From: Planctomyces sp.
Lineage (GTDB): Bacteria; Planctomycetota; Planctomycetia; Planctomycetales; Planctomycetaceae
Length of the DNA: 64,000 nucleotides
Direction: 5' to 3'
Assembly: GCA_019636235.1 (NCBI GenBank)
Contig: JAHBXW010000006.1
Location: 186,001 to 250,000 of the forward strand
Part shown: in pieces, positions 1-64,000 of the stretch
Layout: every line of letters starts with the position of its first letter
Position numbering within the stretch: the stretch's first letter is position 1
Notes under the pieces: model-generated
Told to the model about the DNA's origin: nothing
Database searches by the model: none
Seen by the model: only the letters and a program-made list of their open reading frames with translations
Program-made: the position numbers and the translations under genes

Positions 1-1
1 G

Positions 2-280
2 TTCGGGCGCACGCCGAAGCTGAACGACAACATCAGCCGGGACCACTGGCCGCAGTGCTTCACCGTGCTGATGGCCGGAGGGGGCGTGAAGCGCGGTGCG
101 GTGTATGGGGCTTCGGACAAGAACGGGGCGTTTCCGGCGCGGGATCCGGTGTCGATGGGAGACCTGTCCGCGACGATGTTCGCGCTGCTGGGGCTGGATC
201 CGGAGACGGAGATGCGGGACGCGCTGAACCGCCCGTTCCCGATCGCCGACGGCCGCGTGATCCGCGAAGTCTTCGCGTAA
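2..280 (+). CDS. DUF1501 domain protein, C-terminal fragment
   Basis: Open from the window edge to a TAA at 278-280, giving the last 92 residues of a longer protein. The fragment opens with FGRTPKLND, then has RDHWPQCFTVLMAGGG and ends with DRPFPI-like and VIREVF stretches. This is the usual tail of DUF1501 proteins, which are secreted members of the alkaline phosphatase/sulfatase superfamily. In planctomycetes they normally sit beside DUF1549/DUF1553 cytochrome genes, and that partner would lie upstream of this window. The substrate is unknown for the family. It converges on fhcA with only 11 bases between the stops. The family call is confident; the rest of the protein cannot be judged here. 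Confidence 0.85.
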   Translation, partial: FGRTPKLNDNISRDHWPQCFTVLMAGGGVKRGAVYGASDKNGAFPARDPVSMGDLSATMFALLGLDPETEMRDALNRPFPIADGRVIREVFA

Positions 281-291
281 GCGGCGCGGGT

Positions 292-1971
292 TCAGCTCCG
301 CACGGGCACGATCTCGTGGTGGTGCAGGTAGCTGGGATCCACCGGGTAGTTCCGGAACTGGATCGAATAGCTGGCCTCGAACCACTTCTGGATGTCGGGC
401 ATGCACTCGGCGTCGTAGTCGGGCGCGACGTGCAGCAGCCGGCCCAGGCCGGGATCCTCAAGCGCGTCCTCGTCCGGAATCCGCAGTTCGCCGTTTTCGA
501 CGACGACGCGGCCCCCTTTCACGACGTAGCGGGGAATCTCGAACATCCGCTGGATGTCGGCATTGCGGTCGTAGACGGTGATGTCCGCGTCGGCGCCCGG
601 ACCGAGGTGCCCCTTGCGGTCGAGTCCCAGCATGCGGGCCGGGGCGGCGCGGGTGATGATGGCGATCTCGTTGAGCGTGTACTCGCGGTCGAGGTCGGCC
701 AGCGTGCAGCGCTCGCGGAAGCCCTTCGGGGCGCGTTCCAGCATCGCCCGACGACGTTCGCGATCCATCAACAGCGCAATGATTTCCGGATAGGCCAGGA
801 ACGACCCGCCGTTGGGATGGTCCGTGCTCATCGCGGCCCGCCAGGGATCATTGACCAGCAGGTACCACTCGAGGCCGATCGCCCACTGCAGCGTGTGGAC
901 GAGACTCTTGTCCTTGTACTCGATCGGCACGATGCCGCAGCCGGCTTCCATTTCCGTGTCGGCGTTGAACCACTTCCGGCCGAAGACCTGGTGCAGGTAG
1001 TAGCCCAGCGGCCCGTCCCCCGTCATGGAGGTCGTGTCGCCGAACATCACCTGGCCGACGTCCAGCGTCAGGTTCGGATGCGAGTTGAAGTACTCGGCCA
1101 GCTCGGGGACCCTGGAACAGAACGTCGACTGGTCGTCGACGCCGCCGCCGTAGCTGTGGAACTGGATATGCGTCAGGTGCCCGCGATGCCCTTCAAGAGC
1201 CCGCATGGTGTCGAGCGTCGTCGTCCAGTTGCCGGGCAGGCCGAGGTTGTTGCAGTGGATGTGCACTGAATGCGGCAGGCGGAGTTCGTCGACCGTGCGG
1301 GCGACTTCCCGCACAATCTGCCTCGGCGAGACGTTGAAGTGATCGACCGGATCGTCGAGCGACTTGGCGTTGCCGCCGGATGTCTTCCAGACCTCGACGC
1401 CGCCGGGGTTGACGAGCTTCGTCGCGAATCCGCCGGTGGCGTTCAGCAGCCAGGCGAGGTAGGCCCGCAGGCGGTCCGGCTCGTTCGCGGCGACCTGCTT
1501 CATCACATAGTGGTTGTTGCCGACCAGGACGTAGAAGCCCTTGTCGATGATCGGCGTGTCGTCGAACTCCTCGTGGACGTGGCGGGCGGCGATCGGCGGG
1601 ACGGCGGCATCGAATGCGGCCGTGTAGCCGAGGCCGGTGTAGAGGTAGCCCGTCGCGAACGTGCTGGGCACGCTGCCGGTCGTTCCCGAGCGGGTGTTGG
1701 CGGTGCGTCGGACGACGCGGGCGGTGCGTTTTTCCTCCGGGCGCATTTTGCGGGCGGCGTTGACCTTGGGGCCGGCGATGTGGCAGTGCATGTCGACGCC
1801 GCCGGGCATGACGACCATGCCCTGAGCGTCAATCGTGCGATCCGCGCGCACGTCGGGCTCGACGGGAGCGGGTATGATGCGTCCATCCCGAATCCAGAGA
1901 TCCATGACGACGCCGTCCACGCCATTGCGGGGATCGTGGACGGTTCCATTGGCGATTTTCAGCATCGACAT
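292..1971 (-). CDS. fhcA: Formyltransferase/hydrolase complex subunit A (formylmethanofuran dehydrogenase A-like)
   Basis: A 559-residue amidohydrolase-fold protein matching the usual length of FwdA/FmdA/FhcA. The metal-binding HxH is at residues 62-64 in the block HCHIAGPKVN. Further conserved blocks are KLVNPGGVEVW, HIHCNNLG, THIQFHSYGG and STDHPNGGSF. In bacteria this subunit carries the formamide-hydrolysing zinc site of the Fhc complex, which releases formate from formyl-methanofuran(-analogue) in the H4MPT C1 pathway. I start it at the first ATG of the MSML sequence (1971). The open frame runs further upstream, but that part is low-complexity Arg/Pro and not family-like. No clear Shine-Dalgarno is seen. 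It is the last gene of a minus-strand run; fhcB, C and D are not in the window. Confidence 0.93.
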   Translation of the reverse strand: MSMLKIANGTVHDPRNGVDGVVMDLWIRDGRIIPAPVEPDVRADRTIDAQGMVVMPGGVDMHCHIAGPKVNAARKMRPEEKRTARVVRRTANTRSGTTGSVPSTFATGYLYTGLGYTAAFDAAVPPIAARHVHEEFDDTPIIDKGFYVLVGNNHYVMKQVAANEPDRLRAYLAWLLNATGGFATKLVNPGGVEVWKTSGGNAKSLDDPVDHFNVSPRQIVREVARTVDELRLPHSVHIHCNNLGLPGNWTTTLDTMRALEGHRGHLTHIQFHSYGGGVDDQSTFCSRVPELAEYFNSHPNLTLDVGQVMFGDTTSMTGDGPLGYYLHQVFGRKWFNADTEMEAGCGIVPIEYKDKSLVHTLQWAIGLEWYLLVNDPWRAAMSTDHPNGGSFLAYPEIIALLMDRERRRAMLERAPKGFRERCTLADLDREYTLNEIAIITRAAPARMLGLDRKGHLGPGADADITVYDRNADIQRMFEIPRYVVKGGRVVVENGELRIPDEDALEDPGLGRLLHVAPDYDAECMPDIQKWFEASYSIQFRNYPVDPSYLHHHEIVPVRS

Positions 1972-2119
1972 GCGGGACGGGCGTCTGAGGCTGGGCGAAG
2001 GCGGGCGATGAAATCGGCAGCGGCGCGGCCGGCGCAAGCCGGGGCGCCGGGTCCAGCAGGATAGCGATCCCACGCGGAGGCTGCTTCGCCAGTTGACGGA
2101 AGCCGGGGTCCGAACGGGA

Positions 2120-3202
2120 TCAGGGCGCAGGGTCGGCCGGACCGGACGCCGGACTCGTCGGACCGGACGGGGCCGCGGGCGAACCGGGCGGGGGCTGCGT
2201 CGGCGGGGAATCGGAACTCTGGAACCAGCCGCGGACGCTGGTCCAGGCGCGCTGATAGGTGGAGGAATCGAGCAACGAATCGGTCCAGGTGCGGCGATCG
2301 CCTCGAAAGTTCTTCCAGACGGCGTCGACGTAGGGCTCGTACGTGTCGCGAACGGAGGCCCACAACCCTTTCTGGCGGACCTGCGAAAGGGCGTCGACAT
2401 AGTGCGTGAAGATCGTCCGGTTCACGAGCTGACCGGCGACGGAGACGCCCGTCCAGGCGCCTTGCGTGACGGAGCGGACGGCGGAGGCCGTCTGCATGGC
2501 GAGCACGCCCGACACGCCCAGCAGGCTGACGTTTTCGCGGCTGGCGAGGTCGCGCATGCCGGCCCAGTAGCGATTCAGTTCGGCCTCGGGGAACAGTTGC
2601 CGGGGATCGGCGCCGGCCAGGGCTGCGCGAGTCTGGTCGAGCGACGTCCGCAGGGCTTCCACGGACAGGGGCGGCTGGTCGAGGGTGCTGGCGGCGGAAC
2701 CGGAGGCCCGCTGGACGGCGTCGAGGACGTCGTCGATGTGGTGGATCGTCGAAGCGTCGTCGATGAGGCCCTGCGCCTGCAGCTCCCGCGCCAGTTCCTG
2801 CGTGTAGGACTTCGCGCCGTAGGCGACGTCGCTGACGATGGCCAGCACCCACAACGGGGAGACATGCAGGGTGGCCAGGCCGGCGAAGTCCATGAAGTTG
2901 CCGACGGCCTTGCGAGCCACGAAATCCTCGGCCTGCCGCTGCTCGGAGTTGGCTGGCGATTCGACGCCGCCGATGTCCGAAACCAGGAAGTTCAGGGAGT
3001 TCCGGACGACGACTTCGTAGGTTTTGGAGCTTTGAAACGAACGGGGGACGACGAACTCGGCGAGTTCGCGGGCCGTCCCGGCCGTCAGCCCGCAGGCGCT
3101 CCGCAACAGCCGCTCGGGGAGTGAGACGCCGTATCGCAACGACTCCCAGAGGGCGCTGGAGTTGGAATCCGGAGTGGCCGGGGGATCGGGAACGGACGTC
3201 AT
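2120..3202 (-). CDS. Conserved planctomycete-type protein of unknown function
   Basis: 360 residues, no catalytic motif recognised. The N-terminal two thirds is mostly helical and looks well conserved in character (for example LRYGVSLPERLLRSACGL and FQSSKTYEVVVRNSLNFL). The last 40 residues are a disordered Pro/Ser/Ala/Gly tail. There is no signal peptide. One moderately hydrophobic stretch (VSPLWVLAIVSDVAYGA, about residues 113-130) could be a membrane-associated helix. It lies 70 bases downstream of the SET-domain gene and 148 upstream of fhcA on the same strand, so co-transcription is possible. From memory, similar unannotated proteins occur in other planctomycetes, but I cannot name a function. 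Confidence 0.75.
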   Translation of the reverse strand: MTSVPDPPATPDSNSSALWESLRYGVSLPERLLRSACGLTAGTARELAEFVVPRSFQSSKTYEVVVRNSLNFLVSDIGGVESPANSEQRQAEDFVARKAVGNFMDFAGLATLHVSPLWVLAIVSDVAYGAKSYTQELARELQAQGLIDDASTIHHIDDVLDAVQRASGSAASTLDQPPLSVEALRTSLDQTRAALAGADPRQLFPEAELNRYWAGMRDLASRENVSLLGVSGVLAMQTASAVRSVTQGAWTGVSVAGQLVNRTIFTHYVDALSQVRQKGLWASVRDTYEPYVDAVWKNFRGDRRTWTDSLLDSSTYQRAWTSVRGWFQSSDSPPTQPPPGSPAAPSGPTSPASGPADPAP

Positions 3203-3272
3203 GCGGGGGCCTCGCGCGAACGGCAGGGACAGAAACGCTCGAGGAGGGCAACGGTCGGGTTCCGCGCGGGGA

Positions 3273-3878
3273 TCAGGCCTTTTTCCGCGAGGCGGTCGTT
3301 TTCCTTGAGGCGGCTGGCTTCCGGGCAGAAGTCGTTTTGGGCGAGGCGGCCCGGCCGTTGGAGGCGGCTCGGCCGTTCGTAGAGGCCGCTGCCGTGGGCG
3401 ACTTCGTGCGCCGGGCGGCGGTCGTCAGCCGGGGGGCCTGCGTGGCCGCCGCGGGCTTGCCGTTCACGGCAGCGCGATTCTTCGCAGCCGGGGCCGTCCC
3501 ATTCTCGATGACGTTGAAGTCGACCTTGTCCTTCCCCTTGGGATCGCCGTTGTAGTTGACGGTGATCTCCTCGCCGGCGGAGATGTCGCGCACCGCCACG
3601 TAGGCCTTGGTGCGGCCGTTGTAGTCGTAGTACCGGGCATTCGGCTTGAAGCTGTGGTTGTAGATCGAGCCATAGCCCAACGCGATGGCGATGGTGTTCT
3701 TGCCCCAGATGAAGACGTAGTCCATGAGATCGGACGTTTCGATCTCCTTGGAGGTGAAGACGAGGACCGGGACCCGCTCGAAGACGGTCCCCTTGGGGAT
3801 GTCCTGACGGGCGAAGACTCCGCGGCCCTTGCCGGGAGCGGTACGGATTTCCAGCAGATCGGACTGACGCAGAACCAC
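3273..3878 (-). CDS. SET-domain protein (putative lysine methyltransferase)
   Basis: 201 residues starting at a GTG (3878). GAGGGG at 3891-3886 with a 7-base spacer decides the start; the longer open frame to 4304 is not protein-like. The SET hallmarks are in order: GKGRGVFA (SET-I strand with the SAM Gly-x-Gly), YNHSFKPNA (the NHSxxPN SAM-binding block) and GEEITVNYN. After about residue 120 comes a low-complexity Ala/Lys/Arg/Ser/Thr tail with repeats such as NGRAASNGRAAS, resembling a histone H1-like or nucleic-acid-binding tail. Bacterial SET proteins methylate protein lysines; the target here is unknown. It heads a minus-strand run leading to fhcA. The tail may bind DNA, or may itself be a substrate. 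Confidence 0.88.
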   Translation of the reverse strand: MVLRQSDLLEIRTAPGKGRGVFARQDIPKGTVFERVPVLVFTSKEIETSDLMDYVFIWGKNTIAIALGYGSIYNHSFKPNARYYDYNGRTKAYVAVRDISAGEEITVNYNGDPKGKDKVDFNVIENGTAPAAKNRAAVNGKPAAATQAPRLTTAARRTKSPTAAASTNGRAASNGRAASPKTTSARKPAASRKTTASRKKA

Positions 3879-4155
3879 AGTGAATCCCCTCGGATGTCGA
3901 CCGGAACGAAGACGAACGCCGCGCGCCGCAAGCGGCTCCTGAAGCGCCCTTGTGGGCGGCTGCGGGAGTCGGTAACAATCGCGCACCCTGTTCCCGCGGG
4001 AAGTTATGGTGAGGCGGCCGCCGCCGGTCAATCGGTGCGGGCGGCAATCAGCAAGGCCTCGGCGATCCGGCGCCCGCACGGCGGATGCGCCGCACGATTC
4101 CCGGACCCCGGCGGAAACGGACCGTTGTGCGGGCGCGCCAGCCGAGGACGTGTTG

Positions 4156-5298
4156 ATGTCGGAACCGACGGCCGCCAAGCATTCGTCGCAGGGGCCATTC
4201 TTTCTGTGGCACGGACTGCGGGTCTCGAAGGTCCTGCGGCTGTTCGCCCTGCGGCCTCCGGTCGACGCCTCGCGCTGGGCCAAGCTCGCGCTCCTGCCCT
4301 TCACGGCCGTGTGGAATTCCGGCTGGTCGTTGCTGGAATCCGCGATCTACGGCCGCCGCATCCGCGAGACGGTCGTCCAGCAGCCGCCGCTGTTCGTGTT
4401 GGGCTTCTGGCGGTCGGGAACGACGCTGTTGCACAACCTGGTGACGAGCGACCCGGCCGCGACGTACGCCAACTATTACCACTGCCTGTGTCCCGAGCAT
4501 TTTCTGCTGACGGAGCGGCTGGTGACGCCGCTGACGGCCCGGTTCCTGCCCGAAACGCGGCCGATGGACAACATCCAGGTCCGCTGGGACATGCCGCAGG
4601 AGGATGAGGTCGCGCTGTGCGCGATGTCGCTGGCCTCGTACTACCTGCAGATCGTGTTTCACGACGACCGGGCGAAGTACGACCGGTTCCTGGACATGGC
4701 CGAGTGCAGCGCGGGAGAGCGCGCGGCGTGGAAATCATCGCTGGACTACCTGATCCGCAAGCTGACGTTCAAGAACGGCAAGCGGGTCGTGCTGAAGTCG
4801 CCGTCGCACACCTACAAGATTCCGCTGCTGCTGGACCTCTACCCGGAGGCGAAGTTCATCTACATCTACCGGAACCCGTACGCGGTGTTCAAATCGGCCG
4901 TGCATCTGCGGCGGACGATGTACGAGGAGAACGGAATGTGCCGGCCGGACTTCGGCGATCTCGACGAGGTGCTGCTGGAGCTGTACGAACGGGCGTTCCG
5001 GATTTACGAACGGGACAAGGCGCTGATCCCGCCAGACCGGCTGGTCGAGGTGCGCTACGAGGACTTCGAGCAGGATCCGCTGGGGCATCTGGAGCGGATC
5101 TACGAGGCGCTGGGCCTGCCGGGATTCGAGGGGCTTCGCGAGCAGGTCGCGCCGCAGGTGGCGCAGCTCCGGCGCTACAAGAAGAATCGGTTCGCCTCGG
5201 ATCCCGAGCGGATGGAACGCGTCTATACGCGTCTCCGCGAGGCGTTCGACAAGTACGGCTATCCGTCGCCGATGGAAGAGTCGGATGTGGCCGCGTAG
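4156..5298 (+). CDS. Sulfotransferase family protein
   Basis: 380 residues. ATG 4156 is supported by GAGGA at 4144-4148 with a 7-base spacer. The PAPS 5'-phosphosulfate loop is clear (FVLGFWRSGTTLLHNL). The 3'-phosphate block is also present (KFIYIYRNPYAVFKS), with KSPSHTYKIPLLLDLYP just before it. This matches the Sulfotransfer_3-type cytosolic or membrane-associated enzymes that move sulfate from PAPS to an acceptor hydroxyl. A short hydrophobic stretch near residues 40-60 may peripherally bind membrane. The acceptor cannot be told. Planctomycetes carry many such genes, usually with sulfatases, but no PAPS-synthesis gene is in this window. It stands alone, divergent from the SET gene. Confidence 0.9.
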   Translation: MSEPTAAKHSSQGPFFLWHGLRVSKVLRLFALRPPVDASRWAKLALLPFTAVWNSGWSLLESAIYGRRIRETVVQQPPLFVLGFWRSGTTLLHNLVTSDPAATYANYYHCLCPEHFLLTERLVTPLTARFLPETRPMDNIQVRWDMPQEDEVALCAMSLASYYLQIVFHDDRAKYDRFLDMAECSAGERAAWKSSLDYLIRKLTFKNGKRVVLKSPSHTYKIPLLLDLYPEAKFIYIYRNPYAVFKSAVHLRRTMYEENGMCRPDFGDLDEVLLELYERAFRIYERDKALIPPDRLVEVRYEDFEQDPLGHLERIYEALGLPGFEGLREQVAPQVAQLRRYKKNRFASDPERMERVYTRLREAFDKYGYPSPMEESDVAA

Positions 5299-5482
5299 AG
5301 CCGCGGCGCGCTGAGCGCGGTTGTCGGGGGCATTCTGCGATGAGGCGCGGCGACGCCCATCGGTTGGCGGCTCCGGCGCCAGCCGTCACACTGCACGTTT
5401 CCATTCGCGGCGACTGCCGCGGAGCGCCTGCCGTGCTCCGCCGCCCTGGCCCCGTGCCGCGGACGTGGACTCGGAGCCCAGC

Positions 5483-8400
5483 ATGCGCGTCGTTCGAAAC
5501 GTGATCCCGTCGTTGTTGCTGGCGCTCGCGCCCCTTGTGGCAGGCGCCCAGGAGTCCGTCACCTATTCTCTCTTCGATGGCGAAACGCTGTCGGGATGGA
5601 CCGGAGACGATCAGGTCTGGCGCGTCGAGGAGGGGGCCATCACGGCGGAGATTCCCGAGGGCCGGACGCTCGACCGCAACGAGTTCCTGTTCTGGGGCGG
5701 CACGGTCGCGGATTTCGAGCTGTCGCTGGAGTTCAGGATCAGCGGCGGGCCGGATGCGAACTCGGGCATCCAGTACCGCTCGGAGCGGCTCGAGAACGGA
5801 GACGCGCGCGGCTATCAGGCGGATCTCGACGGCGGGCAGGTCTGGCTGGGTCGGATTTACGACGAGCATGGCCGCGGGCTGATTGCGGAGCGGGGGGCGC
5901 AGGCGTCGATCGCGCCCGATGGCCGCCGCTGGGTCGATCAGGTCCATCCGCCGGAGAGCTTCGCGAATCTGCTGCGCGCCGACGGCTGGAACGAATACCG
6001 CATCCTGGCGTCGGGGCCGCACGTGGAACTGTGGATCAACGGCCGGCGCGTGACGGCTCTGGACGATCATCAGACCGGCGAGTCGGAACTTGTGGGGATG
6101 ATCGCCCTGCAGCTGCACAGCGGCGCGGGGCCTGCCAAGCTGCAGTTCCGAAACATTCTGTTGCGCGCGGACGGGGAGACGTCGTCGCCGCAATCGCCCG
6201 CAGCTGTCGCCGCTGCCGGCAATCGGCAGACCGAAAGCCCCGTGCTGTGGCATCTTCGCGACAATCCGGCGTCGGCCTCGCCGGTGGACTGTCCGGAGGC
6301 TCAGCAGGTCGTCGCCGGGATGAAGCTGGTCGAGGGCTTCCAGGCGGAGCTGATCGCCGCCGAGCCGGTGATTCACCAGCCGATCGCCTTCACCATCGAT
6401 GAGCGCGGACGACTGTGGGTCGTCGAGGCGTTCTCGTATCCGAACCGTCAGCCGGAGGGCGAAGGCAAGGACCGCATTCGGATTCTGGCCGACCAGGATG
6501 GCGACGGAGAGTTCGAAACCGCGACGACATTCGCAGAGGGGTTGAATCTCGTCAGCGGCATTGAGGTTGGCTTTGGCGGCGTCTGGGTCGGCGCGGCGCC
6601 CGAGCTGTTGTTCATTCCCGATCGGGACGGCGATGACGTGCCCGACGGACCGCCCGTCGTCCTGCTGGACGGATTCGGGTACCAGGACACGCACGAGACG
6701 CTGAACAGCTTCACCTGGGGGCCCGACGGCTGGCTGTACGGAAACCAGGGAGTGTTCAATACGGCGTCGATCGGCAAGCCGGGCGCGCCGCCGGAGGAGC
6801 GAACGACGCTTCGCGCGGGCGTCTGGAGGTATCACCCGGTGCGGCATGAGTTCGAAGTGTTCGCGCATGGCGGCAGCAACCAGTGGGGACTGGCCTTCAA
6901 TGCCGCTGGCGACCTGTTCATGACGCACTGCCGCAGCTACTGGGGGGGCGGGGGCACGACCTGCGTGCTGCGAAACGGGCACTTCTGGAACCAGACGAAC
7001 TCGGACTATCCCGACTTCATCTCCAACGCCGCGCCGCAGGGCATTCCGCACCTGCAAAACTTCCTGCCGGCCTCGGCGAAGTACGACAGCGGCGAGGGGG
7101 GCGCGGGCAAACCGGGGACGACGGCCGTCTACGGCGGGCATTCGCACGTGGGCACGATGATCTACGGCGGCGACAACTGGCCCGCGAAATACCGCGATCA
7201 CCTGTTCACTCACAACCTGCACGGGCATCAGATCAATCACCAGGTGAACGTCCGGCAGGGTTCGGCCTACGAGACGTTCCACGGCGGCTACGACATCGCC
7301 TGGATTCCGGACCCCGCGTATGTCGCGGTCGACCTCAAGTACGGGCCGGATGGCGCTGTGTACGTCAGCGACTGGGTCGATCAACAGCACTGCCACAATC
7401 CGCGGCCTGAAAACTGGGACGGCACCAACGGCCGCATCTACCGGATCTCATGGGCGGAGACGTTCGACCCCGTGCAGACCGACCTGTCAAAGTTCGATGA
7501 CGCGGGACTCGCCTCGCACCTGTCGCACGCGAACCGCTGGTACGCGGACACCGCGCGGCGGATTCTCCAGCATCGCGCGGCCGAGCGACCGATCGACGCA
7601 GCCGCCCTGGAACGGCTGCGGGCCTCGGCGGCGGCAGGCGGACCGCCTCGAATCGTGCTGGAATCGCTGTGGACTCTGCATGTGACGGACGGACTCGACG
7701 ATGCGACGCTGGCCGCCGCGCTGAGCAGTCCGGATGACGTCGTGCGGGCCTGGGCGATCCGGCTGGCAACCGAATTCCCGACCGCGCCGCGGATGACGGG
7801 CGCCGACCTGGAGCGGCTCGCGAAGGCCGATCCGTCGCCGACGGTGCGACTGGCGATCGCCTCCGCGCTGCCGACTCTCCCCGCCGCGGAGCGGTGGCCG
7901 GTTGTCGAGGCGCTCGCCGCGCATGGCGAGGACTCCGCAGACCGGTTCCTGCCGAAGCTGACCTGGCAGGGACTGGGGCCGATCGTGTCGACCGACATCG
8001 GACGGGCGCTGGCGCTCGCGGAATCAACGCCGCTGCCGACGGTGGCGGATTCGATCGTCTGGCACGCCGCGAAGAGCAGCGAGGGCAGGGACCGGATCGT
8101 CGAGCGACTGGCCCGGTTGGACGGCCCCGAGTTCGCCCGACAGGTCCGGCTGCTGCACTTCAGTCTGCAGCGGGAAGCGAGCCTGCCGCGGCCCGCGGGC
8201 TGGACGGCCGTGCTGTCGATCGACCTGCCGACCGGCGATCGACGACGGCAGCAGTTGCCGGGTCTGCTCGATGAGCTGTCGGCGGTGTTCGGCGATGAAG
8301 ACGTGCTGACGGCGATGCGCGCCCGATTGACCGACGAGTCCGCCGCTCCGCAGGCGCGGCAGCATTCGCTGGCGATTCTGAACCGCGTTGGGGACCGCAA

Positions 8401-9190
8401 GCTGCCGCCGCTGTTCCCCCGGCTGCTGGAGGACGAATCGCTCCGGCCGCAGGTGATTCCGCTGGCCTCCCGCAGCAACGATCCGGAGATCGCCCGCCAG
8501 TTGCTGCGGCTCCTGGATCAACTGTCGCCGGACGAACGCTCATCGGCGCTGGGCGTGCTCAGCAGCCGCGTCGAGTTCGCGGACGTGCTGCTGGGCGCGA
8601 TTGAAGAGGAGTCGCTCGACAAGCGGGAACTGTCGTCGCTGCAGGTTCGGCAGATGCACAACCTGGGGGATGCCGCGCTGACGGAACGGCTGGAACGGCA
8701 GTACGGCCGGATCGGCGTGTCGTCGGAGGAGGCCCGGCAGTTGATCGACAAGCTGCGGGTGACGTACACGACCGCGCCGCTGTGGGCTTACAGCGAGAAC
8801 CGCGGCGAGCAGGTGTTCAAGAAGACGTGCGCGGTCTGCCATCCGCTGGACGGGACGTCGGTTCCGCTGGGCCCGGGCCTGAAGGGCTCGTGGCGGAACG
8901 GCCTGGACTACTTCCTGGAGAACATCGTCGATCCGAATGCGGTGGTCGGCGAGAACTACCGCATGACGGTCGTCGTGACCGATTCCGGCGAAGTTCACAG
9001 CGGCCTGCTGGACAGCGAAACGGATTCCACCCTGGTGCTGAGGACGGCCGAGCGGACGATCTCCGTGCCAAAAGGGGAGATCGAGGAGCGGCGGCTGGTC
9101 GAGCAGTCAATGATGCCGACGGGCCTGCTGGACAACCTGTCGGAGATCGAGGTCATTGAGCTGCTCAAGTTCCTGTTGAAGCGGGAGTGA
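5483..9190 (+). CDS. DUF1080 / PVC-type membrane-bound dehydrogenase / HEAT / cytochrome c fusion
   Basis: 1235 residues, start ATG 5483 with GGAG at 5473-5476. Residues 1-24 are a signal peptide ending in VAGAQ. About 28-215 is a DUF1080 (3-keto-disaccharide hydrolase/laminin-G-like) domain, with SLFDGETLSGWTGD at its head and PDANSGIQYRS. About 260-620 is a beta-propeller of the PVC dehydrogenase type, with repeats like GPDGWLYGNQG and GPDGAVYVSDWVDQQ. About 650-1060 is a run of HEAT-like helices. The C-terminal haem domain has CAVCH at 1116-1120 and ends in a Haem_bd-like block (NIVDPNAVVGENYRM). It is probably an exported, haem-linked carbohydrate oxidation or binding protein. The DUF1080 fusion is seen elsewhere in this phylum. 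Substrate unknown. Confidence 0.9.
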   Translation: MRVVRNVIPSLLLALAPLVAGAQESVTYSLFDGETLSGWTGDDQVWRVEEGAITAEIPEGRTLDRNEFLFWGGTVADFELSLEFRISGGPDANSGIQYRSERLENGDARGYQADLDGGQVWLGRIYDEHGRGLIAERGAQASIAPDGRRWVDQVHPPESFANLLRADGWNEYRILASGPHVELWINGRRVTALDDHQTGESELVGMIALQLHSGAGPAKLQFRNILLRADGETSSPQSPAAVAAAGNRQTESPVLWHLRDNPASASPVDCPEAQQVVAGMKLVEGFQAELIAAEPVIHQPIAFTIDERGRLWVVEAFSYPNRQPEGEGKDRIRILADQDGDGEFETATTFAEGLNLVSGIEVGFGGVWVGAAPELLFIPDRDGDDVPDGPPVVLLDGFGYQDTHETLNSFTWGPDGWLYGNQGVFNTASIGKPGAPPEERTTLRAGVWRYHPVRHEFEVFAHGGSNQWGLAFNAAGDLFMTHCRSYWGGGGTTCVLRNGHFWNQTNSDYPDFISNAAPQGIPHLQNFLPASAKYDSGEGGAGKPGTTAVYGGHSHVGTMIYGGDNWPAKYRDHLFTHNLHGHQINHQVNVRQGSAYETFHGGYDIAWIPDPAYVAVDLKYGPDGAVYVSDWVDQQHCHNPRPENWDGTNGRIYRISWAETFDPVQTDLSKFDDAGLASHLSHANRWYADTARRILQHRAAERPIDAAALERLRASAAAGGPPRIVLESLWTLHVTDGLDDATLAAALSSPDDVVRAWAIRLATEFPTAPRMTGADLERLAKADPSPTVRLAIASALPTLPAAERWPVVEALAAHGEDSADRFLPKLTWQGLGPIVSTDIGRALALAESTPLPTVADSIVWHAAKSSEGRDRIVERLARLDGPEFARQVRLLHFSLQREASLPRPAGWTAVLSIDLPTGDRRRQQLPGLLDELSAVFGDEDVLTAMRARLTDESAAPQARQHSLAILNRVGDRKLPPLFPRLLEDESLRPQVIPLASRSNDPEIARQLLRLLDQLSPDERSSALGVLSSRVEFADVLLGAIEEESLDKRELSSLQVRQMHNLGDAALTERLERQYGRIGVSSEEARQLIDKLRVTYTTAPLWAYSENRGEQVFKKTCAVCHPLDGTSVPLGPGLKGSWRNGLDYFLENIVDPNAVVGENYRMTVVVTDSGEVHSGLLDSETDSTLVLRTAERTISVPKGEIEERRLVEQSMMPTGLLDNLSEIEVIELLKFLLKRE

Positions 9191-9331
9191 GCTGTTGCGC
9201 TGGGGAGGTCGGCCCCGTCGGCGATGTGAAGTCTCGAAGATACCGCGGCGCGGAATGCGGGCGGAATTTCGTGCCGCGCGGCGCGCGGGCTGGTAAACTG
9301 AAGGTTGTCCACCAGCAGACGGGAGGCAGCC

Positions 9332-9559
9332 ATGCAGATCGGCAACCTTCAGGCAGGCGCGGGAAAACTGCAGGATTCGCTGGAACGGCTGGAGACGACC
9401 TGGGGCCGCGTGTCCGATGCGTGGCGGGACGAGCAGAGCCGCCGGTTCGAGGAAGAGCACCTGCGGCATGTCGCGGAGGACGTGCAGGCGGTGCTGCCCG
9501 CCGTGGCGCATGTTGTGCAGGTGCTGCAGTCAGCGGGGCGGGAACTCAGCGACTGCTGA
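9332..9559 (+). CDS. Small coiled-coil protein, possibly WXG100-like
   Basis: 75 residues. ATG 9332 follows GGGAGG (9321-9326) with a 5-base spacer, a very good ribosome-binding site for so short a frame. The protein is entirely helical in character: a first amphipathic helix (GKLQDSLERLETTWGRV), then AWRDEQSRRFEEEHL, then a helix rich in Val/Ala. The Trp-x5-Trp pair and the EEEHL-type block recall small planctomycete proteins loosely compared with the WXG100 fold, but no canonical WxG is present. No secretion gene is near. It could equally be a cytosolic dimerising protein. It ends 49 bases before a strong hairpin. Confidence 0.7.
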   Translation: MQIGNLQAGAGKLQDSLERLETTWGRVSDAWRDEQSRRFEEEHLRHVAEDVQAVLPAVAHVVQVLQSAGRELSDC

Positions 9560-9608
9560 GGGCGCGGAATGCTGAGAGCGGCGCGCCCGTGCGTGCCCTC
9601 GACGCAAC

Positions 9609-9640
9609 GAAGCCCGGAGACGCGCTCGCCTCCGGGCTTC
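9609..9640. terminator. Strong hairpin between convergent genes
   Basis: A perfect 11-bp inverted repeat (GAAGCCCGGAG at 9609-9619 and its complement at 9630-9640) with a 10-base loop, followed by CTTTT at 9647-9651. It sits between the small coiled-coil gene (stop 9559, plus) and the His-rich lipoprotein (stop 9726, minus), so it can serve both strands. A weaker 6-bp hairpin, CGGCCC/GGGCCG, follows at 9652-9672. Confidence 0.8.
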
Positions 9641-9725
9641 ACTATGCTTTTCGGCCCGGGCTTTCAGGGCCGATCCTCTCCGTGCGCCCCATCCGGAGCA
9701 TTTCCCGGACGGGCATCGGGGCGGA

Positions 9726-10226
9726 TCAGTGATCGTGGTCGTGATCGTGCTCAATCTCGCCGGTCTGAGCCGCGCCGGCGATCGTCAGCGTGACCGAGCC
9801 GTGGACGTCCTCGAGGTCCTTGATGGAATCGGGCAGCGGCTGCTCCGACTGGAAACGGGATGACGCGCCGTCGGCTTCGCCCGTCAGCGGCAGGGAGACG
9901 AGCGTCACGCTGGACGTCTCCTCGCCGAGTTTCAGGTTGGCGACGGCCGAGGCGTCCGCGACCGCAACGGTCTTCTTCGCGTCGCCATCGAGGACGTACA
10001 GGGTCAGCTTGCGGTCGGATTCAAGCACGACCTCGCCGTGATGGTCGCCGAGTTCGATGATGTGCCCGCCGTGTGGGCCGTGTTCGTGATGGTGGTGATG
10101 TCCGGTGACCGGCGGGGTCTCGCGGGCATCCTTGTCGGACAGCGGCTTGTAGTCGCCCGAATTGCTGTTGCAGCCGGCGGCAACCAGCGCCGTCGCCAGC
10201 CAGCCTGCTGCAGAGAAGAGTCGCAT
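9726..10226 (-). CDS. His-rich lipoprotein
   Basis: 166 residues. I place the start at ATG 10226, because it gives a textbook lipoprotein signal: MRLFSAAGWLATALVAAGC, with the lipobox Cys at residue 19. The upstream open frame is not protein-like. The mature part opens with a short linker and a His cluster (HHHHHEHGPHGGHI) and ends in an alternating Asp/His tail (EHDHDHDH). Between them is a compact beta-rich domain with strands such as RKLTLYVLDGDAKKTVAV. The two His clusters suggest reversible binding of zinc, copper or nickel at the outer face of a membrane. Close relatives are seen in planctomycetes near metal efflux genes, but none is adjacent here. It is convergent with the gene at 9332 and followed by a strong terminator. 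Confidence 0.85.
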   Translation of the reverse strand: MRLFSAAGWLATALVAAGCNSNSGDYKPLSDKDARETPPVTGHHHHHEHGPHGGHIIELGDHHGEVVLESDRKLTLYVLDGDAKKTVAVADASAVANLKLGEETSSVTLVSLPLTGEADGASSRFQSEQPLPDSIKDLEDVHGSVTLTIAGAAQTGEIEHDHDHDH

Positions 10227-10466
10227 GTTTTCCAGTGCCTTTCGTGTCTCGGAGTCGCGTTCCCCTGCTCCGTCCCGGAACGCGTCGGGAGCTGAATCGT
10301 ATTCGGCGGGATTGGAAATTCCAGATCGCGGCCCGGATGGGAGCCCGTCGATCCGGACCGGATCCGCCGCAGACAGCACGGCCCAGTATTTCCACAATTT
10401 GTTGGGTGGCACGTCCCGGAGCGCAGCGGCGGACGCGGTCGGACGTCCGGGATCGGTCATGGCCCG

Positions 10467-11522
10467 TCAGCCGATTGCCACCGGCTGACGGGTGCGGATG
10501 CTCTCCGCTTCGGCGCAGCAGAGCTTCAGCGCATCCAGCGCAAGTTGGCCGGAGATGGCTGGGGCGATGTCGCCCGTCTCGACGGCGTTGATGGCCGCCT
10601 GCAGCTCATCCGTGAACGCCGAACACCATTCCCCGCCGCCGCCGGGATTCGGGTTCGTCACGCTGCCGTCCGCGCCCAGCACGGTCAGCGGACGGTTCAC
10701 GACCCAGTCGTCCCCGTACGTTCCGGCGTCGAATTCGACGCTCGCGTTCTCGAACAGCAGCGAGAAGCCGTGCGCGAACTTCAGCGCGGCCGCGGCGATT
10801 CCCCCGCTGATGCAGCTCACCGTCCGCTCGTCGTCGTCATACAGGTACTGCGTGCAGACATGATTGACGAGGCCGTCTTTCAGAATGCCCCGCGAGAACA
10901 CCGCCTTCGGAACGCCGCAGACGAGGCCGATATAATGGTTGTCGTGGATGTGCAGGTCGATGCCCCAGCCGCCCAGCTTGCGGAAGTCGGACATGTCGCT
11001 GGACCAGACCGGGGGCGCGATGATCCGACGGAATGAGGCGGCCAGCAGGCGGCCATACATCCCGGTGCGGATGACGTCGGCGGCCCACTTGAATTCGGGG
11101 AAAAACGGCAGCACCTGCCCCACCATCAGCAGCCGGCCCGCGCGGGTGGCGGCGTCGACCATCCGCTGGCCGGCGTCGACGTCGATCGCGATTGGCTTCT
11201 CGACGAGGACATGCTTGCCGGCATCGAGCGCTTCGAGCACGACGCGTTCGTGCTGGTCCGTCGGCAGGCAGACGTCGACGAGGTCGATTTCGGAATCGGC
11301 GAGCAGGTCGTGGTAGTCGCGATATCCGGCGACGCCGGTCAGATCGGTTTGCGAACTGCCGCGGGGTCCGAAGTTCCCCTGGATGCCCGACCAGTCTCCG
11401 GCCAGCTTGCGGGGGTCGCGGGTGGCGATGGCCCCGACGTGGCCGCCGTTGAGCTGCCGCGCGCCCTCGAAGTGAGTCATGCCCATGAAGCCGATGCCAA
11501 TGATGCCGATCCGCACGCTCAT
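10467..11522 (-). CDS. Gfo/Idh/MocA family NAD(P)-dependent oxidoreductase
   Basis: 351 residues starting at ATG 11522 (MSVRIGIIGIGFMG). The N-terminal Rossmann fold has GIIGIGFMGMTH. The family's cofactor/active-site block DAGKHVLVEKPIAID is at about residues 95-110, and a C-terminal alpha/beta substrate domain includes GGWGIDLHIHDNHYI, where the Asp-x-x-x-His typical of the family can be seen. These enzymes oxidise or reduce hydroxyls of sugars, inositols and related compounds; the substrate is not predictable. It is divergent from the Fe-alcohol dehydrogenase (start to start about 250 bases) and followed on the same strand, 240 bases on, by the His-rich lipoprotein. Planctomycetes carry many paralogues. 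Confidence 0.92.
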   Translation of the reverse strand: MSVRIGIIGIGFMGMTHFEGARQLNGGHVGAIATRDPRKLAGDWSGIQGNFGPRGSSQTDLTGVAGYRDYHDLLADSEIDLVDVCLPTDQHERVVLEALDAGKHVLVEKPIAIDVDAGQRMVDAATRAGRLLMVGQVLPFFPEFKWAADVIRTGMYGRLLAASFRRIIAPPVWSSDMSDFRKLGGWGIDLHIHDNHYIGLVCGVPKAVFSRGILKDGLVNHVCTQYLYDDDERTVSCISGGIAAAALKFAHGFSLLFENASVEFDAGTYGDDWVVNRPLTVLGADGSVTNPNPGGGGEWCSAFTDELQAAINAVETGDIAPAISGQLALDALKLCCAEAESIRTRQPVAIG

Positions 11523-11774
11523 GCCGTCGCCGTCCCGCGAATTGATGAATTGGAAGCGAATGCCGCAGTGGCAGCCATACCGATCCGCGGCGCGATTGTG
11601 CAGCGCGGCCCGGCGGGCGGCAACCCCGGGTGACACGTTGCGCGTGTTCCTCGGGGGCTTGCGGCAGGCTTCCGAACACGGCGCTGGAGTCGCCATCATG
11701 GGCCTGCGGGAGTGTCGCTCCACATGGCGCCGCTAGCCGCATTCCCGATTCAGACCTGCCGCCCCACATCGCGC

Positions 11775-12941
11775 ATGAACTTCGATCTTCGACTTCCTGA
11801 AAAGTTGATCTTTGGCTGGGGTCGGCGGGTCGAGGCGGGGGGGCTGGCCCGCTCGCTGGGTACTCGGGCGTGGCTGGTGGCGGGGTCGCGGACTTTGGAG
11901 GCGAGCGGTGCAACGGGGGAACTCTGCCGGACTCTGGAGGAGACGGGAATCGGCGTCCGACGCCTGCCGGTGTTGTCCCGGGAGCCGGAGGTCGAGGACG
12001 TCGACGCCGCGGTGGCCGAGGTTCGCGGCGATCTGCAGCCGGGGGACTTCGTACTGGGACTGGGGGGCGGGGCGGCGATCGACCTGGCCAAGGCGGTCAG
12101 CGGGCTGGCGCCGCAGGAGTCCGGCACGAGCGTGCGGGATTATCTGGAGGGGGTCGGGCGGGGTTTGCAGCTCATCGAGCGGCCATTGCCGCTGCTGGCC
12201 ATGCCGACGACGTCCGGGACGGGAGCCGAGGCGACCAAGAACGCGGTGATTTCGTGCAGCGATCCGCCGTTCAAAAAGAGTCTGCGGGATGAGCGGCTGG
12301 TCCCTGCGGCCGTCCTGATCGACCCGGAGTTGACGGTCTCGAACCCGGCGTCGGTGACGGCCCATTCGGGGATGGACGCGATCACGCAGCTCATTGAAAG
12401 TTATGTGACGAAGAAGGCGACGCCCTTCACGCGGGCGCTGTGCCGGGAAGGGCTGCGGCTGGCGATTCCGGCTCTGCCGGCGGCGGTGGAGCGGCCGACA
12501 GACCGGGGAGCCCGGGAAGGGATGGCGTATGCGGCGTGGCTGTCCGGCGTGGCACTGGCGAACTCGGGACTGGGTCTTGCGCATGGCGTGGCGGCCGCGC
12601 TGGGGGTCCACTGCCAGGTTCCGCATGGGCTGGCGTGCGCGGCGCTGTTGCCGACGGCGATGCGCTTCAACCGCGACGTCCGTCTCCGGGAATTCGCCGA
12701 ACTGGGCGCGCTATTCACCGGACAGGGCTTCGCCTCCGACGCTGAGAGCGCGGACGCCGCAATTGGCGTCATTGAGGAGTTGTCGCAACGGGTCGGCGTG
12801 CCTCAACGGTTGCGGGACCTGGGCGTCCGGGAGGGCCAGTTGGACGCCCTGGCGCCGGCCTCCCGGGGGAACAGCCTCAGCGGCAATCCCAGGGAGATCG
12901 ACGACGCGGGGCTGCGGGAGCTGCTGGGGCGTCTCTGGTAA
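11775..12941 (+). CDS. Iron-containing alcohol dehydrogenase
   Basis: 388 residues from ATG 11775 (MNFDLRLPEKLIFGWG). The group III dehydrogenase signature is complete: the NAD-binding GLGGGAAIDLAKAV, then MPTTSGTGAEATKNAV, then the metal ligand region SGMDAITQLIESYVTKKATP, then GLGLAHGVAAALG and VPHGLACAALLP, which carry the iron-binding His residues. The family reduces aldehydes or oxidises short alcohols with NAD(P) and Fe2+ (or Zn2+). The enzyme is cytoplasmic, with no signal peptide. The kinase gene follows on the same strand after 78 bases. Which alcohol is used cannot be said. Confidence 0.93.
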   Translation: MNFDLRLPEKLIFGWGRRVEAGGLARSLGTRAWLVAGSRTLEASGATGELCRTLEETGIGVRRLPVLSREPEVEDVDAAVAEVRGDLQPGDFVLGLGGGAAIDLAKAVSGLAPQESGTSVRDYLEGVGRGLQLIERPLPLLAMPTTSGTGAEATKNAVISCSDPPFKKSLRDERLVPAAVLIDPELTVSNPASVTAHSGMDAITQLIESYVTKKATPFTRALCREGLRLAIPALPAAVERPTDRGAREGMAYAAWLSGVALANSGLGLAHGVAAALGVHCQVPHGLACAALLPTAMRFNRDVRLREFAELGALFTGQGFASDAESADAAIGVIEELSQRVGVPQRLRDLGVREGQLDALAPASRGNSLSGNPREIDDAGLRELLGRLW

Positions 12942-13019
12942 CCGGCCGATGGGCATGGGAGACTTCAGCGACACCGCCGCCGCGCGGGGCGTCCCCAGTC
13001 CGTAGAGCCGCACATCGCC

Positions 13020-14807
13020 ATGCAGCCTGAACGCGTCGGTCGCTATCGGATCGAACGGGAACTGGGCGCGGGCGGCATGGGGACGGTGTACCTGGGGACC
13101 GAAGACGAATCGGGCCGGCAGGCGGCGATCAAGGTGCTTCCGGCGGCGATGGCCCGCGAGCCGGGATTCGTGGCGCGGTTCCATCGCGAGATGGAGGCGA
13201 TGCAGAGCGTCCGCGGCGCGAACATCGTCGAGGTGTTCGAGGGCGGCGAGGATCGCGGCACCTGGTTCTACGCGATGGAGTACGTCGACGGCGAGACGTT
13301 GACAGACCGGCTGGTGCGCGAAAAACGGCTGCCGTGGCGCGAGGTGATCGACATCTCGGTGCAGATCTGCAAGGCCCTGAAGGCGGCGCACAACGCGGGC
13401 ATCATTCATCGCGACCTGAAGCCGTCCAACCTGCTGCTGGGGAAGGACGGCGTCGTCAAGCTGACGGATTTCGGGGTGGCGCAGGTGTTTGCCAGCGGCA
13501 AGCTGACGGCGACCGGCGGCGTGATCGGGACCGTGGAGTACATGTCGCCCGAGCAGGCGCAGGGCAAGCGGGCGACAAAGCAGAGCGACGTCTACGCGCT
13601 GGGCGCGGTGATGTACGTGATGCTGACGGGCCGGCCCCCCTTCACGGGCAAGTCGGCGCTGGACATCGCGCAGAAACACAAGTTCGGCCAGTTCGACGCT
13701 CCGCGGCGAGTCGTGCCGGAGATCCCGCACTGGCTGGATGAGATCGTCTGCAACTGCCTGCAGAAGAAGCCGGAGGACCGCTACCCGGACGCGTATGTGC
13801 TGCAGCTCCGGCTGCAGGAGATCCCGAAGAAGCTGGAGTTGGCGCAGGGGGGAGGCGGGGGCGCGGCGGGCTCAGGCTCGGGGGCGGGCTCCGGGACATC
13901 GGGCTCGGGGACGTTCGAGTTCGACAACGTCGGCGAGAACGACGAGACGCAGTCGGCGGAAGCGGATCCGCGCGTGGCGGCGCAGATCGGCGGAACGTTG
14001 ATGCGGGACCTGCTGCGGTCGCAGTTGGAACCGAAGAGTTCGATGACGCCTGTGGAGCGGGCGCTGGACAACACGTGGGTCCTGCTGCTGCTGTTGCTGG
14101 CGGTGCTGCTGGGAGGCGTGTGGTGGCATCGGACGCGGCAGGTGGATCCGGAAGCGTTGTTCGCGCGGGGCGAGGAGCTGATGAGCCGTCCCCCCGGTCC
14201 GGCCTGGGACGAGGCGCGGCGGTCGGTGTTCCAGCCGCTGCTGGAGCGGGATCGGGCGACGTGGGAGCCGCGGGTGTCGCCGCATCTCAATCGGATCTCG
14301 TTGCAGGATTTGAAGCGGGACTTCCTGGGAGCGCGGACGCTGCGGACCGATCCGCCGCCGCGGTCGGAGGTCGAGAAGTTCTTGCGACGGGCCTGGGAGC
14401 AGCGTCGGCGGGGCGAATTGTCGCAGGCCCGGGAAACGCTGCTCGCGCTGCGGACGATCGCTTCGGCCGGCCCGGATGCGGATCAGCTCGTTCCGCTGAT
14501 CGATGAACTGCGAACCACGGTGGACGCGGACGAGCGGGCTCTGGGGGGCATGGCGTCGGTGCTGCCGGACGCGGTCCGTCAGTTGGAGACGCTGCTGTCC
14601 GAGGCGCGGAATCAGGAGGCGCGACAGCTCGCGGAAAGCATCGTGCTGCTGTACGGAGACGATCCCGACGCGCAGGCGTCGGTGGAGCAGGCGCGGCGCG
14701 CTCTGGCCAGCCTGCCGGAGTCTGACCTACCCTCCGCGACGTCCGGCGGCGCCGCCTCGCGCACGCCGCCCTCCCCATTCCCCTCCGACCCGCCCCAGGC
14801 CCCCTGA
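13020..14807 (+). CDS. Membrane-anchored serine/threonine protein kinase
   Basis: 595 residues. Residues 9-265 form a complete Hanks-type kinase: glycine loop GAGGMGTVY (16-24), Lys38, Glu57, HRDLKPSN with catalytic Asp132, DFG at 150-152 and SPEQ in place of APE. A Gly/Ser linker follows (about 278-300), with a cytoplasmic stretch and one transmembrane helix (about 351-370, a run of Leu/Val with trailing Trp-Trp). The last 220 residues lie outside the cytoplasm and look helical, possibly TPR-like, with no PASTA or WD repeats. All catalytic residues are present, so it should be active. apt begins 7 bases after its stop, so the two are probably translationally coupled. Confidence 0.93.
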
Positions 14808-14814
14808 CGCATCC

Positions 14815-15351
14815 ATGACCGCCCCCCTGGACCTGAAGGCCTGCATCCGCAACATCCCCGATTTCCCCAAACCCGGGATCATGTTCCGGGACATCACGCC
14901 TTTGCTCGGAAACCCGGCTGCATTCCGGGAGACGATTCGCCGGATGGCGGATCACTATCGCGACGAGGGGGTGACGAGCGTGGCCGCGGCGGAGGCGCGG
15001 GGTTTCATTTTCGCCGCGCCGCTGGCGCTCGAACTCAACGCCGCGTTCGTGCCGGTCCGCAAGCCCGGGAAGTTGCCATTCGACCGGCACGCGTTCGAGT
15101 ACGAGCTCGAATACGGGACAGATGCGCTGGAGATGCACACCGACGCGGTGAAGGCGGGGGATCGAGTGCTGCTGGTGGACGACCTGCTGGCGACCGGCGG
15201 GACGATGCAGGCCTGCGCGCGGCTGGCGGAGCAGTGCGGCGCGCACGTCGTGGGCTGCGCGTTCGTCGTGGAACTGACGTTTCTGCCGGGCCGCCGGAAG
15301 CTCGCGGGCTACGACGTGCTCAGTCTGATCCAGTACGCGGACGAGACGTAA
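14815..15351 (+). CDS. apt: Adenine phosphoribosyltransferase
   Basis: 178 residues, the normal length for Apt. It begins [26 protein letters not shown], the standard APRT N-terminus. It has [10 protein letters not shown] and the PRPP loop [13 protein letters not shown]. It makes AMP from adenine and PRPP in purine salvage. The start is 7 bases downstream of the kinase stop; there is no separate promoter and no obvious Shine-Dalgarno in the short gap, so translation probably depends on the kinase gene. A perfect GC-rich hairpin follows the stop directly. Confidence 0.96.
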
Positions 15352-15374
15352 CGCCGGGCGGGAGCCGCCCGGCG
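15352..15374. terminator. Perfect 10-bp GC hairpin after apt
   Basis: CGCCGGGCGG (15352-15361) and its exact complement (15365-15374) around a 3-base loop, beginning on the base after the apt stop codon. No T-tract follows. It lies between convergent genes (apt plus, secreted protein minus), so a bidirectional role is possible. It is also short enough to act as an mRNA 3' end stabiliser. Confidence 0.7.
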
Positions 15375-15440
15375 GGCGGAAGTCAGCGAACGCCGCATCC
15401 GCGGGACAACGGCGCCCCGCGCCATCGGCCCCGGGGAGGA

Positions 15441-16868
15441 TCAGTCCTGCAGGGGCGGGACCGTGGGCAGCGGATCGGCCGGCGGCGCCATCGGCGGCGG
15501 TCCCACGGGCGCCAGGCCCGACAGGTCCGGCTTCCAGGCATTCATGTCGTTCAACGCGGCGTCGTTCACTCGCACGTACTCGAACACGTGGACGGTTTCG
15601 CGAGATGCGGCGGAGTCGATCATCCGCGTCGCGGTCGTGCGAAACGTCTTCGGCTCGAGGATGACGTCGATCCGCGACAGATGCCGGCGATCGGCGGCCG
15701 ACTTGGGGCGGCCTTCGAGCATGATTCGCGATTCAGTGCCTTCCACGAGCGTCCACTGGAACCGGCTGATGACCTGTTCGGCGCGGATGTCGACGACGGC
15801 GGGCAGCGCCTTCTGGGGTCCGGCGAGGACCTGCCAGATGACGTCCCACGAGCCGACGGCCTGCGCCTCCTGCGCGTTCCGCTTCGGAAGCCGGAGTTCG
15901 TCGTAGGTCTTTTCGCGGTCGTCGACGATCGTCACGGTCTCGCCATTCCACCAGTAGAGCTGCGGTTTGGCGGCGCTGACCGCGAAGCGGGCTCCCTTGG
16001 GGCTGGTGCGGCCATCGGCGCGATCGACGACGGAGGCGGGACGCAGCTCGTACAGCCCCACTCCCGGAGCGACGTAGACAAACCGACCCACGCCGCGCGT
16101 CTCGACCTCGAAGATGTTGTCGTAATCGAAGCGTTTGAACTTCAGCTCCAGCGACTGCAGGTCGCCAGCGGCGCGTTCCCATTGGGACAGCAGTTCCAGC
16201 AGGGTCGGATCGACGGCGCCTGCGTTCTGGCCGTCAGCGAGGATGATCGCGGCGGCCAGCTGGATGTCGCCGGCGGGTTCGGCGAACAGATCGCCGTTCC
16301 CCCCGCGGCGGTCGAGCGGGAAGAACTGCTCATCGTTGGACAGGAGCTCGATGCCTTCGCGGTCGGGGTCGGCCTCGTCCGGCCCGCTGCGCCACAGGAT
16401 CAGGCGGGGCGCGATGAACCGGCGGTCGAGGACCACGTCGAACGACCAGTTCTGATCGGCGACGTCGCCGCGGATGGCCGCGCCGGCGAGGAGCACGGCT
16501 CCGGCGTCCGCCGAAGAGGCGGCAAGGTTGACGGTGACCGCGGGACGTTCCAGCCGGCGGGGCGTCGCCCGGAGCCGGATTTCGAAATCGGACTGCTCGG
16601 CGACGGTCCAGCGGTAGGCCTGCCGCAGCGCGTCCGCGTCGACCGGTCCGAGAAGCGCGGCCGCGAACCTCAGGACAGGTTCGGGATACTGCTCGCCGTA
16701 GCGGTCCTGGTATTGCTCGAATTCGACCGGCATGGCCGCCTGCGAGGCCGCGGCCCAGCGGTCCAGATGGTCGGCCGCCCTCGGGGAGGGCGCGGCCGGC
16801 TCGGCGGCAGGGAGCGCCGACGCGGCGAGCACAGTCAGGGCGAGGAACACAGAACCGCAGCGTCGCAT
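15441..16868 (-). CDS. Secreted planctomycete protein, TIGR03009-like (LolA-type fold suspected)
   Basis: 475 residues with a signal peptide (MRRCGSVFLALTVLAASALPAAE). The N-terminal half (about 35-230) has no domain I recognise. From about residue 235 the pattern resembles planctomycete TIGR03009 proteins, whose fold recalls LolA/VioE lipoprotein carriers: LSQWERAAGDLQSLELKF, then GRFVYVAPGVGLYELRP, then NGETVTIVDDREKTYDEL, and a late SRIDVILEPKTFRTTATRM. The end is a Pro-rich tail. It would act in the periplasm or at the surface, perhaps shuttling a hydrophobic ligand, but this is inference from the fold. It is convergent with apt and divergent from the sigma-54 activator. Confidence 0.75.
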   Translation of the reverse strand: MRRCGSVFLALTVLAASALPAAEPAAPSPRAADHLDRWAAASQAAMPVEFEQYQDRYGEQYPEPVLRFAAALLGPVDADALRQAYRWTVAEQSDFEIRLRATPRRLERPAVTVNLAASSADAGAVLLAGAAIRGDVADQNWSFDVVLDRRFIAPRLILWRSGPDEADPDREGIELLSNDEQFFPLDRRGGNGDLFAEPAGDIQLAAAIILADGQNAGAVDPTLLELLSQWERAAGDLQSLELKFKRFDYDNIFEVETRGVGRFVYVAPGVGLYELRPASVVDRADGRTSPKGARFAVSAAKPQLYWWNGETVTIVDDREKTYDELRLPKRNAQEAQAVGSWDVIWQVLAGPQKALPAVVDIRAEQVISRFQWTLVEGTESRIMLEGRPKSAADRRHLSRIDVILEPKTFRTTATRMIDSAASRETVHVFEYVRVNDAALNDMNAWKPDLSGLAPVGPPPMAPPADPLPTVPPLQD

Positions 16869-17093
16869 GGCGCCGTCCTTGACTGGAAAAGCGAGGCCGA
16901 ATGCGGCGGCCTCGGTCGAATCCTTCGATCGCAGCGGAATCTATCGCGACCAAAGCCCCCGGGGAAAGAGCGGTTTCGCCCGCCGGGGCGCCGCATGCCC
17001 CCGCACACGGCGGCCGCAACCGGCGGGCTGGTCGCTGGTTAGGTCATCGTCCCCCTTTGAAGCCGTCGCGCGACCCGGTAATCTCGATGGTCT

Positions 17094-19169
17094 ATGGAAT
17101 CGAATGAACTGACCCGCGTCGAAACGCTCGCCCCGACGACGCACTATCTCGTCGTCCAGCGCGGGGCGGCACGGCTCGAAGTCGTGGACCTCATCCCCGG
17201 CACGCGTCTGACGATCGGTCGCAGCCCGGGAAACCGGATCGTCATCCCCGATCCGAAGTGCAGCCGTCAGCATTGCGAGGTTTACGGGCGCGATCAGCGG
17301 TGGTTTGTCCGCGATCTCGACAGCCGCAACGGAGTCGTCATTTCCGGACGCCGGATCAGCGGCGACTGGGAGCTGGAGCTGGGGCAGACGATCACGCTGG
17401 GCGCGTGCGACGTCGTGTTCACCGACGCGCATCCGGACCAGGCGGCCAAGTCGAAAGAGTCCGCGGGGGGCGCGTACGAGATCATTGAGCGCAAGGGGGG
17501 AACGCAATACGACCGGATTCCGACGAGCGGCGGCCGGCATGACGCGGCGGCCCTGTTTCAGCTCGCGCGGCAGATGAACGCGGCGGCCGACGTGGCGGAG
17601 CTGGCGGACTGCGTTCTCGAAGGGCTGATCCGCGGGACGGGCGCCGAGCTGGGGGGCATCCTGCTGTTTCCGACCTCGTCGGGGGGCAGCGACGCCAGCG
17701 AACTGCGGCTGGTCGCGGTCCGCGGCGCGCCGGACGGCGTGACGCGGGGATTCTCGAAGTACCTGTCGAACATCGTGCTGCACGAACACGAGGCGCTGCT
17801 GGCGCATGACTTGACGGAACATGCGTCGCTGATGATGCGTGAGAGCATCACGGAGCTGGCGGTGCAGAGCGCGATCTGCGCGCCGATCCGCGACGGCGCC
17901 GTGATTCAGGGGATGATCCATCTGTACACGCGGAGCAGCCAGCAGGCGTTCGACGCCAACGGCCTGGAGTTCACGCTGGCAGTAGCCGACCAGATGGCCA
18001 GCGTGCTGCAGGCGGTGCGGGAGCGGGAACAACTGGCGGTAGGGCTGTCGCGGATCGAGGGGCAGTTCCAGGATCTCCGGGACCAGCTGGAGGTGGAGAC
18101 GGAACTGGTCGGCCGCAGCCCGGTGCTGGACCGGGTGCGGCGTTCGATCGCCCGGATCGCGCCGACGGATGCGACAGTGCTGATCCGCGGGGAAAGCGGC
18201 GTGGGGAAGGAACTGGTCGCCCGGGCGGTGCATTTCAACAGTCTGCGGAAGGACGGTCCGTTCGTGTGCGTCAACTGCGCGGCGCTGACGGAGAGCCTTC
18301 TGGAGAGCGAGCTGTTCGGCCACGAGAAGGGGGCCTTCACAGGCGCAGCGGGGCAGAAGGCGGGCAAGTTCGAACAGGCCAATCACGGGACGCTGTTCCT
18401 GGACGAGGTGGGCGAAATGAGCCCCGACATCCAGGCCAAGTTTCTGCGGGTGCTGGAGGGGAACGCGTTTGAACGCGTGGGCGGCGGCAAGCAGATCGTG
18501 GTCGACGTGCGGGTCGTGACGGCGACCAACCGCGACCTCGAGGCGGCCGTCCGCGCCAACCAGTTCCGGCAGGACCTGTTCTTCCGGCTGCAGGTCATCG
18601 AAATCTTCGTGCCGCCGCTGCGCGAGCATCCAGACGATATCGTCGCGTTGACGCAGCACTTCATCGAGCGCTTCGCGCGGAAGTCGCGGGTGCGCGTCAC
18701 GGGTCTGAACCGCGAGGCGATGGAACTGCTCCGCCGGCATTCCTGGCCCGGCAATGTCCGGGAGCTGCGGAACGTCATCGAACGGGCCGTGATTCTCAGC
18801 GATCACGAGATTCTGACTCCCGCGGACATCACGCTCAGCCGGATCGACCTCGTGCCGCTCGCCGCGCCCGCGGCGGCGGGCGTCGCGCCGGCTGCCGCGG
18901 CCAACGCCGAGGACACGATTGTTGAACTCATGATCGACCCGACGATCGGCCAGCCGATCACCGCCGCGACGGCCGTGGATCACTGGCGACAACTGGCCCT
19001 GCAGGGGGCGACGCTTGACGACGTCGATCGGTTGTACCTGCAGGCGGCGCTGGACCATTGCCGCTGGAACAAGTCGAATGCCGCGAAGCTGCTGGGGATC
19101 GAGCGGACGACGCTTGATCGGCGGCTGAAGCGTTACGGTCTGGAGCGGCCGTCGCGCGATGCGGAGTGA
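17094..19169 (+). CDS. Sigma-54-dependent activator with FHA and GAF domains
   Basis: 691 residues. The FHA domain spans about 20-110: GRSPGN at 42-47, SRQHCEV at 58-64 and RDLDSRNG at 73-80, the phosphothreonine-binding residues. A GAF-like sensor follows at about 150-300. The AAA+ domain has Walker A GESGVGKE near 365-372, the sigma-54 contact GAFTGA near 413-418 and Walker B FLDEVGEM near 433. A Fis-type helix-turn-helix ends the protein ([25 protein letters not shown]). So it opens RpoN promoters in response to a phosphorylated partner and a small ligand. The kinase at 13020 is a candidate for the phosphorylation signal, which is a guess from proximity. The gene stands alone. Confidence 0.94.
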
Positions 19170-19277
19170 CGTTGCCCGCCCGGCGCCCTCGCACCCGCCC
19201 GGGGGCGCGGCTCCCGGGTCGCCTGAACCTGCCTTACGATCCCGCCTCGAACCCGCCGCCCGCCGGCTTGCACCGAA

Positions 19278-22200
19278 ATGATTCGCACCCTCTCGCCGAT
19301 CCCCGGTTTGCGCCCCGTCCTGCTGGCCCTGGGGGCGCTGACCGCTCCGGGGTTCGTTCAGCCCCTGGCGGCCGCGCCGATCGTCGTGGAAACGGAGGCC
19401 CTCGAGCCCCAGCAACAACGTCAGCAGTTTCGCCTGCCGCCGGGATTTGAGATCCAGCTCGTCGCCGCCGAGCCCGATATCGGGCAGCCGATGAACCTCA
19501 ACTTCGACGCCTACGGCCGGCTGTGGGTTTCGCACTCGGTCGAGTATCCGTTCCCGGCACGCGGCGAAGGCGTGCAGCCCCGGGACCTTGCGCAGGATAT
19601 GATCACCGACCACGATCCGCGGGACCGCGTGTCGGTGATTGAGGGCATCGGCGCGGACGGCCGCGCGGTGCGGATACATCACTTCGTCGACGGGCTGAAC
19701 ATTCCCATCGGGCTGTTCCCGCGGGTGACCGGCACGGGCGGCCTGGACGTCATCTCCTACAGCATTCCCCAGGTGTCGCTGTACCGCGACCCGACGAACA
19801 GCGGCTCGCCGGCGCTGACGCGGGTGCTGTTCACCGGGTTCGGAAACGTCGATACGCACGGGATGTGCAGCTCGCTGAATCGCGGCTTCGACGGCTGGAT
19901 CTATGCCTGCCATGGATTTCGCAACACGACGCGCATCCGGCGGCCGGACGGCGGCCTGCTGGAAATGAACTCGGGCAATACGTTTCGATTCCAGCCGGAC
20001 GGCTCCGCGATCGAGCAGATCACCTGGGGGCAGGTGAATCCCTTCGGGATGACGTTCGACGCCTGGGGCGACTTGTACAACGCGGACTGCCACTCGATGC
20101 CCGTGACGCTGCTGCTCCGCGGCGCCTACTACGAGAGCTTCGGCAAGCCGCACGACGGGATGGGCTTCGGCCCGAACATGATCGACCACATCCACGGCTC
20201 CACGGGCATCTGCGGAATTGCCAGTTATGACGCGCCGCAGTACCCCGCCGAGTACCGCGACTGTCTGTATATCTGCAACCCCGTGAATGGCCAGGTGCAT
20301 CGCGACCGGCTGGAATGGACGGGCTCCAGCCCGCAGGTCGCAACGCAGCCGGAATTCATCACCTGCGACGACGGCTGGTTCCGGCCGGTGGACGTCAAGC
20401 TGGGGCCGGACGGCGCGCTATATGTCGCGGACTTCTACAACTCGATCATCGGCCACTATGAGGCGCCGCTGCAGCATCCGCTGCGCGATCGGACCCGGGG
20501 CCGGATCTGGCGGATCGTGTATCGCGGCGAAGGGGCCGACACGGGCGCCGCGGCCAACCTGCCGCCGAATCTGGCCGTCGAATCGAACGCGCAGCTCGTG
20601 GCCCGGCTGGGCGATCCGAACTTCGCGATCCGGGTGCTGGCGATGAACCTGCTGGCGGATCGCGCGATTCCCGACGCGGGTTCGGGAGCGATCAATGCGG
20701 AGGGGGTCGAATCGGTGTTGCGGAGGCTGGAGCCGGCGCTGTCGGCGGATTCCCCGGGGGATGAACGGCTGCGGGCGCACGCGGTCTGGGTGTTTGATCG
20801 CGTGGCGCGGTCGGCACAGCGGGACACGATCCCGCTGCTGGAGCGGCTGTCGGGGGATGCCTCGCCGCTGGTTCGCAATCATGTCGCGCGGATACTGGGG
20901 GACCAGGCGCCGACCTCCGAAGGGGGACGGGAGATTCTGCGGAAGCTGCTGCGAGATGAGCACGGGCGCGTTCGTCGGTCGGCGGCGCAGGCGCTGGCCC
21001 TGCAGCCGCGCGACGACCAGTTGTCCCCGCTGCTGGCGGCGCTGGCTGAAGCGGACCCCCGGGATGTCCAGTTCGTGCATGCGCTGCGAATGTGCATTCG
21101 CAACCATCTGGCGCTGCAGTCGGACGTCGCGGAAGCGCTGGCGAGCGCAGACAGCGAGATGCAGCGCCGCCTGGCAAGCATCGCGCTGGGCGTGCATCCG
21201 GCGCCGCAACCGCTCGTCGACTGGCTGCAGGACTATGCGCAGGGCGCTCTCGGCGAGAATGTGCCGGCGGGAGAATGGGAGAGCTGGCTGCGCCAGTCGG
21301 CGCGTTACGGCGACGACGCGTCCTGTTCTCGGTTGGCGACGGAGCTGCGGGATCGGATGGGGGAGAACTACGCAGCGCACGTGGGGGCCTTGCGGGCGAT
21401 CGCCGAGGGGCGGCAGACGTCCCGGCGCCAACCGCTGCCGGAGCTCACTGTCTGGGGCGAGTGGTTGGCGCTGTCGCTGCTGGATGAGGAACGCCGATTG
21501 ACCGGCTGGGGGTATCGGCCGTTGCCGGGTCGGGCCGTCGAAGACGATCCGTTCGCGGTGCAGCCGCGGTCGTCGCAGGATGGCGACGCGGGATCAGAAT
21601 TCTTCAGCACGCTGCCCCGCGGAGAACAGCGGACGGGCATTCTGAGTTCGCAGCCGTTCACACTTCCGCCGCGGCTGACGTTCTGGATGGCCGGGCATGA
21701 CGGCTTCCCGGAGAACCCGCCGTCGCGGAAGAACCTTGTGCGGCTGGTGGACGTCGAAACCGGGCGCGTGCTGCGGCAGGCCGCGCCGCCCCGGAATGAT
21801 ACGGCCCAGCTCGTCGAGTGGGACCTGGCGGACAGCGCCGGCAGGCAGGCCGTTCTGGAGATTCAGGACGCAGACGAAGCCGGCGCTTACGCGTGGCTGG
21901 CCGTGGGCCGGTTTTCGCTGCCGGAGCTGAATCCCTCGCAGGCCAGCCCGGGAGCGCTGTCGATCGCGCTGGTTCGGGAGCTGCGGCTGACAGGGCTGTT
22001 GCCGGCGCTCAAGGCGCGGGCGCTCGATACGGAGGCCGGTTCGTCCCGCGCAAAAGCGGCGCTGGCGATGCTGTCCCTCCAACCGGACGCGCGATCGTCG
22101 GCCGTGCTGCCGGCGGCGGCCGATCCATCGGTCTCCCCGGAGCTTCGCGAACGAATTCTGACAGCGGTCGTCGAACGCGAGCCCGAACCGCTGAACGCCG

Positions 22201-22898
22201 CGTTGCGCGAGCTCGTGTCGCTGGCGACGTCACAGTCGCAACTGCGGATGGCCGAGACGCTGGCGTCGGACCTGGCGGGAGCGGAAGTGCTGGCGATGCT
22301 GGCCGAAGAGGGGCGGATCGCTCCGAGGATTCTGCAGCAGCCGGCGGTGGCGCTGCGGCTGAAGGCGCACCAGCGTCCGGAACTCGACGCCCGCATTGAG
22401 GAATTGACGAGTTCGCTGGCCCCGCAGGACGAGCAGATTCAGGCGTTAATCGCCGCCCGGCGGGACGGCTTCGACGCGGAGCACGCGGACGTTGAGCGCG
22501 GCCGGCAGGCGTTCGTGAAGCGCTGCGCCGCCTGCCATCAGGTGGGCGCCGAGGGACACAAGATCGGCCCGCAGCTTGATGGCATCGGAATTCGCGGACT
22601 GGAGCGGCTGCTCGAGGACGTGCTCGACCCGAACCGCAACGTTGACGCCGCCTTCCGTTCGACGACATTTGCGATGTCGGACGGGCTGGTGGTGACGGGC
22701 CTGAAACGCCGCGAGGAGGGGGGCGACATCGTGCTGGCCGATCAGGAAGGCAAGGAGTTCCGGATCGTGGCGGCCGACGTCGAGGACAGCCGGTTGTCGC
22801 AGTTGTCGCTGATGCCGGCGAACTTCGGCGAGCAGATTCCGGTCGACGAGCTGAACGATCTGCTGGGGTGGCTGCTGGAGCAGCGGCCGGCCCGGTGA
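19278..22898 (+). CDS. PVC-type membrane-bound dehydrogenase with HEAT repeats and cytochrome c
   Basis: 1206 residues with a signal peptide (residues 1 to about 34). A beta-propeller dehydrogenase part (about 48-430) opens with FRLPPGFEIQLVAAEPDI and includes GPDGALYVADFYNSIIGHYE. HEAT-like helical repeats follow to about 1050. The C-terminal haem site is CAACH at 1083-1087, followed by the Haem_bd-type block LLEDVLDPNRNVDAAF. It is a second copy of the architecture at 5483 but without DUF1080, and the two diverge strongly, so this is not a recent duplication. It is likely a periplasmic, haem-linked oxidoreductase. It is followed by a nested hairpin. Confidence 0.9.
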   Translation: MIRTLSPIPGLRPVLLALGALTAPGFVQPLAAAPIVVETEALEPQQQRQQFRLPPGFEIQLVAAEPDIGQPMNLNFDAYGRLWVSHSVEYPFPARGEGVQPRDLAQDMITDHDPRDRVSVIEGIGADGRAVRIHHFVDGLNIPIGLFPRVTGTGGLDVISYSIPQVSLYRDPTNSGSPALTRVLFTGFGNVDTHGMCSSLNRGFDGWIYACHGFRNTTRIRRPDGGLLEMNSGNTFRFQPDGSAIEQITWGQVNPFGMTFDAWGDLYNADCHSMPVTLLLRGAYYESFGKPHDGMGFGPNMIDHIHGSTGICGIASYDAPQYPAEYRDCLYICNPVNGQVHRDRLEWTGSSPQVATQPEFITCDDGWFRPVDVKLGPDGALYVADFYNSIIGHYEAPLQHPLRDRTRGRIWRIVYRGEGADTGAAANLPPNLAVESNAQLVARLGDPNFAIRVLAMNLLADRAIPDAGSGAINAEGVESVLRRLEPALSADSPGDERLRAHAVWVFDRVARSAQRDTIPLLERLSGDASPLVRNHVARILGDQAPTSEGGREILRKLLRDEHGRVRRSAAQALALQPRDDQLSPLLAALAEADPRDVQFVHALRMCIRNHLALQSDVAEALASADSEMQRRLASIALGVHPAPQPLVDWLQDYAQGALGENVPAGEWESWLRQSARYGDDASCSRLATELRDRMGENYAAHVGALRAIAEGRQTSRRQPLPELTVWGEWLALSLLDEERRLTGWGYRPLPGRAVEDDPFAVQPRSSQDGDAGSEFFSTLPRGEQRTGILSSQPFTLPPRLTFWMAGHDGFPENPPSRKNLVRLVDVETGRVLRQAAPPRNDTAQLVEWDLADSAGRQAVLEIQDADEAGAYAWLAVGRFSLPELNPSQASPGALSIALVRELRLTGLLPALKARALDTEAGSSRAKAALAMLSLQPDARSSAVLPAAADPSVSPELRERILTAVVEREPEPLNAALRELVSLATSQSQLRMAETLASDLAGAEVLAMLAEEGRIAPRILQQPAVALRLKAHQRPELDARIEELTSSLAPQDEQIQALIAARRDGFDAEHADVERGRQAFVKRCAACHQVGAEGHKIGPQLDGIGIRGLERLLEDVLDPNRNVDAAFRSTTFAMSDGLVVTGLKRREEGGDIVLADQEGKEFRIVAADVEDSRLSQLSLMPANFGEQIPVDELNDLLGWLLEQRPAR

Positions 22899-22917
22899 GG
22901 CGTTCGCTCTGGCATCA

Positions 22918-22952
22918 GGGGCGGGCCGTCTGACGGCACGGCGCCCGTCCCC
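22918..22952. terminator. Nested hairpin between convergent genes
   Basis: An inner GCCGT/ACGGC stem (22925-22929 and 22933-22937, 3-base loop) lies inside an imperfect GGGGCGGGC / GCCCGTCCCC outer pairing. It sits in the 67-base gap between the stop of the dehydrogenase (22898) and the stop of the Pro-rich lipoprotein (22966, minus). There is no T-tract. Confidence 0.5.
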
Positions 22953-22965
22953 GGCAGGCGGTCGA

Positions 22966-23628
22966 TCAGCGCACGCGGGCCGAGTGCCCGGGGAGCAGCG
23001 CGCACAATTCGGCGATGTCGGCTGCTGCAAGCGTTTCCCGCATCACGAGAGACCCGGTTCCGGTCGCGGCGGCGATGCGTCGCTGGGGCGCGGGGCGGGG
23101 GCAGGTCTTCGCGATCGGGCCATCGCCGAGTTCCTCGGCGGCGGACTTCGGCTCCGCCCGGCGCGGCCGCTCGGTCGTCCGACTGGTCGGGTTCGAGCGA
23201 ATCGTGTTCGGCATCGGCGAGGGGCGCGCCGCTTCGTGTTCGAAATCGAACTCGAACCCGCGGTCGAGGTCGGACGGCGGCATCGGGGGAAACAGTTCGT
23301 CGAGGTCCTCAATGTCCGCGGACGCGGCCGTCGTCGGGACCGGAACCGGCTGTTGAACCGGCATGGGCCGCGGGGCGCGGGCCTGCGTCGGTTCGGGCGT
23401 GGGGGCGGGGGTCGGCGCGCCGGGGGCGTGCGAGGGACCGGGCTGGGTCGGCGGCGCGACTTCCGGCGCGATCTGCGACCGGGGGGCTGTCGGCATCGCC
23501 GGAGCCGTGATGATCGTGGGGTTGGAGCGCGTGCGGGACGCCCGGAGGGTGTAGCCCCGGGAACCGGCGCATCCGAAGACAGAGGCGGCCGAAACAACGA
23601 CGGCCAGAAAAGTCATCCGAGTTGACAT
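22966..23628 (-). CDS. Proline-rich lipoprotein
   Basis: 220 residues from ATG 23628; AGGAG at 23642-23638 with about 9 bases of spacing supports it. The signal MSTRMTFLAVVVSAASVFGC has the lipobox Cys at residue 20. The mature protein is mostly low-complexity Pro/Ala/Thr (APTPAPTPEPTQARAPRP and similar), so it is probably an extended spacer that reaches across the cell envelope. A short acidic patch (DIEDLDELFPPMPPSDLD) and a C-terminal helical segment follow. No enzyme motif is present. It could be an envelope tether, by analogy with other Pro-rich lipoproteins. Confidence 0.75.
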   Translation of the reverse strand: MSTRMTFLAVVVSAASVFGCAGSRGYTLRASRTRSNPTIITAPAMPTAPRSQIAPEVAPPTQPGPSHAPGAPTPAPTPEPTQARAPRPMPVQQPVPVPTTAASADIEDLDELFPPMPPSDLDRGFEFDFEHEAARPSPMPNTIRSNPTSRTTERPRRAEPKSAAEELGDGPIAKTCPRPAPQRRIAAATGTGSLVMRETLAAADIAELCALLPGHSARVR

Positions 23629-24086
23629 CGCGGCATCTCCTGGTCGAACCACAATCGCGACGACCCGCCGTCGCAATCCGTCCCATCCGTGAGAGCCGGG
23701 ACGTCATGGGACATCCCGTTGGCGATGCGCCGACCGCTGGAGCGCGCGTGCCGGCGACCTCATCCTGAGGTTCCGGCCGCGTCCGGCCTGGCGACTCCTG
23801 TGCCTGCCAAGGGATTCGGCAGAACGTGCGTGGAGGGTTTGCCCGATTGCGGCACATTTCGCCCGACGCAAATGCGAACGTCTCAACGTAGCGTCTGAAT
23901 TGACAGTTCCCGCAGTTCCGGCCGCATCGACAGCGTCAGAACCGACAGGGCCGGCAAAGTCGCCGGCGGGTTCCCGGCGCACGGAAATTGAAGATTCGGC
24001 GATGACCCGGCGGCGACGCGGCGCAACAATGGGCAGCGCCGCAATTCGCGACGCCCCTCCCCCAACGCCTTCCCCGGTTGCGACCG
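23629..24086. other. Intergenic region between divergent genes
   Basis: 458 bases between the Pro-rich lipoprotein (minus) and the DUF456 gene (plus). The open frames inside are Arg/Pro/Ala-rich shadows with no family-like text. It should contain both promoters, but I see no convincing -35/-10 pair, RNA gene or repeat. Confidence 0.6.
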
Positions 24087-24635
24087 ATGACCGAAAGCGC
24101 CATCTACGTGCTGGCCGGCGTCGGACTGGCGTTCGCCAACACGCTGGCCTGGGTGGCGAGCTGGTTCGGCATGCCGGGGACGTGGGTCATCGTGGCGCTG
24201 ACGGCGCTGGCCTGCCACTTCTTCCCCAGCCAGGGGATGCTGGGCCTGTCATGGGGCAGCGTGGGCGTGCTGGCCGGCCTGGCGGTCCTCGGCGAGGTGC
24301 TGGAGACGGCGGCTTCGGCGGCTTCGACGCGCAAGGCGGGGGGCTCGCGCCGGGGGGCGGTGTTCGCGATGATGGGCGCGATCGCGGGGAGCCTGGTGGG
24401 CGCGTTCATGGGCATTCCGATTCCTGTGGTGGGTCCGATGATCGCCGCGGTGGTCGGCGCGGCGGCGGGAGCGTTCGGCGGGGCGTGGATCGGCGAAGGG
24501 CGATTCGGACATACCATCGCGGCCCGGCTGGCGATCAGCCGCGCGGCAGCGACGGGCCGCGTGTGGGGCACGGTCGGCAAACTGGCGGTGGGGCTGCTGA
24601 TGGTGACGTTCGCAACGGCGGCGTTTTTCCTGTGA
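24087..24635 (+). CDS. DUF456 family membrane protein
   Basis: 182 residues from ATG 24087; the TTG 9 bases upstream is in frame but less likely. The whole chain is hydrophobic with several membrane helices: IYVLAGVGLAFANTLAWVAS, TWVIVALTALACHFF, VGVLAGLAVLGEVLE and a Gly/Ala-rich pair around VGPMIAAVVGAAAGAFGGAW. The order of helices and the glycine-zipper motif fit DUF456, a family of small inner-membrane proteins of unknown function. It is followed at distance by two tandem hairpins. Confidence 0.85.
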   Translation: MTESAIYVLAGVGLAFANTLAWVASWFGMPGTWVIVALTALACHFFPSQGMLGLSWGSVGVLAGLAVLGEVLETAASAASTRKAGGSRRGAVFAMMGAIAGSLVGAFMGIPIPVVGPMIAAVVGAAAGAFGGAWIGEGRFGHTIAARLAISRAAATGRVWGTVGKLAVGLLMVTFATAAFFL

Positions 24636-24725
24636 CCGTCTCGCCCCGCCCCCCGCGCGCCGCCAGCGCGGCAACTCCTTCTTGAGGCCATGAGCCAATC
24701 GCTGGTATATCTCTCCGCGAAACGA

Positions 24726-24764
24726 GGGCCTTGAACGACTGAAGGCCCGCCGCGCGGAGCGCGG
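24726..24764. terminator. Two tandem hairpins downstream of the DUF456 gene
   Basis: GGGCCTT (24726-24732) pairs perfectly with AAGGCCC (24742-24748) over a 9-base loop. Directly after, CCGCGC (24750-24755) pairs with GCGCGG (24759-24764) over 3 bases. They lie 90 bases after the DUF456 stop and 36 before the next start. They could end the first transcript or be a leader structure of the second gene. Confidence 0.5.
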
Positions 24765-24799
24765 ACCAGGCGTCGGCCGGGGCGGAACGGACTCCCAGC

Positions 24800-26077
24800 A
24801 TGCGGCAGAGCTATCAGTGTCCCGGCGAGTCCTACCCGATCTCCCGGGCGGTGCACCTGGCGCGACTCGCCGCGGGATACGCCCCCTGCGATCATTGCCG
24901 GCACTTCTCCGAACAGGGGACGCTGCCGGTCGAGCGGCCTCCGGCCTTGTCGATGGGCGCCCCGCAGCCGCTGTTCGAGACCGACCGGGTCTGGCGCAGC
25001 GAGCGGAACGCATCAGGCCGGCGAGACCTGCTGGCCGCCGCGACGGCCGTGGCCGCGGTGCTGACGTCCGAATGCCCCTGGGAGTTGCCGGCGAGCGCGT
25101 GGGAGGGAGCGTCCGCTCGCGCGCCGTCGCCGCCGCGCGTCGTGCTGGGGCATGACGGCGAGCTGCCGTCGCAGCGTCTGGCGGGCGACGTGGCGCGAAC
25201 CTTCTCCCGTGCGGGCTGCCGGGTGATCTCGATCGGCGCCTCGGGGCGACCGGCATTCGAACTGGCGCTGGAGTCGCTGGCGGGGCGCGCGGGAGCGTAT
25301 GTCGAAAGCGGCGGGTCGCCGGCCGGATCGGGGTTCTCGATCGTCGACGGGACGGGCATCCCGTGGTCGACCGGGGGGGAACTCGACCGCGTCGCAGCGC
25401 GGATGTCGCAGGGGTCGGGCCGGGCCGTCCGAACAGCCCCCGCCATGGAGACGTTTGACGCGACCGACGCATATTGCGAACTCCTGTCGACCGAGTGCGC
25501 GGGGCTGGCCGAGATGACGGTTGGCGTCATCGGCCTGTCGACGCCGATGGTCCGGTGCTGGGAGCGGATCGCTCCCGGGACGGGGCTGCGGCTGGAACAG
25601 ATGCCGGGGCCGCGCCTGACGCAGTCCGACGAGCCCTCGCCCGCGGCGGTCCGGCGGTTGCTGGATGCGATCGTCCGCAACCGGTGGTCAGGGGGCGTCA
25701 TCGTCGGTCCGGACGGGCGGCAGGCGTGGGTGGTCGATCGTCGGGACGGGCTGTTGACGAGCCGCGACGTCGGCCGGCGGTGGCTGGAGTCGCTGGGTCC
25801 GGAAGCGCGGGAGCGGCGGGCGACGGTCGTCGTCTATGAGCCGGCGATGTGGCTGGAGCTGGACGTCGGGCGGAGCCGTTTGTGGTTCTGTCCTCCGACG
25901 CAGGAGAGCCTGGTGCGGGCGATGCGCGCCGAGCAGGCCGTGCTGGGCGCGGACGGCATGGGTCGGTTCTGGACGGGGGGCGCGCGTCCGCGCTGCGATG
26001 CGTTGGGGACGATCGCGGCGGCGGCGCGGGCCTGGGGCGAATCCGCGGAACGTCGCCCATCGCGCGCCGCGGGCTGA
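24800..26077 (+). CDS. Degenerate alpha-D-phosphohexomutase-like protein with N-terminal Cys cluster
   Basis: 425 residues. After an N-terminal segment with Cys7, Cys30 and Cys33 (CDHC, a possible zinc site), the text follows the phosphomannomutase/phosphoglucomutase plan. RVVLGHDGELPSQRLAGDVA matches the domain I start, usually VGRDGRxSS. The place of the catalytic TASHNP loop reads AYVESGGSPAGSGFSIVDG, with no Ser-His. GGVIVGPDGRQAWVVDRRDG stands where the metal-binding DGDxDR should be. GADGMGRFWTGGARPRCDAL matches the family's late GGxxxxDAL block. So the fold seems kept but the phosphoserine and most metal ligands are lost. It is likely a non-catalytic sugar-phosphate sensor or scaffold; this is inference. 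It stands alone between hairpin pairs. Confidence 0.7.
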   Translation: MRQSYQCPGESYPISRAVHLARLAAGYAPCDHCRHFSEQGTLPVERPPALSMGAPQPLFETDRVWRSERNASGRRDLLAAATAVAAVLTSECPWELPASAWEGASARAPSPPRVVLGHDGELPSQRLAGDVARTFSRAGCRVISIGASGRPAFELALESLAGRAGAYVESGGSPAGSGFSIVDGTGIPWSTGGELDRVAARMSQGSGRAVRTAPAMETFDATDAYCELLSTECAGLAEMTVGVIGLSTPMVRCWERIAPGTGLRLEQMPGPRLTQSDEPSPAAVRRLLDAIVRNRWSGGVIVGPDGRQAWVVDRRDGLLTSRDVGRRWLESLGPEARERRATVVVYEPAMWLELDVGRSRLWFCPPTQESLVRAMRAEQAVLGADGMGRFWTGGARPRCDALGTIAAAARAWGESAERRPSRAAG

Positions 26078-26121
26078 GGCGCTTTGCCCCGGAACCGGGC
26101 GACTCGATCAGGAGACGTGGA

Positions 26122-26156
26122 CGGGGCGTCGCCCCGAGAGCGCAGGGGGGCCTGCG
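26122..26156. terminator. Two tandem hairpins after the phosphohexomutase-like gene
   Basis: CGGGGC/GCCCCG (26122-26127 and 26131-26136, loop GTC) is followed by CGCAGG/CCTGCG (26141-26146 and 26151-26156, loop GGGG) and then TAATA. They start 45 bases after the stop codon, and the second is followed by an A/T-richer stretch. Confidence 0.6.
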
Positions 26157-26334
26157 TAATACGGCGTTCCGGTCAGTCAAACTGGGCGGACCTTGACGAT
26201 TTTAAGTAATGGACGGGATCGCCCGGGAACGCGCGTTCGTCCGTCCGGACCGATTGTGCGAAACGGTCATTTCAATCGGATCGCGCCGACGATAACTCCC
26301 ACGGACGGATCGTTCCGGGGGAGGTTCCGTGGTG

Positions 26335-28524
26335 ATGCGGATCGGACGTGCGCGGGTCATCGCTGGTTTGCGAAGGACGGTCCTCGTGGCCGTTCTGGCG
26401 AGCGGCTGCCGCGGTCCGAAAGCGGAAGTGTCGTACGTCGGAACGGCGGAGCCGCTGGATTACCGCGGGCACGCGACGGAGATCGACTATCCGGCGATCA
26501 ATCTGCCGACCGATCCATCGGTGGCCGGGACGCTGGCGCCGCGGACGCTGCTGGATGTGGAGGACCTGCCGGTCCGGGACATCGCGCTCGGCGAAGCAAT
26601 CCATATCGGGCTCGTGCATTCCGAGATCATCCGCACGAACGCGCAGTTTCTGAATCCAAACAACGGGCTGTACACGAACGCGGAGCGCGTGCCGTCCTAT
26701 CTCGATCCGGCGATCCAGGAAACGGGCGTGCTGTTCGGCGGCCGGGGCGTGGAGGCCGCGCTGGCGGACTTCGACGCGCGGTTCAGCACGGGGCTGTTCT
26801 GGCGCAGCAATCAGCAGTACCTGAATTCGCCAATCGCGGCGCCGGGCGACCGGGCCACGGTGAATCAGACCGATGCGGCGGTCTTTGACGCGGGCATCAC
26901 CAAGCGGTTCGCGACCGGCGGGTCGGTCGTCGTCAGTCATGACGTGAATTACAACTTCAGCAGCACGGGGTCATCGCTGTTCCCCTCGACGTATTCGGGG
27001 AATCTGACGGCGGCCGTGCGGCAGCCGTTGCTGGCCGGCGCGGGTGCGGAATTCACGCGGGTGGCGGGGCCGATCAACCCGAACTTCGGGGGCATCACCG
27101 GCGTGTCGCAGGGCGTGGTGATCGCGCGCATCAACAACGATCTGTCGATCGCCGAGTTCGAAACGGCCGTCCGGAACCTGGTGAAGGACATCGAGGACGG
27201 CTACTGGGACCTGTACCTCGCCTACCGGCAGTACGACGTCGCGGTGACGGCCTACAGTTCGGCGGCCGCGACGTGGCGGCAGGCGAACGTTGAATTCGAG
27301 GCCGGCGCGGGGACGCGGGCCGCCGCCGCGCAGGCCCGCGATCAACTGTTCGCCACGCGGGCCCAGGCGGACAACGCCCGGTCGAACATCTACACCTTCG
27401 AAACCCGGTACCGCCGCCTGCTGGGCCTGCCCGTCAACGACGGCATGGTCCTGCGGCCGCTCGACGAACCGATCACCGCGCAGCTCGTCCCGCACTGGGA
27501 GACGAGCCTCACCCACGCGCTCACGCGGCGCATCGAACTCCGCCGCCAGAAGTTCCTGATCAAGAGCCTCGACCTGCAGCTGCGGGCCGCGAAGAACCTG
27601 ACGCTTCCGCAGCTCGACGTCCTCGCCGAGTACCGGATGAACGGGTTCGGCGACAATCTGCTGGGCGCGGAGCAGGACGCGCAGCGAACGGCGCAGCAGC
27701 TCAACAACTTCTACTCGACGCTGTTCCGCGGCGACACGACGGGCTACGGAGTGGGCGTCGAGATGAACATCCCCATCGGCTTCCGGTCGGCGATGGCGCA
27801 GGTCCGCAACTTCGAGATCCGACTGGCCAAGGCCCACAAGGTGCTGCACGTTCAGGAACAGGAGATCTCGCATGAACTGGCCGCGGCGTTTCAGGAGGTG
27901 GCCCGGACGTACGCCGCGGCGCGGTCGAACTTGAACCGCTACCTGGCGGCGGAAGAGAACGTGCGGTATCTGGAGCCGCGGCGGCTGGAGCGCGACCTGC
28001 TGATCGATGAGTTTCTCCGCGCCCAGAGCCGCCGGGCCGACGCCGAGAACGCCTATTACACAAGCCTCGTCGAATACAACAAGGCGATCACCAATCTGCT
28101 GTTCCGCGAGGAGCGGCTGCTGCAGCAGGACAACATTCACCTCGCGGAGGGGGCCTGGTCGGCGGACGCCTACATCGACGCGATGGACCGGGCGCGGGCG
28201 CGAAGTCATGCGTTCGACAATCCGCTGCTGCACCACGACCCCGAGCCGTTCATCTCCCCCATGCCCGTCGATAGTCCGGAACTGGTGCGCCCCTCGTCGC
28301 GGATCGACCGGACCGCGCCCCTGGAGCCGACTCCCGCCGCTCCTCGGGCGCTGGAAACCGAGGAACTTCTCGAACCAGCGGCATTCAGCGACGCTTCGAG
28401 TTTCGGCGGAATAGACGATGCGGACGCCGAGGACGAACCGCTGATGTCGCCGCTGCCGCGACGGACTCCGCAAGCCCCCGCCGCGCCGGACGATTCTCGA
28501 ACCGCGCCCGATTCTCCAGACTGA
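26335..28524 (+). CDS. TolC-family outer membrane efflux lipoprotein
   Basis: About 729 residues. GGGGGAGG (26317-26324) precedes GTG GTG ATG; I take ATG 26335, and GTG 26332 is an equal choice. The N-terminus is a lipoprotein signal ending LVAVLASGC. A planctomycete-type N-terminal extension follows. The two OEP repeats are visible: IALGEAIHIGLVHSEIIRTN with a long amphipathic helix, and VLRPLDEPITAQLVPHWETS with the second helical pair up to LVEYNKAITNLLFRE. The last 130 residues are an acidic, Pro-rich tail. Such trimers form the exit duct of efflux or type I secretion pumps. No RND or membrane-fusion gene is beside it, so the partner is elsewhere. The length exceeds the usual 430-500 because of both extensions. 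Confidence 0.87.
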   Translation: MRIGRARVIAGLRRTVLVAVLASGCRGPKAEVSYVGTAEPLDYRGHATEIDYPAINLPTDPSVAGTLAPRTLLDVEDLPVRDIALGEAIHIGLVHSEIIRTNAQFLNPNNGLYTNAERVPSYLDPAIQETGVLFGGRGVEAALADFDARFSTGLFWRSNQQYLNSPIAAPGDRATVNQTDAAVFDAGITKRFATGGSVVVSHDVNYNFSSTGSSLFPSTYSGNLTAAVRQPLLAGAGAEFTRVAGPINPNFGGITGVSQGVVIARINNDLSIAEFETAVRNLVKDIEDGYWDLYLAYRQYDVAVTAYSSAAATWRQANVEFEAGAGTRAAAAQARDQLFATRAQADNARSNIYTFETRYRRLLGLPVNDGMVLRPLDEPITAQLVPHWETSLTHALTRRIELRRQKFLIKSLDLQLRAAKNLTLPQLDVLAEYRMNGFGDNLLGAEQDAQRTAQQLNNFYSTLFRGDTTGYGVGVEMNIPIGFRSAMAQVRNFEIRLAKAHKVLHVQEQEISHELAAAFQEVARTYAAARSNLNRYLAAEENVRYLEPRRLERDLLIDEFLRAQSRRADAENAYYTSLVEYNKAITNLLFREERLLQQDNIHLAEGAWSADAYIDAMDRARARSHAFDNPLLHHDPEPFISPMPVDSPELVRPSSRIDRTAPLEPTPAAPRALETEELLEPAAFSDASSFGGIDDADAEDEPLMSPLPRRTPQAPAAPDDSRTAPDSPD

Positions 28525-28657
28525 ACTCCGGCAGTCGGCCGGATCGCAGCTGGACTTTCCGGGAAGAATCTCGGAATTCCGGCGAACCTGACGTCGCGTC
28601 AGGCGCGGTCTCCCCGGCGACGACTGCTCCCGCAGACGTTCCGACAGGGAAGACGCG

Positions 28658-29404
28658 ATGGAGTTTCAACCGCTGAAGATCGGCGAACTGGCGCGGCGCA
28701 CCGGCCTGACCGTGCGGACGCTGCACCACTACGACGCGATCGGTCTCGTTACGCCCTCGCAGCGGAGCCCCTCTGGGCATCGCCTGTACGGCGCGCGCGA
28801 CGTGATCCGGCTTCAACAGGCGCTGGCGCTCAAGCAGTTGGGGCTTCCGCTGGAACGGATCCGGGACAGGCTGGACGTCCCCCGGTTCTCCGCTCAGGAG
28901 CTGCTGGACGCCCAACTCAAGGCGGTGCGGGAGCGGATCGAATGCGAACGCCGATTGTGTCAGCGATTGGAATCGCTGGCGGCGGCGTTCCGGAATGCGG
29001 AGCCGGTCTCCGCGGAGTCGTTCCTGCCAGCGATCGAGGCCATGACCATGTTCGAAAAGCACTACACGCCGGAGCAGTTGGAAGCCTTGAGCCGCCGGGG
29101 CGCAGCCCTCGGCGAAGAGCGGATGGCGCAGGTTCCCGGAGACTGGGAACGATTGACGGCGGAGTTCCGCGCCGCGATGGAGGCCCGGCTCGATCCGGCG
29201 GATCCAAAGGTCCAGGCGCTGGCCGCGCGGCATGCCGCGCTGATCGAGGAATTCACCGGCGGCGATCCCGGGATTGCGGCGTCGCTGAAACGACTTTGGG
29301 AGGAGCAGGGCGCCGAACTGGCCAAGCGTTACGGGACGGACGCCGATCCGGCGCTCAGCGTCGATACGCAGCAGGCGCTGGCGGCGCAACAAAAGGCGAC
29401 CTGA
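28658..29404 (+). CDS. MerR-family regulator with TipAS-like C-terminal domain
   Basis: 248 residues. The MerR helix-turn-helix is at residues 6-75 (LKIGELARRTGLTVRTLHHY, GLVTPSQRSPSGHRLYG, with the wing and LKQLGLPLERI). A coiled dimer helix follows, then about 120 residues resembling the TipAS antibiotic-binding domain (YTPEQLEALSRRG and EFTGGDPGIAASLKRLWEEQG). Such proteins bind small molecules, often thiopeptide-like drugs, and twist their promoter DNA to activate it. The start is ATG 28658 after AGGGAAG. Its neighbour upstream is the TolC-type gene, so control of efflux is possible but unproven. Confidence 0.92.
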   Translation: MEFQPLKIGELARRTGLTVRTLHHYDAIGLVTPSQRSPSGHRLYGARDVIRLQQALALKQLGLPLERIRDRLDVPRFSAQELLDAQLKAVRERIECERRLCQRLESLAAAFRNAEPVSAESFLPAIEAMTMFEKHYTPEQLEALSRRGAALGEERMAQVPGDWERLTAEFRAAMEARLDPADPKVQALAARHAALIEEFTGGDPGIAASLKRLWEEQGAELAKRYGTDADPALSVDTQQALAAQQKAT

Positions 29405-29412
29405 ATGGAACG

Positions 29413-32394
29413 TCACTCCGGAAGCTGGAAGGCCTGGTCGGCGTCGTACAGGGCCTGGCGGCGAACGTACTCGGCCCTCTGCGCTCCATCGGTGGCGGCA
29501 ACGGCCTCCCGGTTCAGCTCCCGCGCCCGGGCGAAGTCGCCCTTGGCCGCGTGCACGACCGCGGAGGCCCCCTTCCCCTCGGGGCAGTTCGCCATCCGGC
29601 AATGCCACTCCGCGAATTCGAGATTGCGTTCAATCCCTGGCGCGGCGGCGTGGATCTCCCCCTGAATCGCATAAATCATCGGATCCGTTCCGTCCGCATC
29701 GGCTTTTTGCAGCAGATCCAAGGCGTCCTGGTAACGCCGCTGGAGGTAAGCCGCCTTCCCGCGCAGTCCATTGGAGCCGACCATCGGCCCCGGATCGGCG
29801 TCCGCTTCGTCCAGCAGCGCGAGCGCGTCCTCGACCCGGTGCTGCTTGAGGCGGACCTCAGCCAGCTTCAGCCGGGCGATGCCGTCCCGACGATCCGCCT
29901 GGAGGCGTCGTTCCCAGTAGGCTTCTCGAATGTCCAGTGGTTCCCTCGCTGACGGAGGGGGCGCCAGCGACATGCGGCGAATACGGATCGATTCGAAGGG
30001 CGCCTCCCAGTTCGCGGCAGCCTCCCCCGGCGCCGGAGGGGATCTCAGAAACTGGTCGACGGCCAGGAATTCTCCCGGCGCGCCCGTGACGAGGTGCTCG
30101 GCTTCGAACCAGACCGTGTCGGCCGCGACCTCGACGAACGCCGGCCACAGGCGAATCGTCATCGATTGCGGCTGCTGTTCGAGGGACTTGCTCCAGCCGT
30201 GAGTTTGCTGCCCTTTCGATACGCTGAGCTCGCAGAGCGTGTGCGCCGGTTCTTGGCGCTCCTTGCTCCGCCGCGTTGGGGCCAGCTTCCAGCTGAGGAT
30301 GTGCCGCCCGGTGAGCCCGGAATGAGCCACGGGCTGTTCCCAGCGAAAGCCCGCCTGAAAGGGACCGTCATCCGCGTTGAGCACGCGCGGCCGGGCTTCA
30401 ATCTCCAGCGGCGGAGAGAACGACCCCAGCAAACGTCCCTGCCCCAGCGTGCATTCGCGAACCATCCAGCTCGACGGCCCATGCAGCGGAGGTCGTTGGG
30501 CGACCAGGATCTCCCAACCATCGAATGGTTCGCTGAGCGGCAGGTCGATCCATTTCCCCTCGTTCAACGCCTGTTGAAACCGGATCGTCGCGAGGACGTT
30601 CGTCAGGTATCGTCGCCCCCAGACGTTGTCCGGGCGCGTCAGTGATTCCAGTTCCTCGGCGTCCTGCTGCAACTGATCCAGATCCACGCCGGGCGCGCCG
30701 CCCAGGCTCATGTTCACGCGGCGGCTGAAGTCGGCGATGCGATCCGGACCAATGTCCGCTGCCAGGGCGAGCTTCAACCGCAACAGGCGTCGTGAGTCGC
30801 TGAATGTCCCCGCCTCTTCCCAGGGGGCGTCCAAACCGGCCAGTTGGGCTTCGGCGACCGCCTCCGACGTCAGTCCGACCAGCTCCAGCAGCAGCGCGAG
30901 CTGCGCCCGCTGGAGCGGTCCGTCGCTGGGCAGCGAGGCCTCGGGATTCCGCATCCGGAACAGCTCCCGCAGTTCGAGAAATCGTTCAGCCGTCGTCCGC
31001 GCATCGTCCTTGTCGAGCAGCGTTTTCCGGCGTCGCAGGAGGTCCACCGCGAGCGCCGGGAGCTGCGTGTCGAACCGGCCCGTTTCGACGAGCGCCCGGG
31101 CCAGCCTCTGCGTGTCCTCCGCCAGCCCCGCCGATTCCAGCAGGCTGGCATAGGACTCATAGGCGCGCACCTCGTCGAACTGGGCGTTGATGGCCGCCTG
31201 AAACCAGTCGCCGGGCTTCGGATTGGATTGCATCGACTGCAGGATGCGCCGGGCAGCGCGCGTGTCCCGCTGCTGGGTCGCGGCCAGTTGAATCATGCTC
31301 GTGGCCGGTTGCGGCAAAGTGGGATCGAGCAGCCACGCGCGCATCAGCAGCTGGACGGCGCGTTCGTTGACGGTGAACTCCTCCCAGGCCTTGTTCCCCG
31401 TGTTGCCCCGGTGACGTCGATCGCTGTCGAGATCGGCTTCATACAGGCCGGCGTACAGACTCAGCAGCCAGGGATCGATGCCTTCACGCTGCAGCAGCAG
31501 CGCGATCAACAGGCCGCGGTCCGTCGGCACGGCGCGGTTCCAGAGCTCCCGCAGATGCTCGTGCAGCGCGGAACGCAGGGCGGGATCGGACGAATCCTGG
31601 TGCAGCCAGGCGGCGATCGCGATGGCGAGCGCCGGCCACCGTGAGGACTTCCCATTCGAGTTCAGCGCATGCTGGTGCAGCCAGCTGCGGACGTTCACCA
31701 ATGCGATCCGGGGATACTCGGAGTCCAACAGGGCCGGCAGCGCTTCCCCCAGAGCCGCCTCGAGCCCCACAGGATCGCGGTTCTGGAACTGGTAACGAAT
31801 GCGGGCGATGTAGGCGCGGAGCAGCGGGTCCGTCGATCCCGCAGCCTGCGCGACATCCGCCAGATCGAGGAGTTCCCTGCCGGAGGGCGCATCGTCGGTT
31901 CCCGCCGCGAACGCCAGATACTTCGTCAGGAACGCAAGTCCGGCCAAGCGGGCCTCCGGAGGATCCTGCGTCAACCGCTCGTAGGCCGCCCGCTCGCGGA
32001 GACGGTATTCGCGGTAGTCCTCTTGCACGCTGCGCAGCGTGCGGTTCGTGTCGCCGATGACAACGCCCGCCTTCGCGACGTTGGGCACGGCCGCGTACAG
32101 ACTCGAAATCGCCTCGCCTGTCGATGCCTGCGCCTTGGCGAACAGTTCGTCGGCGAAGGGCGTCGGGTCGGGCACCATTTCCAGGACCGGGCCGTCCTGA
32201 AAGTCCCAGCGCGCAAGCGGATCGTCCGGCTCCCGCAGCACGGGAGGCGGATTGTTCTGTTTCTCACGCGCCGCATTCCGCTGATTTTCGAGGCGCTGAC
32301 GGGCCAGCAGCGTGCCCGTCACCAGCAGGATGATGAACATGACGAATCGGCCGGGAGAATACGGCTTCGATTCCGACTTCGCATCGATACTCAT
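29413..32394 (-). CDS. Membrane-anchored TPR-like repeat protein of unknown function
   Basis: 993 residues, starting ATG 32394 with GAGGG a few bases before. A single N-terminal membrane helix (about 17-31, RFVMFIILLVTGTLL) anchors a large domain outside the cytoplasm. Residues about 60-600 are helical repeats of irregular TPR character, for example LLRAYIARIRYQFQNRDPVG and VQLLMRAWLLDPTLPQPATS. About 620-800 is beta-rich and may be a concanavalin-like or lectin fold (WEILVAQRPPLHGPSSWMV). The end returns to TPR units (IARLKLAEVRLKQHRVEDAL, AYLQRRYQDALDLLQKADAD). It is convergent with the MerR gene (9 bases). A scaffold role is plausible; I do not recognise the family. Confidence 0.75.
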   Translation of the reverse strand: MSIDAKSESKPYSPGRFVMFIILLVTGTLLARQRLENQRNAAREKQNNPPPVLREPDDPLARWDFQDGPVLEMVPDPTPFADELFAKAQASTGEAISSLYAAVPNVAKAGVVIGDTNRTLRSVQEDYREYRLRERAAYERLTQDPPEARLAGLAFLTKYLAFAAGTDDAPSGRELLDLADVAQAAGSTDPLLRAYIARIRYQFQNRDPVGLEAALGEALPALLDSEYPRIALVNVRSWLHQHALNSNGKSSRWPALAIAIAAWLHQDSSDPALRSALHEHLRELWNRAVPTDRGLLIALLLQREGIDPWLLSLYAGLYEADLDSDRRHRGNTGNKAWEEFTVNERAVQLLMRAWLLDPTLPQPATSMIQLAATQQRDTRAARRILQSMQSNPKPGDWFQAAINAQFDEVRAYESYASLLESAGLAEDTQRLARALVETGRFDTQLPALAVDLLRRRKTLLDKDDARTTAERFLELRELFRMRNPEASLPSDGPLQRAQLALLLELVGLTSEAVAEAQLAGLDAPWEEAGTFSDSRRLLRLKLALAADIGPDRIADFSRRVNMSLGGAPGVDLDQLQQDAEELESLTRPDNVWGRRYLTNVLATIRFQQALNEGKWIDLPLSEPFDGWEILVAQRPPLHGPSSWMVRECTLGQGRLLGSFSPPLEIEARPRVLNADDGPFQAGFRWEQPVAHSGLTGRHILSWKLAPTRRSKERQEPAHTLCELSVSKGQQTHGWSKSLEQQPQSMTIRLWPAFVEVAADTVWFEAEHLVTGAPGEFLAVDQFLRSPPAPGEAAANWEAPFESIRIRRMSLAPPPSAREPLDIREAYWERRLQADRRDGIARLKLAEVRLKQHRVEDALALLDEADADPGPMVGSNGLRGKAAYLQRRYQDALDLLQKADADGTDPMIYAIQGEIHAAAPGIERNLEFAEWHCRMANCPEGKGASAVVHAAKGDFARARELNREAVAATDGAQRAEYVRRQALYDADQAFQLPE

Positions 32395-32997
32395 GAGGCC
32401 CTCAACGTGTGAGTCATCGAGATGCGGTCATTCTGTCCCGGAGAAGCGCCGCGTGCAAAGGCCCGGGGCGAGGAACCCGTGAGGACGGCCAGTGCCCGGC
32501 GGCCATCCAGCGGCGCAAGAGACATCACTCCGCAGCCGCTCGCGCCTTTCCGAAACGGAACGTCTGCGGTCTGCTGACCATGCGCAACGGAACGTCCCTG
32601 CCGTTCCGGCGAACCCGGCAGGGGACCCGATCTCTCGATGAGGCAGCGAGAAAACCCGCGCGCCGCCTGCCGGCCGAAGCGTCGCCCGGCCAATCGACCG
32701 GTCCCACCGGACCTGCGGAACGGGCTGCGGACTGCGGTCGCGCGTTGGAAACGCCCTGTTCCGGGGCGCGGGACCGCGAGTCACGACGTTCACGCGTCGC
32801 GTTTTCCGCGACGACGCGAACTGCGCGATCGCCGCATTCTCCCGTTCGGCAAAGTCCGAGATCGCCGGTGGCATTCACCACGCACAGCGATATGATTGGC
32901 GCGGGCTCGGTCGAGTGCGTGGCAGGCGTGATCCGCCTCCGGACGTCAGGGATGCGACGGCGCACGTTTCATTGGTCTGGCGCGCAGCAATCCGTCC
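32395..32997. other. Long intergenic region between the repeat protein and purF
   Basis: 603 bases between divergent genes. I see no coding text. One imperfect 10-11 bp hairpin is present: CCCTGCCG (32596-32603) pairs with CGGCAGGG (32616-32623), extended by a GTCC/GGAC pairing with one bulge. The purF promoter candidate lies at the right end. The remainder shows nothing I can name. Confidence 0.6.
32868..32896 (+). promoter_or_regulatory. Candidate sigma-70-type promoter of purF
   Basis: GTGGCA (32868-32873) and TATGAT (32891-32896) with exactly 17 bases between them match four and five positions of the standard hexamers. This would give a leader of about 95 bases before the purF start. No PurR-type palindrome is evident. 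Confidence 0.4.
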
Positions 32998-34596
32998 ATG
33001 GCAGACTTGTTTCACGAGTGCGGCGTCGCGGCGATCTACCATCTCCCCGGCGACGAAAGCTCGCTTGCGCCGCTCCAGGGGCGAAACGCCGTCTCCCGGC
33101 TGATCCCCCGGCTGCTGCTCGACATCCAGAACCGCGGCCAGCTTGCCGCCGGAATGTCGTCGTACAGCCCCGATCGGAACCAGTTGGTCGACACACACCG
33201 CAACGTCGGCACGGTGGCGGAAGTCTTCCGGTTGAACCATCCGGCCAAAGCCGACGAGTTGATGCAGAAATACGAAGGCGTCGCGGCGATCGGCCACGTC
33301 CGCTACGCCACCTGCGGCAAGGACGACAAAAGCTACGCCCAGCCCTTCGAACGGCACCACATCGAAATGCGGAAGTGGTTCGCCTTCGGCTTCAACGGCC
33401 AGCTCGCCAACTACCGCGAACTCCGGCAGGAAATCCTCTCCCAGGGGAATTTCCATCTCGCCCGCGAGACCGACACCGAAACGCTGATGCATCTCATCAG
33501 CCAGGAAATCTCCAGTCAGACCGGGCCGCTGGACCTGCCGCTGCTGCTGAAGCAACTGGCGCGGAAACTGGACGGCGCGTACAACATCGTGTTCCTGAAC
33601 GCGCTGGGGGACATGTTCATCGCCCGCGATCCGCTGGGGCTGCGGCCGCTGTGTTTCGCCGTCGAGGACAACCTGTTCGCCGCGGCCAGTGAAAGCGTGG
33701 CGCTGGCGAACCTGGGCTTTGCTCCGGAACGCATCCGCAGCCTGCCGCCGGGGCATGCGATCATCATTCAGAACGGCCGGTTGTCGATGATCCAGTTCGC
33801 CGAGGCCCGGCGCCTCGCGCACTGCTTCTTCGAATGGATCTACTTCGCCAACGTCTGCAGCACGCTGGATGACCGCAGCGTGTACCTGACCCGCAAGGCC
33901 CTGGGAGAGGAGCTGGCCTCGCAGGAGCAGGTTCCGATCGACGACACGACAATCGTGGTCCCCGTGCCGGATACGGCCAAGGCCGCGGCCGACGCCATGG
34001 CTTACGCGCTGGGCGTGCCCTGCCTGGAGGGTCTGATCCGCAACCGCTACGTCGGCCGGACCTTCATTGAAGGGAACAACCGGGCGCAGAAGGCGAAGAC
34101 GAAATACACGCCCCTGCCGGAAGTGCTCCGCGGCCGGCGGGTGTTGCTCGTCGAGGACACGATCGTCCGCTCGACGACCATGAAGACGCTGATCTCCCAG
34201 TTGCGGCAGCGCGGCGGTGCCCGGGAAGTGCATGTGCGGGTCGCCTGTCCGCCGATCTTCGCCCCCTGCTTTTACGGGATCGACATGTCGAGCGTGTCGG
34301 AGCTGTTCGCGCCGCGCTACATGGACTCTCCGGAACTGACGCCGGAAATCGAGGCCCGCATGGCGGCGGACCTCGAAGCCGACTCGCTCCGCTACCTGCC
34401 GCTGAGCTCGGTGGCGCGGGCCATCGGCAAGCCCTCCGGCGACCTCTGCCAGGCCTGCCTCAACGGCGAATACCCGACCCCCGCCGGCCAGCAGCTGTAC
34501 CAGTTGTCGCTGTCGCAAGCCGAAGACGGCGAAGACTGCAGCGCGTCGCGAATCATTGAGCAGCTCAGCGAACCGATTGCGTCGGCCCGGACGTAA
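32998..34596 (+). CDS. purF: Amidophosphoribosyltransferase
   Basis: 532 residues. The glutaminase nucleophile is Cys8 after the short propeptide MADLFHE, followed by CGVAAIYHL. The Ntn glutamine-binding blocks include [13 protein letters not shown] and [14 protein letters not shown]. The phosphoribosyltransferase half has [13 protein letters not shown], the PRPP loop [15 protein letters not shown] and a late Cys pair [13 protein letters not shown], as in the Fe-S type PurF of Bacillus. It catalyses the first committed step of purine synthesis, PRPP plus glutamine to phosphoribosylamine. The start gives the correct propeptide; no good Shine-Dalgarno is seen. It stands alone. Confidence 0.95.
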
Positions 34597-34638
34597 ACGC
34601 GGAGGTCGACCGCCGAGCGGTCCCTGGTCCAGGACGAC

Positions 34639-34971
34639 TCATGCGCCTGCGTCCGGCGCGCCACCGTCCGTGGATTCATCAGTGATCCACAGCGACAGCA
34701 GCACGATCCGCGCGCCGTCATAGAGGTACGACGCGCAGAGCGGGCCGCGAAACACATCCGGCATCGCGACGAAATAGATCGGCGGGTCCAGGTAGAGCTT
34801 CGCCGAAATCCGGATTCTTACGAAGCCTGGACCAACCCTGAAACGAAAGCCCGGACGCGAGGAAACTCGAGATCATCGACCTGCCGTGAGAACTCTTCGT
34901 CCTCAAAAACCTCAGGCAGGAATCCGCCGCACCTTTCGAGCGCCGGACAGGATCGACTTGGCTTTGGGCAT
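34639..34971 (-). pseudogene. Unresolved minus-strand coding remnants
   Basis: Reading from ATG 34971, the text MPKAKSILSGARKVRRI runs until a stop. One base on, another frame continues LPEVFEDEEFSRQVDDLEF and then ends. A third frame carries KLYLDPPIYFVAMPDVFRG and LYDGARIVLLSLWI with strong G/C third positions, stopping at 34639. Three protein-like stretches in three frames, on one strand and in order, suggest one or two genes broken by small indels. I do not recognise the family. The longest intact open frame here (34718-34984) does not look like protein in its second half. Sequencing error is an alternative cause. Confidence 0.35.
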
Positions 34972-34993
34972 GTCCGCAATGCACCGCTGACGA

Positions 34994-35237
34994 TCAGCGG
35001 GAGTGGCCGGGCGTCTGGAGATCAGAGACAGCTCGCACGAGGCGGCGCGGCGATGGACCACTCGTCAGCCTGAAATACTCCTGGCCGGTCATCGAAGCGC
35101 CGCGCTGCAGGAACGCCAGAAAGTCAGCGAAAAAGAGGAGCGTGCTCAACTTGGCTTCGCCATAACGCACATCGTCCTCGGACCGTCTCGAAAACGATCA
35201 ATTCAGCCAGTTTGCGATCGGATTGCTGGATCGACAT
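34994..35237 (-). pseudogene. Frameshifted, truncated Panacea (SocA-like) domain gene
   Basis: ATG 35237 opens MSIQQSDRKLAELIVFET. At about 35182 the frame breaks: skipping one base gives SEDDVRYGEAKLSTLLFFAD, then FLAFLQRGASMTGQEYFRL and TSGPSPRRLVRAV, ending at 34994. The blocks KLxxLLFFADF, G-x-x-x-TGxxYxRL and GPxPRRL are the core of the Panacea/DUF4065 family, whose members (SocA and PanA antitoxins) guard against partner toxins. The full family is about 150 residues or more; here only about 80 remain. Start codon, order and spacing fit a real gene lost by a single-base shift and a C-terminal cut. It starts 31 bases beyond the stop of the DUF4340 gene. Confidence 0.65.
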
Positions 35238-35267
35238 AAGTTCAGGCTATCCGCGGTCTTGGTGGAA

Positions 35268-37235
35268 TCAAGACGGATTGTCCTCGCCGCTGTTCACGGC
35301 AGGTTCCGTCGATTCCAGCGATCCTTCGACAGCGTCTCCCTCGGAACCTGCAGCCTCAGCCGCAGGCGCCTCCGTTGCGGGCGATTCATCCGTTGCCTCC
35401 GGCGTCCCATCGGGCAGCGGGTCATCTGTTGCGGGCGGGGCCGTCTCCTCTTCCGCGCCTGACTCCTGGAATCCCGGCAGATTCGACACCCCGTCCGGCA
35501 GGCCGCCCTCCGAGTCATCGGGGACAACCGGCTCGAGCAGATCTTCCGGCGCGACGCTGAGGTCCTCGAACACGTCCGCGGGAATCACGTAGTACCAGTC
35601 GGCGAACCGGTTGTTCAGCCGTTCGACGAGTTCCTGCCCCTTGCGGACCCGCTCGTCCCAGTCCTGTTTGCGGACGCGGTATTCGTCCAGCTCCTGTTCG
35701 TACGTCTTCAGCGCGGCCTCGTACTCAGCCTGCGGATCGGCTGCTGGCGGTTGCGCCGGCGTCACCGGAATGTCCGTTCCATCGGCCGGCGACTCGGTCG
35801 CTTCCCCTTCATTCGCGGGAGAATCGGCGGGAGCCTCCGCGGCATCCGCGTCCGATTGAGCCGCCGGGGCCTGGGACTCGACCGCAGTTTCGTCGCCCGC
35901 GTCGGCCGTCTCAGAGACCGTTTCAGGATCAGTCAGAGGCGCGTCCGCGGGCGGTCCGGCCAGGCTGGCGGCGCGGCCGTCGCCGATCGCTGACGTCCCC
36001 TCCGGCGGCGTCGGCTTCGCCGGCTCGACAGGCGCCTGGCCCAGCAGCCCCTCGTCGAACTGAACGGTGATGAAGACGTAACGATTCTCCTGCCGGTCGG
36101 GCGAGTCGCCGTCCGCCTTCGCGTCATCGGCCTCGGTCTTCGCATCGTCCGTTTCCCCAGCGGCGTCGGCGCCTTCCTCGGACGCACCGGCCTTGCCGCC
36201 GATCTCAATCTCGACGTCGCTGCCGGTGAAGACTTTGCCGAAGCGCAGGACGTACAGCGCGCCGTCGCTGGTGCCGGCGATGAAGTCGCCTTCGTTCGAG
36301 CGGAGCGCGCCCGTCGAATCGATGAAGTACCCCTTGCCCTGCATGTCGAGCTGATCGATCGGGCTGAGCCGCGCGTCGTCCTGCCCCTTGAGCTGCGCGC
36401 CGAGACCGGCCGGCTTGGGGCGCACGCCGACGATTTTCATGTTGCTCAACGACGACAGCATGGCGTTGACGACGCTGGTCTTCACCTTGCGGGACGGGTC
36501 GTCGAGCCCTTCCAGTTTCCAGTCGGCCGAGGCGGACTCCCGCTTCAGGACGCTGCGTTCGCCTTCGACAAGCACGCCCCGCCGGTCATCGATGCGGTAG
36601 CGGTCCAGCACCAGTTCCCGAAAGCTGCTGGACGTCGCCTCCAGCAGGTTGGGCGTGATCCAGTCGACGAACCTCGTGGACAGGTCGGGGCGGATTTCGG
36701 AGATGTAGACGCGATCGTCCCCCGGGCTGCGGACGTAATAGCGGTCCCCCTCGCCGGCCCTGTCGCCAATGATGTAGTCAGCCAGAACCTGGTCGCCGGC
36801 GGAGATCGTGATGCGGCTGCCAATGCCTTCAGTGCTGGTGTTGTCGCGGTTGAGAGGATCCAGCACTTTGAGCCGGGCGTGTGCATCGGCCGTCTGACTG
36901 GCGAGCTGCCCGCGGGTGACGCCGATCAGCGAGGCGGCGGTGCGGGCCAGGCGGTCCTTGCCGTCGGCGGGATAGTTGTGGTGCGAGGGGATCCGCCACA
37001 CGCCATCGCGGACGTCGACTGCGAAGGCATCGACGCGGGCCGTCTTGGCGTTGTAGGCGGCGACGCGCAGCGAGGTCGCCCGGGCCGGTTCGGTGAACTC
37101 CGGAAAGAACGGCTCGCCGACCTGGTCCGCAATCGCGGCGGCGCGCGGCTTCAGCGAATAGTGCGTCACCGCGGCGGCGCTCACCGAGCAGACTCCCGCC
37201 ACGAGAAACAGCAGCGTGCGATTCACCTGACTCAT
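35268..37235 (-). CDS. DUF4340 domain protein of a Gld-type ABC complex
   Basis: 655 residues. GAGGTGG lies just upstream, and its spacing favours the second of two adjacent ATGs (37235, MSQVNRTLLFLVAG) over 37238. One N-terminal membrane helix is followed by a DUF4340 fold: GVWRIPSHHNYPADGKDRLA, then DRYYVRSPGDDRVYISEIRPDLS, a second repeat around ADWKLEGLDDPSRKVKTSVV, and GALYVLRFGKVF. A strongly acidic insert and a long Ala/Pro/Glu/Asp-rich tail follow, with a helical piece in between (AEYEAALKTYEQELDEYRV). DUF4340 genes commonly follow GldG/ABC-2 genes. It is third in the minus-strand operon, 74 bases after the permease gene. Confidence 0.88.
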   Translation of the reverse strand: MSQVNRTLLFLVAGVCSVSAAAVTHYSLKPRAAAIADQVGEPFFPEFTEPARATSLRVAAYNAKTARVDAFAVDVRDGVWRIPSHHNYPADGKDRLARTAASLIGVTRGQLASQTADAHARLKVLDPLNRDNTSTEGIGSRITISAGDQVLADYIIGDRAGEGDRYYVRSPGDDRVYISEIRPDLSTRFVDWITPNLLEATSSSFRELVLDRYRIDDRRGVLVEGERSVLKRESASADWKLEGLDDPSRKVKTSVVNAMLSSLSNMKIVGVRPKPAGLGAQLKGQDDARLSPIDQLDMQGKGYFIDSTGALRSNEGDFIAGTSDGALYVLRFGKVFTGSDVEIEIGGKAGASEEGADAAGETDDAKTEADDAKADGDSPDRQENRYVFITVQFDEGLLGQAPVEPAKPTPPEGTSAIGDGRAASLAGPPADAPLTDPETVSETADAGDETAVESQAPAAQSDADAAEAPADSPANEGEATESPADGTDIPVTPAQPPAADPQAEYEAALKTYEQELDEYRVRKQDWDERVRKGQELVERLNNRFADWYYVIPADVFEDLSVAPEDLLEPVVPDDSEGGLPDGVSNLPGFQESGAEEETAPPATDDPLPDGTPEATDESPATEAPAAEAAGSEGDAVEGSLESTEPAVNSGEDNPS

Positions 37236-37309
37236 CATCCACCTCGATCGGCCCGCAACCATGTTCCCCCGCCGCGCCGCCCGCCGACTGGCGGCCGACG
37301 CGCACATCC

Positions 37310-39994
37310 TCAACGGCGAACCAGCCGTTCCGCCGCGATTCCCTGATCCTCGGTCAGCCACTTCCGGCCGAACATCAGCAGCCCCAGGAAAATCGCGGGC
37401 AGCCAGGGCAGCGTCCACGCCCAGGCGCGCACGCCCGCTTCAATCTCCCGGACGTTCTGTTCCATCTCGATCTTGGACCGCCGGATGGCCTCGTCCCGTT
37501 CCCGGTTGATGGCCTTTTCCTCCAGCGCCAGCTTGCGGCTCTCGGATTCCTGAAGCATCCGCAGTTGCGCTTCCAGCCGATTTCGATCCAGCGACTTGTC
37601 GTTCTTCAGCGCGTCCAACTGCTTGTCCACACGTGCCTGGGCCGCTTCGAGCGAGTCCTTCGCTTTGGACTCGGCCTCGCGCGCCTGCCCCTGCGCCGCT
37701 TCCACGAACCGCTGCTTCCGCTGATCGATCCGGGTCAGCGTCCGCTGGGCGGGGCGACGGTTGCGGAGCGCGACGTAGTCGGTGTTGCCCGCCAGCGTGT
37801 CGATGCAGTTGTAGACGAACAGAATGTTGTCCAGGGACAGCCCGGCCGTCTCCGACTCCCAGAACTGGTACATCTGGTTCGAGACCAGGTCGATGTCGGC
37901 GATGAAGATCGCGTTGATCGGCGACTTCTCCTCGGTCGAACGGATCTGCGCGGCAATCACGTGCTCGCGGCCGTCCGGAACCTGGGTCTCGATCACCCGC
38001 TCGTCAAACTCCCGCCCGCCTCCAAACGGCGACGCCGAGCTGCGGAACAGCTGCTCGAACTCCACGACGCCCGAACTTCCCTGCCGCGAACGCAGCAGCG
38101 GAGTGACTTCGAATTTCGAGTCCGGCTTCTCGCGGAACCGGCCTCCGAACGCCACCAGCACCTCCTGCAGGCCGTTCGTGATCGGCGAGTTCACGTTCAG
38201 GCCCCCTGACGACGACGCGCCGCCGCCCGCCGTCACAAACAGGAAGGTCTTCGGCACCACGCCCGCGATCTGCAGGTGCGGGTTCACGAAGTCGTACAGC
38301 ACCTCATGCACATTCCAGGTGACGCCCAGCGCCTCCATCAGCGACAGCGCTTCGCCGCCGTCGGCCTTCGGCGCTCCCGGCGCCCCGCCGCCGAACATCC
38401 CGCCCCCCTGGCTGGGCTTCTGCCGATTCGACGGCGCCAGCTCCAGGCCGTTCGGAATGTAGATCGGCGCCGGATCGTCAAAGATCAGCACCGGTCGGCC
38501 CCGCTTCACGTAGGCCACCAGATTGTTCATCTCCGGCTGAGTCAGCGAACTGGGCAGCACGGCGATCAACACGTCGCAGGCGTCGTCGGCGATCGGCGAG
38601 CCCGGGCTGATCTCCGTCACGGTGTATTGCTTGCGGAGCTCCTGAACCAGTCGCCACTCCGGCTGGCTGCGGAACGAACCCGCGTCGAAGCCCCCCATCA
38701 GCTTGGCATCGGTGGCCAGCACGCCGACAGTCGGGCGTTTCTCCCGGGACACCGTGCCGATTGCGCGGGTCAGTTCAAACTCGACGGGGGTCGTCTTTTC
38801 GAAATACGGAATCACGACGCGGTCCAGGCCGCTGGACACCGCCACGCCCAGGTAAATGTCGTCCCGCGTGAACCGACCGCCGCGCTCGGACACGACTTCG
38901 CGCCGCTGAATGCCGCCGTTGAGCGCCTCTTCCGCCTGCTCGCTGTAGGGCTCGGTGTCCACGATCCGAACATCCAGCCGCCGCCCGCCGAGCTTCTGAT
39001 ACTGCCGCAACAGCGCCAGGACGTCCTTGCGGACGCGCACGTAGTCCTCCGGCACGCGCGGCGACACATACGCCTGCAGCAGCACCGGCCGTTCCGGGTT
39101 CACCGCCGCGATCGCCTTGCGGGTCGCATCCGACAGCGTGTACAGCCGCTCGGACGTCAGGTCGGCCCGGCCGCCGATCATTGCCAGCACATAACTCGCG
39201 CTGACCACCACCAGCGCCAGGCACAACCCGCGGACCACGAACTGCCACGTCATCGTCGAGCCCGCCCGGCCGCTGGCCCAGTGCCGCCGCGTGATCATCA
39301 CCAGGTTCAGATACAGGAAGAACGCCGCGATCCCCAGGAAATAGGCCAGCCCTCCCGCGGGAACCAGCCCCGCTGCGAAGTCCCGGAGCTGGCCGCCCAC
39401 GCTCAGCGGCTCGCGAATGCCGAACAGCGTCGCCAGCGCCCATCCCGCAATCCGGTCCGCGAACACCGGAATCACCGAGAACAGCACGCCCAGGATGAAG
39501 GCCACCGTCACGCTCGACGTCAGCACCGACGCGAACATCCCCGCCGCGATCAGCGCCCCCCCCGCCAGCCAGTAGCCAAAGTACGTCGTCGCCAGCACCC
39601 GCCAGTCCGGCTGTCCCAACGCCGCCAGCACGAACGTCAATGTCCCTGAAAACAACAGCGCCACCGAGTACACCGTCAGCGCCGACAGATACTTGCCCAG
39701 CAGAATCTCGAAGTCCGAAGCCGGCAGCGTGAACAGCAACTCGTCCGTCCCCAGCTTCCGCTCATCGGCCCAGATCGACATCGTCACCGCCGGCACGATG
39801 AACAGCAGCAAATACGGGAACGCCGCAGTCAACTGGTCCAGATTGCACTGGTTCTCAATGAAGAACTGCTCGCTGAACGCCAGCACGCTGGCCGCCGCCA
39901 CGAACACCGCGATGAACAGAAATCCGAGCACTCCCGAAAAGTAGCTCGCAACGTTCCGTTTCCAGACGGCCGTAACCACATGAGCGCGAAACAT
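37310..39994 (-). CDS. ABC-2 permease fused to a GldG-like domain
   Basis: 894 residues. Residues 1-240 are an ABC-2 type permease with six membrane helices, including SGVLGFLFIAVFVAAASVL and the cytoplasmic IWADERKLGTDELLFTLP. A linking helix at about 250-270 leads into the GldG/IFT52-like part (about 290-600), with SERLYTLSDATRKAIAAVNP at its start and the Rossmann-like DVLIAVLPSSLTQPEMNNLV. A Gly-rich loop (GGGMFGGGAPGAPKADGG) interrupts it. A coiled coil at about 760-850 and a last helix (WTLPWLPAIFLGLLMF) close the protein. In Bacteroidetes GldF and GldG are separate parts of a gliding/secretion-linked transporter; here they are one chain, as in many planctomycetes. Confidence 0.93.
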   Translation of the reverse strand: MFRAHVVTAVWKRNVASYFSGVLGFLFIAVFVAAASVLAFSEQFFIENQCNLDQLTAAFPYLLLFIVPAVTMSIWADERKLGTDELLFTLPASDFEILLGKYLSALTVYSVALLFSGTLTFVLAALGQPDWRVLATTYFGYWLAGGALIAAGMFASVLTSSVTVAFILGVLFSVIPVFADRIAGWALATLFGIREPLSVGGQLRDFAAGLVPAGGLAYFLGIAAFFLYLNLVMITRRHWASGRAGSTMTWQFVVRGLCLALVVVSASYVLAMIGGRADLTSERLYTLSDATRKAIAAVNPERPVLLQAYVSPRVPEDYVRVRKDVLALLRQYQKLGGRRLDVRIVDTEPYSEQAEEALNGGIQRREVVSERGGRFTRDDIYLGVAVSSGLDRVVIPYFEKTTPVEFELTRAIGTVSREKRPTVGVLATDAKLMGGFDAGSFRSQPEWRLVQELRKQYTVTEISPGSPIADDACDVLIAVLPSSLTQPEMNNLVAYVKRGRPVLIFDDPAPIYIPNGLELAPSNRQKPSQGGGMFGGGAPGAPKADGGEALSLMEALGVTWNVHEVLYDFVNPHLQIAGVVPKTFLFVTAGGGASSSGGLNVNSPITNGLQEVLVAFGGRFREKPDSKFEVTPLLRSRQGSSGVVEFEQLFRSSASPFGGGREFDERVIETQVPDGREHVIAAQIRSTEEKSPINAIFIADIDLVSNQMYQFWESETAGLSLDNILFVYNCIDTLAGNTDYVALRNRRPAQRTLTRIDQRKQRFVEAAQGQAREAESKAKDSLEAAQARVDKQLDALKNDKSLDRNRLEAQLRMLQESESRKLALEEKAINRERDEAIRRSKIEMEQNVREIEAGVRAWAWTLPWLPAIFLGLLMFGRKWLTEDQGIAAERLVRR

Positions 39995-40061
39995 GGCGAT
40001 CCAGAGTCAGCAACAGGAACAAAACAGAAGACAGGGAACAACTCGACGCGCCGCGACGCCG

Positions 40062-40811
40062 CTACGCCGCCGCCACGGGGCTGCCGGTCAGCTCGCGGAA
40101 CCGCGACTCCAGGTCGGCCGCGCGGCCGGCCATCTCGTCGACCGTCCCGTCCAGGATCACCCGACCCTGATTGATCAGAACCACCCGGCTGCACACCGCC
40201 TTCACTTCCGTCAGGATGTGCGTCGACAGCAGAATTGTCTTCGTCCGGCTGAGACTGACGATCAACTCGCGGACCTGGAACGTCTGATTCGGATCGAGGC
40301 CGCTCGTCGGCTCGTCGAGAATCAGGACGTCGGGATCGTGCAGCAGCGCCTGGGCCATGCCCACCCGCTGCCGGTAGCCGCGGGACAGCTTGCCGATCTG
40401 CTTGCGCCAGACTTCCCCCAGCGAACACTTCTCCGCCACGAAGTCCAACCGGTCTTTCAGGAACGCCGGCGCCAGGCCCCGGGCAGCCCCGAAATACTTC
40501 AGCAGTCCCTGCGGCGTCATCTCGATGTACAGCGGACCGTTCTCCGGCAGGTAGCCCACCAGCCGCGCGGCTTCGATCCGGTCCTTGGACACGTCGTAGC
40601 CGCCGATCTTCGCCGTCCCCGCGCTCGGCGCGAGAAAGCCTGTCAGCAGCTTCATCGTCGTCGATTTGCCGGCGCCGTTCGGCCCCAGGAACGCGGCCAC
40701 CTGCCCCCGGGGCACCGCGAACGTCACGTCGCGCGTGGCGGCGAAATTGTCGTAGAACTTGCTGAGGCCGACCGCCTCGATCATCGGGCCGTGACTGACC
40801 GTCTCACTCAT
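40062..40811 (-). CDS. ABC transporter ATP-binding protein (GldA-like)
   Basis: 249 residues with a full ATPase set: Walker A GPNGAGKS at 43-50, Q-loop region LPENGPLY, signature LSRGYRQRVG, Walker B VLILDEPTSGLDP and the switch His in LLSTHIL. It matches the GldA/NatA type that pairs with ABC-2 permeases. The permease-GldG fusion starts 67 bases downstream on the same strand. Together with DUF4340 they should form one inner-membrane machine. ATG 40811 is preceded by AAGG. The substrate is unknown; the family is associated with gliding motility or envelope assembly. Confidence 0.94.
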   Translation of the reverse strand: MSETVSHGPMIEAVGLSKFYDNFAATRDVTFAVPRGQVAAFLGPNGAGKSTTMKLLTGFLAPSAGTAKIGGYDVSKDRIEAARLVGYLPENGPLYIEMTPQGLLKYFGAARGLAPAFLKDRLDFVAEKCSLGEVWRKQIGKLSRGYRQRVGMAQALLHDPDVLILDEPTSGLDPNQTFQVRELIVSLSRTKTILLSTHILTEVKAVCSRVVLINQGRVILDGTVDEMAGRAADLESRFRELTGSPVAAA

Positions 40812-40978
40812 GCCAAGCGGACCTTGCAGGAAAAGGAATCAGCGGCGTCCTATTGCGGCTGACCATTTGCCAAAACGGCAGTTTGGCGAAACCCGCCGCG
40901 GGAAGAAAGCAAAGGCGATGCCGCCATCCCCGAATCCTTCTTCTGTCCGGCGCGCAAGTCCATTACTTGAAGAGATTT

Positions 40979-41920
40979 TCAGCCGAGCCGTCCCGCGGGC
41001 GTGTGTCGCCGCAAATCCTCGATGAAGTCCCGTGTCGCGGCCTCGACAGCCGCCTCCCAGCCGTTCGCCGCCCCCAGTTCGCGGTACTCGTCCCGTTGCT
41101 CGGCGAACAGGATCCCCCGCGAACTGTTGACGAGCGCGCCCAGTCCCTCGGCATCGAATGCGGCCGCGACATCGGACCCCGACCCGCCCTGAGCGCCATA
41201 CCCGGGAACCAACAGCGGCGACCGCGGCAGCAGCGCCCGCAACTGAGCCAGTTCCTCCGGATACGTCGCCCCGACGACGGCTCCGACGCTTCCGTAACGA
41301 CCATCGCGGCCCGACGACTCCGTCAACCGCTCGACTTCCGCGGCGATGTGCTGATAGACCTGCCGCCCTTCGCAGAGCAGCTCCTGAAACACGCCCGACT
41401 CAGGGTTGCTGGTGCGAACGAGGACGTACAGTCCGGCGCCGCGCGCGGCTGCGGTCTGCACGAACGGCTGGAGCGTGTCCGGCCCGAGATACGGATTGAC
41501 GGTCAGAGCGTCGGCAGCGAACGGAGCCGCCTCCGGATCCTCTCCGGCCAGCCAGGCGCTGGCGTACGCCTCGGCCGTGCTGCCGATGTCGCCGCGCTTG
41601 GCGTCGGCGATGACGAACAGTCCCGCATTCCGAGCGTGTCGGATGACGGCGGCGAGCGCCTGGAAGCCGGCGGGGCCGCAGTCTTCGAAGAACGCGACCT
41701 GCGGCTTCACCGCGGGGACCAGCGGCGCGACAACGTCGATGACGCGGCAGCAGAAGTGTTCGTACGCCCAGGCGCGGCGTGCGTTTGCGTCGAGGCCATG
41801 TCGATCGGCCGCGGCGCGGATCTCCGAGGGCAGACTGGTTTCTCTGGGGTCCAGTCCGACGAGCGCGGGCGTGCGCTTGCGTGCGATGGCGGAATGCAGT
41901 CGTTCAGCGTATGTGGCCAT
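40979..41920 (-). CDS. pyrF: Orotidine 5'-phosphate decarboxylase
   Basis: 313 residues, of the longer (type 2) class. It opens [21 protein letters not shown]. The catalytic Lys/Asp block [19 protein letters not shown] is intact, with the phosphate-binding text near [14 protein letters not shown] and [11 protein letters not shown]-like [18 protein letters not shown]. It converts OMP to UMP in the last step of pyrimidine synthesis. It precedes the ABC operon by 167 bases on the same strand; shared transcription is possible but the gap is wide enough for a separate promoter. It is divergent from the DUF1559 gene. Confidence 0.95.
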
Positions 41921-42255
41921 GCGCCGATTGTGCGTCGCCTCCGGCGGATTTCCAATCGAACGGCCGGCAAGAGTTCCGTGAGCTGCAGTTCATCTTCGCC
42001 GATTCTTCTCGCAAGCATCATCAGGGATTCATGCGCGGCGACTGAAATCCGCGCCCGCAGGGCAGTGCGCTTCCGGAATGATCGACCGGACGCGGACTGG
42101 ACGCACACGGAGTCGCGTTCCCCTGGCATTCCTGCAGCGGTCCCGGCGTCCCGACGCACGCCGGCCAGTCCATCGCCGCCTGGGTCAAGAGGGTTTCGCC
42201 GGATGCCGGCGGCCTGGCGATGTACACGTCCGGACTTCATTCCTGATGTGGGTTC
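41921..42255. other. Intergenic region between pyrF and the DUF1559 gene
   Basis: 335 bases between divergent starts. The open frames here are shadows. It must hold both promoters, but no convincing pair of hexamers, hairpin or repeat was found. Confidence 0.55.
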
Positions 42256-43446
42256 ATGACAAACAGAGGCAGATTCTCCATGCACAAACGACGGATGGCC
42301 CGGCCGACTGCTCCCCGGCAGGGCTTCACCCTGATTGAGCTCCTGGTGGTGATCGCCATCATCGCGATCCTGGTGTCGCTGCTGCTCCCGGCGGTTCAAC
42401 AGGCCCGCGAGGCGGCCCGCCGCACGCAGTGCAAAAACAATCTCAAGCAGATCGGCCTCGCGGTCCACAACTTCGAAAGCACGTTCAAGAAGACGCCGCA
42501 CCCGGGCCAGTGCGACAGCACCGGCACGACGAACACGACGTACATGACGCAGTCGCCGTGCACCGTGATCCTGCCGTACATCGATCAGGCCAACGTCTAC
42601 AACCTGATGGACCACGCGCTCACCTACTCGCAGATGAGCACCGCTCCCTACAACTACACGATGACGAACATCCATCCGGATTCGCGAGGCGCGGTCTACA
42701 ACGACGCGAACTTCCCGAACACGGTGGCCGCCGCCCGGACCGAAATCCCGGCCTTCATCTGCCCGTCGACCCCCGGCGGCAACCGCAACCCGGACGGCTT
42801 CGGGCTGTGGGACTACATGTTCATCGCCACATCGGACATCGAAGACGGCGTGACGAACATCGGAACCGCGGCGCCCGATTCGCCGATCGGCACGCGGCCC
42901 TTCAGCGCCGCCCGCCGCGCCGCCGCCGCCATCGCCCCCTGCCTCTCCTGCGAGAAGAACTGGGGCTTCCGCAGCGTGACTGACGGCCTGACGAACACGA
43001 TTCTGTGCATCGAGGATGCCGGCCGCGGTCACCCCAGCGCGGGCATGCTGGCCTCGCTGTCCAACCGCCAATCGCCCGTTCCGGAACCGGCGGGGATCGC
43101 GTCGGTCGCCTGGTCGGGCGGCGCCAGCGGCGGGCGCCGGATGTACGCCTGGGCCGACCCGGACGCCGCCGCGAACGGCCTGTCCGGGCCCAGCAACGCC
43201 ATCGCCCCGGCGTCGCGAACGTCCCGCATCAACGCGTACGCCGCCCCTCCAGGAGGCCCGCCCGAGTGCCGCTGGACCGTCAACAACTGCGGTCCGAACG
43301 ACGAACCGTTCAGCTTCCATGTCGGCGGCTGCCACGCGCTGATGGCCGACGGGTCCGTGCACTTTCTGAACGAGAGCATGGACGCCCTGGTGCTGAAGTG
43401 GCTCGCTGGCTCGCAGGACGGCAATGTCGTCTCCAACGCGTTCTGA
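42256..43446 (+). CDS. DUF1559 prepilin-like protein
   Basis: 396 residues from ATG 42256; ATG 42280 (MHKRRMARP) is a real alternative with AGAGG upstream. The type IV prepilin signal is perfect: cleavage after Gly23 in [20 protein letters not shown], with Glu at +5. The DUF1559 body starts [20 protein letters not shown] and ends with [20 protein letters not shown]. Planctomycetes have dozens to hundreds of such genes; they are processed by prepilin peptidase and are thought to form surface pseudopili or matrix fibres. A small lipoprotein follows after 77 bases, the usual companion arrangement. Confidence 0.95.
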
Positions 43447-43523
43447 GATTGTTGACGAGTGCTGGTCTTGAGGAATTCGCCCGGCCGCGGTCTCCGATCA
43501 GACGCGCGGTCGGGCTCTCTATT

Positions 43524-43889
43524 ATGAAAGGCGCCCCCGTGAGACTCGGGATCCTGTTCGTGTTGGCATGCGCTGCGGGCTGCACGCCCTATGGAAAGAC
43601 CACCGCGGAAGATGTGGAAGTCGTGGCGACGGTGACGTCCGGCGGCAAGCCGGTTTCGGGCGTCGTGCTGGAGTTTCAGCCGACAGCGGACGGACTTCCC
43701 AAAGTGGTTCCGCTGGAGAATGGCCGGTTTGAGACGACGATGACGCCCGGCACGTACGCGTGGTGTGTGTCGCCCGGCAAGGACAAGGCGGCATTCGAGG
43801 CGATTCCGGCAGAATACCGCGAAGCGTCGATGGAGCGGCAATTGGAACTGCCGCCGCCGGAAGGGGACCTGGAGCTGAAGCTCGACTGA
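43524..43889 (+). CDS. Small lipoprotein with carboxypeptidase-regulatory-like fold
   Basis: 121 residues from ATG 43524. The lipoprotein signal is short: MKGAPVRLGILFVLACAAGC, Cys at residue 20. The rest is a single beta-sandwich: VEVVATVTSGGKPVSGVVLE, then GLPKVVPLENGRFETTMTPG, then TYAWCVSPGKD. This is the pattern of the CarboxypepD_reg/transthyretin-like lipoproteins that typically accompany DUF1559 genes in planctomycetes. It probably sits on a membrane surface near the pseudopilin. GTG 43539 is a weaker alternative start. Confidence 0.85.
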   Translation: MKGAPVRLGILFVLACAAGCTPYGKTTAEDVEVVATVTSGGKPVSGVVLEFQPTADGLPKVVPLENGRFETTMTPGTYAWCVSPGKDKAAFEAIPAEYREASMERQLELPPPEGDLELKLD

Positions 43890-43993
43890 GAGGCTGTCCG
43901 GAAAGTGGTCCTTTCGTAACCTCAATGTTTATCGATCATGGGCGTTCCTCGAACCCAGAGGTGCGAGCATGGACGCGGCAGCACAGAAGCTTT

Positions 43994-44030
43994 GCCCCGC
44001 TCCAGGGTCAATGAGAGATTTGGGCGGGGC
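43994..44030. other. Inverted repeat in the gap after the lipoprotein
   Basis: GCCCCGC (43994-44000) pairs with GCGGGGC (44024-44030), extended by CTT/AAG-like pairing with one mismatch, over a loop of about 23 bases. The 271-base gap between convergent genes (43890-44160) shows no coding text. The repeat may be a weak terminator or a trace of a lost element. Confidence 0.35.
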
Positions 44031-44160
44031 GAAGTTGTCGTCAGAGCAGTGCCAAACGATGAGGAAGAGTCCCTATGCCGGGGACTCTACGTAGCCGCAG
44101 GCCGCCTACAATATTGCCAACCCGCCAGGGGCCGTTCTTGCGATTCTGCAGGGGCAACTC

Positions 44161-47037
44161 TCAGCGCGCGGCCGTCGCCGGAGACGCCTCGTCCGCTGCG
44201 GGCGGATCGAACTGGAACAGCAACTGGCCGTTCTTGCCGTCCCAGACGCGGACGACGCCGTCTTCTCCGCCGGCAATGACGAGGCGCTCATCGGGCGTGG
44301 CGGCGACGGAGTAGACATAATCGGTCGAGCCGCCGAACGTCCGCGTGTTCCCGCCGTTCCCGGCGTTGTGGAACTTGACGTTCGTATCGCCGCTGCCCGA
44401 CACCAGGATGTCGCTGAGGCCGATGTACTGCACGTCGGTGACCTGCTTGGAGTAGTTGCTGATCGTCCGACGCTGCTCGCCCGTTTCGACATTCCAGATC
44501 TTGATCGCGTTGTCGGCGCCGCAGCTCACAAGGCTGCTGCCGTCCTGCTTCCAGGCGACTCCCAGCACGTGGGCGGTGTGGCCTTCGCAGGCGCGCAGGA
44601 TCGCGCCCGTCGCCACATCGGTCACCTTGACGAACTTGTCGGCCGCGGACGTGGCCAGCCGCGCGCCGTCGCGAGAAAACGCCAGGCCGAACACCGTGTC
44701 GCTGTGCCGGTCCGGCAACGATCGGACGACCTGCCGCGTGGACAAATCCCACAGCAGCACTTCGCCGCTCCGGGAGGGATCGCCCCCGCCGGTGGCCAGC
44801 AGCGTGCCGTCCGGGCTGAAGGCCGCGCACAACACGCGGTCGACCATCGGCGACTCGCTGACATCGACCGAGTTGTCGGGCTTGCCGCCCAAAACGGCCG
44901 CCAGCCTCCAGTGCGGCCGGATGTCCCAGTGCACGAACGTCTGATCGTCCCCAGCGGAGAGCAGCGATGCGGCGCCGGTGAACGTCAGCGTGCGAACCGG
45001 CCCGGAATGGCCGGCCAGGGATTCCAGCCAGCGTCCGCTGCCCGCGTCCCAGAGATCGATGCGTCCTTCCTCGCCGGCCGTGGCGAGCGTCGCGCCATCG
45101 GGGGACAGGGCCGCAGCAGGCGTCGGGCGGGCGGACTGCTGCGACAGTTCGCGGGCCGCTTTCAGTTGTTCGTCCGTCGTCTGCACGCGTTCGGCGGCGG
45201 CGATTTTCGTTGTCTGCCGCATGTCGACGGCCTGCTTCGCGGCGGCGATCGACTGATTCGACAGGTCGATGGCGCGGTCGGCTGAGACGACGGCGTCCTG
45301 CGCCTTCTGCAGCGCATCACGTTCCATTTTGAGAGCCGCTTCCGCGTCCGTGACCTGCTTCTTCAGGCCCTCGTCCTCGGGATTGGCGGCCAGCGCCTCG
45401 CGCGCCTGATTCAGTTTCTCCTCGGCGTCCGCGACCTTCTTCCTGGGTTCCTCGAGCGCCTGAACGGCCTTCTCCCTGTTCTCGTTGGCCGTCTTCAGGG
45501 ACGCCTCGCGCTCCGCGACATCCTTCTCCGCCTGTTTGTGCGCTTCGTCCGCGTGTCCGGCCTGGGCCCTGGCGACCGCGAGATCGTCTTCCAGCCGTTT
45601 GGCCTTCCGGGCCGCCGCCGGATCGCCCGACACTTCCGCAAGCTGCTGGCCGTCCCGCTTCCAAACGCGGGCCTTCGCCGCGGGGCCTGCGGCCGCCGCG
45701 TGCCGTTCGCCATCCGCCGCGATCGCGACCGCCGTGGCCGGACCTTCCGCGGGGCCGGCGACTTCGAGCGCGCCGCTCTCCAGATTGATCCTGCGAATCT
45801 GGCCGTCCGCGCACCCCGTCACGACTTCCTGCGTTCCCGGACGCAACTGCAGGGACAGAATCTCGCCGCTGTGATGCCCGATTTCGCGGACCGGCTCGGG
45901 GCGTTCGGCGAGCGTCGTCTCGGGGATCGTCCACAGCCGCAGGTGTCCGTCCGCATGACCAGCGACGACCGACCGGCCGTCGGGCAGGAACGCCAGCGCG
46001 CGGACGGGCTGGCCGGTGGGCCACTGCACGCGGAGCGCGCCGTCGGCCGCGGTCCAGACGGCGATCGAGCCGTCCTCCGCGCCCAGCGCGACCGACTCGC
46101 CGTCGGGGGAATACGCCGCCGTCAGGACCGGCGCAGGGAACTGCAGCGTCGGCCCGGCATCGCCGCTCGCCAGACTCCACAGCCGCACCGTGTTGTTCGC
46201 GCAGACCAGCGCCGCGTGCAGGCCATCCGGACTGACGGCCGCGGACAGCACCGCCGCGCCGGGCGACTGCTGCAGCAGCCGCACATCGCGCTGCCGCTGC
46301 CACAGCTTCGCCTCGCGGAAGCCGGTGGAGACCAGCCAGTCGCCATCGGCGCTGAAATTCAGCGCATGGACAAAGTCGAGATGGGCGACGCCGGAATCGT
46401 ATAGCGGGGCGCCGTCGGCCTTGAGAACGGCGCGCAGCGCCGGGTCGGTCAGTTGCGCGACTTCCCTGCGGGTGTTGAGGTCGTAAATCGTCACGCGGTT
46501 GGCCCGGGCGACGGCGACGAATCGTTCTTCCGGCGACAGCGCGAGGCCATACACGGCTTTGATGCCGCTGGGTGCGGCTTGCCAGGCGACGCTGGCCGAC
46601 GCCGGGTTCCCCTGGCCGGGACGGGCGCCCCCCTCGATCCAGAGCCTGAAGACTCCCAGTTCGCGGGGCGTGAGGGGCAGCGCCGCGGCCTTGTTCGGCT
46701 GCGGCGGCATGACCGGTTCGTCGATCCGCGCGCAGACGCGGTACAGCAGGCTTTCGTCGGGATTGCCGGCGACGACCGCGGGGCCGCTGTCGCCTCCCTT
46801 CAGAATGGAGTCGACCGATTCAAGGATCAGGCTGCCTTCGCGCACGGTGCGGCTGTGGCAGGCGAGACACTTGGCCTCCAGGATCGGCGCGACGTCGAGG
46901 TGAAAATCGACGTCGCGGCCCAGGCCGGGGTCGGCGGGCGAGATCGCGTCATCGGCCGGCGCCGACGCGCCGAACAACATCGCCGCCAGTCCGATCGCCG
47001 CTCCGGCGGCCCACCTGCTGTTTTGGAACGTGCGCAT
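44161..47037 (-). CDS. Planctomycete cytochrome c / WD40 protein with internal coiled coil
   Basis: 958 residues, start ATG 47037 after GAGG with a 5-base spacer. A signal peptide (1 to about 28) is followed by a planctomycete-type cytochrome domain with CLACH at 57-61 and SGPAVVAGNPDESLLYRV. WD40 repeats come in two sets (about 160-460 and 640-950); several end in clear units such as ALSPDGATLATAGEEGRIDLWDAG-type text and HTAHVLGVAWKQDGSSLVSC. A long charged coiled coil (about 480-630) sits between them. The WD40 propeller probably binds partners outside the cytoplasm, with the haem domain giving redox contact. The next gene upstream on the same strand (70 bases) carries a related coiled coil. 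Confidence 0.9.
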   Translation of the reverse strand: MRTFQNSRWAAGAAIGLAAMLFGASAPADDAISPADPGLGRDVDFHLDVAPILEAKCLACHSRTVREGSLILESVDSILKGGDSGPAVVAGNPDESLLYRVCARIDEPVMPPQPNKAAALPLTPRELGVFRLWIEGGARPGQGNPASASVAWQAAPSGIKAVYGLALSPEERFVAVARANRVTIYDLNTRREVAQLTDPALRAVLKADGAPLYDSGVAHLDFVHALNFSADGDWLVSTGFREAKLWQRQRDVRLLQQSPGAAVLSAAVSPDGLHAALVCANNTVRLWSLASGDAGPTLQFPAPVLTAAYSPDGESVALGAEDGSIAVWTAADGALRVQWPTGQPVRALAFLPDGRSVVAGHADGHLRLWTIPETTLAERPEPVREIGHHSGEILSLQLRPGTQEVVTGCADGQIRRINLESGALEVAGPAEGPATAVAIAADGERHAAAAGPAAKARVWKRDGQQLAEVSGDPAAARKAKRLEDDLAVARAQAGHADEAHKQAEKDVAEREASLKTANENREKAVQALEEPRKKVADAEEKLNQAREALAANPEDEGLKKQVTDAEAALKMERDALQKAQDAVVSADRAIDLSNQSIAAAKQAVDMRQTTKIAAAERVQTTDEQLKAARELSQQSARPTPAAALSPDGATLATAGEEGRIDLWDAGSGRWLESLAGHSGPVRTLTFTGAASLLSAGDDQTFVHWDIRPHWRLAAVLGGKPDNSVDVSESPMVDRVLCAAFSPDGTLLATGGGDPSRSGEVLLWDLSTRQVVRSLPDRHSDTVFGLAFSRDGARLATSAADKFVKVTDVATGAILRACEGHTAHVLGVAWKQDGSSLVSCGADNAIKIWNVETGEQRRTISNYSKQVTDVQYIGLSDILVSGSGDTNVKFHNAGNGGNTRTFGGSTDYVYSVAATPDERLVIAGGEDGVVRVWDGKNGQLLFQFDPPAADEASPATAAR

Positions 47038-47107
47038 CAGTGCCTCTTCCAAAGTCCGTCTGTCCGTCAATGCGTCTGTCGGTCCGTGCCGCCTCCCGCG
47101 GAATCTC

Positions 47108-50100
47108 TCAGGGGGCGACCGTCAACGTGATGGGAATCTCGACGATCGCCTCTCCGTTCATCTCGCAGCGGGCACGGACGGCGATCAATTTGTGCTCGCC
47201 TTCCGGCGCATCGGCCGCCGCCGTGATGCGCAGCAAGCCTTCCTTTTCGTCCGCCGTGATGTCGACGGGCTCGGCCGACAATCCCGTCAATCCCGGCGGC
47301 AGCGCCAGCGACAGCGTCACCGGGCCGGCGAAACCGTTCTGTCGCGTCACGGTCGCCTTGACCTCCAGAGACTCGCCCCGCTTGATCGTTCCGCCGCTCG
47401 CCGACAGCTTCACCGGCGCCGGCTTGACGACGATGACAATCGGCGGACTGTTGGGATTGAAATTCAGCGGCTTGGGCTGCGACGCCTGATTGGCCTGGTT
47501 GAACCGTTCTTCCGCCTGAGCGCGGCTCTGCTCGGCGGCGGTCGCTTTGGCCTGTTCGGCCTGCTCAGCCTGTTCGGCGGCGATTCGCGCTTCCTCCGCG
47601 GCCTTGCGGGCCGCCTCCGCATCCGTCCGCACCTGTTCCGCCCTGCTCGCCGCGACGTCGGCATCCGCGACGGCCTGTGCGGCGGTCGCCAGCGCGGCGG
47701 CGGCCTCTTCGGCACGCTGGCGGGCGGCGGCGGCCGTTTCCTTCGCCGATGTCTCGGCCTGTTCAGCGGCGGCGAGGGCCTGCTGAAGTTCCGAGTTGCC
47801 GCTGTCGGCTTCCAGGGCCGTCTGTGCGGCGACGCGGGCCTCTTCGGCCAGACGCGCTGCCTCCGTTTCGGTTGCGGCCTGCGCCGCGGCGGCGTCGGCC
47901 GCTTCCTGCGCCTGCTGGTGCTGCACTGCGGCGCTGGCGGCGGCATCCTTCGCGGCGACCGCGGCCTGTTCCGCCTGAGTCAGCGCTTCGGCCGCCTGCG
48001 TCGCAGCCTGCGTCGCCTCGTTCTTGGTTTGAGTCGCCTTCTCGGCGGCGGCCTTCTCCATCTGGGCCGTCGCGGTCAGTTCGTCCAGCGTCGCCTTGGC
48101 CCGGTCCGTCCGCTCCGGGTTGCGACGATACTGCACCTGCCCCTGCCCGGTGAGCAGCAGCGCGTACGCATCGGGGGGCGAGTTCTCTTTCACGAACAGC
48201 GACAGCAGATAGTCCTGCTGATTCGGCTCGAACTTGAAGTTCTGACCGTCGATGTTCGCGTTGTTCGGACGGCCGTTGATGACGACCTGCACTTCGGCGT
48301 CGAAGCCGCCCCGCCGCTCGATGGTCACGGGGACGAACACATATCGCCCCTGATGGACCTCGATCGGCCGGACATCGTGCCGCAACTGATACAGCGCGGC
48401 CTCCTGCATCATGGCGACGGGAAACTCGCGGGACAGCCGCGTGAAGGCCGGCTGGTTGTTCTGCGTGCTCCAGACGATCGTCGCGAACCGCGCGGGGCGG
48501 TCCAGTCGCCGGGCGGCGGTGTCCGCGGCAGCGCGGGCCTCTTCCGCGGCCGTCCGCAACGGCGCGAGCCCCGCCTCCGCCTCCTGCAGAGCGGCCAGAG
48601 CTGTCTTTTGAGCTGCCTGAGCCGTCTCCAGCCGCTGTTGCGCGTCCGCGACCTGGTTCCGCAGCTCAGCGTTTTCCGGATCGGCGCCGCTCGTCTTGAG
48701 CGCCGCGGCCGTCTGCTCGACAGCCTGCTGCAGTTCGCTCGTCGCGCTTTCCGCGGCGGCGCGCTGGTTGGCGACGGGCTGCTGCGCCGTAGCGAGCGCT
48801 GCAGCAGCGGCCTGCGCCGCCTGATCAAGTCCGGCGTCGCGGAGCATGGCACGGCCGACGATGCGGATGCCGCTCAAATCGTCCGCCGTATCGGCGGTCG
48901 TTGTGAACACGAACGGCGCGCCCGGCTGGTTCGGTCCGATCACCGTGCCCAGGCACGACACGCCCTCGGGCAGTCCCTCGGCGGCGACCTCGATCGTCCC
49001 GTTGAATCCCTCCCGGCGGAAGGCCAGCACCTGCAAGGTGAACGTGTCCCCCTTGCGGAACGTCGGCGGCGCCGCCTGCCCCGGTCCCAGTTGAACCGGT
49101 GTGACGACCAACCGGAAATCGGGCTGTTCTTTCTGAATCGTCAGTCGGTAGACGCGGCTGGGATCGCCGGTGCTGGCGCCGTACCGGTCCTGCAGGATGA
49201 TGCGGCAGCGTCCGTCCGAGGGGGCCACGTATCGAAACGCGGCGTCGTCCGACTGCGAGTCGAATCCGTTGGGCAGCAGGTTGACGCCGATGTCGTCCTG
49301 CGCGGCCAGCCGGTTGACGGCCTGCTTGCCCTCGCCATCGACGGTCAGGTGCTCCACGATCAACAGAGGGTCGATGTCGCGTCCCAGCCGCTGCGCGAAG
49401 ACTTCAATCCACCAGGCGTCGCCCTGTTTGACGTCGAACTCATAGGCATCGATGTCGCCGCGCTCCTGGAACTGGCCCCCCAGGTCGCAGGGGACGGAAA
49501 TCGTCTGCGGGGCGGAGACGTCGTTCGGCTCGACCTCCACCGTCGCCGGCGTCGAACCGATCTGCAGCCGCACCGGATTGCTGACAGACGTGGGAGTCTG
49601 CAGCCGCCAGGTGAAGGCGTCGGTGCCGGCCTCGACCGGGGACACGCGGCCATCGACGTCGATCGCGCCGGACTCCGCGGGAATCGGGATCTGCACATCG
49701 AGCCGTTCCAGCCGCGCGGCGCCGAGCCGCTGTTCGGTCAGTTGGCCGCCGGGAAGGTTGAATCCGTAGAGCGCGACGGGCGCGGTCGTGCCGGCCGGCC
49801 CGGCCGGAGGCAGTGCGAAGGCGATCTGCGGGCCGTCATGCACCTCGAGCCGGTAGAAGTGATCCGCTCCGCCGCGATACGCCTGATCGAACACCTTGAC
49901 GACATACTGGCCCGCGACCGGGACATCGAACACCAGCGTCGCGTCCTGCGAGCGACCCGGACGGGCGTGCGCCAACTTGCGGCCCTCGGCGTTGAACACC
50001 TCCAGCACGGGACGCAGCCGCGAATCGATCCGCGCGGCAAGGCAGTCGATGACGATCCGCTGCCCCTCGCGGGCCTCGAACCGGTAGCAGTCGACATCGG

Positions 50101-50635
50101 TCGCCGGTTCGATGGCGGCATTCACCGTGCGGCCGACTTCGACGGCCGTCGCTTCGGCTGGCTGGTTATTGGGCTCGACTTCGAGCAGTTCGGGCCGGAC
50201 GCCGACGCTGAACATCCGCGGCGTGCTGCGTCCGAAATAGCCGATCGCATAGGCCTCGTACTGCCCGGGCGGGACATCCGGAGCGATCGTGACGATGAAG
50301 GCGTTGTTGGCGGCCTGCGGGGGCGGTCCGCCGGCGTTGCGCCGACCGCCGCCGCCAGGGCGACGTCGACGTCCCTCGCGATTGCCCGCGGGGGGCCGGG
50401 GGGCGTCCGCGGCAGGCGCGAGTTCAGCGCTGATCCCCGGATGGCTGAACTCCAGCTCGGCGATCTCCTCGAGGTCATCGCCACCCGTGATACGGACGTT
50501 GACCGTCGTGCCGGCCTGGCCGCCCGGCGGCGAGAGCGAACCGAGTCGGGTATATGGGAGCTGCGCGTCCGATCGGCTCGGAATCAGCGGCAGCAAAAGG
50601 CAGCAGCACAGCGCAACGCGTCGAAGGCGAGGCAT
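47108..50635 (-). CDS. Large secreted PPC-domain protein with two coiled-coil inserts
   Basis: 1175 residues with a signal peptide (MPRLRRVALCCCLLLPLIPSRSDAQ). A first beta domain contains a basic Gly/Arg loop (GRRRRPGGGGRRNAGGPP). Then come pre-peptidase C-terminal-like (PPC) domains: VEPNNQPAEATAVEVG with DVDCYRFEAREGQRIVID, and a second with VEPNDVSAPQTISVPCDL and DIDAYEFDVKQGDAWWIE. Ig-like beta domains follow. Two Ala/Glu/Gln-rich coiled coils interrupt them, about 600-700 and 830-1050. The last domain is another Ig-like sandwich. There is no enzyme motif. It is probably a surface or periplasmic adhesin/scaffold, first gene of a pair with the cytochrome/WD40 protein. Confidence 0.85.
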   Translation of the reverse strand: MPRLRRVALCCCLLLPLIPSRSDAQLPYTRLGSLSPPGGQAGTTVNVRITGGDDLEEIAELEFSHPGISAELAPAADAPRPPAGNREGRRRRPGGGGRRNAGGPPPQAANNAFIVTIAPDVPPGQYEAYAIGYFGRSTPRMFSVGVRPELLEVEPNNQPAEATAVEVGRTVNAAIEPATDVDCYRFEAREGQRIVIDCLAARIDSRLRPVLEVFNAEGRKLAHARPGRSQDATLVFDVPVAGQYVVKVFDQAYRGGADHFYRLEVHDGPQIAFALPPAGPAGTTAPVALYGFNLPGGQLTEQRLGAARLERLDVQIPIPAESGAIDVDGRVSPVEAGTDAFTWRLQTPTSVSNPVRLQIGSTPATVEVEPNDVSAPQTISVPCDLGGQFQERGDIDAYEFDVKQGDAWWIEVFAQRLGRDIDPLLIVEHLTVDGEGKQAVNRLAAQDDIGVNLLPNGFDSQSDDAAFRYVAPSDGRCRIILQDRYGASTGDPSRVYRLTIQKEQPDFRLVVTPVQLGPGQAAPPTFRKGDTFTLQVLAFRREGFNGTIEVAAEGLPEGVSCLGTVIGPNQPGAPFVFTTTADTADDLSGIRIVGRAMLRDAGLDQAAQAAAAALATAQQPVANQRAAAESATSELQQAVEQTAAALKTSGADPENAELRNQVADAQQRLETAQAAQKTALAALQEAEAGLAPLRTAAEEARAAADTAARRLDRPARFATIVWSTQNNQPAFTRLSREFPVAMMQEAALYQLRHDVRPIEVHQGRYVFVPVTIERRGGFDAEVQVVINGRPNNANIDGQNFKFEPNQQDYLLSLFVKENSPPDAYALLLTGQGQVQYRRNPERTDRAKATLDELTATAQMEKAAAEKATQTKNEATQAATQAAEALTQAEQAAVAAKDAAASAAVQHQQAQEAADAAAAQAATETEAARLAEEARVAAQTALEADSGNSELQQALAAAEQAETSAKETAAAARQRAEEAAAALATAAQAVADADVAASRAEQVRTDAEAARKAAEEARIAAEQAEQAEQAKATAAEQSRAQAEERFNQANQASQPKPLNFNPNSPPIVIVVKPAPVKLSASGGTIKRGESLEVKATVTRQNGFAGPVTLSLALPPGLTGLSAEPVDITADEKEGLLRITAAADAPEGEHKLIAVRARCEMNGEAIVEIPITLTVAP

Positions 50636-50982
50636 GATCGAACGTGGCTAAGGCTGTGGGAACGGTCGGGGGCGGTCGGACCGGGCAGCGGCCGCTCCGT
50701 CGCACCGCCGGTCAGGTGGGCAATTCTGGTGGGATGCCTTAAGTATGACCGAGTGTTGATACGAAACTCAATCTTCCGGGCAGGGAGAACTGGCGGCCAC
50801 GGCGCAGCGAACCCCACTTCGGCATCGAATCCGCCCGGCGCGCGCCTGTCGATTCAGGCGCCCCGCCGGTCGCTGAAAGACGTGGTTCAGCCTGCCCTGG
50901 ACCGATATACTGCGGCTTTGGCCGAGTGCCGCCTGAAGTCCGGCCATACCGCTTTCGCCACCAGGACCAGGGGCTGTCGAGC
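50636..50982. promoter_or_regulatory. Divergent promoter region between two giant genes
   Basis: 347 non-coding bases, locally less GC-rich near 50730-50775. For the minus gene, a possible -35 TTGAGT (50771-50766) and -10 CATACT (50747-50742) stand 18 bases apart, about 107 bases before the start. The match is only moderate. Nothing comparable was found for the plus gene. Confidence 0.25.
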
Positions 50983-53900
50983 ATGTCATCCGGGCGAACG
51001 TCGTGGCGCGACAGCCGGCTCCGTCAGCCGGAGCACGTCAGCGAACAGAAGCGCCGCCGAAAATGGGGCGTCACGCTGCTGTTGATCGCCTGCGTGGCGC
51101 TGTTTGTCTGGCTGGTGTTTCCGAAGTCGATTCCCGATCCGCCTCGGACGGTGCTGATCGCCGGCGTGATCCCGCGGACGAACTGGGCGGCGGTTGCCGA
51201 GCTCCCCTATCCCGAGCTGCGGCTGCCGGATGACCGCAAGTCGCTGGACTCCCGGCCGTTGCCCGGCAGCGAATCCAGCAGCCTGAGAAACATCGCCGAG
51301 GCGTTTCCGTCCCTCGGAGCGAACGATGATCCGCCGGCGGCGGCCATCGTCTTGCTCCGCGCCGAGGGCGTGTCCTGGGGCGGCCGGGCGTGGCTGCTGG
51401 GCAGCGACTTTTCCCGGCCTGACCGTGCCCCGGGCGGCGGGCTGGCCGGCGCGGCCGCCTTTCGCGACATCCTGCAGGGCGTCGCACAAAGCCCCGCGCA
51501 GACCAAACTGCTGATCTGCGATTACGGACGCACCAGCCATCTGGCGGACCTGGGCCTGTTCCGCAACGCCTTCGCCGAACTTGTCGAGCAGGACGTCAAA
51601 GCGCTCGACGCGCCCGGCAGCGACTCCGTGTTCGTGCTGCTGTCCCATGGCCCGCACGAACTCAGCCAGCTTCAGCACGCGCGGCGAGGCACCGTGTTCC
51701 TGAACGCGGTCACGGATGCGCTCGCCCGGCCCTGGGAGTTCCTGCCCAAGGGCGTGCAGCCCGGCGCGCCCGCACAACTGACGCTGCCCATGCTCCTGGC
51801 CGTCGTCGAGGGGCGCTGCGCCCTGCACTGCCGCGACGATCTGTCGCAAACGCCGCGGTTGCTGCAAGGGGGCAAGGGGCGCGTCGAGGCCCCGGATCTG
51901 ACCGATCGCGACCTGCTGCTGCTGGCGACGACGGCCCCGAAGCCCGAGCCCGCAGCCGCGGACGAGTCGGGCGAAACCCCCGGCGAGTCCACGCCGAAGG
52001 CGGCGGCCGCCAGGCCGCCGATGCCTGGCGACCGGCCACCCGTGATGGCGGCCGGACTGTTCCAACCGGGCCTCCCCCAGGCGTCGCCCATGGCGAGAAG
52101 CCCCCACGCGCCGCGGGGCGCACCGACGGATCGGCAGCTCGCTCAAGAATTGCCGAATCGAACGGAGCGAGCGGATCGCCCGCCTGCCGCGCCCGACGAC
52201 GCGGCCGCTCCGGGCGACAGCGAGCCGTCCGGCGGTCCGCCATCGACGACGCCCGCTTCATCAGCCAGGCCGCCGTCCGCGAATGGAGGCGAACCGAGAA
52301 TCCACGTCGGCGCGCCCGAGCTGTCGGTCGCACTTGACCCCGGAGCGCAGGCCTCGCTGGAAGCGTGGGAAGCGTACGAGTCGCTGCGCCGCGCGGACGG
52401 CGAGTTCTTCTGGTCTCCGGTCGATTTTTCGCCGACGGCCTATCGGGACGTGGGCCGCGAACTGTGCCGGTTGGACCTGCGGCTGTGGGCCGCGCGGGGC
52501 GCCGCCTCGCAGGAAAGCATCATCAGGGACCTGCAGGCGGCGGCGGAGTCGTTGCGCTCGCTGCGGGAGCGCATCCGCAGCGGAGCGGCGGACGTCGGCG
52601 GCTCGGCGGGCGACGTCACGCAGGAGCGCATTCGCAGTTCGCTGGTCCGTATGAATCAGGACTGGGGTCGGTTTCAGACGGCGGACGGCGCCAGCCGCGG
52701 CGCGCTCGAAACCGAGTTCGCGAAGCTGCCGGCAGCGGACTCGACCTGGGCGCGCGGTCAGGACGTCTTCGCGGCGCTGCCCGTGTGCGTGGAATGGTTC
52801 GAAGCGGTCAGTCTGACCCGCCGCAGCGACAGCGATTTTGCCGTCCTCAACAATCTCATCTCCCGCTGCGACGACGTCCGCTGGGATGTCTGGACGTCCT
52901 CGGAAGGCCTCACAGATGCCGAGCGGAAGGCGTTCGCCGAATCCGTCGATCGCTGCGTGCGGGAGCTGCAGGACCTGCGGCGACGGCTGCAGCAGGAAGC
53001 CCGGCAATTGCTGACGTCCCTGCCCGAAAACTCGCCCCCGGATGTCGTATCGTGCCGGACGGCCGAAGTGCTGCTGTCGACGCCGCTGCTCGAACCGCGG
53101 CAACGCGGCGAGCTGCTGAATCGGCTGCTGCGCAGCGAGCCGGAACCGGAAGAGGCGGCGCTGCCGTCCGGGGCCAGCCGGGCCGCGGCTTCGGATGCGT
53201 GGCGGGAGACCCGGGCGCGGGAGCGCGCTGAGATGCGGTCGCGGCTGATCTCGCTGGACACGGGGCTCGAGCCCCTGGCCGTTGGATCGCTGGAGGAGTT
53301 CGGCGACGCCTATCTGGGGCAACTCCGCGACGCGGCGGACGGACTGCGGAATCTCACTCCCTCGGAACGGCACATCGCGACGTTGTTGATCGACTTCCCA
53401 ACGGCGGAAGCCCAGTTTCCGGTCGTGTCGGTGCAGCGGCCGCCAGAACCGGAACGGCTGGAACTGACTCTCGTCGGGGAGGGCGATGTCATGCTGTCCC
53501 CTCCAGGGGGCGACCCCGAGCGGGCCTGGCGAACGTTGACGTTCCAGCTCGCTCGAAGCGGGCCCCTGCCGCGCGAGGTGCGCCTCGCCGTCGAGCCCTT
53601 TGCGGGCCTGGGCGCGGAACTCGAGGGGCACGACCCGGGCGATCCGCTGCGGCGGACGATCCCCGCGGAAGGCCCGGTCCCCGCGGAGTTCACCGTCCGG
53701 CTGCGGGCGAATCGCCTGGAGACGGTCTGGCGCGCGAAGGAACTGCGGGTCACCGCGCAGTGCGGCATATTGCGCCGCGAGCAGACCATCGGCGTGCATC
53801 TGCCGACCGCCAACACGCTGCGGCTGGCGACGCGGGATGCGGGCCGAATTCCCGAGTCGACCGGGCTCCGAGCTTATCCCAGCGGACGCACGCCCCTGGG

Positions 53901-55743
53901 GCTGGCCGTCATCAATGATGCGGGCCGGCCGCTGCGGCTGGAGCTGGTTCTGCTCCGCTCGCCCGAGCCGCTGTCGCGTCGTGAAACGCCCGAATGGAAC
54001 GCGCTCAGGGACCGTCTGATTCATCGCGAGACCGGCCGGCTGACAGCCGACGGACTGGACCTGCGTCTGCTGGCGGGCACGGCCGACTTGGCCGTCGGCG
54101 AGGACGAGCAGCCGTTGACGTTCGCGCCCCCCGTCGCCGAGGCGGCCCCGGACGCCGCCGCGGGAGGAGCCGCCGCGACGCTCCCCGCCGCGCTTGCTCC
54201 CACGGATGTCTCCCACGGACTCATCTGCGTCGTGCGCGAAGTCGACCCGCCCGCCGGCGTCGCGCCCGTGCTGCAGGTCTTCCGTCTGCCGATCCGGCCT
54301 CTGCATCCCGCGGAATATCTCGAGGCCCGGGCCAGCTACGACCCCGCGAAGCAGCGCATCGCAGTGCACGTGACGCGCAAACATCCCGAGGACCGGCGGC
54401 CGATCAAACTGCAGATCAGCAATGCGCAGGAGTTCCGCGGCGCGGTGGCCAGCGAGGGTGATCTCGAGGACAAATCTCCCGACTTGTACGTCTCCGTGCC
54501 GGAGGACGGACTGCGTCGACGGGTGGAGGTCGGCGTCGACGGCTACCCCCGGGCGTTTGTCTTCCAGATGGAATGCCGCGGCGAGCAGACCCGAGAGTAC
54601 GATCGCGGCCATTTCGACATCCGCATCCGGCGGCTGAGCGTCGAGGGCCGCCCCTGGGCGTTCGAAGCGCAGGGCGGACGCTGGTTGCCAGTGAAGAACC
54701 CGCGCCTGCCGATGGGCGAGCCGGTGGCCGATGAACGAATGCTGGTCTCTCCACAGGGGCTGGAGTTCGCGCCGTTTCGGGCGCCGGTCGACGTGCCGCT
54801 GATCGTGGACCTGATGGCGGACGTGCCTGCCGCGGTCGAGGCGGAAATTGTCCTCGGCGGCCCGGGGTTGAACGATCAGACATTCCCGACCGACCGCCAG
54901 CGGACGATCGAGCTGAGCCTCGCGGGAGAGCAGCTCGCGCTGAACTGCGCGCTTTCCGACTGGGCGCCGCGGATCACACTGGTTGGCCGGGTGAACCACG
55001 AAACGGAGCTGGTGGCGACGCTGAAGTTCATCGACGCCGACCGCCAGTTGCAGGAGCGGACGTTCTCCGCGGCGGTGCGGTTGGACGGCGAGGCGCCGGT
55101 GATCGACGGGACCTGGCTGTCGGACGCGGACGGCCGGCGGCAACTGTCGCAGACGCCCGCGGAGTCGGAGGCCCCGGTTTTCGCCTGGGCGGAAGTGCAC
55201 GATCCAGGGCCCGGCGATGCGGGGATCGCAGAGGTTCAGTTTCAGATCGGCGAGCTGCCGCCAATCGCGGGAGAGCTGCGCCGGCGGCCGGCCGGATCGG
55301 TCAGCGACCGGCAATTGTGGGCCGTGAACGTCCGGCCGTTGCTGAAGGACCTGCCTGCGGGTCGGATGCAGCCGGTGGAGGTGACGGCGACCGATCGGCT
55401 GGGCCGGACGGCCGATCCGCGGGGCTTCCGATTCCTGCTGGCGGCCCCGGCGAAGCCAGCCATGGCGGAGACGCCGGCGGCGGGGGGCGTGATCCGCGGG
55501 AAGATGACATTCAATTCTCGACCGATGAAACTTTCCGTCGAGTTGCAGGGCGTCAATCCGCCGCGAAAGGTGAAAGCGGACAGCAGCGGCGCCTTCGAGT
55601 TCCGCGACGTGCCCCCCGGCACGTACACGTTGAAAGTCAAAGAGGCCGCGACCGGATTCACCTACACCGGCGAACTGGCTGGAGTGAAACCCGCGGCTGC
55701 CGGAGAAGCGCCCCAGGAGCACGAAATCGAACTCATGCGGTAG
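50983..55743 (+). CDS. Giant membrane-anchored protein of unknown function with C-terminal carboxypeptidase-regulatory-like domain
   Basis: 1586 residues from ATG 50983 (MSSGRTSWRD). One membrane helix at about 28-46 leaves a huge outer part. Residues about 55-320 look like an alpha/beta domain with AAIVLLRAEGVSWGGRAWLL and TKLLICDYGRTSHLADLGLF, then SVFVLLSHGPHELSQL; the strand-then-HG order recalls caspase-like (C14) folds, but the Cys position reads CDYG and is uncertain. A Pro/Ala-rich linker (about 340-440), a helical region and several beta domains follow. The end (GVIRGKMTFNSRPMKLSVEL, then FEFRDVPPGTYTLKV) is a carboxypeptidase-regulatory-like domain. I do not recognise the family as a whole. 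Confidence 0.75.
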   Translation: MSSGRTSWRDSRLRQPEHVSEQKRRRKWGVTLLLIACVALFVWLVFPKSIPDPPRTVLIAGVIPRTNWAAVAELPYPELRLPDDRKSLDSRPLPGSESSSLRNIAEAFPSLGANDDPPAAAIVLLRAEGVSWGGRAWLLGSDFSRPDRAPGGGLAGAAAFRDILQGVAQSPAQTKLLICDYGRTSHLADLGLFRNAFAELVEQDVKALDAPGSDSVFVLLSHGPHELSQLQHARRGTVFLNAVTDALARPWEFLPKGVQPGAPAQLTLPMLLAVVEGRCALHCRDDLSQTPRLLQGGKGRVEAPDLTDRDLLLLATTAPKPEPAAADESGETPGESTPKAAAARPPMPGDRPPVMAAGLFQPGLPQASPMARSPHAPRGAPTDRQLAQELPNRTERADRPPAAPDDAAAPGDSEPSGGPPSTTPASSARPPSANGGEPRIHVGAPELSVALDPGAQASLEAWEAYESLRRADGEFFWSPVDFSPTAYRDVGRELCRLDLRLWAARGAASQESIIRDLQAAAESLRSLRERIRSGAADVGGSAGDVTQERIRSSLVRMNQDWGRFQTADGASRGALETEFAKLPAADSTWARGQDVFAALPVCVEWFEAVSLTRRSDSDFAVLNNLISRCDDVRWDVWTSSEGLTDAERKAFAESVDRCVRELQDLRRRLQQEARQLLTSLPENSPPDVVSCRTAEVLLSTPLLEPRQRGELLNRLLRSEPEPEEAALPSGASRAAASDAWRETRARERAEMRSRLISLDTGLEPLAVGSLEEFGDAYLGQLRDAADGLRNLTPSERHIATLLIDFPTAEAQFPVVSVQRPPEPERLELTLVGEGDVMLSPPGGDPERAWRTLTFQLARSGPLPREVRLAVEPFAGLGAELEGHDPGDPLRRTIPAEGPVPAEFTVRLRANRLETVWRAKELRVTAQCGILRREQTIGVHLPTANTLRLATRDAGRIPESTGLRAYPSGRTPLGLAVINDAGRPLRLELVLLRSPEPLSRRETPEWNALRDRLIHRETGRLTADGLDLRLLAGTADLAVGEDEQPLTFAPPVAEAAPDAAAGGAAATLPAALAPTDVSHGLICVVREVDPPAGVAPVLQVFRLPIRPLHPAEYLEARASYDPAKQRIAVHVTRKHPEDRRPIKLQISNAQEFRGAVASEGDLEDKSPDLYVSVPEDGLRRRVEVGVDGYPRAFVFQMECRGEQTREYDRGHFDIRIRRLSVEGRPWAFEAQGGRWLPVKNPRLPMGEPVADERMLVSPQGLEFAPFRAPVDVPLIVDLMADVPAAVEAEIVLGGPGLNDQTFPTDRQRTIELSLAGEQLALNCALSDWAPRITLVGRVNHETELVATLKFIDADRQLQERTFSAAVRLDGEAPVIDGTWLSDADGRRQLSQTPAESEAPVFAWAEVHDPGPGDAGIAEVQFQIGELPPIAGELRRRPAGSVSDRQLWAVNVRPLLKDLPAGRMQPVEVTATDRLGRTADPRGFRFLLAAPAKPAMAETPAAGGVIRGKMTFNSRPMKLSVELQGVNPPRKVKADSSGAFEFRDVPPGTYTLKVKEAATGFTYTGELAGVKPAAAGEAPQEHEIELMR

Positions 55744-55818
55744 CGTAGCCAGGAAGACTCCCGATGAGCGCCGCCCCGGTTCAGTTTGAACTGGTCGTCC
55801 TTGAATTCAGCGACGACT

Positions 55819-55856
55819 CGCTCCATGTCGGAGTCACGGCCATGCTTCATGGAGCG
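55819..55856. other. Perfect 9-bp inverted repeat between convergent genes
   Basis: CGCTCCATG (55819-55827) and CATGGAGCG (55848-55856) with a 20-base loop lie in the 256-base gap between the giant protein (stop 55743) and lpxA (stop 56000). There is no T-tract. It may terminate both transcripts. Confidence 0.4.
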
Positions 55857-55999
55857 TCAGGGCCACCGGCAACAGTGGGCGACATCCTCTCCACGCGGGA
55901 AATGAAGAACATGTCGATCGAGCGTTGTCGCCGGCGGTTCTCAGCGACGTTCCGTGTGCGGCCCTTTGTCGGTCTCTGCCCAATGCACGCGCAGGTTGC

Positions 56000-56785
56000 T
56001 CAGCGTCCGCCGCGGGATGCGGCGCAGATGCCGCGCGACGAGGTCTCGGCCAGGAACTCGATCAGCGGCGCGACCGCGTCCGTCCGGCACTCGCTGCGCA
56101 GCACCTCGACAATCTGCGCCGAGGCGATGCCCGAGCGGTACAGCAGCTTGAAGGCCGTCTTGATGTCCTCGCGCTGCTCGGCGGTGTACCCGGCGCGCTT
56201 CAGCCCCACGAGGTTGAGGCCCACGACGCGGCCCCGGTGATCGGTCATCGCAAACGGAGGCACGTCCTGCACGACGGCGCTGACCCCGGCGACCATCGAC
56301 ATGAAGCCAATCCGCGTGAACTGATGCACGGCCGTGTTGCCCGAGACGACCGCCTTGTCGCCGATCCGCACATGGCCGCCCAGCAGCGACCCGCTGATCA
56401 GCGTGACGTCGTTGCCCAGGACGCAGTTGTGCCCGACGTGTGCGTTCGTCATCAGGAAGCAGCGTTCGCCGATGATGGTCGCGTTGCCTTCGCCCGTCGC
56501 GCGGTGCACGGTGGCGCCTTCCCGCAGGATCGAGCCCGCGCCGATGACGCAGCGGGTGTTCTCCCCCGCGAACCTGCGGTCCTGTGGAATGTCTCCAATG
56601 GCGACATGCGAGTGAATCCGGCAGTCGGGCCCGACCTCGACCGAGCCGGTCAGCCGGGTGAACGGCTCGATGACGCAGCCGGCGCCGACCGTGACGGGGC
56701 CGTCGATGACGACATACGAGGCGATCTGGGCGGATGAGTGAATGTCCGCCTGGGGGTCGACGACCGCGGTCGCATGGATGGGCAT
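56000..56785 (-). CDS. lpxA: Acyl-ACP--UDP-N-acetylglucosamine O-acyltransferase
   Basis: 261 residues, the normal LpxA length. It opens IHATAVVDPQADIHSSAQI and continues in left-handed beta-helix hexapeptides (VIDGPVTVGAGCVIEPF, IGDIPQDRRFAGENTRCVIG). The catalytic block NAHVGHNCVLGN holds His116 and His119, the latter matching the catalytic His125 of E. coli. The helical C-terminus (GLKRAGYTAEQREDIKTAFK) is complete. It attaches a hydroxyacyl chain to UDP-GlcNAc, the first step of lipid A synthesis. No lpxB, D or fabZ gene is adjacent, unlike the proteobacterial cluster. It is divergent from the tRNA nucleotidyltransferase gene. Confidence 0.95.
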   Translation of the reverse strand: MPIHATAVVDPQADIHSSAQIASYVVIDGPVTVGAGCVIEPFTRLTGSVEVGPDCRIHSHVAIGDIPQDRRFAGENTRCVIGAGSILREGATVHRATGEGNATIIGERCFLMTNAHVGHNCVLGNDVTLISGSLLGGHVRIGDKAVVSGNTAVHQFTRIGFMSMVAGVSAVVQDVPPFAMTDHRGRVVGLNLVGLKRAGYTAEQREDIKTAFKLLYRSGIASAQIVEVLRSECRTDAVAPLIEFLAETSSRGICAASRGGR

Positions 56786-56985
56786 GGGATGCTCGGAGGA
56801 AGGTGGCCGGAGAATAGCACCCGGTCAACGAGCGGGGGTAGATGAAGATGAAGTCGAGTTCAGGAAGTGCGGCGTTGTGAACGGACTTCATTTCGGGGCA
56901 TGGGTTTGCGAAGATCGGCGTCGCTCGCGGGACGGGTGTCGCAGCCGCGCGACTCCGTCGTGGTCCGGCGACACGCACGAGTGTC

Positions 56986-58260
56986 ATGAAGCAGACGCAC
57001 GACCATCGCAGTTTCGCCGTGGAGGTCGTTCGACGACTCCGGGATGCGGGGCACATCGCCTACTGGGCCGGCGGCTGCGTGCGGGACCTGGTCCGCGGCC
57101 GGACGCCGCAGGATTACGACGTCGCGACCGACGCCAAGCCGGACACGGTCCGGAATCTGTTCGGACGCAAGCGAACGGTGGCCGTCGGCGAGGCCTTCGG
57201 AGTCGTCGTCGTGCTCCCGCCGCCTGGCGCTTCGCCCGTCGAAGTGGCGACGTTCCGCTCAGAAGGTCCGTATCTGGATGGCCGGCGTCCGGAATCGGTC
57301 GTGTTCTCATCTCCGGAAGAAGACGCGCAGCGCCGCGACTTCACCATCAACGGCATGTTCTACGATCCGCTTGAGGATCGGATTCTGGATTTCGTGGGGG
57401 GCCGGGACGACCTGCAGCACGGAGTCGTCCGCGCCATCGGCGTTCCCGAAGAGCGGATGCGGGAAGACAAGCTGCGACTGCTTCGCGCTGTGCGGTTCGC
57501 CGCCGCATTCGGCTTTGACATCGAGGCGGAGACGACCCGCGCGATCCGGGACATGGCGTCGGAGATCACCGTCGTCAGCGTCGAGCGGATCACGCAGGAA
57601 CTGCGAAAGATGCTGGCGCACCCCGAGCGGCGGCGGGCGATGGAACTGTGCCGCGACCTGGGACTGATGGCGGGCGTTCTGCCGGAGTGGCTGGCGATGC
57701 CGGGGCTGTCAGATTCCCTGGAGATCCTGGAACGGCTGCACGAGCCGTCGTTCCCATTGGCGCTGGCGGCGCTTCTGCTGGGCGTTCCGAACCCCGCTTC
57801 GTCGCGCCGCGGGCCATCGGAGCCGGGCACGCTCGGCGGCATCTGTCGGCGGCTGCGGCTGTCGAATCAGGAGGGAGAAGACTGCCAGTGGCTGCAGGCC
57901 CGCCGCGATGAGCCGTTCCGGTCGCTGTCCATGTCGGACGCCGAGCTGAAGCGGCTGCTTGCGCATCCGCTGATCGGCGAGCTGTTGAAGTTCGCGTCCG
58001 CCCGCGCGGCCGTGCAGGGACTCGATGCGGCTGCCGTCGAACATGTGCGTCACAAGCAAGGCGAATGGTCGCCGGAGGAGATCGATCCGCCGCCGCTGCT
58101 GACGGGACACGACCTGCTCCGGGCTGGCGTGCGCGCGGGACCTGTGGTGCGCGAGCTGTTGGACGAAGTCCGCACGGCGCAATTGAATTCGGAGGTCGCG
58201 ACGCGCGAGGCGGCCATGCGGTGGGTCGAGTCGCGGCGTGGCGCGATGCGACCGACGTGA
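56986..58260 (+). CDS. CCA tRNA nucleotidyltransferase / poly(A) polymerase family protein
   Basis: 424 residues. The class II nucleotidyltransferase head is intact: YWAGGCVRDLVRGRTPQDYD, with the catalytic Asp43 and Asp45, then KRTVAVGEAFGVVVV, RRDFTINGMFYDPLEDRILD and DKLRLLRAVRFAAAFGFDIE (RNA-binding head region), and EITVVSVERITQELRKML. The C-terminal part is helical. Sequence alone does not separate CCA-adding from poly(A)-adding enzymes; no second copy is in view. It adds nucleotides to RNA 3' ends. ATG 56986 gives MKQTHDHRSF. It is followed by the SDR gene after 61 bases on the same strand. Confidence 0.93.
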   Translation: MKQTHDHRSFAVEVVRRLRDAGHIAYWAGGCVRDLVRGRTPQDYDVATDAKPDTVRNLFGRKRTVAVGEAFGVVVVLPPPGASPVEVATFRSEGPYLDGRRPESVVFSSPEEDAQRRDFTINGMFYDPLEDRILDFVGGRDDLQHGVVRAIGVPEERMREDKLRLLRAVRFAAAFGFDIEAETTRAIRDMASEITVVSVERITQELRKMLAHPERRRAMELCRDLGLMAGVLPEWLAMPGLSDSLEILERLHEPSFPLALAALLLGVPNPASSRRGPSEPGTLGGICRRLRLSNQEGEDCQWLQARRDEPFRSLSMSDAELKRLLAHPLIGELLKFASARAAVQGLDAAAVEHVRHKQGEWSPEEIDPPPLLTGHDLLRAGVRAGPVVRELLDEVRTAQLNSEVATREAAMRWVESRRGAMRPT

Positions 58261-58321
58261 CGGGCGGCGCGAGCCGCAACCTTGAAGCGTTGAACATTCA
58301 GCCTGGAGTCACACATCCGCC

Positions 58322-59155
58322 ATGAGCGAACGCCTCGCGAAGTTTCCTCTCTCCGATCCGCTGTTCTCCGTGGCCGATCAGGTGGTGCTGGTCTCGGGCG
58401 GCAGCCGGGGCATCGGCCGGGCCATCGCCGCAGGCTTCGCGGCGCGGGGGGCGCAGGTGGTCATCACCGGACGCGACCGGGGAACTCTCGAAGCGACGGC
58501 CCGGGAGATCCCCGTCGGCGACAAGCCGGTGCTGGCGGAGGTCTGCGACGTCGCAGTGCCGCAGGAGATCCCCGCGGCCGTGGATTGCGTGCTCGCACGC
58601 ACGGGCCGGATCGACACGCTCGTCAACGTCGCGGGCGTCAACATTCGCCAGCCGGCGGAGCAGTTCAGCATCAACCAGTACGACTTCGTGCTGGACATCA
58701 ATCTCCGCGGTGCGTTCTTCATGGCGCAGGCCGTCGGTCGTGGGATGCTGGCCCGTGGACGGGGGGCCATCATCAACATCGACTCGTTGAACAGTCACGC
58801 GCCGCTGAAGCATGTGCTGCCGTATGCGCTCAGCAAGTCGGGGATGAAGGCGCTGACGGGGGCGCTGGCGATGGAGTGGGGCCCCGGGGGGGTGCGCGTG
58901 AACGGCCTTGCGCCAGGATTCATTCTGACCGATCTGACGCGGCAACTCTGGTCGGACGAAGGCATGCAGGCCTGGAATGCCGTCAATACGCCGCTGGGCC
59001 GGCTGGGCACGCCAGACGACCTGGTCGGCACGGCCGTGTTCCTGGCGTCGCCGGCGTCGGCGTTCCTGACGGGGCACACGATCTACGTCGACGGAGGTTT
59101 CACCAGCGGCCGCGTGTGGCCGATTCCGGCCGGCGGCGGACAGTCTGCGGAATGA
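58322..59155 (+). CDS. Short-chain dehydrogenase/reductase
   Basis: 277 residues. NAD(P)-binding SGGSRGIGRAIAAGFAARG begins near residue 24. NVAGVNIRQPAEQ carries the NAG-type strand. The catalytic Ser lies in INIDSLNSHAP, and the Tyr-x-x-x-Lys is YALSKSG. The end, FLTGHTIYVDGGF, matches the classical family signature. It is probably a sugar or gluconate-type oxidoreductase (the N-terminus FPLSDPLFSVADQVVLVSG resembles 2-deoxygluconate/gluconate dehydrogenases), but the substrate is not determined. It is convergent with cmk, 34 bases between stops. Confidence 0.94.
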   Translation: MSERLAKFPLSDPLFSVADQVVLVSGGSRGIGRAIAAGFAARGAQVVITGRDRGTLEATAREIPVGDKPVLAEVCDVAVPQEIPAAVDCVLARTGRIDTLVNVAGVNIRQPAEQFSINQYDFVLDINLRGAFFMAQAVGRGMLARGRGAIINIDSLNSHAPLKHVLPYALSKSGMKALTGALAMEWGPGGVRVNGLAPGFILTDLTRQLWSDEGMQAWNAVNTPLGRLGTPDDLVGTAVFLASPASAFLTGHTIYVDGGFTSGRVWPIPAGGGQSAE

Positions 59156-59189
59156 GCCTGCAGGCAGGTTTTGGACGCAGGCCCCGGCC

Positions 59190-59837
59190 TCAGTCCATCC
59201 GCCGGCGGACATGAGCTTCCAACTGGTCGAGGACGTCGCCCGAGGTCAGCCGTGTCGTGTCGAGGGTGATGGCGTCGTCGGCCGGGCGCAGCGGCGCGAC
59301 GGATCGGGAGGCGTCCCGCTCGTCCCGTTCCCGTTGCTGACGGAGAAGTTCCTCAAAGGGAACGGCTTGCCCCGCGCGTTCGAGCTGCTGCTGCCGCCGA
59401 CGGGCGCGTTCCTCGGGCGAGGCGGTGAGGAAAAATTTGCAGCCCGCGCGGGGGAAGGCGACCGTTCCCTGATCGCGGCCTTCGCAAACGATGTTGCGAC
59501 CGGCGGCGATGACTCGCTGCTGCTCGACGAGCGCGGCGCGGACTCCCGGATGCCGTGCGGCGAGCGAAGCGGCACGAGACGCCTCGGGCGTTCGCAGCAA
59601 ATCCGTGACGTCCCGGTCGCCGACGAGCGTCCGGCCGTCGACAAAAGTGATGGGCCGCGCCTGTGCGCGGGCGGCTGCGGCGTCGGATTCGAGGTCGATC
59701 CCGTCCTCGACGCACAGGATGGCGACCGCGCGGTACATGGCGCCGGTATCCAGATACTCGAATCCCAGCCGTTCGGCGAGCGCGCGGGCGGCCGTGCTTT
59801 TCCCGGTTCCGGCAGGTCCATCAATCGTGACGATCAT
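59190..59837 (-). CDS. cmk: (d)CMP kinase
   Basis: 215 residues. The P-loop GPAGTGKST is at 7-15, followed by LGFEYLDTGAMYRAVAI, the CMP-binding block. NIVCEGRDQGTVAFPRAGCK is the family's GRDxGTVVFP motif, and FLTASPEERARRR contains the lid arginines. DDAITLDTTRLTSGDVL ends the core. It phosphorylates CMP and dCMP. The gene is divergent from the SufR-like regulator, with 264 bases between starts. In many genomes cmk precedes rpsA; that gene is not present here. Confidence 0.95.
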   Translation of the reverse strand: MIVTIDGPAGTGKSTAARALAERLGFEYLDTGAMYRAVAILCVEDGIDLESDAAAARAQARPITFVDGRTLVGDRDVTDLLRTPEASRAASLAARHPGVRAALVEQQRVIAAGRNIVCEGRDQGTVAFPRAGCKFFLTASPEERARRRQQQLERAGQAVPFEELLRQQRERDERDASRSVAPLRPADDAITLDTTRLTSGDVLDQLEAHVRRRMD

Positions 59838-60021
59838 CGGGAACAGTCAACTGGGGAGCGATCGGGCCAACAGGCGGCGACGCGGCGGAGTGGGCTGGAA
59901 CACGCACTGGTGTACTGAGGCGGCGGAAGAGAAGGAACCCTCGACCGCCATCGGCAGGGTCGGCGGATCGTTTCCAGCGGTTGAGAATGCTCGGAATGGG
60001 GCTGCTTTTTCGCATAACTTG

Positions 60022-60054
60022 TTGTCGAAATTCGCGAGGGTTCGTAAACTCGAA
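60022..60054 (+). promoter_or_regulatory. Candidate promoter/operator of the SufR-like regulator
   Basis: TTGTCG (60022-60027) and TAAACT (60045-60050) are 17 bases apart and each match four consensus positions. The -10 is exactly framed by TTCG (60041-60044) and CGAA (60051-60054). A second pair, CGAA-A-TTCG, lies at 60026-60034. Four half-sites of one type over the promoter suggest binding by a dimeric regulator, most simply the product of the next gene. The start codon is 48 bases downstream. Confidence 0.4.
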
Positions 60055-60101
60055 AGGTGGAAGGGCGAATCCGTTCCGCGCCCCCGGCGGCAGAGGTTTC
60101 C

Positions 60102-60767
60102 ATGCTTCAGTCACTTCATTCTGGCGATCAGGAGTTCCTGTCGTCCCTGCTGCGATCGGGGCCGTCGGGGATTTCCGATTTGTGCAGCCGCCTGAATGTG
60201 ACGGCGACCGCCGTCCGCCAGCGTCTGCAGCGGCTGCAGGCGCTGGGGCTGGTCGAGCGGGTGACGGTCCGTGCTGATCGCGGTCGGCCGCACCATGTTT
60301 ACGACGTCAGCGCGGCCGGCCGGGGCCAGTTAAGCCAGAGTTACGCGGATCTCGCGACGCTGTTGTGGGACGAGCTGCAGAACATTGAGGAAGAACCGGT
60401 CCGGACCCGCGTCCTGGGGCGGATTCGGCAGGCGATGGTGGATCAGCTGGGGCGGCGGGTGACGGCGGAAGCTCCGGCCGAGCGCATGCGGGAGCTGGCG
60501 ACGGCGCTGGCGGAACGCGGCCACCAGGTGGAAGCCGAGTCCAGCCGCGGCGCCGTCTGGGAGCTGCCGGTGCTCCGGGAACACGCCTGTCCGTATCACG
60601 AAATCGCCTCGCGGGATTCGTCGATTTGCGAACTTGAGCAGGCGGTGTTCGCGGAGGTCATCGGTTCGCCGCTGGAGCTGACGCACTGCTGCCAGCGGGG
60701 GGATCGGGTGTGTGAATTCGAGCCGTCGGCGGCGGGTCGAGAATCGGGCGCGACGGCGTTACAGTGA
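60102..60767 (+). CDS. SufR-like iron-sulfur transcriptional regulator
   Basis: 221 residues. ATG 60102 has AGAGG at 60092-60096. The N-terminal winged helix (residues 10-75) includes [20 protein letters not shown] and [10 protein letters not shown]. The C-terminal half has Cys163, Cys176, Cys196/197 and Cys204 ([37 protein letters not shown]). The C-x12-C spacing is as in SufR proteins, which use an Fe-S cluster to repress suf genes when clusters are plentiful. sufC at 62050 on the same strand strengthens the call. I leave the symbol empty because function has not been tested and other Fe-S DtxR/ArsR-like regulators share this layout. Confidence 0.85.
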
Positions 60768-60822
60768 GCGATTCGGCCGGCGGTCGGCATTGGAGTCGGG
60801 ACGAGAACGAGGACGACGAAAC

Positions 60823-61374
60823 ATGACCTGGATTGAAGGACGGTTCGAGGAAAACGTCATCACGACGTCGCTGGAGCAGGCGATCAACTGGGCGAAGCAG
60901 TCGAGCATCTGGCCGATGACGTTCGGCCTGGCCTGCTGCGCGATCGAGATGATGGCCACTGGCGCGAGCCGTTACGACATCGATCGCTTCGGCGCGGGAG
61001 CATTCCGGGCGACGCCGCGGCAGGCGGACCTGATGATCGTGGCCGGGACAGTGACGTTCAAAATGGCCAGCCGGGTGCGCCGCTTGTGGGAGCAGATGCC
61101 CGATCCGAAGTACGTGATCGCGATGGGCGCCTGCACGGTCGGCGGTGGGCCCTATTTCAAGTATGGCTACCACGTGGTCAAGGGCGTGGACCTGGTCGTC
61201 CCGGTGGACGTGTACGTTCCGGGCTGCCCGCCGCGTCCGGAGGCGCTGCTGGAGGGCCTGATGCGGATTCAGGACAAGATCAAGGCGCAGCGGATCACGA
61301 AGGGGAACGCCAGCCAATTGCCCGTGCCGCATCACAGCGGTTACGTACAGGAGCCGGAGATTGTGACGGTCTGA
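60823..61374 (+). CDS. nuoB: NADH-quinone oxidoreductase subunit B
   Basis: 183 residues from ATG 60823, with GAGGA at 60809-60813. Cluster N2 ligands are all present: Cys38-Cys39 ([11 protein letters not shown]), Cys104 ([10 protein letters not shown]) and Cys135 ([14 protein letters not shown]). The text [20 protein letters not shown] is the normal N-terminus. NuoB carries the terminal 4Fe-4S cluster that hands electrons to quinone in complex I. None of the other nuo genes is adjacent, so it is an isolated copy, or the nuo genes are scattered. It sits 55 bases after the SufR-like regulator. Confidence 0.94.
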
Positions 61375-61399
61375 CCCGGGAGGAAAGGGAGAGCACGGG

Positions 61400-61966
61400 A
61401 TGTCCGCGACCGCCACCGACGTCATGACGCTGGATGAGTTTCGCGCTCTGCCTGAAGACGTGGACGTCGTGCGAGAACTTCTCGAAGGTCGTCTGGTGGA
61501 GTCGCGGATGACCCGCGGGAACCGATGGCATGCCGAGGTCGAGGCGGCGATTGCCGGACACCTGCGGAACTGGGTGGCGGGCCGTTCACCGCGTCCAGGG
61601 CGGGTGTTTTCCGGCGAGGTCGGATGCGATTTGCCGAACGTCGAGAGCGGCGTCGGGATCGATGTGGCGTTTTTCTGCAACGAGGTGTTGGAGCGACAGC
61701 CGAAGACCGCCCGGTTCCTTGTCGGGCCGCCGGTGCTGGCCGTCGAGATTCTCTCGTCGCGCGAAGTGATTGACGACCTCCACGACAAGGTGGAGATCTA
61801 TCTCCGGGCAGGCGTGAAGTCAGTGTGGGTCGTCGACCCCCGCTTCCGAACGCTGACGGAGTACCGGTCAGATGCGAAGCCCCGGATGTACGTCGAAGGC
61901 AACGTCGTTCAGGGCGGACCGCACTTGCCGGGATTGAAATTCGAGATGTCTTCGCTGTTTGAATGA
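61400..61966 (+). CDS. Uma2 family endonuclease-fold protein (first of three)
   Basis: 188 residues, ATG 61400 after GGGAGAG. The restriction-enzyme-like fold of Uma2 (DUF820) is visible: ELLEGRLVESRMT at the head, the metal Asp in GIDVAFFCNE, the Glu in VLAVEILSSREV, and the Lys in DLHDKVEIYLRAGVKSVWVVD. All three PD-(D/E)xK residues are present, so activity is possible. Biological role is unknown; the family is abundant in cyanobacteria and planctomycetes. It sits between nuoB (25-base gap) and sufC. Confidence 0.92.
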   Translation: MSATATDVMTLDEFRALPEDVDVVRELLEGRLVESRMTRGNRWHAEVEAAIAGHLRNWVAGRSPRPGRVFSGEVGCDLPNVESGVGIDVAFFCNEVLERQPKTARFLVGPPVLAVEILSSREVIDDLHDKVEIYLRAGVKSVWVVDPRFRTLTEYRSDAKPRMYVEGNVVQGGPHLPGLKFEMSSLFE

Positions 61967-62049
61967 ATGCACGGAAGGCGGAGGCGGCCTGCAATCGGCG
62001 TGGGCCGAGTCCGCTCGGATTGTCCAGACGTTTGAAAGTTCCATTGGTT

Positions 62050-62877
62050 ATGAGTCAGCAACCGTCCAGTCTGAAGATCGAAAACCTGCACGTCGGCGTG
62101 GACGGCGTGGACATCCTGAAGGGCGTCAATCTCGAGATTCGCCAGGGAGAAGTGCACGCGCTGATGGGGCCCAACGGCTCTGGAAAGAGCACGCTCGCCT
62201 ACACGCTCGTCGGCCATCCCAAGTACGAGATCACGGAAGGGCAGATCTCTCTCGATGGCACGCCGCTGAACGAGTTGGATCCCAATGAACGGGCCCGGCT
62301 GGGATTGTTCCTCGCCTTCCAGTATCCGGTGACGATCCCGGGCGTGCGCGTCGCCGATTTCCTGCGCACGGCCGTCACCAACATCCGCCGGCCGGAGCGC
62401 CGCGACGGCGAAGAACTCATGAGCCTGCGGGAGTTCCGCAAAGAGCTGCTGGGCACGATGCAGCAGTTGAACATCGACCAGGAATTCGCCCGCCGGTATC
62501 TGAACGACGGATTTTCGGGGGGCGAGAAGAAGCGGATGGAGATTCTGCAGCTGGCGATGCTCAAGCCACGCTTCGCGCTGCTGGACGAGACCGATTCCGG
62601 CCTGGACAGCGACGCCGTCCGCGTCGTCAGCGAAGGGCTTTCCAAGCTGTCCGGGCCGCACATGGGCGTGCTGATCATCACGCACCACGAGCGTCTGCTG
62701 GAATTCAATCGGCCGCAGTACACGCATGTGATGCTGGCGGGCCGGATCGTCGAGACGGGAGACGCGTCGCTGGCCCACGAGCTGCACGCTCACGGCTACG
62801 CCGGCGTTCGGGAGCGCCATCCGGATGCGGCGGCCGAGGAACAGGCCGCGAAGATCCAGGAGACCGCCGCGAACTGA
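62050..62877 (+). CDS. sufC: Fe-S cluster assembly ATPase SufC
   Basis: 275 residues. Walker A GPNGSGKS at 40-47, Q-loop FLAFQYPVTIPGV, signature FSGGEKKRMEILQL (the SufC form), Walker B FALLDETDSGLDSDA with the Suf-typical DETDSGLD, and ITHHERLL switch. All are diagnostic of SufC rather than transporter ATPases. It powers the SufBCD scaffold. sufB and sufD do not follow directly; instead two Uma2 genes do, so the rest may lie past the window end. The start is ATG 62050; no clear Shine-Dalgarno. Confidence 0.96.
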   Translation: MSQQPSSLKIENLHVGVDGVDILKGVNLEIRQGEVHALMGPNGSGKSTLAYTLVGHPKYEITEGQISLDGTPLNELDPNERARLGLFLAFQYPVTIPGVRVADFLRTAVTNIRRPERRDGEELMSLREFRKELLGTMQQLNIDQEFARRYLNDGFSGGEKKRMEILQLAMLKPRFALLDETDSGLDSDAVRVVSEGLSKLSGPHMGVLIITHHERLLEFNRPQYTHVMLAGRIVETGDASLAHELHAHGYAGVRERHPDAAAEEQAAKIQETAAN

Positions 62878-62893
62878 ATTCGGGAAGCCGCCC

Positions 62894-63472
62894 ATGTCCA
62901 CTGCCATACTGATCACCGCCGAGGACTTCTCGCGGATGAGCTTCGAGGGGCCGGTCGAGCTGGTCTGCGGGGAGGTCGTCGAAATGACTCGGCCGGGAGG
63001 CGTGAATGGTGTCGTCTGTTTTCGTTGTGCCGCAGTTTTGGATCGCTGGCTGCCAGCCAGCGGCAGCCATCTCGTCGTGATCAATGACGCGGGCGTCATC
63101 ACGGGTCGGGATCCGGACACTGTTCGCGGGCCGGATCTGTTTGTGGTGGCCCGGGACCGGCTGCCTGGCGGACGAATTCCGGAGGGGCACTTTTCGATCG
63201 CCCCCGAGGTCTGCGTCGAAGTCCAGTCGCCGCACGAACGCTGGTCGGACCTGATCGCCAAAGTGGCGGAATACCTGTCAATCGGCGTCCGGGAAGTGTG
63301 GATCATCGTTCCCGGTCAGCGGCGGGTGCACGTGTATCGCGCCGACACGGAACCCGACGTCCTGTCGTCGGAGCTGGAACTTGTGAGCCAGGCGCTGCCG
63401 GCGTTTCACTGTCCCGTCGCCGAACTGTTTCGCGGACTGGAGCCGGCCAGCGAGTCGGCGTCCGCAAAATGA
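62894..63472 (+). CDS. Uma2 family endonuclease-fold protein (second)
   Basis: 192 residues from ATG 62894 (MSTAILITAEDFSRM), 16 bases after sufC. It keeps the Uma2 plan: VELVCGEVVEMTRPGG, the Asp in VRGPDLFVVARD, the Glu in EVCVEVQSPHERW, and the Lys in DLIAKVAEYLSIGVREVWII. It is clearly diverged from its neighbours, so the three are not fresh duplicates. The close spacing to sufC suggests one transcript. Confidence 0.92.
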   Translation: MSTAILITAEDFSRMSFEGPVELVCGEVVEMTRPGGVNGVVCFRCAAVLDRWLPASGSHLVVINDAGVITGRDPDTVRGPDLFVVARDRLPGGRIPEGHFSIAPEVCVEVQSPHERWSDLIAKVAEYLSIGVREVWIIVPGQRRVHVYRADTEPDVLSSELELVSQALPAFHCPVAELFRGLEPASESASAK

Positions 63473-63538
63473 ACCCGCCATCGGTTGCTGGAACCTCGCC
63501 GTTTCAGCAGCCGCCATCGTTGAGTCGTGGAAATTCCG

Positions 63539-64000
63539 ATGCCCGTCGTCCTTGAAGCCGAACCCGTCGTCGCCGACGTCCTGCGTGAGACGGTCGCCGA
63601 CCTTGTGTCGCGGCTGGGCGGGATCCCGCTGGACCGGATTCTGCTGAATCCGCCCCCCGGCAGGGCGACCGAAGCCGATGCGGTGCGCCTGAAGAACTGC
63701 GAACTCATCGACGGCATCCTGGTGGAGATGGCAATGGGCTGGGGCGAATCGGCTTGGGGCTCGGTGTTGATCGGGCGGATCGAACGCCAGCTTGCGGGCA
63801 ACCGCATCGCTGTCGTGGCCGGCGCGGATGGCCTGGCGCGACTGCGGGAGGGGCGCGTCCGAATTCCGGATGTCGGCGTGTATCTGTTGAACCGGTTCCC
63901 GGGCGGCCGCGCGACCCCCAGGGCCGTCTGCGACATCGCGCCCGACTGGGCCGTGGAAATCCTCAGCCCGTCCAACACGCCGCGCGAGATGCAGCTCAAA
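63539..64000 (+). CDS. Uma2 family endonuclease-fold protein (third, runs off the window)
   Basis: 154 codons from ATG 63539 (MPVVLEAEPVVADVLRET) with no stop before the window edge. ELIDGILVEMAMGWGESAWG, the Asp in RVRIPDVGVYLLNRF and the Glu in WAVEILSPSNTPREMQLK are typical Uma2 text. A longer N-terminal extension (about 50 residues) than its neighbours is present. The last third, with the Lys helix, lies outside the window. It starts 66 bases after the second copy. Confidence 0.9.
   Translation, partial: MPVVLEAEPVVADVLRETVADLVSRLGGIPLDRILLNPPPGRATEADAVRLKNCELIDGILVEMAMGWGESAWGSVLIGRIERQLAGNRIAVVAGADGLARLREGRVRIPDVGVYLLNRFPGGRATPRAVCDIAPDWAVEILSPSNTPREMQLK

Follow-up and report, generated by a model that had tools for sequence, protein, structure and literature searches.

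What relates two neighbouring planctomycete proteins of different fold that carry copies of the same coiled-coil motif? The question arises in a 64,000-nucleotide stretch of a Planctomyces sp. contig (hereafter, the window), where the gene of a PSCyt1-WD40 protein (44161..47070, minus strand; 969 aa when read from a TTG) is separated by only 37 bases from that of a PPC protein (47108..50635, also minus strand; 1175 aa). A previous reading of the sequence alone described both proteins as giant, which overstates their size; its observation of three motif copies in two adjacent, co-oriented genes is confirmed, the copies starting at aa 563 of the WD40 protein and at aa 652 and 944 of the PPC protein.

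The PSCyt1-WD40 protein consists of a signal-like N-terminus (judged by eye), a c-type haem domain, a first propeller, a coiled-coil hairpin and a second propeller, in this order; by eye, the ATG at residue 12 (window position 47037) is the likelier start. The PSCyt1 domain (PF07635; 46699..46869, minus strand; 54.1 bits, cut-off 22) includes the CXXCH motif CLACH (aa 68-72; 46855-46869, minus strand) and, given the profile match and this motif, is a putative haem binder; C68, C71, H72 and M121 are invariant across 17 aligned orthologues. The genome contains 36 PSCyt1 matches. The WD40 repeats score 215.1 bits (cut-off 27), and the structural model includes two strand runs, with multi-propeller proteins among its PDB matches. 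The predicted hairpin between the propellers (aa 484-645; 45136..45621, minus strand) has arms of 79+79 residues (AlphaFold2 helices 484-562 and 567-645), with the motif NPEDEGLKKQVTDAEAAL (aa 563-580; 45331..45384, minus strand) at its tip and the model turn at 563-566.

The PPC protein combines a signal-like N-terminus (again by eye) and beta-rich domains with two coiled-coil hairpins in the AlphaFold2 model. Hairpin 1 (aa 601-707; 48515..48835, minus strand) has arms of 51+52 residues (helices 601-651 and 656-707) and the tip motif DPENAELRNQVADAQQRL (aa 652-669; 48629..48682, minus strand; turn 652-655); hairpin 2 (aa 840-1051; 47483..48118, minus strand) has arms of 104+104 residues (helices 840-943 and 948-1051) and the tip motif DSGNSELQQALAAAEQAE (aa 944-961; 47753..47806, minus strand; turn 944-947). 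The PPC domain (PF04151; aa 180-249; 49889..50098, minus strand) scores 30.3 bits, above the cut-off of 25.9, and Foldseek matches to domains of ColG and ColH likewise connect this protein to the collagen-binding domains of collagenases; unlike these enzymes, it has no peptidase family listed in the Pfam search and carries the two hairpins between beta-rich domains.

In the models, the shared signature is predicted to be the tip of antiparallel coiled-coil hairpins: in each of the three, motif residues 1-4 form the turn, and the residues after it begin the return helix. Few stretches of the arms are as conserved as the tip, where the mean column entropy is 1.37 (against 2.13) in the WD40 protein and 1.95 (against 2.21) in PPC hairpin 1. 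The proposed insertion of coiled coils between folded domains is matched by the AlphaFold2 models, in which the hairpins are located at domain borders, between the two beta-propellers in one protein and between beta-rich domains in the other, so that an arm can protrude without breaking a fold.

Judged by the sequences of the window alone, the kinship of the three inserts is weak: in Smith-Waterman comparisons with 1000 heptad-block shuffles, the actual score is reached by 22 shuffles for WD40 versus PPC 1, by 18 for PPC 1 versus PPC 2 and by 426 for WD40 versus PPC 2. It is strong, however, when profiles built from the relatives' sequences are compared: hhalign scores for the three profile pairs are 78.9, 67.8 and 61.3, with heptad-block shuffle means of 26.5, 22.3 and 21.1 and maxima of 50.9, 36.6 and 32.1, respectively (0 of 200 shuffles reach each score). 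Without six loci that show hints of DNA-level copying, the scores are 74.9, 65.4 and 59.4. With the motif cut from both sides, scores of 43.2 and 47.4 were obtained, against shuffle maxima of 33.7 and 35.8 (0 of 150 each); when the motif was kept and the flanks were shuffled, WD40 versus PPC 2, at 67.8, surpassed the shuffle maximum of 66.4 only narrowly. Natural hairpins from the relatives' genomes, those of SerRS and PspA, score 10.1-13.4 against the three insert profiles, and reversed insert profiles 7.5-9.4. Common descent of the inserts, as suggested by the sequence-only reading, passed this HMM-HMM comparison with shuffled, motif-cut and natural-hairpin controls, and is well supported.

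A profile of 12 WD40 inserts yields 129 matches in 83 of the 101 family genomes; 27 of these matches are other than the WD40 insert of the PSCyt1-WD40 protein, most of them (21) within the PPC gene. In 10 of the 101 genomes, a PPC match is present and an insert-profile match is absent at E 0.01. Against solved structures, the profile gives matches to seven sequences, all of them weak (best E 0.024), so there is no close solved relative by sequence, and the available portions of the open-access literature searched, including PMC8567305 and PMC5615132, contain no description of these hairpins.

The association of the two genes is widespread in relatives. Of 95 loci with a PPC match, 86 also contain a WD40 homologue on the same strand, and in 84 of these 86 the genes are no more than 300 bases apart. 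The other nine comprise G070, where the genes are unlinked (approximately 1.8 Mb apart) and the hairpin matches are kept in both; L138 and L139, with the WD40 gene on the opposite strand; and six loci without a WD40 gene on the stretch covered, some of them at a contig end. A PSCyt2-PSD1 homologue lies directly upstream of the PPC gene in 71 of the 95 loci; of the 24 without such a call, 10 span less than 1.5 kb on that side, and in L091 a PSCyt2-PSD1 gene overlaps the PPC call and is missed by the counting rule. The adjoining PSCyt2-PSD1 gene in most of the relatives fetched, as well as the fusion of a PSCyt1 haem domain to WD40 repeats, resembles the planctomycete-specific cytochrome (PSCyt/PSD) systems as described in the available part of PMC5615132, which mentions neither coiled-coil arms nor a PPC partner. 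The window's pair differs: no PSCyt2-PSD1 gene adjoins it, and the upstream neighbour of the PPC gene is a divergent gene of 1605 aa without PSCyt2 or PSD1 domains.

Exclusion of 8 pairs from other families and 2 paralogous pairs from the total of 88 left 78 family pairs, which are not independent, several coming from one genus. PPC insert 2 is present in 78 of the 78 and PPC insert 1 in 53; of the 78 WD40 proteins, 75 are matched by the hairpin profile, the exceptions being L194 (diverged, with a gap of 197) and two truncated proteins. When the insert is taken as the interval separating the flanking-domain matches, this gap is measurable in 72 of the 78 WD40 proteins. The helix-breaker plus aromatic fraction exceeds 0.06 in 11 of the 72 WD40 gaps, 4 of 53 PPC 1 inserts and 0 of 78 PPC 2 inserts; in L159 and L181, two of the 11, the gap is misplaced, as the profile locates the hairpin elsewhere. 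Within this one family, a related arm common to two proteins of different fold is kept wherever the pair could be measured, and eight of the nine family genomes without a PPC match (E 1e-30) have no insert-profile match either. Pairs with the insert in a single member, named in the sequence-only reading as evidence against it, are present only outside the family, if one diverged and two truncated WD40 proteins are set apart. The hairpin profile matches none of the WD40 proteins in the 8 pairs from other families, and in one of these pairs (L094) the PPC protein has a coiled-coil-like insert (by eye); in G485 and G434, from another family, the hairpin is present in the WD40 protein and absent from the nearest PPC homologue. 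Thus, the inserts are separable.

The gene context favours a complex of both proteins with a haem, and the two may cooperate at the cell envelope. We consider it probable that the hairpins stem from one ancestor copied between the adjacent genes and that the proteins are partner subunits whose arms dock by their tips. A single hairpin would have given rise to three, with further copying in some lineages; in the cell envelope, the pair would work with the PSCyt2-PSD1 protein whose gene adjoins theirs in most relatives, and docking between the tips themselves, or between them and a common partner, would place the haem domain in the complex. Planctomycete-specific cytochrome genes are numerous, and the shared arm offers a concrete partner hypothesis with short testable elements. 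For tip docking, the periplasmic adaptors of efflux pumps (AcrA/EmrA type) provide an analogy only: as far as the available descriptions go, they too have a long helical coiled-coil hairpin on a beta-domain protein, but the PPC protein matches no AcrA/HlyD-type adaptor domain in Pfam at E 0.1 (for the WD40 protein, this check covered the best 25 of 50 families), and the other domains and the neighbours are unlike theirs.

Within a genome, tips resemble each other more closely than they do across genomes (permutation test, 24 pairs, p 0.00005). These pairs remained after the exclusion of second, paralogous pairs (L095, L097), copied segments (L149, L150, L154), L177 (close to L176) and pairs with unusual insert length. 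Tree-independent quartets (12 in total; 6 for, 3 against, 3 ties) give p 0.08, which is not significant, and within-genome matching of the flanks gives p 0.054, so coevolution is not claimed. In three of the tip-test pairs (L071, L073, L164), tip similarity is also seen at the DNA level. A search for length covariation found none (Spearman coefficients with the WD40 insert of -0.04 for PPC 1 and -0.13 for PPC 2, n 72).

The arms might, instead of contacting each other, bind a common third partner such as the cell wall, the surface layer or a membrane protein, a possibility that we regard as real although on the unlikely side; it would fit the related tips in both proteins, the independence of insert lengths and the absence of PPC insert 1 from 25 of the 78 pairs. 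Somewhat less likely still, the arms could be independent spacers of proteins that do not touch, homologous through recombination of repetitive coiled-coil DNA between adjacent genes. The lack of length covariation, the quartet result, the one-sided cases outside the family and DNA-level copying all speak for spacers, whereas the unlinked G070 pair that keeps both hairpin matches, the parallel absence of PPC and insert-profile matches in eight of nine genomes, and a conservation of the tips beyond a spacer's need speak against them. An extension of the partner-subunit reading, in which the tips recognise each other and are kept matched by copying of tip sequence between the genes, so that the exported haem protein and the beta-rich protein would zip into an envelope scaffold around the PSCyt2-PSD1 system, seems doubtful.

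Nucleotide comparison suggests that arms have been copied between the two genes. The best insert similarities between both genes are 77% over 464 bases (L090) and 77% over 476 bases (L092), and in 15 of 74 pairs the similarity exceeds that of 20 heptad-block shuffles; a same-genome match above both its own shuffles and every cross-genome match is found in only 5 of the 74. The window's own pair has no DNA-level insert match above shuffles. Matches in L072, L089, L102 and L149 (positions 1-185) are an artefact of overlapping ORF calls and were disregarded. The copying in some lineages documents that neighbouring genes have exchanged a structural module.

Heptads and Asn/Asp-Pro-Glu helix N-caps recur, so Ala-rich antiparallel hairpins of any origin might look alike; such convergence, to which the weak comparison of the window's own sequences and the small WD40 versus PPC 2 margin would lend themselves, is highly improbable and, for the family as a whole, largely refuted by the heptad-block shuffles, the motif-cut profiles, the two unrelated natural hairpin families and the DNA-level similarity in relatives.

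The PPC protein gene (47108-50635, 1175 aa) and the gene of the haem-domain and propeller protein PSCyt1-WD40 (44161-47070, 969 aa) lie on the minus strand of the window, with 37 bases separating the former from the latter downstream of it. The PSCyt1, WD40 and PPC domains all score above the Pfam cut-offs, and both N-termini are signal-like as judged by eye; across the 5.6 Mb genome that contains the window, a Pfam profile search yields 36 PSCyt1 matches, which points to a planctomycete or a near relative of one. The sequence-only reading proposed common descent for the coiled-coil inserts, one in the WD40 protein and two in the PPC protein (PPC 1 and PPC 2). The similarity among the window's own insert sequences is weak, and the case therefore depends on relatives. 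Profiles built from 20 WD40, 12 PPC-1 and up to 25 PPC-2 sequences align with scores of 78.9 (WD40-PPC 1), 67.8 (WD40-PPC 2) and 61.3 (PPC 1-PPC 2), compared to maxima of 50.9, 36.6 and 32.1, respectively, in 200 heptad-block shuffles each. When the flanks were shuffled and the motif, a similar stretch found in each insert, was retained, the real scores were matched in 0 of 150 cases, with a small margin for WD40-PPC 2 (maximum 66.4 vs 67.8); with the motif removed on both sides, scores of 43.2 and 47.4 still exceeded the shuffle maxima of 33.7 and 35.8 (0 of 150 each). Natural hairpins from the relatives' genomes, SerRS (n=16) and PspA-like (n=13), score 10.1 to 13.4 against the three insert profiles, and the scores hold at 74.9, 65.4 and 59.4 once six loci that hint at copying on the DNA level are excluded. 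Thus, the HMM-HMM alignments extend beyond generic Ala/Glu composition, which does not by itself account for the family's inserts, and their common descent is well supported.

AlphaFold2 models were obtained from 17 aligned sequences for the WD40 protein (mean pLDDT 84.0, pTM 0.72) and 14 for the PPC protein (82.5, 0.69). Because the modelled helices are paired (484-562 with 567-645 in the WD40 protein; 601-651 with 656-707 and 840-943 with 948-1051 in the PPC protein) and separated by gaps at the motif starts, each insert is predicted to fold back on itself as an antiparallel hairpin whose two arms have almost the same length (79+79, 51+52 and 104+104). The gaps, 563-566, 652-655 and 944-947, are residues 1-4 of the three motifs, so that in these models the motif is the hairpin tip. 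This structural claim covers the hairpins, as distinct from the pose of the arms relative to other domains.

A search profile of 12 WD40 inserts was run at E 0.01 on the family genomes and at E 0.001 on the phylum. The family search produced 129 matches in 83 of the 101 genomes, assigned by position and, on contigs without a PPC gene, by checking the encoded protein: 102 correspond to the WD40 insert in the PSCyt1-WD40 protein and 27 do not, with 21 of these inside the PPC gene and 6 elsewhere. The latter comprise three other WD40 proteins (one with PSCyt1), a protein whose likeness to the window protein is confined to the first 167 residues, an 1886-aa protein without a Pfam match, and a match that failed to recur on re-scan. 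In other WD40 proteins the position of the hairpin-profile match differs, being C-terminal in that of locus L147 (2866-5250; has PSCyt1) and N-terminal in those of L144 (2336-4324) and L267 (2742-4760). Phylum-wide, 28 of 392 genomes match, 23 of them within the family. At E 1e-30 the PPC protein has no match in nine of the 101 genomes of the family, eight of which also lack an insert match; ten further genomes have the PPC match and lack the insert match at E 0.01. Among those ten, the WD40 inserts of fetched pairs are long, diverged or placed differently (genomes G010, G024, G029, G088 and G110) or truncated (G087).

The expectation that both members of a pair carry the insert largely holds inside the family and fails outside it. 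All 78 family pairs have PPC insert 2 (at least 90 aa), 53 have PPC insert 1 (missing from 25), and 75 have a WD40 protein that matches the hairpin profile, the other three being diverged (one) or truncated (two). In eight pairs from other families, none of the WD40 proteins matches; the PPC protein of L094, from another family, contains a coiled-coil-like insert (by eye). Conversely, genomes G485 and G434 have the hairpin match in the WD40 protein, with the nearest PPC homologue on the opposite strand and no hairpin-type insert seen in it. In G070 (L140, L141), a distance of about 1.8 Mb separates the two genes on a single 8.4 Mb contig, and both have hairpin matches.

Copying between the PPC and WD40 genes is well supported in some lineages. 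In L090 and L092, the insert of one gene shares 77% identity with that of the other over 464 and 476 bases, respectively; in L154, L150, L184, L083, L153 and L149, identity is 69-78% over 240-500 bases. The match exceeds 20 heptad-block shuffles of the pair's own DNA in 15 of 74 pairs, and additionally every cross-genome match in 5 of 74; that of the window's pair exceeds neither. Cross-genome matches between close relatives can equal same-genome ones (L184 with L092), and therefore a single older copying event may underlie several pairs. The WD40 inserts of L083, L090, L092 and L154 are 252-351 aa long, about 1.5-2 times the usual, and have DNA segments in common with the PPC gene, suggesting growth by copying.

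In 84 of the 86 loci that carry both genes in one orientation, the WD40 gene comes after the PPC gene at a distance of no more than 300 bases. Given this conserved pairing and the low entropy of the tip columns (WD40, 1.37 vs 2.13 in 46 inserts, lower in 2 of 147 windows; PPC-1, 1.95 vs 2.21 in 33 inserts, lower in 2 of 91), a single envelope complex in which the arms would dock by their tips is a reasonable, although unproven, inference. Tip matching is strong by permutation (p 0.00005, 24 pairs). Against the complex, it is not significant in 12 tree-independent quartets (p 0.08), and the insert lengths of the two proteins do not covary (Spearman -0.04 and -0.13, n=72). Binding of the arms to a common third partner instead fits the same facts.

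A homologue of PSCyt2-PSD1, a planctomycete-specific cytochrome-type protein, is encoded directly upstream at 71 of 95 PPC loci (domains by Pfam in four examples). Many loci (e.g. L071, L079, L083) also have a gene of about 427 aa after the WD40 gene; two examples match UxaC (glucuronate isomerase) above the cut-off. Passages of PMC5615132 describe how PSCyt and PSD domains are combined, list WD40 as one of the domains associated with them, and consider carbohydrate use as a possible role. In the window, the strand opposite the PPC gene has an open frame of 1351 aa (47030-51085, plus), probably a high-GC artefact. A divergent 1605-aa protein (50926-55743, plus) has only weak C-terminal Pfam matches at E 0.1, the best, CarboxypepD_reg, being below the cut-off. 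A DUF1559 protein with an N-methylation motif (42256-43446, plus) faces the 3' end of the pair. At 35268-40811 (minus), genes for a DUF4340 protein, for an ABC_transp_aux/DUF7088 protein that matches ABC-2 membrane families weakly, and for an ABC ATPase follow one another, a row that we take to resemble a gliding-type ABC transporter set.
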